The position numbers were made by a program, and so were the translations under genes. 39,578 nt of DNA, from assembly GCA_016795505.1 (NCBI GenBank), contig JAEUHH010000030.1:1-39578 (forward strand), read 5' to 3'. How positions within the stretch are numbered: the first letter of the stretch is position 1; every line of letters begins with the position of its first letter. This document shows positions 1 through 39,578 of the stretch, piece by piece. Origin of the DNA: Verrucomicrobiales bacterium (GTDB lineage: Bacteria; Verrucomicrobiota; Verrucomicrobiia; Verrucomicrobiales; DEV007). Under the pieces are notes generated by a model. The model did no database searches. It worked only from the letters and a program-made list of their open reading frames with translations, and was not told where the DNA came from.

Positions 1-172
1 AACGAATGACGCGAATCGGAAACGGCGCGGCAGGCCCGATGGGAACGAATGGGCCGCTGGCGTCGGCCTGTTCCGCATCCCGGAGGGATGCTCCATGAAT
101 AGCCCGGAGTGAAACTCCGGGTCCCCTGCGGGCAACAACAGCAACCCCGGAGGGGTTGTCCCATGGGGAAAT
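1..172. repeat. Multi-hairpin direct repeat, copy 1
   Basis: This 172-bp segment recurs almost unchanged at 228-399, a period of 227 bp. It contains perfect short hairpins with three-base loops: GCATCCC/GGGATGC (75-81, 85-91, loop GGA), CCCGGAGT/ACTCCGGG (103-110, 114-121, loop GAA), CCC/GGG (124-126, 130-132, loop TGC) and CAACCCC/GGGGTTG (142-148, 152-158, loop GGA). No convincing gene lies in 1-490. Similar GC-rich hairpin strings occur dispersed in PVC genomes, so a non-coding dispersed repeat is the likely identity. The window begins inside or at the edge of copy 1. Confidence 0.85.
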
Positions 173-227
173 GAGAGGGCGTTATGAGGCGAGGCCGGAA
201 TGGATGAACGCGAATGGAAAGGAATGA

Positions 228-399
228 AACGAATGACGCGAATCGGAAACGGCGCGGCAAGCCCGATGGAAACGAATGGGCCGCTGGCGTCGGCCTGTTC
301 CGCATCCCGGAGGGATGCTCCATGAATAGCCCGGAGTGAAACTCCGGGTCCCCTGCGGGCAACGTCAGCAACCCCGGAGGGGTTGTCCCATGGGGAAAT
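228..399. repeat. Multi-hairpin direct repeat, copy 2
   Basis: Second copy of the 172-bp element, with the same hairpins shifted by 227 bp. It differs from copy 1 at only a handful of positions, for example AACAACAGC against AACGTCAGC before the last hairpin. The 55-bp spacer (173-227) is itself rich in GAATG-like words, which suggests growth by tandem duplication. Confidence 0.85.
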
Positions 400-458
400 C
401 GCCCGGCACCACCTGAATCCAGCGCCGAATCGGCGACTGGCGGCGGGACCGACGCGGT

Positions 459-474
459 TCGGGCTGAAGCCCGA
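459..474. repeat. Isolated hairpin TCGGGCT/AGCCCGA
   Basis: A 7-bp perfect inverted repeat lies just past the stop of the minus-strand isomerase gene. The downstream CTACTTTTT is on the plus strand, so it is not a proper terminator for that gene. It looks like another module of the hairpin repeats in 1-399. Confidence 0.5.
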
Positions 475-490
475 GCTACTTTTTCTCAGA

Positions 491-1351
491 TCAGACGGAC
501 AGGCCGGCGATCAGTTTTTCCAGGCGGCCGGCATACTCGACCCACACGCGGCGGGCTTCGCCGGTGTCGTCGACATCCTGGCCGGCATGGATGGCGGCTT
601 TGATGTGGGGCTCGATGGACAGCCAGCCGTCGTAGCCGGTGCGCACCAGATCCTCAAAAATGCGGCGCTGGGTGGGGTCCTCGTCCACGTGGCAGGTGAC
701 GTAGGTGACGCCGTCGGGGCCGGGCTTGGCGCACTTCACGTGCACATGGGCGAGGTGGGCGCGGCATTTCTGGTAGTAGTCCCAGGTGGAGTCGCAGGTG
801 TTGTCGTGGAGACTGTTGTTGCCGGTGTCGAAGATGAGCTTGAAGGCGGGGCTGTCGATGGCCTCGACCAGTTCGAGGAAGCCCTCGGGGGTGGCGCCGT
901 AGCCGTTGCAGTTCTCATGGCCGAGGATGACGCCCTCGCCTTCGGCGATGGTGGCGAGTTCCTTGATGCGGCGCACGGCTTCGGCTTTCCAGTCGGCGGG
1001 GCTCAGGGGTTGCTCCTTGTCGTTGGGATACGACATGATGCGGAGAAAGCGGGTGCCCACTTCGCGCATGCGGGGGGCGACGCGGCGGAGTTCGTCGAGG
1101 TCTTTCTGGAAATCGGAGGTGATGGGGCGGGCCCAGTTGGCGATCTGGCCGCCGAAGCCGACGATCTGGATGCCCTCGGCGCCGAGGCGGTCGCGGGTGG
1201 CGGCCCACTCGTCGTCGGTCAGGTCGCACACGTTCTTGCCCCCGAGCAGGCGCAGTTCGATGGCGCTCCAGCCACATTCTTTGAGGGTGGCAATCTGTCC
1301 GTCGAGGGTTTTCTCGGCTTCGTCGGCGAATCCAGTGAATCGGAAGGGCAT
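491..1351 (-). CDS. Sugar phosphate isomerase/epimerase (xylose isomerase-like TIM barrel)
   Basis: A 286-residue protein of the AP-endonuclease-2/xylose isomerase-like TIM barrel family. It opens with the family pattern FTGFADEA and a strand leading to AIELR (30-34). Residues placed to bind a divalent metal are E146 (GHEN), D175 (FDTGN), H202/H204 (HVHVK) and E247 (SIEPH). Members isomerise or epimerise sugars or inositols in the cytoplasm; the substrate cannot be read here. The ATG at 1351 was chosen because homology starts immediately; the frame stays open upstream but gives only Arg/Pro-rich sequence. There is no Shine-Dalgarno sequence, only a C-rich tract before the ATG. It may be cotranscribed with the esterase upstream (1495-2442), 143 bp away. 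Confidence 0.88.
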   Translation of the reverse strand: MPFRFTGFADEAEKTLDGQIATLKECGWSAIELRLLGGKNVCDLTDDEWAATRDRLGAEGIQIVGFGGQIANWARPITSDFQKDLDELRRVAPRMREVGTRFLRIMSYPNDKEQPLSPADWKAEAVRRIKELATIAEGEGVILGHENCNGYGATPEGFLELVEAIDSPAFKLIFDTGNNSLHDNTCDSTWDYYQKCRAHLAHVHVKCAKPGPDGVTYVTCHVDEDPTQRRIFEDLVRTGYDGWLSIEPHIKAAIHAGQDVDDTGEARRVWVEYAGRLEKLIAGLSV

Positions 1352-1494
1352 GGCGGGAGGGGATGTGGGGTAGGAGATGGTGGGGGTGATTGAATGACCC
1401 GGTGAGGGACGGTAGTGAACCGACATTGGACGGGAATTCACGCAAAAAGTTCGGGAGATTTGCGCGAGCGGGCTCGGGTGGGCGCAGGTTCCCA

Positions 1495-2442
1495 TCACGG
1501 CTGCTTCCCGGCCGCCTTCGCGGGAGCATCTGTCTTTCCGCGCGACTGGGCACGGATGGCGGCCTCGTCGGGGGAGCCGGCGAGGTAGCCGAGGCGGGTG
1601 AGGAAGGCGTCCATTTTCCGCAGGGTGTCGGCGAAGATGTCGGGGCCGCCTTTGGACTCGTTGAAAAAGCCGTGGGGCTGGTCGGGGTAGAGGTGCAGCT
1701 CGGAGGTGAGTCCGGCGGCGATCATGGCGGCCTTGAACTTCTCGGCGGTGGCCACCGGGATGAGGTCGTCGCGGGTGCCGAGGAAGACGATGGCAGGCGG
1801 GTCGTCGGGGGTGATGTTGTGGGCGGGTGAAATGCGGGGGAACCAGGGGCGGGCGGCGGCGTGGCCCCAGCCGTCGGGGCCGTTGTCGTAGACGGGGTTG
1901 AAGAGGACGAGGGCGTTGGGTTTGGAGGAAAGGGCGGGCTGGGGATCGGCCGGGTCGTCGAGGCCTTCGCAAAAGCCGGCGGCGGCGGCGACGTGGCCTC
2001 CAGCGGAGCCCCCGCCGGCAGCCACGCGGTCGGGATCGATGCCGAGCCGGGCAGTGTGCGCGCGCACCCAGCGGATGGCGGATTTTCCGTCGGCGACGCA
2101 CTGGTCGGGAGTGGCCTGCTGGCGGCTTTTCACCCGGTAGTCGGCGCAGATGGCGACGAGGCCACGATGGGCGAGGTAGCGGGCATGCTGCTCGAACTGG
2201 GCAGGCGTGCCGCCGACCCAGCCGCCGCCGAAAAAGAACACGATGGCGGGCCGCCGGTCGGTGGCGGGCTGGTGGCCGGGGGGCTCGAAAATGTAGGCGT
2301 AGAGGTCGTCGCCGGAGGCGTGCTTGTAGACTTCGGCGCGGGCGCCATCGAGGGCGAGTTTCTTGGTTTCGGCGGCCGCGGGCGGCGCGACGAGGAGAAG
2401 GGCCAGGGCAGCGGGGGCGAGGAGCAGGGCGGGGTTTTTCAT
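1495..2442 (-). CDS. Secreted alpha/beta-hydrolase (esterase/lipase family)
   Basis: A 315-residue alpha/beta-hydrolase with an N-terminal signal peptide (Leu/Ala-rich, cleavage near AAA-ET, residues 22-26). The oxyanion motif FFGGGW (70-75), nucleophile S146 in GGGSAGG, acid D225 in GTRDD and H257 in QPHGFF form a complete catalytic set. The arrangement resembles BD-FAE/acetyl-esterase proteins that remove acyl groups from plant or algal polysaccharides, and secretion fits that. The exact ester is unknown. The C-terminal tail (about 290-315) is Ala/Lys-rich. It is divergent from the Ldh-type gene at 2620; the 177-bp gap should hold both promoters. On the minus strand a weak TTGCAC-17-TATCCC can be seen there. 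Confidence 0.88.
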   Translation of the reverse strand: MKNPALLLAPAALALLLVAPPAAAETKKLALDGARAEVYKHASGDDLYAYIFEPPGHQPATDRRPAIVFFFGGGWVGGTPAQFEQHARYLAHRGLVAICADYRVKSRQQATPDQCVADGKSAIRWVRAHTARLGIDPDRVAAGGGSAGGHVAAAAGFCEGLDDPADPQPALSSKPNALVLFNPVYDNGPDGWGHAAARPWFPRISPAHNITPDDPPAIVFLGTRDDLIPVATAEKFKAAMIAAGLTSELHLYPDQPHGFFNESKGGPDIFADTLRKMDAFLTRLGYLAGSPDEAAIRAQSRGKTDAPAKAAGKQP

Positions 2443-2619
2443 CGTGAAAGGGAAGGGGTCAGTGAGGCGATGGCCAAAAGGTTACGGGATACGCGGGTCG
2501 GTTGGCGAGTGCAATGACGATGGGGATCGGGAGCCTTTTCCGGAGACGCCACGGCGGCTTGGCGAGGGAGGACTTTGGCTTTGCGCGGCTGGCGAATCGC
2601 GGCTACAAGGTGCGCCACC

Positions 2620-3741
2620 ATGGCAAACGCTCCCGGAGAAATTTTTCACGTCGTCCCCCAGGCCGCGCACGATGCGCTCGTTCAGGCCGCCTATGAACAC
2701 CGCGGCTACACCGCCACCGAGTCGGCGTCGGCGACGCGGATGTGCTCGGCGGCGTCGCGGCACGGCATCCGCACGCACAATGCGCTGAAGGCGCTGCATT
2801 TGGACCACCTGTTCGGCTCCGGCTCGGGCGGCTGTGTGCCGGGAGCGGAGGTGGAGGTGATCGAGACGAAGTTCAAAGCCACCCAGGCGTGGAATGGGCA
2901 TCGCAAGCTGGGCCAGGCGGTGGCGGTCGATGCGATGGAGACCTGCATCCGGCTGGCGGACGAGTATGGCTGCGGCACGGTGTCGGTGGACAATGCGTTC
3001 CACTATCTCTGGGGCGGCGGCTACGTGATGGATGCGGCGCAGCGGGGCTACATCGCCTACACCAACTGCACATCGACCCTGGCGGAGGTGGTGCCTTTTG
3101 GCGGGAAATTCCCCACCCTGGGCACGAATCCGCACAGTTGGGGTTTCCCCACGGGTGACGCGGTGGGCTATCCGGTGGTGATCGACTGGGCCACCTCGAC
3201 CATCGCCATGGGCCGCGTCGAACAGTTCAAACGGGAAAACAAACAGCTCCCTCCCGGCTGCGGCGTGGATGCGGACGGCAACCCGACGACGGACCCATTC
3301 CAGATCAAGTCGCTGCTGCCCTTTGGCCAGCACAAGGGCTACGGGCTGGCGCTGCTGAATGAGCTGTTCGGCGGCGCGATCGGCGGCTCGCTGCCGACCC
3401 TGCGTGGCCGGGCGGAGCAGGGCCGGGCGGCGGGTGAAAAGACGACGTCGGCCTTCTTTTTCCAGGTGATCCACCCGGACGCGATCAGCGGCAACGATTT
3501 CTCGAAAGGCCGCAGCCAGGCGGAGAACATCACCGCCGTGCTGCGCGACATCCTGGGCCACGGCAATGAGCATTGCATGCTGCCGGGCACGATCGAGGCG
3601 CAGGCTGCCGCGCGATGTGAGAAAGCGGGTGGCCTGCTGTTCAGCGCGGCCGAGATCAAGGCCTTCGGCGAAGTGGCGGCGGAATGCGGCCGGGATGCCG
3701 GGGCGTGGACGCCGGAGGCTTTCCCGGTGTTCGAGGAGTGA
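2620..3741 (+). CDS. Ldh family NAD(P)-dependent oxidoreductase (malate/L-lactate dehydrogenase type 2)
   Basis: A 373-residue member of the LDH2/MDH2 family (YlbC, DlgD, ureidoglycolate dehydrogenase), which is unrelated to Rossmann-fold lactate dehydrogenases. Seen are the family's GTNPHSWGFPT block, the VIDWATST strand, a VDADGNPTTDP stretch and the HKGYGLALLNE helix. These enzymes reduce 2-keto acids or 2,3-diketo sugars with NAD(P)H. Next to sugar genes, a role in sugar-acid or ureide metabolism is likely, but the substrate is not readable. The ATG at 2620 gives a normal length. AAGGTG seven bases upstream is one of the few Shine-Dalgarno-like sites in the window. An in-frame upstream start at 2575 adds only residues without homology. 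Confidence 0.88.
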   Translation: MANAPGEIFHVVPQAAHDALVQAAYEHRGYTATESASATRMCSAASRHGIRTHNALKALHLDHLFGSGSGGCVPGAEVEVIETKFKATQAWNGHRKLGQAVAVDAMETCIRLADEYGCGTVSVDNAFHYLWGGGYVMDAAQRGYIAYTNCTSTLAEVVPFGGKFPTLGTNPHSWGFPTGDAVGYPVVIDWATSTIAMGRVEQFKRENKQLPPGCGVDADGNPTTDPFQIKSLLPFGQHKGYGLALLNELFGGAIGGSLPTLRGRAEQGRAAGEKTTSAFFFQVIHPDAISGNDFSKGRSQAENITAVLRDILGHGNEHCMLPGTIEAQAAARCEKAGGLLFSAAEIKAFGEVAAECGRDAGAWTPEAFPVFEE

Positions 3742-3810
3742 TAGCCTGGAGGGCGCGAAGCCATTTTTGGGATTGGTTTTCGGGCGGTGACCGGGCTACT
3801 GTATCAGCCC

Positions 3811-4626
3811 ATGGTGTCCACCCACAATCCATTCCCGGGTATGAATCCGTTTCTGGAGCGGGGTTGGAGCGACACGCACACGACCCTGATTGGGTATATT
3901 CGTGACGCGCTGGCGCAGGGCCATCTCCCGGAAGGGCTGAGAGCCAGAGCCGAGGAACACCTCCTGGTCGAAGATCAGGACGAGGAGCGGCACACGGCGC
4001 GAGCCGACGTATCCGTAGTCGAGTCATGGAAGCGGGGAGTGAAGCCCACCTGGTCCGACGGCGGTGAAATGACCTCGGCGGATGTCCTCGCCGAGCCGAA
4101 GCTGGTCGCCCGCGAGACGGCGGTGGATCGCTGGGTGGAAATAACGACCGCAAATGGACGCCTGGTCACGGTGATCGAGGTGCTGAGCCCCGCAAATAAG
4201 TCCGGGAGCGGCCGGGAGCGCTACCTCAAGAAACGGGAAACCTACGAGGAAGCGGGCGTGAACGTGGTGGAGATCGATCTGTTGCGCGGTGGCGCGCGGA
4301 CGGTGGCCGCCATGGCCGAAATGCCGAGAGAGGCTGTGACCCTCTACACGATCTGCGTTTTTCGGGCCGCCAAATCGGAACGTTTCGAGGTCTATCACTG
4401 GGGACTCCGCGACCGCATCCCCGCTTTCGCCGTGCCGCTGCGTCCGGACGACCCCGACGCGCCGCTGGATTTGCAGCCCTTGATCGATCGGGCCTACGAA
4501 CTGGGCTACTACTGGCAGGACAATCCGTCACCGGCGCGACTGGTCCCGCCGTTGGTCGGAGAGGAAGCCGACTATGTCACCGAACGGCTTGTGGCCGCGG
4601 GGTTGATCGAGGGGACAGCCGGGTGA
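3811..4626 (+). CDS. DUF4058 family protein
   Basis: A 271-residue protein that begins with the DUF4058 signature HNPFPGMNPFLE-x-GW and carries the second signature IEVLSPANK followed by YLKKRETY and VEIDLLRGG (about 115-165). This family is common in cyanobacteria and planctomycetes and has no established function. The E-x-LSPANK...EIDLLR spacing is reminiscent of PD-(D/E)XK-type cores, but that is speculation. The ATG at 3811 was preferred over GTG at 3787 because the signature starts a few residues later. It lies between the Ldh gene and the SDR gene with short gaps, and its relation to sugar metabolism is not evident. Confidence 0.85.
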   Translation: MVSTHNPFPGMNPFLERGWSDTHTTLIGYIRDALAQGHLPEGLRARAEEHLLVEDQDEERHTARADVSVVESWKRGVKPTWSDGGEMTSADVLAEPKLVARETAVDRWVEITTANGRLVTVIEVLSPANKSGSGRERYLKKRETYEEAGVNVVEIDLLRGGARTVAAMAEMPREAVTLYTICVFRAAKSERFEVYHWGLRDRIPAFAVPLRPDDPDAPLDLQPLIDRAYELGYYWQDNPSPARLVPPLVGEEADYVTERLVAAGLIEGTAG

Positions 4627-4668
4627 CGCGACCGCCCTGCCCGGCTCGTCGGGCCGGTGATCAAACGC

Positions 4669-4698
4669 TTGCGTGAGATCAGTTTTGCCTGCTAGGTG
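4669..4698 (+). promoter_or_regulatory. Candidate sigma70-type promoter for the SDR gene
   Basis: TTGCGT (4669-4674), an 18-base spacer and TAGGTG (4693-4698) preceded by TGC, giving an extended -10. The expected start of transcription is about 15 bases before the ATG at 4720. Found by eye, with moderate matches only. Confidence 0.3.
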
Positions 4699-4719
4699 AC
4701 GGCCGTTCCACGTTTTCCC

Positions 4720-5499
4720 ATGTCCTATCTCGACGATCTCTTTTCACTGAATGGTCAAACCGCCGTCGTCATCGGCGGCACCGGCGTCCTCTGCGGCGAA
4801 ATGGCCCAGGGTCTCGCCCAAGCCGGAGCCGAGGTGGTCATCGTCGGGCGCAGCGAGGAGAAAGCCGCCGAGCGCCTCGCGAAAATCGAAGCCGCCGGCG
4901 GGCGCGCCTGTTTTGTCGCGGCCGATGTCGCCGCGCGGGAGTCGCTGGAGTACCTGCTGGCCGAGGTGATGCGCCGCTCGGGCCGGGTCGACATCCTCGT
5001 CAACGGTGCCGGGATCAACTCGCCTACGCCGGTGCTGGACATCACCGACGAGGAGTTCGCCCGCATCATCGATGTCAATCTGGGCGCCATCCTGCGGAGT
5101 TGCCAGATCTTCGGCCGCCAGATGCTGGCGCAGGAGAGCGGGGGATCGATCATCAATCTCGGCTCCATCTCCGGTCTCGGGCCGCTCAGCCGGGTCTTCA
5201 CCTACTCGGCCAGCAAGGCCGCGGTGCACAACCTCAGCAAAAATCTCGCCCGTGAGTGGGCTGCCCGGGGCGTGCGGGTCAATACCCTGGTCCCCGGCTT
5301 CTTCCCCGCCGAGCAGAACCGCAAAGTGCTCACCGAGGACCGCGTCGCTGCCATCATGGGCCACACCCCGGCGAAGCGATTTGGCGAGGCGCCCGAGCTG
5401 ATCGGTGCCACGCTGCTGCTGGCTTCGGCGCGGGCCGGATCGTTCATCACCGGGATCGAGATGATCGTGGACGGGGGATTCTCCGCGATGTCGATCTGA
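4720..5499 (+). CDS. SDR family oxidoreductase, probably sugar or sugar-acid dehydrogenase
   Basis: A 259-residue classical short-chain dehydrogenase. The glycine-rich dinucleotide loop GGTGVLCG is at 19-26, NGAG at 95-98, and the catalytic residues are N120, S149, Y162 and K166 (YSASK). G43-R44 after the second strand, instead of an acidic residue, leaves NADP or NAD open. The C-terminus ([15 protein letters not shown]) is typical. The start [16 protein letters not shown] resembles dehydrogenases of fructuronate/mannonate or 2-keto-3-deoxy-L-fuconate metabolism. The next gene, a fuconolactonase-like hydrolase 64 bp downstream, supports a role in non-phosphorylative fucose or related sugar breakdown; this is inference. 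The ATG at 4720 gives the normal N-terminus. Confidence 0.88.
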
Positions 5500-5563
5500 C
5501 GGCACGGCGGTTGGGTGGCCGGACGGCCGGACGCGACAGCCAGAAATCCTCCCGAAACCGCCC

Positions 5564-6400
5564 ATGACCATCGATTCCCACCACCATTTCTGGCGTTACT
5601 CCGCGGCCGACTACGGCTGGATCGGTGAGGGCATGGACATCCTGAAGCGCGACTACGGTCCCGCCGACCTGAAGCCCGTCATCGACGAAGCCGGCATCGA
5701 CGGCGTCATCTCGGTGCAGGCCCGGACCCATCTGGATGAAAACGCGGCGCTGCTGGCCCATGCCCGCGGCCACGCCTGGATCCGCGGCGTGGTGGGCTGG
5801 GTCGATCTGACCCGAGCGGATGCCGGGGAGACGCTGGCCGCGCTGGCCGGCGAGGAAAAATTCGTCGGCGTCCGCGAAGTGTTGCAGGGCATGGCCGACG
5901 ATGACTACTGCCTGCGCGACGATTTCAACCGCGGCGTCTCGCTGCTGCACGACTTCGGGCTCGTCTATGACATTCTGATTTTTCACCGGCAGTTGGGCAA
6001 CGCCGTGCTGCTGGCCGACCGGCATCCCTCCCAGATTTTTGTGCTGGATCACCTCGCCAAGCCCGCCATTCGCACGCCCGAGCCCGACCCGATCTGGGCG
6101 TCGAACCTCCGGGCGCTCGGACAGCGGGAGCATGTGTATTGCAAGCTCAGCGGCCTGGTCACCGAGGTGGCCGCCGGGGTGGAGTGGACGCCCGAGCTGC
6201 TGAGGCCGTATTTTGAGGTGGCTCTGGAGGCGTTCGGTCCGCAGCGCCTGCTGTTTGGCAGTGACTGGCCCGTGTGCCGGCTCCGCAGCGATTACCTGCG
6301 CTGGAAGCGGACGGTGGATGCCTTCATCGCCCCCCTGAGCGAGTCCGAGCGGGCCGCCATCCTCGGAGGCAACGCGCGCCGGGCCTACGGGCTGGCGTGA
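5564..6400 (+). CDS. Amidohydrolase family 2 / L-fucono-1,5-lactonase-like hydrolase
   Basis: A 278-residue metal-dependent TIM-barrel hydrolase of the COG3618 type. It starts with DSHHHFW (metal site His6 and His8) and has FVLDHLAKP, YCKLSGL and LLFGSDWPVC, the usual order in L-fuconolactonases and 2-pyrone-4,6-dicarboxylate lactonases. The length and all core motifs are intact. Such enzymes open a sugar lactone to the free acid in the cytoplasm. With the preceding SDR this would give two consecutive steps, oxidation and lactone hydrolysis, of an oxidative fucose/rhamnose-type pathway. Fuconate dehydratase and aldolase genes are not in this window. Confidence 0.88.
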   Translation: MTIDSHHHFWRYSAADYGWIGEGMDILKRDYGPADLKPVIDEAGIDGVISVQARTHLDENAALLAHARGHAWIRGVVGWVDLTRADAGETLAALAGEEKFVGVREVLQGMADDDYCLRDDFNRGVSLLHDFGLVYDILIFHRQLGNAVLLADRHPSQIFVLDHLAKPAIRTPEPDPIWASNLRALGQREHVYCKLSGLVTEVAAGVEWTPELLRPYFEVALEAFGPQRLLFGSDWPVCRLRSDYLRWKRTVDAFIAPLSESERAAILGGNARRAYGLA

Positions 6401-6496
6401 GCGAGCCACAGAAGCACCGAAAAACGCCTTGCGCCGCGTCACGATTCGCGCACATTAGCCGTCCGCAAAGTCGCCCTCCGGCGGCTTTTCCCAAAA

Positions 6497-6570
<74 letters not shown>

Positions 6571-6675
6571 CTTTTGATTTTCAGGGAGTTACGCTGCCGG
6601 TCGTTTTCCGGTCCTGCACCCCTGATTTCTCCTCCCGCCGCAGCCGGGCCAAGGGTGAGGGACGTAGTCCTTTTT

Positions 6676-6718
6676 CGATCAAACCCTGTTGGATCGCCGA
6701 TGAGACCCTGTTGGATCG
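6676..6718. repeat. 22-bp-period hairpin repeat, locus A (two units)
   Basis: Two 21-nt units at 6676-6696 and 6698-6718. Each has CGAT at the left, the core ACCCTGT and ATCG at the right. Unit 1 forms a CGATC/GATCG stem. The ATG at 6700 inside unit 2 is the likely start codon of the downstream secreted protein. A decayed third unit may follow (6720-6740, shares CTGTTGG). The same repeat is found at 23057-23121 and 31929-31993. Confidence 0.8.
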
Positions 6719-8562
6719 GATGTTGTCTGTTGGTTCCCCTGCTGGCCGGCGCGCAGGAGCCGATTCGTTTTCCGTCGGATGGCGGGGTGATCGCGGTGAC
6801 GGACCACGGGGCGGTGCCGAATGATGGGATCGATGACACGCGGGCGATCCAGGCGGCGCTGGATGCGCACCCGAATGGCAATCGCATCGTCCACCTGCCG
6901 CCGGGCGAGTGGATCGTCTCGGATACGCTGCGTTGGCCCGATGGCACGGGGGGCAATGAGCAGAAGCGAACCATCCTGCAGGGAGCGGGCGAAACGCTCA
7001 CCACGATCCGCTTGCCCGACGGGGCGCCCGGCTTCGGTGAGGCGTCGGCTGGCAAGGCGGTGATCTGGACGGGTTCGCGGCCAGCACAGCGGTTCCGCAA
7101 CGCGGTGCGCGACCTGACGATCGAGGTGGGAAAGAACAACGCGGGGGCGATCGGGCTGCAATTCAATGCCAGCAATCAGGGCTGTGTCCGGCAGGTGACG
7201 ATCCGCGCGGCGGAGGGGTCGGGCTTGATCGGTCTCGATCTGGGGCACACGGATGAGATCGGCCCGCTGCTGGTGCGGGACCTGACGGTGGAGGGCTTTG
7301 AGGTGGGCATCTCCTCGAAATGGCCGGTGAACTCGAACACCTTCGAGCGCGTGACGCTGCGGGGGCAGCGGCGTCTGGGCTGGTGGAACTATCACCAGAT
7401 GGTCTTTGTCCGCGGGCTGGTCAGCGAAAACGCGGTGACGGCGCTCTACAACGAAAAGGACTCGTGGGGCACGGTGACGCTGCTGGACGCGACGATCCGG
7501 GGTCTGGCGCCGGCGGCAGGGACGCCGGGGATTTTGAACGAGCGGCAGATGTATCTGCGGCAGGTCGGCGTGACGGGCTATCCGCTGGCGATCGACCACG
7601 CCGACAAGGGCCGGGACAAGGGCGACGTGCCGGCGGCGGGGACGGTGGCGGAGGACACGTCGCACACGAATGTGGTGTCGTTGTTTCGCGAGATCAGGGA
7701 CGGAACCTTCGCGACAGCGGGCGCGGTGGCGCACCTGCCGGTGAAGGAGACGCCGTCGGTGCCGTGGGGCGATCCGGGTCGGGACTGGGTGAATGTGGTG
7801 GACTTCGGCGCCGATCCGGAGGGGCGCGAGGACGCGAGCGCGGCGCTCCAGGCGGCGATCGATGCGGGGGCTAAGACGGTGTATCTGCCGGCGGGGGCGG
7901 AATTTCGTTTCGACGCTGAGGTGGAAATCCGTGGGCCGGTGGAGCGGATCATCGGGCTGGAGGGCCGTTTCAATGCGGATGGGGGCGGGGCGTTGTGGCG
8001 GCTGGTGGATGGGCGGCATCCCCGCGGGCTGCCGGACGCGCCGACGGTGATCGTGGAGCGGTGCAGCAATCGGAGCGGGGGCGGGAGTGTCAAAATCCGG
8101 CACGAATCGAAGCGCACGCTGGTGGTGAGTTCGGCGATCGGATTCGATGTCGAGGGTCGGGGAAGCGGGGACATTTTCCTCGATGACCTGTGCGGTCATG
8201 TGGAGCTGATGCAGCCGGGGCAGAGTGCCTGGTGTCGGCAGCTCAATAGCGAGCGTCAGGGCACGAAGTGTCGGAACTACGGCGGACGGCTCTGGATCCT
8301 GGGCTACAAGACGGAGAAGACCGGCACGCTGATCGAGACGACGGGCGGCGGTATCACGGAGGTGGTGGGGGCGTTTTTGTATTCGAATGCCGGCTGGGTG
8401 GCGGGTGAGCCGGCCTTTCTGATCGAGGATAGCACGGCGATCCTGGTGGGCGTGAACGAGCGGAACTACAACCAGCAGCCGGTGACGCTGTGGGTGCGGG
8501 AGACGCAGGCGGGTGAGACGCGGGAGCTGACGGAGCGGCCCTGGGTCTATCTGAGCCGGTAG
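6700..8562 (+). CDS. Secreted protein with two pectate-lyase-superfamily (beta-helix) domains
   Basis: A 620-residue exported protein. The signal peptide is short: MRPCWIG, then CCLLVPLLAGA and cleavage before QE. Domain 1 starts about residue 28 with the Pectate_lyase_3 opening (VTDHGAVPNDGIDDTRAIQAAL), and a second such opening (VVDFGADPEGREDASAALQAAI) begins near residue 365. Runs of short strands rich in V/I/G between them fit right-handed beta-helices. Such proteins bind or cleave polysaccharides outside the cell; catalytic residues cannot be assigned. The frame is open back to 6568, but only the ATG at 6700 gives a signal peptide. This ATG and the first seven residues are encoded by the 22-bp hairpin repeat. 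tRNA-Arg lies 129 bp upstream. Confidence 0.87.
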   Translation: MRPCWIGCCLLVPLLAGAQEPIRFPSDGGVIAVTDHGAVPNDGIDDTRAIQAALDAHPNGNRIVHLPPGEWIVSDTLRWPDGTGGNEQKRTILQGAGETLTTIRLPDGAPGFGEASAGKAVIWTGSRPAQRFRNAVRDLTIEVGKNNAGAIGLQFNASNQGCVRQVTIRAAEGSGLIGLDLGHTDEIGPLLVRDLTVEGFEVGISSKWPVNSNTFERVTLRGQRRLGWWNYHQMVFVRGLVSENAVTALYNEKDSWGTVTLLDATIRGLAPAAGTPGILNERQMYLRQVGVTGYPLAIDHADKGRDKGDVPAAGTVAEDTSHTNVVSLFREIRDGTFATAGAVAHLPVKETPSVPWGDPGRDWVNVVDFGADPEGREDASAALQAAIDAGAKTVYLPAGAEFRFDAEVEIRGPVERIIGLEGRFNADGGGALWRLVDGRHPRGLPDAPTVIVERCSNRSGGGSVKIRHESKRTLVVSSAIGFDVEGRGSGDIFLDDLCGHVELMQPGQSAWCRQLNSERQGTKCRNYGGRLWILGYKTEKTGTLIETTGGGITEVVGAFLYSNAGWVAGEPAFLIEDSTAILVGVNERNYNQQPVTLWVRETQAGETRELTERPWVYLSR

Positions 8563-8619
8563 GGGGGACGGTTTATTTTTTCGTGGCTCTGGCGGGTGGA
8601 TTGTGACAGGATCGCGGCC

Positions 8620-9369
8620 ATGACACCCAAGCCGGAAAGTTCCGTAATCCCAAAGACCTGGACCGCGCTGCCGGAATCGATCCGGGTGCGGCTGGGTCGT
8701 GAAGCCGGTCCGCAACGGGCGATGCTGGAGGAGGGACACCTGCTGGTGATCATCCATCTGGTGCCGAAGCCGGACCGGCCGACGCGACAGCCGGCCTTGT
8801 TCTGGCGCCAACCGTCGGGCGAGTGGCGCAGCAGCACCGACGGACCGGGCGTGCGGTCGATCGCGGATGTGATCCGGGTCTATGACGAGACGTTGGAGCG
8901 TCTGGACGATGAGGAGAATCGGGCGCAGGACGCGCGGACCTATCATCGGGTGCTGGAGGAACTGGCTCCGGTGCTGCGGGCCAGCCGCGGGCTGCATCGG
9001 GCGCTGCAACAGGCGCGCGATCTGGTGAAGTCGGAGCGGGATCTGATCAACTATCGCGACCAGGCGGCCACGATCGAGCGGAATGCGGAACTATTGCTCC
9101 AAGATGCGCAGTTCGGCCTCGATTTCATCGCCGCGAAGCAGGCGGAGGCCCAGGCGGTCCAGGCAAAGAGCCAGGCGGCCGCGGCGCACCGGCTGAATCT
9201 GCTGGCGGCTCTGTTTTTGCCACTCACGACGATCGCGAGTGTCTATGGGATGTCGGTGCCGCTGCCCGGCACGTCATCGCCGGGGATTTTCTGGACGATC
9301 TGCGGGATCGGAGCCGCCCTGGGGCTCGGCCTGAGTCTGGCGATCGTGAAAAGCCGTCGCGGAGGCTGA
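8620..9369 (+). CDS. CorA-like membrane protein lacking the GMN signature
   Basis: A 249-residue protein resembling the C-terminal half of CorA/ZntB transporters. A long charged helical region (about 85-190, including LRASRGLHRALQQARDLV) is followed by two membrane helices, 193-210 (LLAALFLPLTTIASVYG) and about 222-243. The CorA signature at the pore mouth, normally YGMN, reads YGMS (209-212). The N-terminal soluble domain is short compared with CorA (about 320 residues). It may be a divergent divalent-cation channel or a membrane anchor derived from one. The ATG at 8620 is preferred over TTG at 8596. It is convergent with fabF, whose stop lies 16 bp beyond. Confidence 0.75.
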   Translation: MTPKPESSVIPKTWTALPESIRVRLGREAGPQRAMLEEGHLLVIIHLVPKPDRPTRQPALFWRQPSGEWRSSTDGPGVRSIADVIRVYDETLERLDDEENRAQDARTYHRVLEELAPVLRASRGLHRALQQARDLVKSERDLINYRDQAATIERNAELLLQDAQFGLDFIAAKQAEAQAVQAKSQAAAAHRLNLLAALFLPLTTIASVYGMSVPLPGTSSPGIFWTICGIGAALGLGLSLAIVKSRRGG

Positions 9370-9385
9370 TTACGGTGTGCTGGGG

Positions 9386-10633
9386 TCAGCCCACGTAGCG
9401 CCGCACCACCAGCGAGGCGTTGTGGCCGCCGAAGCCGAAGGAGTTGGACACGGCGATGTCGACGCGGGCTTCGCGCGGCACGTGGGGGACGTAGTCCAGA
9501 TCGCACTCGGGATCGGGGTCGTCGAGATTGATGGTGGGCGGGACGATGCCGAGATTGATGGCCTGGATGCAGGCAGCCAGCTCCACGCCGCCGGCGGCGC
9601 CGAGCAGGTGGCCGGTCATGGACTTGGTCGAGCTGACGAGGAGGCCATTCCGGGCGTAATCGCCGAAGGTGCGCTTGATGGCTTTGGTCTCGCAGACATC
9701 GCCGAGCGAGGTCGAGGTGCCGTGGGCATTCACATACTGCACGTCGGTGGGGGAGATACCGGCGTGGCGGAGGGCCATCTCCATGCAGCGGCTGGCACCC
9801 TCGCCCTCCGGATGGGGCGAGGTGAGGTGGTAGGCATCGGCCGAGACGCCGTAGCCGGCGAGTTCGCAGTAGATGTGGGCACCCCGGCGCAGGGCGTGGC
9901 CGAGTTCCTCGACGACGACGACGCCTGCGCCCTCGCCCATGACGAAGCCGCTGCGGTCCTTGTCAAAGGGGCGCGAGGCCTTTTCGGGTTCGTGATTGCG
10001 GAGACAGAGGGCCTTCATGTTGCCGAAGCCGCTGAGACCCATGGGGGTGATGGTGGCTTCGCTGCCGCCGGCGATGAAGGCGTCTGCGTCGCCCATTTTG
10101 ATCATGCGCCAGGCTTCGCCGATGTTGTGGTTCGAGGTGGCGCAGGCGGTGACGATGCACATGTTCGGCCCGCGCAGGCCCCACTCCATCGAGACCATGC
10201 CGCTGGCGATGTTCGCGATCATCATGGGAATGGTGAAGGGCGAGACACGCGAGGGGCTTTTCTGGATGAGCTGGGTGTGTTGACGCTCGAGGGTATCCAG
10301 GCCGCCGATGCCGCTGCCGACCATCACGCCGACGCGGGTGGGGTCGATCTGGTCCATCTGCATGCCAGAATCGGCGGCGGCCATTTTCGACGCAGCCATG
10401 GCGAGCTGGGCGAAGCGGTCGGCGCGGCGGGCATCCTTGGGATTGTTGAACCAGGGGGTGGCATCGAAGTCCACCACCTCGCCGCCGATCTTGCAGTCGT
10501 AGTCGGTGGTGTCCATCTGCTGGATGTGGCGGATGCCACTGCGCCCGGCCAGAAGGCTGCTCCAAAAGGTCTCCAGATCGTTGCCGATCGGAGACACCAC
10601 ACCGATGCCTGTGATGACGACTCTGCGGTCCAT
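9386..10633 (-). CDS. fabF: Beta-ketoacyl-ACP synthase II
   Basis: A 415-residue condensing enzyme of fatty-acid elongation in the cytoplasm. The N-terminus MDRRVVITGIGVVSPIG is canonical; the nucleophile is C164 (TACATS), with H304 (NAHGTST) and K337/H342 (KSMTGHLLGAAG). Length and motifs are normal for FabF. No acyl carrier protein gene precedes it, although acpP-fabF is a common arrangement. Instead it is the last gene of the minus-strand run that starts at 18033, 123 bp after the zinc-ribbon gene, so it may have its own promoter. The start is preceded by CCCCTTTCCCC rather than a Shine-Dalgarno site. Confidence 0.95.
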   Translation of the reverse strand: MDRRVVITGIGVVSPIGNDLETFWSSLLAGRSGIRHIQQMDTTDYDCKIGGEVVDFDATPWFNNPKDARRADRFAQLAMAASKMAAADSGMQMDQIDPTRVGVMVGSGIGGLDTLERQHTQLIQKSPSRVSPFTIPMMIANIASGMVSMEWGLRGPNMCIVTACATSNHNIGEAWRMIKMGDADAFIAGGSEATITPMGLSGFGNMKALCLRNHEPEKASRPFDKDRSGFVMGEGAGVVVVEELGHALRRGAHIYCELAGYGVSADAYHLTSPHPEGEGASRCMEMALRHAGISPTDVQYVNAHGTSTSLGDVCETKAIKRTFGDYARNGLLVSSTKSMTGHLLGAAGGVELAACIQAINLGIVPPTINLDDPDPECDLDYVPHVPREARVDIAVSNSFGFGGHNASLVVRRYVG

Positions 10634-10756
10634 GTGTTGTGGGGAAAGGGGAAAAAAGAGGGACGGCTAAATTCGACAAGCTTGCCGGGCTTTGCAAGGC
10701 TCATTTGTCCCCCTCGCCGGGCGCTGGCCGGGGTGCCGGTGGGGTGTGGGCCGGGC

Positions 10757-10996
10757 TCAGATCTCCCGGACTTTGGTGCGCTCGGTGAGGGCGCCGCAGC
10801 GGGGGCAGTTCAGCAGGCGGCGCTCGGAGCGATCCTCGAAGATATGATCGCAGATGCCGCAGATGACGTAGTCCCGACGGCGGCGCTGCTCCCGGCGATT
10901 GGCGCGAATCTCGGTGGCGACCCAGATGCAGAACAGCGCCCCGAGCACGATGGCCAGGTAGAGCACGATCAGACTGTCGAGCGAGATGCGGATCAT
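10757..10996 (-). CDS. Small membrane protein with zinc ribbon
   Basis: A 79-residue protein with one N-terminal membrane helix (about 7-28), a basic stretch (31-41, RANRREQRRRR) and a cytoplasmic-looking zinc ribbon formed by C46/C49 and C64/C67. The family is not recognised. Its ATG overlaps the stop of the preceding gene (ATGA), so it is translationally coupled to the ExbD/TonB-position genes and probably works with them. The CxxC pairs could bind zinc as a small protein-interaction module. Confidence 0.78.
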   Translation of the reverse strand: MIRISLDSLIVLYLAIVLGALFCIWVATEIRANRREQRRRRDYVICGICDHIFEDRSERRLLNCPRCGALTERTKVREI

Positions 10997-11514
10997 GGCC
11001 GGGAGGTGCCGGGAGGCGGGGCGGCCGGGGGGGGCGTTTGGGGCGCGGCGGCCTCGGGGGCGGGCGTCGCGAGCGACCGGAAGCCGAGCGGCCGATCCGC
11101 AAACGAGGGGCGAAACTGGGCGGAGTGGTCGCCGAGGTCCACCCGGACGTCGGATCCGGCGGAAGCTGGTCGCAAATAAACGAGGCGGTCATCGATCTGG
11201 CGCATTAGGGCGGCCACGGGCGGCAGATCGGGGTCGAGGTATTGGATTTTGCTGGGCACCGGCTCGATGCGCCCGGTGACGGGATAGACCACTTGGAACA
11301 AGTAAAAGCCGAGCAGGTGGACCACCAGGGAAATGGCGGCAAAGATGCCGATTTTGGCAGCGAGAGGCCGGCTGCCCACCCAGTCGAACACGAGGGCGCC
11401 CTTTTCACCCGCTTGGGCCGGCGGCGGCGGCGTGGGGGGCGACTGCGATCGGCTGGGGCGGGCCATGGGCGTCGGCGGTGAAAGGCAGGGCGTCGGCGGG
11501 TGCAGCCGGCGCAT
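10993..11514 (-). CDS. Single-pass membrane protein at the TonB position of an ExbBD operon
   Basis: A 173-residue protein with a Pro-rich N-terminal part (1-34), one membrane helix (about 54-78, IGIFAAISLVVHLLGFYLFQ) and a ~95-residue outer part ending in an Ala/Pro-rich tail. It sits where tonB or tolR-like genes usually follow exbBD, but has no recognisable TonB C-terminal domain and carries its Pro-rich segment before the membrane helix. The start at 11514 overlaps the ExbD stop (TGATG), which suggests coupling. A second ATG at 11466 would remove the first 16 residues. Its stop overlaps the next start (ATGA). A partner of the ExbBD motor is the likely role, by position. Confidence 0.7.
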   Translation of the reverse strand: MRRLHPPTPCLSPPTPMARPSRSQSPPTPPPPAQAGEKGALVFDWVGSRPLAAKIGIFAAISLVVHLLGFYLFQVVYPVTGRIEPVPSKIQYLDPDLPPVAALMRQIDDRLVYLRPASAGSDVRVDLGDHSAQFRPSFADRPLGFRSLATPAPEAAAPQTPPPAAPPPGTSRP

Positions 11515-11924
11515 CAGGGAGCGGCCGGCGCGGCGCCGGTGGCGTAGGCAAGGTCGTAGCCGTGTCCGAGGATGAGGCCGGACACATCCATGACGGTGCC
11601 ATAGGGAACCCGCTGATCGGCGAGCAGGATGACCTGCCGGGTCTGGCCTGTGGATTCACCGAGCCGGGCATCCAACTCCTCGCGGGTGACGCGGGTCTCG
11701 TTGAAGAAAAACCGCTCCGTCTCGCCCGGCACGATGGTGACGATGTGGGAGCGTTCCGCCACCGGCAGACTGGATTCCGAGTAGGGCAGGGTGACGGCCA
11801 CACCGGATTTCAGGATGAAGCCGGACCCGAGGAGGAAGAAAATCAGCAGCAGCAGGATCACATCCAGCAGGGGCGCCGTGTAGAGGGGCGCGGTGCGGCT
11901 GGGGAGGGTCGATTCCAATTTCAC
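11514..11924 (-). CDS. exbD: ExbD/TolR family biopolymer transport protein
   Basis: A 136-residue protein with a short cytoplasmic start, one membrane helix (about 18-37) containing the conserved aspartate D21 in PLLDVILLLLIFF, and a periplasmic domain of about 95 residues. ExbD proteins pair with ExbB to form a proton-driven motor in the inner membrane. No ATG is available near the N-terminus; GTG at 11924 gives the usual length and lies 35 bp after the ExbB stop. The frame is open further upstream inside exbB but gives Arg-rich nonsense. Confidence 0.85.
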   Translation of the reverse strand: MKLESTLPSRTAPLYTAPLLDVILLLLIFFLLGSGFILKSGVAVTLPYSESSLPVAERSHIVTIVPGETERFFFNETRVTREELDARLGESTGQTRQVILLADQRVPYGTVMDVSGLILGHGYDLAYATGAAPAAP

Positions 11925-11959
11925 GGCACCGAGGGGGGCGCTGGAGTGGGCCTGCCGAC

Positions 11960-12652
11960 CTAGGGCCGAGCGGCCTGTTGGGCCGGAGTGTCGGTGGCGT
12001 CGTCGGAGCGGCCCGGCATCATGGTGATGATGGAGGAGCGCTCGTTGCGAAGGTCGCAGATGATGTTCACGATCTCGATGCCGGCGCGCTCCATGTCGTG
12101 CATGAGCGTTTTCACATAGGCCCGGAGGAACGAGAACAGGACGAAGGAGGGGATGGCGACCATCAGCCCCGCGGCGGAGCTGATCAGGCTGGTGTAAACC
12201 CCCTTGGAGATCTCGGCGGCGGTCGCATAGCCGCCGGCGGCGTTGATTTGGACGAACGTATTGACCAGACCGAGCACCGTGCCCAGCAGACCGATGAGCG
12301 GGGCCACGTAGGCGATCGACAGGATGACGGCGAGGTATTTTTCCAGTTTGGGGACCTCCAACTGGCCGCTTTCCTGGACGATCTCCTTCAACTCGCCACG
12401 CGGGGCGTCGTGACGGATCAGGGCGGAGTGAATGACGCGGGCGACGGGACCCGGCGTCCCAGCGCACTCATGCAGGGCTTCGGCGTAGTTGCGATTGCGC
12501 ACCAGATTTCTCAGACCGTGCAGAAGATCGCCGACATCGATGCGGGCGCGATGGAAGTAGAAGTAGCGCTCCAGCGTGATGGCCACCGTCAGGATGCTGC
12601 AGCCCAGCAAAAGCCACATCAGGGGGCCGCCTTTATTGATCAGGTCAATCAT
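11960..12652 (-). CDS. exbB: MotA/TolQ/ExbB proton channel family protein
   Basis: A 230-residue inner-membrane protein with the three-helix ExbB topology: about 11-29, 108-133 and 152-176. The conserved segment LIGLLGTVLGLVNTF followed by KGVYTSLISSAAGLMVAIPSF is unmistakable. It forms the proton-conducting pentamer that drives ExbD. In this run it follows a roadblock and an MglA gene rather than a TonB-receptor gene. A 180-bp gap before it (12653-12832) could hold a promoter, though none is convincing. Confidence 0.93.
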   Translation of the reverse strand: MIDLINKGGPLMWLLLGCSILTVAITLERYFYFHRARIDVGDLLHGLRNLVRNRNYAEALHECAGTPGPVARVIHSALIRHDAPRGELKEIVQESGQLEVPKLEKYLAVILSIAYVAPLIGLLGTVLGLVNTFVQINAAGGYATAAEISKGVYTSLISSAAGLMVAIPSFVLFSFLRAYVKTLMHDMERAGIEIVNIICDLRNERSSIITMMPGRSDDATDTPAQQAARP

Positions 12653-12832
12653 GGTGTCAGATCCGTGGTCGCCGCGGTTCAGGTGAAACCGCAGCTTTTT
12701 CTCGCCCCGGATGCCGCTCTTGGCAAGCGGGTTTCAGTGGGGTCGTTGTGTGGGGAGAGAAAGCATGTTTTCGGCCAAAAACGAAGTCTTCACGATACGG
12801 AAGGCCGTTGGAACGGAAAAAATACACCGGTT

Positions 12833-13492
12833 TCAGCCGATTTCGAACACATATCCCGGGCGGTTGCCTCCACCGCTCGGGTGATTGGCGGTGGGGGCAC
12901 CGGGAACAGGCGAACCGACGACGGGAGCCGTCGGTCCGGGCGGAACCACGGTGTGATCGATCGGCACGGTAGGCGGCGCCGGATACGGATGAGCGGCAGG
13001 CAGCGTGTGGGGCGCCGGAGCCGCGGCCGGTGGGGCTGCCTGAGCGGCGGCGGCGAGAGCGGCCGCGGGTTCGGTGAGGAGAGCGGAAAGCGGGCCGGTG
13101 ATTTGGGCGGCCTTTTCCCGCACGATGCCGGCCGGCAGGGCGAGTTCGGCCACGCCCAGAAGGATGTAGCGGGGGCCGATCTCGCGGAGATAGATGGTGT
13201 CCTTGTCGCCGTGGTGAACGCTCTCGACGATGGAGGATTCGCCCAATTCGCGTGCCAGAGAGCGCATCGCGCCGAACGCTCCCGCCACGAGGGCGCCGAC
13301 GGTGTCGACATCGACATCGGGCCGACTGGCGACACCGGCGACCATGCCGCCGCTGCGGTCGACGATCACGGCAAGGTCCAGTTCCGCCTCGGCGGCAAAT
13401 TCACGCAGGATTTCTTCCGCACGGTCCGCCGCCTCGGCACTGACCTCGGTGTCGTCCCAGTCGAGGATGGGGTTCTCGGTGGTGGCGTTCAT
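12833..13492 (-). CDS. Roadblock/LC7 domain protein (MglB-like)
   Basis: A 219-residue protein with a roadblock/LC7 fold over about 25-140: helix 25-35, strand DLAVIVDRSGGMVAGVA, helix VGALVAGAFGAMRSLARELG, strands SIVESVHHGDKDTIYLREIGPRYILLGV and a final helix. The remaining 80 residues are Ala/Pro-rich and probably disordered. MglB-type roadblock proteins act as activators of MglA GTPases at cell poles in Myxococcus. The MglA-like gene directly upstream (gap 76 bp) makes that pairing likely. The ATG at 13492 was chosen because the frame upstream adds only 15 unrelated residues. Confidence 0.85.
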   Translation of the reverse strand: MNATTENPILDWDDTEVSAEAADRAEEILREFAAEAELDLAVIVDRSGGMVAGVASRPDVDVDTVGALVAGAFGAMRSLARELGESSIVESVHHGDKDTIYLREIGPRYILLGVAELALPAGIVREKAAQITGPLSALLTEPAAALAAAAQAAPPAAAPAPHTLPAAHPYPAPPTVPIDHTVVPPGPTAPVVGSPVPGAPTANHPSGGGNRPGYVFEIG

Positions 13493-13568
13493 GTCGGCTC
13501 TGGGCGAAGCGGTAATGCAAAAAGGACGGGAGAGCAAAACCTTTCAGTATCGCACACAATCAAGGTCT

Positions 13569-14294
13569 TCAACTGCCCAGGGCGACTTCGCCGGGTTGGG
13601 GCTCGGCTCGGGCGCGGGAATCGATGGCGGCATTCACCGTGAGGCTGGTCTGGCGGGCGCCGGCGGGTTGGGGTGCCGGCTGACCGGCTGCCAGGGCCGC
13701 GGCCCGCATCCTTCGGCGCAGATGGAAGTCGCGCAGGACCTTCTGGGTCACGGCATCGAGGGTGGCGAAGACATTGTATCCTGTGCCGGCGCAGGCCAGA
13801 TAGGTCGGTCGCGTCACACCGAGTGCCTCGTCCATTTCCTCGGGCGCCATGGCGTTGGACAGGTCGCGTTTGTTGAACTGGAATACCACCGGCATGCGCT
13901 CGAAGGAGCGGTTCAGCACGCGCAGGTCGGCGATGGTGCACTCAAGGGCCTCCAAATTGGCTTCGTGGCGCGCCGGATCGGAGTCCGCGACGAAGACGAT
14001 GCCATCCACGCCGGTGAGCACGATGCGTCGAGTCTCGCTGTAGATTCTCTGCCCCGGCACCGAGTAAAGTTGAAAGCGGGTGTCGTAGCCGGCGATGATG
14101 GTCGGATGCACCGGCAGAAAGTCGAAAAACAGGGTGCGCTCCTGCTCCGTGGCGATCGAAGCCAGCGCGCCTCGCAGATTGGGCGCGAGCCGCTGGTGGA
14201 TGTAGATGAGGTTCGTGGTCTTGCCGCCCAGCGGAGTGCCGCAGTAGACGATTTTGAACTGAACCTCTCGTGTGTCGTGATTGACGACTGCCAT
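13569..14294 (-). CDS. mglA: MglA-type small Ras-like GTPase
   Basis: A 241-residue GTPase. The P-loop GTPLGGKT is at 19-26, the MglA hallmark ERTLFFDFLP at 52-61, the switch II motif SVPGQ at 78-82 (MglA proteins lack the usual aspartate there), GVDGIVFVADS at 95-105 and the guanine motif NKRD at 141-144. In Myxococcus and relatives MglA sets cell polarity for motility and pilus systems, with roadblock MglB as its activator. Compared with MglA (about 195 residues), this protein has about 40 extra Ala/Pro-rich C-terminal residues. It lies between the giant protein gene and the roadblock gene, all on one strand. Confidence 0.93.
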   Translation of the reverse strand: MAVVNHDTREVQFKIVYCGTPLGGKTTNLIYIHQRLAPNLRGALASIATEQERTLFFDFLPVHPTIIAGYDTRFQLYSVPGQRIYSETRRIVLTGVDGIVFVADSDPARHEANLEALECTIADLRVLNRSFERMPVVFQFNKRDLSNAMAPEEMDEALGVTRPTYLACAGTGYNVFATLDAVTQKVLRDFHLRRRMRAAALAAGQPAPQPAGARQTSLTVNAAIDSRARAEPQPGEVALGS

Positions 14295-14355
14295 GAGCGT
14301 GAAAAGGGGATGTCTGAGTTAAAATGAGGAGTCGCCCGGAGGAACCGGGTGTGGC

Positions 14356-17300
14356 CTAGCCTTCCAAGGCCGCCAGACCCCGGGTGACCAGGATGAGTTT
14401 CTCGCGCACGCCGGGATCGAACTGGCCCACCTGATGGCGCACCGTCAGGCAGTGGTCGCCATGCAGGAAGACACTGATCAGCCCCTGATCCGTGTGGAGG
14501 GTGAAGGTCTCCGCGTTCGGCATGCCGGTGGCGCGGGCGATCTCGCGGACGCCGTTGAGCAAGGCTCCGGCCTGCACGGCCAGATCGCCCGATTCACGAC
14601 CGCGGGGAGCCTGGGCAGTGCAACCGGGCGCGATGATGGCACAGGCGAGGATGCCCGGCAGGCCGGCGGTCAGGTCGGCCACGCGGCGGAAGGAGAACGA
14701 TTCGTTGGTGCCGAAGACGGCCCTCAGTTCGATATCGCGGGGCACCAGCGAGGCACTCTCCGGGGCGGCGGGCAGGGGGAAGATTTTGGCTGACAGATCC
14801 CCCACCGATGGGGCGGGGCTCGTCGCCACAGGCTGGGCCGGGGCCGGGGCCGGGGCCGGGGTGGCGACGGGTGCGGAAGCCTGGGCCACTGGGGCGGATG
14901 CGGGTGCAGGTGCGGCGACGGGAGTCGGCACCGTTTCGAGTTCTTCGAAAAAGCCGGTCTTGTCCGGGGCGGTCTCGGCCACGACTTCCGGCTGGGCCGG
15001 GGCAGCCTTCGCGCCGGGGGCCGGAATGGTGGCAATGACCCTCGGGCTGGAAACGGCAGGCTTTTGAACCGAAACGGAGATTTTCGGAGACTTCGCCGCC
15101 GAAGCCACCGCCTTGGCCGCAGCCGCCGGCTTGGGCGCGGCTTTCGGCTGGGGAGCTGGCGGGGCCGGGGCGAGGGGCTCCAGATCCTCCAGGGTGGCAA
15201 AGCCAGAGAAACCCCAGTGCTCTTCGTCGCTCGCCGGGAAGGCGCTGTCGGCATCGTCCTCGAATTCCTCCGGGGCGTCTCCCAGTTCGGAGGTCGCCTG
15301 AGCGCCCGCGGCGTGGGCAAACAGTTCCAGATCGTCGAAAAAGCCGGGGTTCGAGGCGTTTTCCGACTCAATCCCTGGGGTCGTTTCGGCGGCTGCGGCC
15401 GGGTCGGTCCGGCGCGGCAGCGGGGCAAAGGGATCGGAGGTCGCCCCCGGCTTCGGGGCCGGTTGCGAGGAGGGAGCAGGCTGCGGGGTCACGGTCGAGG
15501 AGATGTTGATGGCCTTCTTGACCGGTTTGGGAGCCGCTGCCGGGGCGGGCGCTTCGGGCCGGCGTTTCGGACTGATGACAGCGGGCTTTTCCTCCACCGG
15601 GAGAGAGCCGGCGATGGTCAGATCCGGACCGGCGACCGGCTCGGGCTGGGCGGCGGGCGTTGCCATCGGCGCCGGCTTCGACGCGGCGGGCGCCTCGGGC
15701 AGTTCGTCCTCCAACACCTCGTTTTGCCAGCCGAGACCGGCATCGAGGCGGGCTTCCGTGCCGAAAAGGGTGGAAAACTGACTGTCCAGGTCTCCCAAGG
15801 CGCCGGTGTCCAGTTCCGGCGAGAACTCCGTGATCTGGTGGAACAACTCATTCTCCGGCAGCGGGATTCGCGCCATCGGATTCACTCCCGCCAGCACCCG
15901 GATTCCGTCGGAGTCGCCATGCGTGATCAGGTCGCGGACGGTGACGGCCGGCTCTCCCGATTCCATTTGCGGCAGCAGCAGGGACACGGGCAGCCGGACT
16001 TTGGCCGAGGGCGGCATGGCGGCCAGGTCGATGCCCAGTTCCTTTGCCAAGGGTCGAAGCAGTTCGGCGAGGGTGAACACGACGGTCTCCCCCGTGCCGG
16101 CGGGGGCGGCGAGGGGTGTCGGAGTCGACTTTTCTGCCGAAATGGCCGCTGCTTGCGGCTGCGGAGCGTCGAGCGGCCCCCAGGGGGACGAGAAGTCAAA
16201 CGGAGTCGGCTGGTTGCTGGAGGCATTCTGGCCGGGATCAGACGGGCCGAAGAAGGATTTGGGCAATTCCCAACTGGCGGCCGCATCCTTCTTCGTCTGG
16301 GCAGCGGACTCCGGCGCGGATTGGGTGGTTCCTTTGGCAGCAAAGGCGGCAAACGGATCGTCCACAGAGTCAGTCGCCGGCGCGGCCTCGCGGGGGGCCG
16401 GGGCCGGTAATTCCCACGGCGAGACCACCGACAGGTTGGGGCCGGCCGCGGCAGCGGAAGGAGCCGGGGCGGAATGAGGCGCGTCAAACGGCGACGGACT
16501 GGAGGCTGCGGCACTGGATCCACCCGGAGGATCTCCCCAGGGAAAAACAAATGGAGCCGATCCGGGACTGCTGCTCGCGGCTGGCTTCGCTTCGGTGGCA
16601 GGGAGCGGGTTGGGTTCGCGACCTGCGGCCTCACGCTCGCTGGCGGGCGTCGAGTCCGCTCCGAAGGGCCAGAAAGACTCTTTTTTGGCCTCGGGGGCGG
16701 TCGGAGCAGCCGGTGACGGAGCGTCAAAGGGATTGGCTTCGGGCGTTTTGGGCACGACCGGCGGGCCGGCGAAGGGATTCGCGACAGGCGCCGCAGATTC
16801 TCCGGCCGAAGTCGGTCCGAAGGGAGAGTGGGATGTCTGGCCGGACTCGGCACCCAGTTTCCACGGCAGCGTATGGGCTTCCGGCTTGGCGACAGGGGGG
16901 CTGGCGGGCGGTTCCGGTGTTTTCGGGCCGGCTTTTGGAGGGGCGAAGGGCGAATCCTCGCCCAGACCGAGGTCGATTCCCATCGGGGTGTCGCTGGATC
17001 CGGCAGGAGAGTTGCCGCCGGACCAGGGATTGGCACCGGGAGCGGCGGTTGGCGGGGCGATCGGCTCCGCAAACGGCGAAACGGCCGGCTGGGGCGCCGA
17101 ACCGAAGGCGCCAAAGGGTGATTCCGGCGCTTTCGGTTCTGGAAATCCAAATCCGCCCGGCGGCGGCGGCGACGAGTGGGCGGCGACGGCGGGTGGCGCT
17201 CCTTTCAATTCGGTCGGGGAGGCCGAAAACGGGTTGCCGATCGGAAAGCCGGCCTTTTTCTCTCCTCCGGAGCCGCCGATCGGGGCGCCTGCGGGAGCGG

Positions 17301-18033
17301 CAAAGGGATTGGCGGATGCGGCGACGGGTGCGGCTGCTACGGCCATGGCGGGAGTGGCCACGGGTTCTGCCAGACGGGGCCGGGCGGCAGCTTCGGGGGC
17401 AGCCGTGAGAGCCGGAGCGGATGCTGGCGCAGACACCGTCCGGTCGCCCGGGACTCCGGCTCCGATGGGCGACCACGGGGCGGCATCGGCAGACTGCTGG
17501 GCGGGCCCCGCGGGCAGGGAAGGTGATTGTCTGGGCAGTGTGATCTCCGAGTCGTTGAGAGGCGTGATCGCCGTCGCAAACAGCTCGGGGCACACGCGCT
17601 GGATGGTGGTCAGCTTGACCTCGCCGCTGCCGTCGACCGGCATGGGGATGGCGACCGTGCGGTCCAGATTGATGTTCGCATGACTGACCAGCGAAGGCGG
17701 CAGAAAGGGCAGGATCTCCCGCAGAGTGTAATGCTCCGTCGGACCCGTGGGTGTGGGCGCAGACCCGGCGGGAGCAGAGCCACCGATGCCCTGACTGGCA
17801 AAGAGGGCCTCAAAACTGCCACGACCCGTCGGCAGGGGATTCGGGACGAAGGGCTTGCTGGCAGGGGCCGGCTCATCCGCCCCGGCATTGGAAAAAACGT
17901 TCGAAAACGGCGCCGAACTGAAAGGATTGCCCTCGCCGGCTTCCGGCTTTCCGGCATCCGTTGGCGAACCGGCAGCCTCGGGCGGGTCGGCTGGCTTGTC
18001 CTGGGAAAAGAGATTCCGGAAGGAAAAGGACAT
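14356..18033 (-). CDS. Giant Pro/Ala-rich protein with duplicated domain and roadblock-like C-terminus
   Basis: A 1225-residue, mostly low-complexity protein with no signal peptide or membrane helix. Ordered parts are domain 1 (about 101-167, starting YTLREILPFLPP), domain 2 (about 652-727, starting FTLAELLRPLAKEL) and a C-terminal domain (about 1095-1225) with the roadblock/LC7 pattern of alternating strands and helices. Domains 1 and 2 share TL-x-E-x-L, a following V-x-x-P strand, GE-x-x-V, and an ending I-x-LP, so they look like one duplicated domain. Linkers hold many xPF motifs (NPF, SPF, DPF, WPF) and acidic repeats GFFDDLE (897-903), GFFEELE (1027-1033) and FATLEDLE (945-952). The ATG at 18033 is preferred to TTG at 18048. 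It precedes mglA by 61 bp. A scaffold for the GTPase/roadblock pair is the likely role, by inference. Confidence 0.85.
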   Translation of the reverse strand: MSFSFRNLFSQDKPADPPEAAGSPTDAGKPEAGEGNPFSSAPFSNVFSNAGADEPAPASKPFVPNPLPTGRGSFEALFASQGIGGSAPAGSAPTPTGPTEHYTLREILPFLPPSLVSHANINLDRTVAIPMPVDGSGEVKLTTIQRVCPELFATAITPLNDSEITLPRQSPSLPAGPAQQSADAAPWSPIGAGVPGDRTVSAPASAPALTAAPEAAARPRLAEPVATPAMAVAAAPVAASANPFAAPAGAPIGGSGGEKKAGFPIGNPFSASPTELKGAPPAVAAHSSPPPPGGFGFPEPKAPESPFGAFGSAPQPAVSPFAEPIAPPTAAPGANPWSGGNSPAGSSDTPMGIDLGLGEDSPFAPPKAGPKTPEPPASPPVAKPEAHTLPWKLGAESGQTSHSPFGPTSAGESAAPVANPFAGPPVVPKTPEANPFDAPSPAAPTAPEAKKESFWPFGADSTPASEREAAGREPNPLPATEAKPAASSSPGSAPFVFPWGDPPGGSSAAASSPSPFDAPHSAPAPSAAAAGPNLSVVSPWELPAPAPREAAPATDSVDDPFAAFAAKGTTQSAPESAAQTKKDAAASWELPKSFFGPSDPGQNASSNQPTPFDFSSPWGPLDAPQPQAAAISAEKSTPTPLAAPAGTGETVVFTLAELLRPLAKELGIDLAAMPPSAKVRLPVSLLLPQMESGEPAVTVRDLITHGDSDGIRVLAGVNPMARIPLPENELFHQITEFSPELDTGALGDLDSQFSTLFGTEARLDAGLGWQNEVLEDELPEAPAASKPAPMATPAAQPEPVAGPDLTIAGSLPVEEKPAVISPKRRPEAPAPAAAPKPVKKAINISSTVTPQPAPSSQPAPKPGATSDPFAPLPRRTDPAAAAETTPGIESENASNPGFFDDLELFAHAAGAQATSELGDAPEEFEDDADSAFPASDEEHWGFSGFATLEDLEPLAPAPPAPQPKAAPKPAAAAKAVASAAKSPKISVSVQKPAVSSPRVIATIPAPGAKAAPAQPEVVAETAPDKTGFFEELETVPTPVAAPAPASAPVAQASAPVATPAPAPAPAQPVATSPAPSVGDLSAKIFPLPAAPESASLVPRDIELRAVFGTNESFSFRRVADLTAGLPGILACAIIAPGCTAQAPRGRESGDLAVQAGALLNGVREIARATGMPNAETFTLHTDQGLISVFLHGDHCLTVRHQVGQFDPGVREKLILVTRGLAALEG
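14835..14861. repeat. GGCCGG hexanucleotide repeat inside the giant gene
   Basis: About four in-frame GGCCGG units encode a Pro-Ala run near residues 1059-1067. Because the unit is six bases long, copy-number change would lengthen the linker without a frameshift. Confidence 0.6.
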
Positions 18034-18122
18034 CGTGTTATTGGTCAAAGGACGAACCGGGTCAGAGATCCACCGCCCCTTTTCAGGTCTCCCGGCAGTG
18101 GTTTCGACAGAGAATCAATCTA

Positions 18123-18131
18123 ATTATAGCA
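18123..18131 (-). promoter_or_regulatory. Extended -10 promoter for the giant-mglA-roadblock run
   Basis: On the minus strand TGC-TATAAT, a perfect -10 hexamer with the extended TGn, lies 90 bases before the ATG at 18033 in an AT-rich island. Transcription would start near 18116. A perfect TTGACA exists upstream (18158-18163) but 29 bases away, too far to be its -35. Confidence 0.55.
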
Positions 18132-18307
18132 ATTTCAAAATCCGAGACTAGCGAATTTGTCAAGAAATTCAACAACATTTTGAAATTAATGAAAATTAGA
18201 AATCTTTCTCCAGGTTCTCAACTGCCAGTGGATCGCTGTTTCGGGCCGTTCCGGCGGATGTTTGAGGAAGACCCGGTCCTTCCGGACAACACTTGGCTTT
18301 TGACGTG

Positions 18308-18323
18308 GCGACCAAATGGTCGC
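18308..18323. promoter_or_regulatory. Perfect 7-bp palindrome upstream of metG
   Basis: GCGACCA-AA-TGGTCGC. This could be an operator or a tight hairpin. It is 230 bp before metG and 275 bp before the giant gene, so its target is uncertain. Confidence 0.45.
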
Positions 18324-18353
18324 TTGCCCGCAGCCGGTTTCCGATGGACCCTA

Positions 18354-18431
18354 GCGACGAAATGACGACCGCCACGCGTTGCCTTCGAATGCGTTGAAGG
18401 GGAGCTACCGCTGCTCCCCACGGTTCGTCGC
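18354..18431 (+). ncRNA. Candidate structured RNA element (multibranch inverted repeats) upstream of metG
   Basis: An outer stem GCGACGAA (18354-18361) with TTCGTCGC (18424-18431) encloses a GGGGAGC/GCTCCCC hairpin (18399-18405, 18413-18419) and a weaker ACGC/GCGT hairpin (18374-18377, 18391-18394). Together they form a three-way junction shape about 120 bases before the metG start. No known riboswitch was recognised. It may be a metG leader element, a small RNA or a dispersed repeat. The strand is assumed from metG. Confidence 0.35.
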
Positions 18432-18552
18432 GACCTTCCTCCTGCCGACGCGCCGTAAAACAAGGGCCCGGCGGAGTGGAAACGCCCCAGACGGGCCGGA
18501 TTGTCTGTTTCCCCTTTCTTTTTCCGAGAACCTCCTCCTTTTTCCCTGAGAC

Positions 18553-20583
18553 ATGCGCCAGATCCTCGTCACGTCCGCCCTGCCCTACGCGAACGGCCAC
18601 ATCCACATCGGTCACCTCGTCGAGTATCTCCAGACCGACATCTGGGTGCGGTTCCAAAAGCTCCGCGGGCATCGCTGCATATACATCTGTGCCGATGACA
18701 CCCACGGCACCGCCATCATGATCCGCGCCCAGCAGGAAGGGCGCAGCGAGGAGGCCCTCATCGCCGAGATGCGCGAGGCCCATGTCGGGGACTTCACCGG
18801 ATTTGGCATCGCCTTCGACCACTACGGCAGCACCAACAGCGAGGCCAATCGCGCCGTCTGTCACGAGATCTGGGCCGCCCTCCGCGCCGCCGACATGGTG
18901 GTGGAGCGCGCGGTTGAGCAGCTCTACGACGTGGAAAAGGAGACCTTTCTCGCCGACCGCTTCGTCCGCGGCACCTGCCCCAAATGCGGCGCCAAAAACC
19001 AGCCCGGCGACAACTGCGGCGCCTGTGGGGCCACCTACTCGCCCAGCGACCTGGTCGATCCCGTCAGCACGCTGTCGGGCACCCGGCCCGAGGTGCGCTC
19101 GGCGAGCCATTTGTTCGTCCAGATCGAAAAGCTGCACGGTTTCCTCGACGAGTGGACCCAGAGCGGCACCCTCCCGCCGGAGAGCGCGAATTATCTGAAG
19201 GGCTATTTCCTCCACGAGCCGCTTCGCGACTGGGACATCTCCCGACCGGGGCCCTATTTCGGATTTGAGATCCCCGACTCACCCGGCAACTACTGGTACG
19301 TTTGGTTCGACGCACCGATCGGCTACATCGGAGCCACTCGCGAGTGGTGCGACCTCACCGGCGAATCGTTTGACGCGTGGTGGCGTAGCGCCTCGACGGA
19401 GATCCATCACTTCATCGGCAAGGACATCCAGTATTTCCACACCCTGTTCTGGCCCGCCATGCTGAAGACCGCCGGCTTCACGCTGCCGACCCGGGTGCAC
19501 ATCCACGGTTTCCTCACCGTCGACGGCGCCAAAATGTCGAAATCGACCGGCACCTTTGTCCGCGCGTCGAAATATCTCGAGCACCTCGATCCTTCCTACC
19601 TCCGCTACTACTACGCGAGCAAGCTCAATGCCCGGGTCGAGGACATCGACCTCAATCTGGAGGAGTTCGTCGCCCGGGTGAATGCCGATCTCGTCGGGAA
19701 AGTGGTCAATCTCGCCAGCCGCAGCGCGAAATTCGTCGAGGCGACAGGTCTCTCCGCCCGCTATCCCGACGATGGTGGGCTTTTCGCCGCCTTTGCCGCC
19801 GAGGGAGCGGCCATCGCAGCCGCCTACGAAGCCGGCGACTTCCACAAGGCCATGCGCGCCATCGTCGAACTCGCGGACCGCGCCAATCCCTACGTCGAGG
19901 CGAATGCCCCGTGGGAGCTGCGCAAGGATCCCGCCAAAGCCGACCAGTTGCAGGACGTCTGCACCGTGGCGCTGAATCTCTTCCGCCAACTGGCCATCTA
20001 CCTATCGCCCGTGCTGCCCGATCTGGCTGAGAAAGCCGGCGCCCTGCTCAACGATCCCATCGTGAGCTGGGAGCAGGCTGCCACACCCCTGACCGGCACA
20101 CCGGTGGCGAAGTTCCAGCACATGCTCCAGCGGGTCGATCCCGCCAAAGTCCAGGCCATGATCGAAGAAAGCCGCGAGCAGGCCCCCGAGTCCATTCCCG
20201 CCGCTGCCACCCCGGTGGACAGCGCCGCCGCCCTCCAGGCCGATCCCATCGCCGCGGAGATCAGCATCGACGATTTTGCCAAAGTCGACCTGCGGGTGGC
20301 CCGCGTCATTGCCGCCGACGAGGTGCCCGAGGCCCGCAAACTCATCCGTCTGACCCTGAGCCTTGGTGGTGAGGATCGACGTCAGGTTTTCGCCGGCATC
20401 AAGGCCGCCTACGAGCCCGCCGACCTGGTAGGACGCCTCGTCGTGATGGTCGCCAATCTCGCGCCGCGCCAGATGAAGTTCGGCCTCAGCGAAGGCATGG
20501 TCATCGCCGCCGGTCCGGGAGGCGAGGACATCTTCCTGCTCTCGCCTGACGACGGGGCTGTGCCGGGACAGCGGGTGAAGTGA
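18553..20583 (+). CDS. metG: Methionyl-tRNA synthetase
   Basis: A 676-residue class I aminoacyl-tRNA synthetase that charges tRNA-Met. It has [11 protein letters not shown] with HIGH at 18-21, a zinc knuckle with C142, C145, C155 and C158 (CPKCG...CGACG), KMSKS at 327-331 and the C-terminal tRNA-binding OB-fold domain (about 575-676, starting [14 protein letters not shown]). All parts expected of the long form are present. No Shine-Dalgarno sequence precedes the ATG; the leader is C/T-rich and structured further upstream. It is divergent from the giant gene and followed by the TIR pair after 83 bp. Confidence 0.97.
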
Positions 20584-20629
20584 GCGGAGGGCATTGCACA
20601 TGCGTCGCGGAAAATGCGCTTTCAAGCCC

Positions 20630-20658
20630 TTGCCTTCCAAAAACAGTTTTGATAACTT
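20630..20658 (+). promoter_or_regulatory. Candidate promoter of the TIR gene pair, near-leaderless
   Basis: TTGCCT (20630-20635), a 17-base spacer and TAACTT (20653-20658) with an extended TGA before it. The predicted transcription start is about 20665, only two bases before the ATG at 20667, so the mRNA would be practically leaderless. Found by eye. Confidence 0.35.
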
Positions 20659-20666
20659 TGGCATCC

Positions 20667-21095
20667 ATGAAGGTATTTATCAGCCATTCGTTTGAAGACA
20701 GCGATCTGGCCCGCCAGTTGGCCGATGGGTTGAGGGCCAGAGGACTGGAGCCGTGGCTGGCTGAAGCCGAAGTCTTCCCGGGAGACAATTGGGCAGAGGC
20801 GGCTGGCATTGCGATGAAGGAGTCAGACGCCATGGTCGTGCTGGTCACTCCCCGGTCCGCAGGGACTCCCCAGCTGTTGATGGAGGCAGGATATGCCCTG
20901 ACGAATCGGCAGTATGCCAGACGGGTGATCCCCCTAGTGGTCGGGAATCTCGATGAGATGCCCGAAAATGCCTACCCGTGGATTTTGGACCGCTATCTCG
21001 TCGTCAAAATCGACGAGGTGGGCAAACTGTTTACGGCGATCGATCGGATTGCAGAAGCATTGAAGTCAAATATTCCCGGGCCTGTCGCGGCATGA
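20667..21095 (+). CDS. Stand-alone TIR domain protein, first of pair
   Basis: A 142-residue protein that is little more than a TIR domain. Strand A is KVFISHSFED (2-11), then a helix LARQLADGLRARGLEPWLAE, a BB-loop-like FPGDNW (37-42), strand AMVVLVTP and the helix GTPQLLMEAGYAL, where E73 occupies the position of the catalytic glutamate of NAD-cleaving TIR domains. Bacterial TIR proteins hydrolyse NAD or make cyclic ADP-ribose variants, often in antiphage defence; whether this one does is unknown. There is no sensor domain in the same chain. Its stop overlaps the next start (ATGA). The base composition looks lower in GC than in metG, which would fit accessory DNA. Confidence 0.85.
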   Translation: MKVFISHSFEDSDLARQLADGLRARGLEPWLAEAEVFPGDNWAEAAGIAMKESDAMVVLVTPRSAGTPQLLMEAGYALTNRQYARRVIPLVVGNLDEMPENAYPWILDRYLVVKIDEVGKLFTAIDRIAEALKSNIPGPVAA

Positions 21096-21511
21096 CCCTG
21101 CCACGGGAAGTCTTTTTGTCCCATGCGTCTCCGGATCGCCCACTCGCGGGACGCATCGGGGGAATCCTTCAGCACCACGGCATTTCCACCTGGTTTGCGC
21201 CCACTGACATTGTCGGGGCGAGGCAATGGCAGGATGAGATCGGGCGTGCGCTGAGGCGTTGCGACTGGTTTCTCATTTTGCTGAGCCCGGCTTCGGTCGC
21301 GTCCATGTGGGTGAGGCGGGAACTGCAATATGCCCTCAATCAGGCGCGCTACCATGAGCGCATCATTCCCATTTTGGCGGAGCCCTGCGATGTTGAAAGC
21401 CTGTCTTGGGTGCTGTCTTCGATCCAACAGATAGACTGTTTTCACCAATCTGAGGAAGCGGCGTGCGAGGAAATCCTTCGCGTTTGGGGAATCGATTTTC
21501 AGAAGCGGTGA
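21092..21511 (+). CDS. Stand-alone TIR domain protein, second of pair
   Basis: A 139-residue TIR domain: REVFLSHASPDRPLAGRI (5-22), helix GGILQHHGISTWFAP, BB-loop region IVGARQWQDEI, strand WFLILLSPASVASMWVRREL, where E77 is the candidate catalytic glutamate, and strand HERIIPIL. It keeps the S-x-x-S-x-W-x-x-x-E arrangement better than the first TIR protein. The two share only general TIR features, so they are paralogues of different subtypes rather than a recent duplication. The ATG at 21092 overlaps the previous stop by four bases, so the two are translationally coupled and likely act together. It is convergent with the export operon, 111 bp away. Confidence 0.87.
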   Translation: MTLPREVFLSHASPDRPLAGRIGGILQHHGISTWFAPTDIVGARQWQDEIGRALRRCDWFLILLSPASVASMWVRRELQYALNQARYHERIIPILAEPCDVESLSWVLSSIQQIDCFHQSEEAACEEILRVWGIDFQKR

Positions 21512-21622
21512 AGGCCGAAAGCGGCTCTTGAAAGTCTGGGTTGCGCCGCTGTCGTAACTGGGGCGGAGAGAATCAACCTTTCGCCCTGATGGGATCGTGA
21601 CGTGGAGTCCGAGACCGATTCA

Positions 21623-22984
21623 CTACTCGTGCCGCAGCGCCTCCACCGGGTTCATCCCGGCGGCGCGGAAGGCCGGGTAGATGCCGAAAGCCACGCCGAT
21701 CACCACGGAAATGGTGAAAGCCAGCGCCGGCGCCCAAAACTCGACGATCGTCAGCATGTCCGCGAAGCGGGTGATGACCATGGGGATGGCCAGCCCGACG
21801 GCCACGCCGATCAGTCCTCCCGCGCCGGAGAGCAGCACCGTCTCGATGAGAAACTGCGAGACGATGTCCCGCTGCTTCGCTCCCAGTGCGCGGCGGATGC
21901 CGATCTCGCGGGTGCGCTCCGTCACGGTCGCCAGCATGATGTTCATGATGCCGATCCCGCCGACGATCAGTGAAATCGCGGCGATGGATCCGAGCACGAT
22001 GTTGAAAATCTGTTTCGTTCGCTCGGCGCGGCGCAGCAGTTCCAGAGGTACGATCATGCGATAGTCCACCTCCTTGTGGTTGCGCTCCAGCAGGTGGCGG
22101 ATGGCTTCCGCCGATGTCATCACCTTGTCGGGATCGTTGATTTTCACCGTCACCTCGTGGAAATCGACCTTTTCCGCCTCGAAACTGCCCGAGCGGTACT
22201 TCATCAGCACCTCGCCGAAACGCTCCACCAGAGTCGTTAGCGGGATCAGCATCTCGTAGGTCGATTCCTCGCCCGGGGCACCCTTTTCGCCGCCCTTCTT
22301 GGCTTTTTGGCTGCCGCCGCCCAAGCCGCCGCTGCCCGCAGCCGCATCGGTGGAGATGGGGCGCCCCTCGATGATGCCGATCACCCGGAAATAGCTCCGT
22401 TGCAGCCGCACCTCCCGGCCGATGGGATCGGACAGGGGAAACAGCCGTTTGGCCAGGTCGGCACTGAGCACGCAGACATTGCTGCGGTCTTCCATCTCCA
22501 GATTGGTGAAAAAGCGGCCCGCCGACACCCGCCGGCCGCGCATTTCGGGATACCAGCTCACCGTGCCGAGCACGTCGGCATCGACGCTGTGGGAGATGTT
22601 CCAGATGTAGTCCTTCATCTGGCGCGCCGGCACCACCACCTCGACACCGGGGATGGTGTTGCGGATCTGCTCCAGATCGCGCCGGGTGAGCCCGTAGCTG
22701 AGGATGAGACTGCGCTGCTGCTCGCCGGCGGTGGCGTCATTCGTCGGTTTCACGCTCTGCAGGATGATGTTCTGGCTGCCGAGATTCTTGATCTGTTCCT
22801 GCGCCTCATGGCTGGCCCCTTCGCCGATCGCCAGCATCGCGATCACGGAGGCCACGCCGAAGACGATGCCCAGCGCGGTCAGCATGGAGCGCAGCTTGTG
22901 CATCCACAGGCTCTTGAGCCCGAGGATGACGGAGCGCTTCAGCCGCCACACGGCGAGATCGCCGACTGTTTTTGAAAATTTCAT
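21623..22984 (-). CDS. macB: MacB-type ABC transporter permease
   Basis: A 453-residue permease of the MacB/FtsX family. A first membrane helix after [18 protein letters not shown] (about 20-50), a large periplasmic domain with MacB-core features (50-320) and three C-terminal helices with [18 protein letters not shown] between them. Such proteins work as mechanotransmitters with an adaptor and TolC to push substrates from periplasm to outside. A Gly/Lys-rich insertion (about 225-245) sits in the periplasmic domain. The ATP-binding subunit is a separate chain (next gene upstream, 120 bp away, separated by the hairpin repeat). The start at 22984 gives [16 protein letters not shown]; the frame upstream adds only 17 unrelated residues. 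Confidence 0.92.
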
Positions 22985-23056
22985 TCCATGCTTGCCGGAA
23001 CCGGCACAATAAGGGGAAAAACGGCGGGGGATCAACCGTGCGGGACGGCGCGATTC

Positions 23057-23121
23057 CGATCAGACCCTGTTTGATCGGCGATGAGACCCTGTTGCATCGG
23101 AGACTCAACCCTCTTTCATCG
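23057..23121. repeat. 22-bp-period hairpin repeat, locus B (three units)
   Basis: Units at 23057-23077, 23079-23099 and 23101-23121, exact 22-bp period. Units 1 and 2 have the core ACCCTGT and self-complementary arms: CGATCA/TGATCG in unit 1 (six pairs) and CGATG/CATCG in unit 2. Unit 3 is decayed (ACCCTCT core) and overlaps the last codons and stop of the ATP-binding protein gene. It lies in the operon gap before the permease gene. Confidence 0.8.
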
Positions 23122-23848
23122 ACAGGGCCGCGCCGGCGGACGGGCGCACGATGGCGTCGCCGGAATCGAAGACGACCTGGCCGTCGCGCAGCCGGATGAC
23201 GCGCGGGGTGCGCTCGGCCATTTTCTCGTCGTGGGTGATCATGATGAGGGTCTTTCCGGCGGCATTGAGGTCGTCGAAGATCTTGAGGATGTCGCCGCCG
23301 GATTTGGAGTCGAGATTCCCCGTCGCCTCGTCGGCGAGGATCACGGCGGGATCGTTGGCGAGGGCGCGGGCGATGGCGACGCGCTGCTGCTGGCCGCCGG
23401 AGAGCTCGGTGGGGCGGTGGTCGAGCCGCTCGCCGAGCCCGACCTGGCGGGCGAGGTCGGTGGCGATGCGCCGGCTCTCGGCCTCGGGCACGCCCTGGTA
23501 GTAGAGCGGCACCTCGATGTTTTCGACCACGGTGAGCTGCTGGATCAGATTGTAGCTCTGGAAAATGAAGCCGAGCCGTTTCCCGCGGACCTGTGACAGC
23601 TCGTCGTCGGGCAGTCGCGCGACATCGCGGCCTTCGAGCAGGTATTCGCCGGTGGTGGGCTGGTCCAGGCAGCCGAGGATGTTGAGCAGGGTCGACTTGC
23701 CGCAGCCGGACGGGCCGAGGATGGAAATGTAGTCGCCGGCATAGACGGTGAGCGTGATGCCGTCGAGCGCCTTGACCAGGAAGGAGCCCATCAGGTAGTG
23801 CTTCTCCACCTGGCGCAGCTCGATGATGGCGCGGCGGCCTGCTTGCAT
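23105..23848 (-). CDS. MacB/LolD-type ABC transporter ATP-binding protein
   Basis: A 247-residue ATPase with Walker A GPSGCGKST (45-53), Q-loop FIFQSYNL, signature LSGGQQQR, Walker B VILADEATGNLD and the H-loop histidine in MITHDEK. The sequence after Walker A (LGCLDQPTTGEYLLEG) is typical of LolD/MacB ATPases. It powers the permease encoded downstream. Its last residues MKEG and stop codon come from the diverged third unit of the 22-bp hairpin repeat, so the C-terminus may have been altered by repeat insertion. It follows the adaptor gene by 45 bp. Confidence 0.94.
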   Translation of the reverse strand: MQAGRRAIIELRQVEKHYLMGSFLVKALDGITLTVYAGDYISILGPSGCGKSTLLNILGCLDQPTTGEYLLEGRDVARLPDDELSQVRGKRLGFIFQSYNLIQQLTVVENIEVPLYYQGVPEAESRRIATDLARQVGLGERLDHRPTELSGGQQQRVAIARALANDPAVILADEATGNLDSKSGGDILKIFDDLNAAGKTLIMITHDEKMAERTPRVIRLRDGQVVFDSGDAIVRPSAGAALSMKEG

Positions 23849-23893
23849 CTCCGTGGGTCGGCTGGCGGGTCGGTCGCCGGGCGGGCGATCGGG

Positions 23894-25684
23894 TCAGGCC
23901 TTTTCCTCGGGCTCGGATGAGGCGGCGTTGTCGGCCACGTCGGCGGGCGCGATCTCCTCATCCTCTTCGCGGTTGGGCTCGTAGCCGTCCGGCATGCGGA
24001 GTGCGACGACGGAGCCGTCATCAATGCCATCGACGATCTGGATGAACTCGTCGTTGTGTTCGCCGATCTTGACGGGCTGCCGACGATATTCACCACCGTT
24101 TTTCATGAAGACGAAGTGGCGGTCCTTCTCGACGAAAACAGCCTGCACGGGCACGTAGAGCACGTCCTTCAGTTCGTTGACGATGATCTTGACCTTGGCA
24201 GTCATGCCCGGCTTGAGGAATTCGTGGGTGCCGGCGATCTCGATGGTGGAGGGATAGACCTTGAGGGAGGGATTGTAGCGCGAGGCGTTCGAGTCGGGCA
24301 GCACGGCCACCTTGGAGACGCGGCCTTCCAGGGTCTTGTCGGCGACGGCATCGGCGACGATCACGGCGCGCTGGCCGAGCTGCACCTTTTTGATGTGCGA
24401 CTCGTGGATCTTCACGTCCACGCCGAGGCGCGACATGTCGGGGATGGTGATGATGGGCTGGCCGAGCTTGAGGGCGGCGCCTTCGGAGATGGCTTCGTAG
24501 TAGCGGCCGCTGTAGTAGTCGGTGTTGCTGCCGCCGTAGGCGACGAGGCCGGGCTTTTGAGCGACGATGACGCAGCTTTTGACCTGATTCTCCAGATCGG
24601 CCCGCTTTTCCAACTGGAGGGCATAGCGGCGCTTGGCGGTGCGGAAGCGGGCCTCGGCTTGGGCGACGGCGGCGAAGGCTTCGCGTTTTTCGCGGATCAG
24701 CTCGAGAAGGGCCTCCTCGTAGGTGGAGAGCATCTTCTCGGCTTCCTTGGGGAATTCGTAATCGCGGAAGAGGCTGAGCTCCGTGTCCTTGGTCTGGACG
24801 GCGAGCTTGGCTTTCTCCAAGCCGACGAGTTCGTTCTCGAGGGTCTGCCGCGTGATGAAGTTGCGCTCGTGCAGCCGCTTGGCACCTTCCACGGATTCCT
24901 CGACGACGGCGAGTTCGGTTTTCGCGACGAGGGCCTCATCCTGCAGCCGGCGGATGGTCTGCTCGGCTTCGCCCTCACCGAGGCGGTCGGACTTGAGCAG
25001 CACGGAGAAATCGACGCTGGAAGCCTGACTGGCCTGACCGTCGGCGGTGAAGGGGGAATCGTCGGTCGGATCCTCCGACTCGGTGTAGAGGCGACCGGCA
25101 TCGAAGCTCTTGGCGATCAGGTCGGTGGCCTCCTTTTCGTAGGTGTCGATGGTCTCGGTGTCGTAGGGCAGGCTCAGGGACTGCAGGACCTCGCGGGCGG
25201 CCTTTTCACCGAGAAATTTCTGGAAATCGAGCAGCGCGAAGCGGAGCGCCTGACGAACCAGTTTGACTTCGCTGAGGCTCTCGCTCTGCTGGATCTCCAG
25301 ACCCTGTTTGGCTTCGGCGTAGAGGGACTCGGTCTGCTGGAACTCGACATCGTGATCGACGATGCTCTGCTCGATGCCGGACGAGTCGAGGCGCACGAGG
25401 ACTTTCTTCTGTTCGACATCCTCGGGCGTGACCTGATAGCCTTCCTCGATGATCTCGAGGATTTTGGTGCCCTCGGTGACCTTGACCTCGTTCTTGATCT
25501 CCAGGGACTGGAGCGCATGGATGTTGCCGCCCTCGAGGACGTCGATAACCAAATTACCCCGCTTTGCCGAAAATTCAGGCAGATCCTCGACCATGCCACC
25601 ATCGGACCCGGCGCGGTTGGCGTAGATCAGGATACCACCGCCCAGCGCGATGGCCGCGGCGATGATGATGGGTTTCTTACTCAT
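23894..25684 (-). CDS. Periplasmic adaptor (HlyD/MacA family), unusually long
   Basis: A 596-residue adaptor with an N-terminal membrane anchor (about 5-22). A lipoyl-type half motif follows (GNLVIDVLEGGNIHALQSLEIKNEV). The long alpha-helical hairpin (about 110-370) contains an extra segment rich in acidic residues around DPTDDSPF. Beta-barrel and membrane-proximal domains complete it (VDVKIHESHIKKVQLGQ, then LKPGMTAKVKI). MacA proteins are usually near 370-400 residues, so the hairpin region is enlarged. It links the MacB-type permease to the TolC-like protein. The ATG at 25684 overlaps the end of the TolC gene by eight bases, and the C-terminus is acidic (EEDEEIAPADVADN). Confidence 0.9.
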   Translation of the reverse strand: MSKKPIIIAAAIALGGGILIYANRAGSDGGMVEDLPEFSAKRGNLVIDVLEGGNIHALQSLEIKNEVKVTEGTKILEIIEEGYQVTPEDVEQKKVLVRLDSSGIEQSIVDHDVEFQQTESLYAEAKQGLEIQQSESLSEVKLVRQALRFALLDFQKFLGEKAAREVLQSLSLPYDTETIDTYEKEATDLIAKSFDAGRLYTESEDPTDDSPFTADGQASQASSVDFSVLLKSDRLGEGEAEQTIRRLQDEALVAKTELAVVEESVEGAKRLHERNFITRQTLENELVGLEKAKLAVQTKDTELSLFRDYEFPKEAEKMLSTYEEALLELIREKREAFAAVAQAEARFRTAKRRYALQLEKRADLENQVKSCVIVAQKPGLVAYGGSNTDYYSGRYYEAISEGAALKLGQPIITIPDMSRLGVDVKIHESHIKKVQLGQRAVIVADAVADKTLEGRVSKVAVLPDSNASRYNPSLKVYPSTIEIAGTHEFLKPGMTAKVKIIVNELKDVLYVPVQAVFVEKDRHFVFMKNGGEYRRQPVKIGEHNDEFIQIVDGIDDGSVVALRMPDGYEPNREEDEEIAPADVADNAASSEPEEKA

Positions 25685-27494
25685 TAGTTGTTCCTTCTTT
25701 CTGGAGTTTTTCCACCCATGACCCGTCTTTGTTAATATAAAGGATGCCCATGTCCTGCCACAGACGCAAACGCGCCAAGGTATGCTCCACAAGGGTTTGT
25801 GTGCGCTGATTTCGTGAGTTAACGAGGTCGCGCTGGGCGTCGACGAGGTCGCGGGCCTCGCCCTGTCCCAGCTCGGAGAGTAGCTCCTGCTCCTCCAGGC
25901 GTCGCTCGGCGAGTTGGACGCCGAGTTCGCTGATCTCGAAATTGCGCTTGGCCTGTTCGAGCGCCCGCCAGCCGTCGTAAACCTGGAGGCGCACCTGGTC
26001 GAGGGAGAGTTCCTCCTGCCGTTTCGACTGCTCCAGCGAGATCAGGGCGCTGCGGTATAGGTTGCGCTCTTCCTTGCGGTCGATGGGCAGGTCGACCTGG
26101 ACGCCGGCAGACCAGGCCTTGCGCTCGGGATTGAGGCTGGGGGTGATGTCGCCGGGGTCACTGATGACATCGTAGGTGCCGACGGCGTCGAGACCGGCCT
26201 GGAGTTCCACCTTGGCGACTTTGATTTTCCGCTCGGCATCGGCGATGCGGTCGCGGGCGGTTTCGAGGTCGGGCCGGGCGGTGAGGGCGAGTTTGACGGC
26301 TTCGTCACGGCTGATGCCGGGATCTTCGATGGAAAGTTTCGACAATTCGGTGTCGGCGAGCACGATTTTCTCCTCGACGGGCAGGCCGAGTTCGATTTTC
26401 AGCTCGTCGAGTTGGTTTTGGTAATCCCGGATGGCATTGACCCACTGGCTCTCGGCCTGGAGCAGGGCCTGCCGGAGCTGGCCGAGCTCGGTCTGGGTGC
26501 GGCGGTCCTCCTCGGCCAGCGCTTCCTCGCGCTCGACGTTTTTCACGAAGCCCTGGTAGGCGACCCAGTTGTTTTTGACCGTGTCGCGCGCCTGCAGGAC
26601 GCCGTAGTAGCGAGAAACGATGTCGACAATGAAGGTGCGGCGGAAATTCGCAAAATCGCGGATGGCGTAGAGCAGCTCACGATCGGCCTGGGTGAGGGTC
26701 TCCATGGTCGTCCGGTAGCCACCGCCCTTCAGCAGCGGCTGGGTCAGGGTCACGGCGAGCTTGGAATTGTTGATCGAGGTGTCGCCGGCGATGAAATTGA
26801 GGAAATCGGACGTGAAATCGGCCGCCAGCCGCGCGCCGGTGCGCTGGAGCATGGTGAAGCCGATGCGCTGGTTGCGCGTGAAGGTGCGGGTGGCGATGAG
26901 CTCGTCGATCTGCTCCTGCACCTGCTCGGCGACCTCGGGGGCGGGCGCCTCGGTCACAACGCCGGTGATGGGGTCCACGACCGGTGGTGGAGGGGGCGGC
27001 GGCGGGGGTGGGGGAGGCGGATCGCCTTCGCGGAAGTCCTCGGTGTAAGTCGCATCGCCGCCGGCGGAAAAGATCGGCGCGAGTTCGTGGCGGGTCAGGG
27101 TCAGATCGAGGGCCTGGAGATAGATCGTCTCTTTTTGGCTCAGGTAGCCGCGATTGTGATGGATGGCGAGGTCGAGGGCATCGGCGAGCGGGAGGACGCG
27201 GGCGCCTTTTTCGGCATCGGCCATGGCACCGAGGAATTCGCCGGTGGCCTTGTTTTTATCGAGTTGGTCGAGGGGCTTTTTCTCGGCTTCGCGGATATCG
27301 AGTGACTCGGGATCGACATTTTCCACCTTGCCGGTCTTCGACCACAGGATGCGCTTGGTCTCGCGGTCGGCGGTCTTTTCGTAGAATCCGGGCGCGCACC
27401 CGGACAGCCCCACGACGGCGGTCGCCGTGAGCAAAGCTATCCTCGTGGGACGCGCGGTGGCGCTCCCTCTGCCTGTTTCGTTTCGGTTTCGCAT
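25677..27494 (-). CDS. TolC family outer membrane lipoprotein with poly-proline loop
   Basis: A 605-residue outer-membrane efflux protein. It has a signal peptide with lipobox LSGC (acylated C33), then two repeats of long amphipathic helices typical of TolC (for example QADRELLYAIRDFANFRRTFI and the DLETARDRIADAERKIKVAKVEL segment). Between the first pair of beta-strands (DATYTEDF and RIGFTML) is a segment with 13 consecutive prolines (26982-27020) followed by an acidic helix-like stretch; by topology this is an extracellular loop. It forms the exit duct of the export system and is the first gene of the operon, overlapping the adaptor start by eight bases. A 154-bp gap separates it from glgB. 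Confidence 0.93.
   Translation of the reverse strand: MRNRNETGRGSATARPTRIALLTATAVVGLSGCAPGFYEKTADRETKRILWSKTGKVENVDPESLDIREAEKKPLDQLDKNKATGEFLGAMADAEKGARVLPLADALDLAIHHNRGYLSQKETIYLQALDLTLTRHELAPIFSAGGDATYTEDFREGDPPPPPPPPPPPPPVVDPITGVVTEAPAPEVAEQVQEQIDELIATRTFTRNQRIGFTMLQRTGARLAADFTSDFLNFIAGDTSINNSKLAVTLTQPLLKGGGYRTTMETLTQADRELLYAIRDFANFRRTFIVDIVSRYYGVLQARDTVKNNWVAYQGFVKNVEREEALAEEDRRTQTELGQLRQALLQAESQWVNAIRDYQNQLDELKIELGLPVEEKIVLADTELSKLSIEDPGISRDEAVKLALTARPDLETARDRIADAERKIKVAKVELQAGLDAVGTYDVISDPGDITPSLNPERKAWSAGVQVDLPIDRKEERNLYRSALISLEQSKRQEELSLDQVRLQVYDGWRALEQAKRNFEISELGVQLAERRLEEQELLSELGQGEARDLVDAQRDLVNSRNQRTQTLVEHTLARLRLWQDMGILYINKDGSWVEKLQKEGTTNE
25692..25696 (-). promoter_or_regulatory. 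Shine-Dalgarno site AAGGA of the adaptor gene
   Basis: AAGGA seven bases before the ATG at 25684, inside the 3' end of the tolC-like gene. It is notable because most other starts in the window have no such site, and it fixes this start. Confidence 0.6.
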
Positions 27495-27648
27495 CGGTTC
27501 CGTTTCGGGCGGAATCGATTCTCCCTTCGTTTTTCAGGGGCGAAGATGCAATCGCGCGATGCGGCCATCGTTTTGGCCTTGCGAGTGCCGGGGATGTTCC
27601 TGATGAGCCGGTTACAAAAGCTGGGGCGATATCCGGGTCGGCGGATTT

Positions 27649-29868
<2,220 letters not shown>

Positions 29869-30029
29869 GGGTAAAAGCTCAGTCTCAGGGGTTTCCAAAA
29901 GCAACGCTCAAGCCAACCTAAGGCGCTTTTCTGAAAAAGAAACCGCCCTCGCCCCGGTCACGACGGCTTTGTGCGCAGCGCCAAGGTTCCACTCCAAGAA
30001 GGCGGGGAAAATCGACCCACAAGAGCAGT

Positions 30030-30050
30030 TTTTGCCTAAAAATGGCAAAA
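30030..30050. promoter_or_regulatory. Inverted repeat TTTTGCC/GGCAAAA, candidate operator
   Basis: Seven-base arms (30030-30036 and 30044-30050) around a TAAAAAT centre lie in the AT-rich divergent region between glgB and the gene at 30143, 18 bases before the -35 element. It could bind a regulator of the rightward promoter. It is placed wrongly to be a terminator for either gene. Confidence 0.45.
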
Positions 30051-30067
30051 TTTTTAAATATTCAGGA

Positions 30068-30095
30068 TTGCTTAACTATCAATTTTTGCTAGAAT
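30068..30095 (+). promoter_or_regulatory. Sigma70-type promoter with extended -10
   Basis: TTGCTT (30068-30073), a 16-base spacer and TAGAAT (30090-30095) preceded by TGC. Transcription would begin near 30102, about 40 bases before the ATG at 30143. The same TGC-TA-x-AAT form is used at 18123-18131. Confidence 0.55.
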
Positions 30096-30142
30096 TTCCA
30101 GAATCAGGCTGACCGCAACCACTCAACCCGTTCCTCCCCATC

Positions 30143-30928
30143 ATGAGCCGGTTCCTCCGAATCCTCCTTATCACAGCCGCCAGCATAGCTCCCTTGGCGG
30201 CGTCCGCCCAACCCTCCTCGTTTCCCTCGGCCGTCACGACGCTGCGCAATTTCGGGCGTGAGCGCGGCGACGCCGTCCTCTCCCGCGTCGTTGGTGTGGT
30301 GGGCTTCAATGGCCAGGATCAGCCCGCCCAGTGGCTGCTCTTGCAAGCCGATGCCGAGACGCCCAACCTGTTGCACGAATACGCGGTGCAGGGTGGACGG
30401 GTCGTCGCCCACCGCGAGTTTTTCCGCAATCCAGGCCAGGATCTGCCCAACATCCCGATCGCCGTCTCGAAGCTGGCGATCGACTCTCCGCAGGCCTTTG
30501 CCCTGGCCAATCAGGCGGCGCGAAAGGCTGGTATCGGCTTCGATGCCATGAACTACCAGCTCCGCTGCCGCGATCTGCGCAACGAGCCGATCTGGGTGCT
30601 CAGCCTCATGGATGGCGCCCGCCGGGTCGTCGGAGTCGTCTACATCTCGGCGTTGAATGGCGAGACGCTGCGCACGGTGTGGAATCAGGCGGGTCCGCTG
30701 ACCACATCGGCTCCTCCCGTCGCGCCGCCGGCTCCCGCGGCGTCGGTCATGGCTCCGCCCGCGCCCCAGCAGCAGCAGCAACAACGCCGGGAATCCTCGT
30801 CGCGCGGCTTGATTCCGCAACTCGCGGACAGAATCTCTGACCGCCGCTCCGGCGGTGGTGGCCAGGCCCGCCATCTGGTCGATCCGGCCACGAATCCCTA
30901 CGCCACGCCGGGCATGCCGGCCCGCTGA
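30143..30928 (+). CDS. Secreted protein of unknown function, PepSY-like segment
   Basis: A 261-residue exported protein with a clear signal peptide (LLITAASIAPLAASA, cleavage before QP). The central part (about 100-180) has a helix AFALANQAARKAGIGFDAM followed by three strands, PIWVLSLMDGARRVVGVVYISALNGETLRT; this resembles the PepSY fold, whose members are often small inhibitory or binding domains. The tail has Ala/Pro runs, six consecutive glutamines encoded by CAG/CAA codons and a Gly/Arg-rich end. No name can be given. It has its own promoter and is convergent with the next gene, whose stop is five bases away. Confidence 0.78.
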   Translation: MSRFLRILLITAASIAPLAASAQPSSFPSAVTTLRNFGRERGDAVLSRVVGVVGFNGQDQPAQWLLLQADAETPNLLHEYAVQGGRVVAHREFFRNPGQDLPNIPIAVSKLAIDSPQAFALANQAARKAGIGFDAMNYQLRCRDLRNEPIWVLSLMDGARRVVGVVYISALNGETLRTVWNQAGPLTTSAPPVAPPAPAASVMAPPAPQQQQQQRRESSSRGLIPQLADRISDRRSGGGGQARHLVDPATNPYATPGMPAR

Positions 30929-30933
30929 GGGTT

Positions 30934-31401
30934 TCAGGGAGCAGCCGTGCGCCGCACGATGCCGCTGACGGTGCCGCCTTTCCCGTCACCGCCCCACCAG
31001 CGGCCCGCGTAGGTGTCGCGGTGAAACAACACCCGTGCCGACCACGCCTTGCCGTCGCCGATCGGCACTTCGTCGAGGATCAGCACCGCCGAGTCGCCGG
31101 CGAACTTCACCACCGACGGGATCGGATACTCGATGGTTTGTCCCTGGCGCGTCACCTTCCAGACGATGACCCAGCGGTCACCGGCTTGTTGCTCGGCGCG
31201 GGCCACCTCGTAGCGGTCGGCCTTTTCCGCTCCGACGCGGTTGCCGGAGATCGGCGCCCAAGTGCCCTCCAGAGTGGCTGCCTGCAACATCGCGGTAAAG
31301 CCGGCGGCGGTGCCGGCATCGGGTGACTCGGCGCGGCCGGGCAGGGCAAAGGCGGCAAAAAAGCCAAGGACGGCGAGAGTGGGGAGCAACGGGGCATTCA
31401 T
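30934..31401 (-). CDS. Small secreted protein of unknown function
   Basis: A 155-residue protein with a signal peptide (LLPTLAVLGFFAAFALPGRA, cleavage before ES). The mature part is predicted to be strand-rich (WVIVWKVTRQ, AVLILDEVP, WSARVLFHRDTYAGRWWGG) and looks like a small beta-barrel or lipocalin-like domain, with LEGTWAPISGN recalling proteins that open with a GxW motif. No family is recognised with confidence. The rhodanese gene upstream is on the same strand (gap 57 bp) and may be cotranscribed. Confidence 0.75.
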   Translation of the reverse strand: MNAPLLPTLAVLGFFAAFALPGRAESPDAGTAAGFTAMLQAATLEGTWAPISGNRVGAEKADRYEVARAEQQAGDRWVIVWKVTRQGQTIEYPIPSVVKFAGDSAVLILDEVPIGDGKAWSARVLFHRDTYAGRWWGGDGKGGTVSGIVRRTAAP

Positions 31402-31458
31402 GGCGGGTAGCGGCGGGTGAGATGTCGCCTCCCGTTTTACTGCGATCAGCCAGCCTGA

Positions 31459-31890
31459 TCAAGGCAAAGCCGGCAACTGCCGCCAGTCGCCCCGCAGGAC
31501 ATGGACCGGATCGAGCCCGAGCAACTCCCGCAGTCTCCCGGCGATGTCGTGGCTGCGCTCGCAACCCGAGCCATCGCAGTACACCACCACGGGCCGACCG
31601 ATGGCGGCCTGGAGGCGGTCCTGATGGTCGAACAGTTGATTGCCCCAGTCTTCCTGATTCAGCAGGATCGACCCGGCGACATGGCCCGCCTCGTAGTCGG
31701 CCTGCGGCCTGGCATCGACCCAGAGGACATCCGGCCCCAGCGCCGCCGCCTGATCGACGGTGATATCCCAGCGATCCTGCGTGGCTGACAGGTACCAGGC
31801 CGGGGCGCGGGGATGCAGCCAGGCCGTTGCTGCCGCCAAGCCGGTGGAAAGGGCGAGCAACCAAAGCGTCTGGATGGCGAGGCGTTTCAT
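31459..31890 (-). CDS. Exported rhodanese-like protein
   Basis: A 143-residue single-domain rhodanese with an N-terminal signal anchor (about 5-24, IQTLWLLALSTGLAAATAW). Motifs: DVLWVDARPQADYEAGHVAGSILL and the active-site loop VVVYCDGSGCERS, in which C105 is the persulfide-forming cysteine; the loop also contains C110. Members move sulfur or sense redox state; periplasmic location is inferred. It lies downstream of the SGNH-like gene with the third copy of the hairpin repeat in the gap. The ATG at 31890 was chosen for the signal segment; the frame upstream only translates repeat DNA. Confidence 0.87.
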   Translation of the reverse strand: MKRLAIQTLWLLALSTGLAAATAWLHPRAPAWYLSATQDRWDITVDQAAALGPDVLWVDARPQADYEAGHVAGSILLNQEDWGNQLFDHQDRLQAAIGRPVVVYCDGSGCERSHDIAGRLRELLGLDPVHVLRGDWRQLPALP

Positions 31891-31928
31891 CGGAACCCGA
31901 ATCGGTGCGCAGCCGGAGCCGCGAGTTC

Positions 31929-31993
31929 CAATGAAACCCTGTCTGATCGCCGAGGCAACAGGGTTGGATCGGAGATCAGACCCTGTCTCATCG
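31929..31993. repeat. 22-bp-period hairpin repeat, locus C (three units, middle core inverted)
   Basis: Units at 31929-31949, 31951-31971 and 31973-31993, exact 22-bp period. Units 1 and 3 have ACCCTGT; unit 2 has the reverse complement ACAGGGT but keeps CGA and ATCG at its ends. Unit 3 contains the stop codon (31988-31990) of the upstream SGNH-like gene. The array fills much of the gap before the rhodanese gene. Confidence 0.8.
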
Positions 31994-33304
31994 GATGAAA
32001 GTCCAGGAGTCGAGCCAGTAAACCACCGCGTCGAGATCCTCGGGGCCGGCATTGAGACGGGGATCGGATGCGACTTTCGGGTGCCGGGCCTGATAGGCAT
32101 CGAGGGGGAGCAGATTCACGCTGAGTCGCTTGCCGGCCTTCACCCGGCCGAGGGCGGTGATCTGGCGCTCCGTGACGGCATAACCGATGAAGTGAACCGT
32201 CTGGCCGGCGGGGAAATCGGGGCTGTCGAGGATGGTGGCGCTGAGGTGGACCAGGCCATTCGGATAGGGCAGGGTGGCGGGGCGGCTTTTCTGGGTGGCA
32301 TCGTCCCAGCCGAGCGCCGTCTGCACGCGGACATTGGCCGTGCGTGGGGCGCCGAGGGTCAGGTCGGGCTCGGACTCGATGGGGGGAAAGGCGTCGCCGG
32401 TGAGGCGTGGGTAGTGCATCATCCAGACCACGAGGCCGGTGCCGTCGAGGTATTCGTTGGGAAACAGGAACAACAGGTCGGCGACCCGGCTTTCGTCGCC
32501 GAGGGCGGAGAGTCCCCTGAGTTGGCGCCACTCGGGTTGGTGCTTGCGGGTGAGTTCGGCGAAGTCCCCGGCGAAGCAATTGCCCATGAAAACGACTTTG
32601 CGCGCGCCGTCGGCTCCGGGGCCGAGTTCCCACTGCTCCAATTGATCGGCCAAGGCGCCGGCTAGCCGGGTCATCGGGTCGATGCGGAGGTGGGCGGTGT
32701 CGTCTTCCCAGAGGGTGGGGTCGGCGGCGTGTTCGAGGAACAGGGGCTCTGCATCGTAAGCCGGGATGCCGGCCCGGCGGAGATTCTCCAGAGTGCCCCG
32801 GACGGCGCGGCGCTCGGCGGGATCGGGCAGGGCATTGGCTTTGCGCGAGGCGGGAAAGAGATTTTGATAGGTCGGCAGGGCGACGACGGCCAACTGGATG
32901 CCGCGGGGTTTCAGCAAAGCGGCGAGTTCGGCTGCGCGTTCGGCGGCAGCCGTGATGCTGGGGGTGCGGATGCGGCCCTTGGCTTGGGCGTGGCGCAGGT
33001 CCCAGGCAGGTTTTCCGCTGATGAGGATGAGTCCGGTCAGAATCGCGGTGACGGCGGGCGGGGCAATGGCCCGGGTGCGGCTTTGTTGGCGGGCAGTGGC
33101 TTTTTTTAGCCGGGCCCAGATACTCCAGGCGATGACCACCAGGCCGAGAACGAACAGGATTCGGAGCGGCCAGCGCAGAGCCATGGGAGCCCAGATGAGG
33201 GCGATGCCGCTGGCCAGACTGGCGAGCGCGGCGACCGGGGCGGTCAGCCGATGGGCCAACAGGGCGGAGCGGCGGCCCGGTGGGGGCTGAGACGGTTCTG
33301 TCAT
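31988..33304 (-). CDS. SGNH/AlgX-like membrane-anchored protein with Cys at the nucleophile position
   Basis: A 438-residue protein with two or three N-terminal membrane helices (about 22-40, 46-64 and perhaps 82-97) and an outer domain resembling the AlgX/AlgJ/SGNH hydrolase-like family that O-acetylates polysaccharides. Visible are ALPTYQNLFPASRK (143-155), DDTAHLRIDP (201-210, the place of the usual DxHW motif) and VVFMGNCFAGDF (237-248) where GDSF is expected. The serine position is therefore cysteine and the aspartate is asparagine, so activity may be altered. The ATG overlaps the stop of the PBP4-type gene (ATGA), which suggests a shared role in wall or polysaccharide modification. Its stop codon lies in the hairpin repeat. 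Confidence 0.72.
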   Translation of the reverse strand: MTEPSQPPPGRRSALLAHRLTAPVAALASLASGIALIWAPMALRWPLRILFVLGLVVIAWSIWARLKKATARQQSRTRAIAPPAVTAILTGLILISGKPAWDLRHAQAKGRIRTPSITAAAERAAELAALLKPRGIQLAVVALPTYQNLFPASRKANALPDPAERRAVRGTLENLRRAGIPAYDAEPLFLEHAADPTLWEDDTAHLRIDPMTRLAGALADQLEQWELGPGADGARKVVFMGNCFAGDFAELTRKHQPEWRQLRGLSALGDESRVADLLFLFPNEYLDGTGLVVWMMHYPRLTGDAFPPIESEPDLTLGAPRTANVRVQTALGWDDATQKSRPATLPYPNGLVHLSATILDSPDFPAGQTVHFIGYAVTERQITALGRVKAGKRLSVNLLPLDAYQARHPKVASDPRLNAGPEDLDAVVYWLDSWTFIR

Positions 33305-34908
33305 GGTGGATTCTCTGGAGCGCCGGTCTGGAGAGCGGCGAGGAGAGCGTCGCGGAGCCGGTTGACTGCCGCGAGGTCCTCGAAGTGGTTCACGATGAGG
33401 GCAAAATAGTGCGCCGTGCCGTCTTCGGTCAACGCCTGACCGGTGTAGGCTCGGATGGCAGACATGGCTCCGGCTTTCCAGCGCAACCGGCCATCCTCGG
33501 TGGCGAGGAGGGAGCCGAGATAGGCCTCGCCAGCGGGTCCGGTGGCGGTGAGTTGTTGAAGCCGGGCGAGATCGTGCGGGGTGATGTGTCCGGCGCGCGA
33601 GAGACCGCTGCCGTCGACGAGCCGCAGGCCGGCAAAGACCAGCCCGCGATCCGCCCAGTGGCGGCGGATGGCCTCTGCGGGATCGATTTTGGCCGCCCGG
33701 CCGATCTGGCGGTAGAGGCATTCGGTCTCGAGATTGTCGGAGGTGGCGTGGATGCTGGTGACGAGTTCGATGAGAGCCGGCGAGGGAATCTTGCCGAGGG
33801 CGTGAGGAGCCGCCGGGATCGATTCTCCTGCCAGCCGGAGCGCGGTGGCGCCGTGAGCCGCGCCGGTGACGGCAATGCCGGCGGCGATCAGCTCGGCATG
33901 CAGGTGATGGGCGGCAAACAGCTCGGGATCGGTGACGGCGCCGGTGACCGCCAGTTGTCCGGCATCGAGAGGCACCGTGCCGCGCAAATGGAGGTGGGGG
34001 GTGCGCTCGCCGCCGTAGATCGTGACGCCATCGCCCGATCCAGCGGGTCCAGTGACGACGTGGTTGTGCAAGGTGAGGACGGGCGGCAGCGCGGGAGCGG
34101 TGCCGATGAGGGTGGCCGGCTCGCCCACGGCGGGACCGGGGGAAAAGGCGGCGGAAAAGCGGTTGTGCTCCAGATTCAGGCCGCTGACGGGGCTGCCGTA
34201 GCCGTTTCCGATGTCGCCCCAGTTCCAAAAATCGGGAAAGAGGGAGCCATCTCCCAGATCCCCGTCGCCGATGATGCGGCCATTGATGGTGGTGAGTCCG
34301 CTGGCGGCGAGTTGGGCTGCCGCATTGCGCAGTTGATCGATGGAAAGGCTGGGATCGCCGCCGCCGCGCAGGATCAGGTCGCCCGCGAGCCGGCCGTCGG
34401 TGCCCGGAGCGGCGGTCGCGGAGAGGTGGGTCTCAAAGCGGAAATCGGCTCCGAGCGTCTCCAGCGCGGTCGCGGTGGTGAGCGTTTTCAGGCTCGAGGC
34501 CGGGATCTGGGCGGTGTGGGCTTGATACTGATGGCGGATGGTCCCGTCGGCATCGAACACGCAAAAGCCGATAGCGGCGCCTGCGAGACCGGGTTCCTCG
34601 GCGCTGGCTGCGGCGATGATCGCGGTCAGCGGATCGTCAGCGGTGTCGGCTGGGGCGGTCTTCTCCTCCGGCTCGGGTGCGGCGGGCGCGGGAGGTGGTG
34701 CCGGAGGGGCCGATGGGTCGGTCAGGACGAGGGGACTCGGCTGGGGCGGCTCAGGCTTGGGCCGATCAACAACGGAATCGGCAATTTCCCAGGCCGGCGC
34801 AGAGTGAGTCGGCTCAATAGGCGACGGCTCAATCTGCGACGGCTGACGCAGAGTGAGCGAGGCGATGAGACTGACGGCGAGCAACAGAATGAGGCCGTTT
34901 TTCCACAT
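33301..34908 (-). CDS. dacB: D-alanyl-D-alanine carboxypeptidase/endopeptidase, PBP4 family
   Basis: A 535-residue S13-family peptidase. N-terminal membrane anchor or signal (about 4-20), a Pro-rich linker (23-85), then the catalytic domain with SxxK at 138-141 (S138, K141), SDN at 390-392 and the PBP4-specific VDGSGLSR (431-438). The third box, normally KTG, reads KAG (478-480), a substitution that could change activity or beta-lactam binding. The enzyme trims peptidoglycan peptides in the periplasm. The start is followed by a normal signal sequence and preceded by a C/T-rich tract. It overlaps the SGNH-like gene by four bases. Confidence 0.92.
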   Translation of the reverse strand: MWKNGLILLLAVSLIASLTLRQPSQIEPSPIEPTHSAPAWEIADSVVDRPKPEPPQPSPLVLTDPSAPPAPPPAPAAPEPEEKTAPADTADDPLTAIIAAASAEEPGLAGAAIGFCVFDADGTIRHQYQAHTAQIPASSLKTLTTATALETLGADFRFETHLSATAAPGTDGRLAGDLILRGGGDPSLSIDQLRNAAAQLAASGLTTINGRIIGDGDLGDGSLFPDFWNWGDIGNGYGSPVSGLNLEHNRFSAAFSPGPAVGEPATLIGTAPALPPVLTLHNHVVTGPAGSGDGVTIYGGERTPHLHLRGTVPLDAGQLAVTGAVTDPELFAAHHLHAELIAAGIAVTGAAHGATALRLAGESIPAAPHALGKIPSPALIELVTSIHATSDNLETECLYRQIGRAAKIDPAEAIRRHWADRGLVFAGLRLVDGSGLSRAGHITPHDLARLQQLTATGPAGEAYLGSLLATEDGRLRWKAGAMSAIRAYTGQALTEDGTAHYFALIVNHFEDLAAVNRLRDALLAALQTGAPENPP

Positions 34909-35026
34909 GATCGGAGGAGCGGGGGGGAATCATACGCGATCCGTGGGGTGGCGCATGGCGGAAGATGCGCGCCAGCGGGCAAAATGGAGCTTTTCAGGGA
35001 GCCGGGCCTCTGCCAGTATCGCGGAC

Positions 35027-35353
35027 ATGTCGGATAATGTGCTCATTTCAGGTCTGATCGGGGCGGGGTCGCTGCTATGGCCCGTGATCCAAGGGTGTCT
35101 GCTCTATGCGTCCTGGCTCTGTGTCAAAGCCCTTCGCCGTCCGGCGGCTTGGTGTCTCCTCGTTGGGCATGGACTGATGCTCCTGATCTCCCTGTTGCGG
35201 CTGGCGCTGATGGTGCCGGCGCTGGCCGGTAGCCCGGAGTCGCACATGACGATGATCGCGGTGCAGAGCGGCTTGTCGCTCGTGGCAGGCGGCCTGACCG
35301 CGTATGGCCTGGTCGGCGTGGGGATGGCGCTGATGCGGCAGTCGGAGGAATGA
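35027..35353 (+). CDS. Small integral membrane protein of unknown function
   Basis: A 108-residue protein with three likely membrane helices: about 11-33, 42-66 and 77-100. No known motif is seen. The ATG at 35027 leaves a short hydrophilic start MSDN; the frame is open upstream without homology. It stands between the divergent dacB gene and the channel gene, and a terminator-like hairpin follows directly. Confidence 0.65.
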   Translation: MSDNVLISGLIGAGSLLWPVIQGCLLYASWLCVKALRRPAAWCLLVGHGLMLLISLLRLALMVPALAGSPESHMTMIAVQSGLSLVAGGLTAYGLVGVGMALMRQSEE

Positions 35354-35354
35354 C

Positions 35355-35380
35355 GCGGTTTTTCGGCAAAATCCGCTTTT
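35355..35380 (+). terminator. Rho-independent terminator candidate
   Basis: Hairpin GCGG-T-TTTT / AAAA-T-CCGC with loop CGGC and one T-T mismatch, followed by TTTT, two bases after the stop of the small membrane protein. Position and shape fit a terminator; the stem is modest. Confidence 0.5.
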
Positions 35381-35477
35381 CAAAACGCCCGCGACACGCT
35401 AGCAAAGGCGCTGTCGGAGGCGCCGGCCGCGGTGCCGCTCTTCCGGCTCAGAAACATTCATCCTACCCCCTCGCACA

Positions 35478-36116
35478 GTGAACTTGAACAAAAAACACAT
35501 CGTCGAATTCATCGGAACCTTTTTCCTGGTCTTTACGGTCGGCTGCGCCGCCGTGCTCGGGCTGGCCGACAAGATGGCCCCTCTGGCGATCGGCTCGGTG
35601 TTGATGGTGATGATCTTTGCGGGCGGACACGTCTCAGGGGCGCATTACAATCCGGCGGTGAGTCTGGCGGTCCTGCTGCGTGGCAAGCTGACATCGAAGG
35701 AGTTGCCGGGCTACCTGATCGCCCAGGTGCTGGGCGCAGTGCTGGCCGCCCTCTTTGTGATGCGGGTCGTCAACGGTGGCGCGAAACTGCCGAGCCCGAC
35801 CGAGATGGCACTGATGCCGGCCCTTTTCGCCGAATTCGTTTTCACCTTTGGCCTCTGCTACGTGGTGCTCAATGTGGCCACGGCGAAGGGCACGGCGGGT
35901 AATTCCTTCTACGGCCTCGCGATCGGTTTCACCGTGATGGCCGGAGCCTTTGCGGTGGGCCGCGTGTCCGGCGGAGTCTTCAATCCGGCCGTGGGCGTGG
36001 GTCTGGTCGTGATGAAGGCGATGGCGGTCAAGACGCTCCTCATGTACATCCTGGCCCAACTCGCTGCGGCCTTTGTGGCCAGCGCCGTGTTCCACAAGAC
36101 GAACGGCGACGACTGA
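35478..36116 (+). CDS. MIP family channel (aquaporin-like)
   Basis: A 212-residue major intrinsic protein with six membrane helices and both NPA boxes, NPA 58-60 (SGAHYNPAVS) and NPA 169-171 (SGGVFNPAVG). The residue after the second NPA, normally the arginine of the aromatic/arginine filter, is V172, so the pore may be wider or pass other small neutral solutes. GTG at 35478 is the start; no ATG is available and the N-terminus aligns with the family (VEFIGTFFLVFTVG). It is preceded by CTACCCCCTC and no Shine-Dalgarno site. Confidence 0.92.
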   Translation: MNLNKKHIVEFIGTFFLVFTVGCAAVLGLADKMAPLAIGSVLMVMIFAGGHVSGAHYNPAVSLAVLLRGKLTSKELPGYLIAQVLGAVLAALFVMRVVNGGAKLPSPTEMALMPALFAEFVFTFGLCYVVLNVATAKGTAGNSFYGLAIGFTVMAGAFAVGRVSGGVFNPAVGVGLVVMKAMAVKTLLMYILAQLAAAFVASAVFHKTNGDD

Positions 36117-36158
36117 CTGACTGATGTCAACTCGCCGATCGGGTGAGGGGAAACGTGG

Positions 36159-38945
36159 CTAAGGTTGGCCCTTCTTCCCCTTGCTCTTGCCCTTGGCTTT
36201 GCCTTTCCCGCCTTTTGCCTTGGCGGGCAACGGATCGGGCTGAAACGCGGGATCGACTCCGTCGCGGGGCAGGGATGCATCCCACGCGAGGACGGCTGTC
36301 TTGAGGCGTGCGGCGACTTCGGCTCTCTCCCCGGCGAGATTGTGCGCCTCGGCGGGATCAGCGGCGAGATCGTAAAGTTGCGGATCGCTGCCGTCCAGAT
36401 TGACGAGGTATTTCCAATTTCCCTCGACCACGGCGAGGTCGGGATTGTCCTGATCGGGCAGGCCGTGCCCGAATCCCGGGCGGTCGGGTGGGCGGCGGAA
36501 AAAAATCGGTGCCTGGCGGCTGCGGCGCTCTTTGCCCAGTATCGTGGCGATCAGGTTCTCGCCATCAAGCGTCCCGTTGGCGGGAAGCGGTGTGTTGGTC
36601 AGAGCGTAAAGCGAGCGGTTCAGATCGAGAGCGCATAAAACCGACTTGGCGTCAGTTGTGCCTGCGGTGCCGGGAGCCATCAGGCCCGGGCCCCACACGA
36701 TCAGCGGCGAGCGGATGCCGCCCTCGAACAGCCAGGTTTTTCCGCCCCGCAAGGCGCCGGCGCTGCCGATCCCGATCTCGGGACCGTTGTCGGAGCAGAA
36801 CAGAATGAGCGTGTTCTCGCGCAGGGCCGCATCCTCGCGGATGCGCTCGAAGAGCGGGGCGAGTTGGGCGTCCATTTCATCGACGACGCCGAGGTAGCGG
36901 CGGCGTTTGTCTTCGGACCAATTCTCGAGCGAGGGAAACCAGGGACCATGGGGGTCGTCGGGCCAGACATTCACGTAAAAGGGCTGATTGGTCGCGGTGG
37001 CATGGTCGATGAAGCGGATCGCCTCGCCGACAAACGCCCCCGTGATCTCTGATCGCATCGTCCAGGTGACCGGACTGCCGAGGTTGACCGCGTCGGACCA
37101 GATCTGCTTCGGTTCGCGATTCTGGGGGGTGATCGTCAGAGGCAACAGTTTCGCCCCGAGTCCCTCGAAGTTGGTGAGGCTGCGATCGAAGCCGTAGTCG
37201 GTGATCGGCGGTGCGTTCGCGACATCGCGCTGGCCGCCCAGGTGCCATTTGCCAAAATGTCCGGTGGCGTAGCCCGAGCGCCGCAGTTCGCGGGCGAGCA
37301 CGGGCGCAGCCGGGTCCAGCCATTGGGCGACTCCGCGCTCCTGATTTTTCTGCCGATTGTCGAGGTAGGAAGAGATCCGCCAGCGTTGCGGGTACTGGCC
37401 CGTGGTCAGGGCGGTGCGCGAGGGGGAGCAGATGGGGGCGTTCACGTAGAAACGCTCGAAGCGCATGCCTTCCGCTGCGAGTTGGTCGAGGGCTTCGGTC
37501 TGGATTTCGGTATTGCCGAAGCAGGAAAGATCGCTCCAGCCCATGTCGTCGACGAAGACCATCACCACGTTCGGGCGCGTCGTTTCCGAAATCAGGACCG
37601 GCTCGCCGAAGACGGTCTGCGGGTCCTTTGTCTCCGCCATCCAGGCATCAAGCTCCGCCGAGAGGCGCTCGAGGGTCTTCTGATGCTGGGGATCGGTGGC
37701 GAGATTGTCTTGTTCCCAGGGGTCGCTGGTGGTGAGATAGAGTTCCCCGGCCGGGCGGGATTGGTAGGCGCGCACCCGTTCCCTCGCCGCCTCGTCGGAT
37801 GTGGCCTGGTCGAGCCAGCTGTGCCAATACCCGCTGTCGCCCGTGTTCTTGGTGACGTGGGAGAGGAAGCGGAACTCCGGATGCAGGTTGCGGATGTATT
37901 TGTTGCCGTCTGTGTCAATGACAGCACGCATCGGATAGACATTGAACCGGCCATCGCCGCTGTGGGTGGTGAAAACGAACCGGCGGTGGGTGTCGGCTTT
38001 TCCCAACAACACGGGCAGGAAGGACCGGCCGTCGATCTGGGCGGGCGCCTGGCCACCGGCGGCCTCGATCAGGGTGGGCAGGATGTCAATCCAGGAGACC
38101 ATCGCGTCGGTGCGCTGGCCGGGGGCGATCCGGCCGGGCCAGCTCACGATCATGGGGGTGCGAGTGCCGTCATCATACAGAGTCCATTTGCCAAAAGGCC
38201 ACTGCGCTCCGTGATCGCTGGTGTGCAGGAAAAAAGTGTCTTCGCCGAGCACCTGCCGGGCGGTGTCATGGACGAGGCCGAGTTCGCGATCCATTTCCCC
38301 GATTGCGGCGACATATCTGGCCCGCCATTCGCGTGTGGACGGGCTGTCGACATGGTTTGGTGGCACCGTCAGAGCAGCGGGGTCGATGCCGTCCTTCGCT
38401 TCCGGCCAGGGGACGTGTGGCCAGTTCGTGCCGACGAACAGACAGAGAGGCTGGTCGCTTTTCCGCTCCCGCAGCCACTTCACGGCCTCGGGAATGGCGA
38501 TATCTTCGTGATAGGTGAAGTGTCGCGCGAGGTCGAAGCCATACTCCGGCGTTTGCACGTAATGCCCCACCTTGCCGAAGGCGACCACTTCGTAGCCAAG
38601 TTCCTTCAGGTAGGCGGGGAGCTTCTTGATGTCGGCCTGTGGACGCGAGTGATTTGCCTCCGAGCCGTTCCTGGCCGGCCACATCCCCGTGAGCATAGCC
38701 GCCCGGCTCGGGGCGCAACTGGGTGAGGCCACATAGGCGCGGTCAAAGGTCATGCCTGCCGCCGCGAGGCGGTCCATGTTCGGCGTTCGAATGTCCGGCG
38801 AGCCATAGACCGACGAATCCCGCAGCGTGTGGTCGTCGGAGAGAAAGACGACGAGGTCGGGTCGCTCGGAGGCCGGAGTGGCGGCGGGCAGGAAGACCAA
38901 CAGGATGAGAAAGGCCGGAAAGAGACGGTGGAGCAGGGCTTGCAT
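36159..38945 (-). CDS. Two-domain (tandem) sulfatase
   Basis: A 928-residue exported protein (signal peptide about 1-26, LFPAFLILLVFLPAATPA) with two complete type I sulfatase domains. Domain 1 (28-450) has metal-binding D37/D38 and C77 in CAPSR; domain 2 (457-900) has D466/D467 and C506 in CSPSR. Both cysteines sit in the CxPxR motif that is converted to formylglycine by a sulfatase-modifying enzyme. Both have the following ..TG and GHFGKW/FGKVGH elements. Desulfation of carbohydrates is the likely role. The C-terminus is a Lys/Gly-rich tail (about 905-928). The ATG at 38945 was chosen for the signal peptide; the frame upstream adds 36 residues without one. Confidence 0.94.
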   Translation of the reverse strand: MQALLHRLFPAFLILLVFLPAATPASERPDLVVFLSDDHTLRDSSVYGSPDIRTPNMDRLAAAGMTFDRAYVASPSCAPSRAAMLTGMWPARNGSEANHSRPQADIKKLPAYLKELGYEVVAFGKVGHYVQTPEYGFDLARHFTYHEDIAIPEAVKWLRERKSDQPLCLFVGTNWPHVPWPEAKDGIDPAALTVPPNHVDSPSTREWRARYVAAIGEMDRELGLVHDTARQVLGEDTFFLHTSDHGAQWPFGKWTLYDDGTRTPMIVSWPGRIAPGQRTDAMVSWIDILPTLIEAAGGQAPAQIDGRSFLPVLLGKADTHRRFVFTTHSGDGRFNVYPMRAVIDTDGNKYIRNLHPEFRFLSHVTKNTGDSGYWHSWLDQATSDEAARERVRAYQSRPAGELYLTTSDPWEQDNLATDPQHQKTLERLSAELDAWMAETKDPQTVFGEPVLISETTRPNVVMVFVDDMGWSDLSCFGNTEIQTEALDQLAAEGMRFERFYVNAPICSPSRTALTTGQYPQRWRISSYLDNRQKNQERGVAQWLDPAAPVLARELRRSGYATGHFGKWHLGGQRDVANAPPITDYGFDRSLTNFEGLGAKLLPLTITPQNREPKQIWSDAVNLGSPVTWTMRSEITGAFVGEAIRFIDHATATNQPFYVNVWPDDPHGPWFPSLENWSEDKRRRYLGVVDEMDAQLAPLFERIREDAALRENTLILFCSDNGPEIGIGSAGALRGGKTWLFEGGIRSPLIVWGPGLMAPGTAGTTDAKSVLCALDLNRSLYALTNTPLPANGTLDGENLIATILGKERRSRQAPIFFRRPPDRPGFGHGLPDQDNPDLAVVEGNWKYLVNLDGSDPQLYDLAADPAEAHNLAGERAEVAARLKTAVLAWDASLPRDGVDPAFQPDPLPAKAKGGKGKAKGKSKGKKGQP

Positions 38946-39123
38946 GACGGGGCGATGGTGGGGAATCACGCAGAAGGAAGCAAGGATAGGTTTTACGAAG
39001 GGAGCCCGGGGATCATCAAACCAAAACGATGCGAGCCGAATGAGAAGCGGCAAATGCTGAAGAGGGGCGCTGCGGGGGGCGAAGCACGGTTCTGAGTCTC
39101 TGTCGGCGCGCTGCCGGAAACGA

Positions 39124-39157
39124 AAAAAGCCCGGGAGGCGGTGCTCCCGGGCTTTTT
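39124..39157 (-). terminator. Strong bidirectional-looking terminator
   Basis: A perfect 14-bp stem AAAAAGCCCGGGAG/CTCCCGGGCTTTTT with a six-base loop. It lies 43 bases beyond the stop of the DUF1501 gene on the minus strand, with U-runs on both strands. It separates that gene from the sulfatase gene, which starts at 38945. Confidence 0.93.
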
Positions 39158-39199
39158 CGAAGGGGGTGTTTCCTGGCGGGAAACGGACAGTGTGACCGA

Positions 39200-39578
39200 T
39201 CAGGAGAAGAACTGCATGATCGGCTTGCCCTCGGGCAGCATCTCGCCGGTCTTCTCGTCGGCCTTGTGGCCGGCGACCATGAAAGGACGGCCGGACGGCG
39301 CGTAGATCACCTTGTCCAACGGGATGCCCATGGCCATCGCGATCGTCGCGTTGAAGTCCTTCGGCTCCACCGGGTTTTCCTCCACGGCGATTCCCAGCTT
39401 GTCCGACTTGCCATAGACCTGGCCGCCGACGATGCCGCCACCGGCGAACATGGTCGAGAACACCCGCGGATGGTGGTCGCGGCCGCCATTGGCGTTGATC
39501 TTCGGCGTGCGGCCGAACTCGGTGCCCAGCACGATGAGGGTCTTCTCGAACAGGCCTTCCGCCTTCAGGTCCTCGATC
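39200..39578 (-). CDS. DUF1501 family protein, C-terminal part
   Basis: The last 125 residues of a DUF1501 protein; the gene runs off the right edge of the window, so its start is not seen. Family motifs are clear: LFEKTLIVLGTEFGRTPKIN, GRDHHP, and FAGGGIVGGQVYGKSD. DUF1501 proteins belong to the alkaline-phosphatase/sulfatase superfamily, are exported (often by Tat) and in PVC bacteria usually sit beside DUF1549/DUF1553 cytochrome-type genes, which would be expected just outside the window. The function is not established. The terminator at 39124-39157 ends its transcript. Confidence 0.93.
   Translation of the reverse strand, partial: IEDLKAEGLFEKTLIVLGTEFGRTPKINANGGRDHHPRVFSTMFAGGGIVGGQVYGKSDKLGIAVEENPVEPKDFNATIAMAMGIPLDKVIYAPSGRPFMVAGHKADEKTGEMLPEGKPIMQFFS

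Follow-up and report, generated by a model that had tools for sequence, protein, structure and literature searches.

TIR domains are modules of bacterial, plant and animal immune systems that destroy the cofactor NAD. Enzymes of this type become active only once their TIR domains assemble, and how bacterial TIR proteins are held off and switched on is largely an open question. The only bacterial system built on two TIR genes that we found in the literature, our coverage of which was partial so that an earlier description of the pair reported here is possible, is ThsB1/ThsB2 of Thoeris. In Staphylococcus aureus Thoeris, ThsB1 binds a phage capsid protein and then recruits and activates the catalytic TIR protein ThsB2, and only the active site of ThsB2 matters (PMC12578639). 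In plants, the TIR domain of RRS1, which lacks the catalytic glutamate, forms a TIR heterodimer with that of RPS4 (PMC7282519). A TIR active site is located where two TIR domains meet, in the BB-loop (BE) interface (PMC11364022). Most bacterial TIRs depend on the glutamate of the WxxxE motif for their NADase activity, and the tryptophan of this motif is strongly conserved in TIRs that produce cyclic ADP-ribose (cADPR) and more weakly conserved in noncatalytic ones (PMC11374754).

Here we analyse the window, a stretch of 39,578 nucleotides from a Verrucomicrobiales bacterium, which carries two adjacent TIR genes, A and B (Table 1). The preliminary description of this DNA, in which two short TIR genes of 142 and 139 residues are joined by an ATGA overlap, is exact to the base. 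An in-frame GTG at 20580, upstream of the start of A, would extend A to 171 residues; the start at 20667 is favored because orthologues begin MKVFISHS. Both proteins match the Pfam family TIR_2 (PF13676) above its curated cut-off of 28 bits (67.8 bits for A and 97.8 bits for B), and neither protein carries anything further, consistent with the earlier remark that no sensor or effector domain is attached. The lower GC content that had been noted is also borne out, with the pair at 57% and GC3 at 0.66 in both genes versus 0.82-0.91 in metG and the MacB, ABC and membrane fusion protein (MFP) genes that adjoin them.

Table 1. Features of the A-B locus and its immediate neighbors in the window.
Feature	Coordinates	Strand	Remarks
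metG, methionyl-tRNA synthetase (flanking)	18553..20583	+	83 bp before A; outside the pair
Gene A, single TIR_2-domain protein	20667..21095	+	ATG 20667, TGA 21093-21095; 142 aa, MKVFISHSF...; more variable partner, proposed regulator/sensor
BB-loop region of A, residues 33-43 (EAEVFPGDNWA)	20763..20795	+	conservation above that of the average A column
Codon of A residue 73, acidic residue of the catalytic column	20883..20885	+	E in the window, D in 5/15 orthologues
ATGA start/stop overlap coupling A and B	21092..21095	+	equal -4 overlap in Planctomycetota locus L055/L109
Gene B, single TIR_2-domain protein	21092..21511	+	ATG 21092, TGA 21509-21511; 139 aa; WxxxE kept (W73, E77); proposed catalytic NADase/cyclase
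WxxxE motif of B, W73-V-R-R-E77	21308..21322	+	W and E invariant, 11/11 intact orthologues
MacB-like permease (flanking)	21623..23035	-	opposite strand to the pair; outside the pair

AlphaFold2 models predict TIR folds for both proteins, with mean pLDDT values of 89.5 for B and 85.3 for A. When these models are used in a fold search, the top rank goes to the TIR-APAZ protein of SPARTA (short pAgo systems; Z about 17), with SARM1, AbTir, Toll-type TIRs and others close behind; A and B differ from SPARTA in having neither an APAZ domain nor an Argonaute gene. A profile search of solved structures places AbTir, 7uxr, 3h16 and Cat1 among the top matches, and the E values to the bacterial TIRs AbTir, 3h16 and 7uxr range from 8e-12 to 1e-10 for B and from 2e-10 to 1e-7 for A. 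The Z values for SPARTA, SARM1, AbTir and the Toll-type TIRs are too close for the families to be ranked by fold, and a narrower family is not assignable from the predicted folds or from the matches to solved structures. AbTir, 3h16 and 7uxr, which count among the best sequence relatives of known structure, share the fold of the pair and the WxxxE motif of B. To our knowledge, none of these three proteins is known to form an obligate pair with the product of a second TIR gene.

Comparison with the ThsA-ThsB1-ThsB2 form of Thoeris reveals that both loci encode two different TIR proteins together and that only one of the two has a required catalytic site, as we propose for A and B from their sequences. 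The S. aureus system, however, has the effector ThsA adjacent and a much larger ThsB1, whereas A and B are single TIR domains with no adjacent ThsA. Moreover, matches of the pair to ThsB models are weak and partial, with no more than 28 bits for B of the window, and are below those to the SAVED_TIR and TIR-PNTD models. Because ThsA is not adjacent and the ThsB matches are weak, we have not filed the pair as Thoeris; it is a variant among TIR-based systems and, as far as could be found, a conserved two-gene TIR-TIR unit without a name. The likeness to RRS1/RPS4 (PDB 4c6t), a TIR-TIR heterodimer in which one partner is without the catalytic glutamate, is one of working plan only, since the TIRs of the plant pair form part of large NLR receptors, whereas A and B are stand-alone bacterial proteins. 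Toxin-antitoxin systems likewise consist of two adjacent small genes that are tightly coupled and kept together.

The same arrangement recurs well outside the window. A followed by B on the same strand is present in Cyanobacteria, Acidobacteria, Planctomycetota, a deltaproteobacterium and Calditrichota/KSB1, so that about six phyla are represented when the window is included. A scan of genome contigs with A gave relatives of about 36-45% identity. Six of the loci found in this way, in which a B orthologue (45-54%) follows A immediately and in the same orientation, come from Nostoc favosum, a Caldithrix MAG, a Deltaproteobacteria MAG, an Acidobacteria MAG and two Planctomycetota MAGs. A profile search with B only, run on samples from six phyla so that the outcome would not depend on having started with A, yielded six new B loci (L095-L099 and L102; two from the cyanobacterial, three from the acidobacterial and one from the Calditrichota/KSB1 sample), and A is directly upstream on the same strand in all six. 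Further matches to the B profile are weaker and correspond to multidomain TIR proteins, such as L100 and L101, and no true B orthologue without A was seen in these samples of six phyla. Its recurrence in the same order in five other phyla puts the pairing far beyond chance, and we reject the idea that A and B are chance neighbors. The conserved adjacency in other genomes that the preliminary description had proposed to look for is thus present, the alternative of a pair unique to this genome is excluded, and its picture of a coupled TIR-TIR pair on accessory-looking DNA agrees with the recurrence across phyla and the lower GC. Presence of the pair is very patchy, amounting to about 1% or less of the sampled genomes in most phyla, with counts, each including the genome used as centre, of 1/288 in the sample of the window's phylum, 3/386 in the cyanobacterial sample and 4/347 in the acidobacterial sample. 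No orthologous pair beyond that of the window was found in 75 genomes of its taxonomic family or 288 of its phylum. The pairing of A and B is firmly supported.

A comes first in every pair, and 9 of the 11 intact pairs have a gap of -4 to +21 bp between the two genes. In a tree of A and B with 48 other TIR domains, A and B fall into two separate clades and no sister relation between them is shown, in keeping with their earlier assignment to different subtypes. Therefore the pair is not a simple recent duplication, and local tandem duplication is ruled out by these separate clades together with the recurrence across phyla. The nearest relatives of B in the tree are the multidomain TIR proteins L030, L100 and L101 (support 96/83), which carry extra C-terminal regions, that of L030 being an FGE-sulfatase, whereas B is a TIR domain alone with A as partner. 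The TIR-FGE-sulfatase protein (L030:1495-2541) is encoded in a genome of the window's taxonomic family (G074). Pairwise identities of A and B correlate over 11 genomes (Mantel r 0.73, p 1e-4) and also when the closest genome is left out (r 0.56, p 0.001), which is the co-divergence that would be expected if the two genes are inherited as a unit.

The two partners are unequal in their catalytic motif. The preliminary description held that both proteins keep the catalytic glutamate, and this is true of the window, where E73 of A and E77 of B both align in the conserved catalytic column; across the family, however, only B has the full catalytic WxxxE. Both motif residues are invariant in the intact copies of B, but the tryptophan is present in only 4 of 15 copies of A and lost in the other 11, the window's A having Q at this position, and the acidic residue of A is E in 10 copies and D in 5. 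The frequent loss of the tryptophan and the replacement of E by D in A mean that an unequal arrangement of enzyme plus partner fits better than two equal NADases. In addition, A is less conserved than B in 55 of 55 genome pairs (mean 0.41 versus 0.56). For the Nostocales loci L049 and L103, which provide the dN/dS contrast for one genome pair only, dN/dS reaches 0.75 in A and 0.25 in B, compared with 0.03-0.07 in three neighboring genes, and the contrast in substitution counts between A and B gives a Fisher p of 0.04. Conservation of the BB loop, strand D and the DE region of A is above the average for A (1.3-1.4x), whereas the helix bearing its catalytic column is at 0.98x this average; the equivalent helix of B is more conserved than the B average. 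Given that the active site is formed at the interface of two TIR domains, this profile suggests that A may have been retained for its part in assembly, with constraint on its own catalytic column relaxed. A division of labor between B as enzyme and A as partner is moderately supported, although A may itself be active because the residue at its catalytic column is E rather than D in 10 of the 15 copies, including that of the window.

On this basis, we propose that A and B make up a minimal TIR system of two components that has spread horizontally and in which B cleaves NAD+ and A gates B by TIR-TIR contact, a model that we think has an even chance of being correct. It draws on the pairing, gene order, co-divergence, separate lineages, motif inequality, faster change of A, loss of B beside intact A (described below) and predicted TIR folds. 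TIR domains would line up head to tail, with the BB loop of one completing the active site of the next, and B, as the enzyme, would convert NAD+ to ADPR and/or a cyclic ADPR isomer. A would associate with B by a TIR-TIR contact of this kind and determine when B is active, sensing a trigger, probably phage, and otherwise holding B off; A is the likely sensor because it changes fastest. Among tested systems, the closest precedent is ThsB1/ThsB2 of S. aureus Thoeris, and RRS1/RPS4 of plants provides a second. Infected cells would be stopped either through loss of NAD+ or by a nucleotide signal. That B acts as an NADase, that A and B are in physical contact, that A regulates B and that phage is the trigger are all points that we infer, and it is only by inference that an anti-phage role can be suggested for the pair. 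Against gating by A stand the mostly housekeeping flanks, the glutamate present in 10 of 15 copies of A and the fact that neither protein has an added sensor domain.

The pattern of decay is also unequal. B is broken or missing next to an intact A at four loci, with a frameshift at the WVKRE motif in L107, at least two small base losses in L108, a large internal deletion in L114 and no B at all in L115, and no broken A beside an intact B was found among the loci examined. The search based on B is biased against broken B genes and still found two of them, so the direction of decay is unlikely to be a search artefact; the asymmetry is nevertheless one of four loci only, in some of which MAG or assembly errors are possible. 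At a further Calditrichota/KSB1 locus (L120), found by the search with A, both genes are broken, A by a frameshift and B by truncation, which tempers the pattern that A is never lost. In two Calditrichota/KSB1 loci (L115:6945-11465 and L120:1334-3300), A is upstream of secA, and the L120 site looks the same as the chromosomal site of L115, as if loss had been caught in progress. These observations bear on the main rival to gating, a toxin-antitoxin-like arrangement in which B would be a constitutively toxic NADase and A a dedicated pseudo-TIR inhibitor that caps the B strand without any sensing. Such an arrangement accounts for the decay pattern about as well as gating does, given that the loss of B beside intact A is never seen in reverse, and it is in accord with the position of A before B in the operon, with the catalytic relaxation of A and with the precedent of RRS1, whose TIR heterodimerises with RPS4 without a catalytic glutamate (PMC7282519). 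The fast evolution of A, however, is not what would be expected of a simple inhibitor whose partner is conserved, the glutamate is kept in most copies of A, and the decay counts are small, so that we regard this explanation as rather unlikely.

The genes around the pair provide a further means of evaluating these ideas. The preliminary description placed no known defence partner next to the pair, and this is the case, with metG upstream and genes for a MacB-like permease, an ABC ATPase, a membrane fusion protein and a TolC-like outer membrane protein downstream, the last four forming an efflux-type set on the minus strand (21623-27494). The window also encodes a 1230-residue Pro/Ala-rich, low-complexity protein without a Pfam match (14356-18048, minus strand). 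There are 11 TIR_2 matches in the window's own genome, in which three TIR_2-domain genes share one 26-kb contig (G000 contig C60, about 6141-23231; L003 and L006), where each lies in a longer open frame, perhaps as part of an immune cluster. In L106 (6681-11359), genes for an ABC ATPase and a MacB-type permease enclose the pair, which runs on the other strand, and the presence of a MacB permease beside the pair both here and in the window is possibly a coincidence.

An all-against-all comparison of the flanks gave no third partner gene common to the loci. A fixed third partner was rejected because the flank genes that are shared occur mainly between L049 and L103 (Nostocales) and between L105 and L107 (Acidobacteria), which reflects shared chromosomal sites; the other flank families in common are widespread ABC, MFP and dehydrogenase families. 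Among 110 flank proteins of 14 loci there is no consistent defence gene and no PADLOC match to ThsA at E 1e-10, and a search for the ThsA domain STALD, which gave no matches in 15 genomes and likewise none in all controls, is neutral on this point. The flank comparison weighs on the possibility that the pair is a Thoeris-like producer of signal, in which A and B together would make a cyclic ADPR isomer for a receptor encoded elsewhere in the genome. Thoeris can also run on two TIR proteins of which one is catalytic, and the tryptophan linked to cADPR production (PMC11374754) is invariant in B, but with no third gene common to the flanks and with ThsB matches as weak as those given above we judge this possibility to be unlikely.

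Across the loci, the flanks of the pair are mostly housekeeping genes, and an association with defence islands, which the preliminary description had suggested checking, is not supported. The Pfam matches of the flanks include Prenyltransf and CTP_transf_1, and in two Acidobacteria the pair is enclosed by uppS and cdsA of the core lipid/isoprenoid gene cluster (L105:7464-10003 and L107:8087-10690, the latter with the frameshifted B), a site that is unusual for an immune-type gene. The search of viral contigs gave no match, and plasmids carry no B orthologues, their matches being other TIRs of 26-37% identity; phage- or plasmid-borne spread was accordingly rejected. Housekeeping flanks argue against a classical defence-island gene, though the patchiness and decay of the pair are typical of accessory immune genes. 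The same neighbors, and the lipid/isoprenoid cluster in particular, would suit a small NAD+-metabolic or signalling enzyme pair of ordinary physiology with no part in defence. We consider this quite improbable, however, because presence in so few of the sampled genomes, spread across phyla, repeated decay and dN/dS values well above those of housekeeping neighbors are typical of conflict genes.

Gating by A can be taken one step further, to the tentative and rather speculative suggestion that A and B are an unnamed, all-TIR two-gene immune system, a bacterial "paired receptor" and prokaryotic counterpart of RRS1/RPS4 that is controlled by hetero-assembly. In such a system, the fast-evolving, catalytically relaxed TIR would sense the invader without an added sensor domain and would gate the catalytic TIR. 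With about 850 bp that encode two TIR domains and nothing else, the pair is among the smallest possible settings for on/off control of a TIR enzyme, and its sequence yields the clear predictions that B is the enzyme and A the switch. If these hold true, the pair would be a bacterial parallel to the paired TIR receptors of plants.
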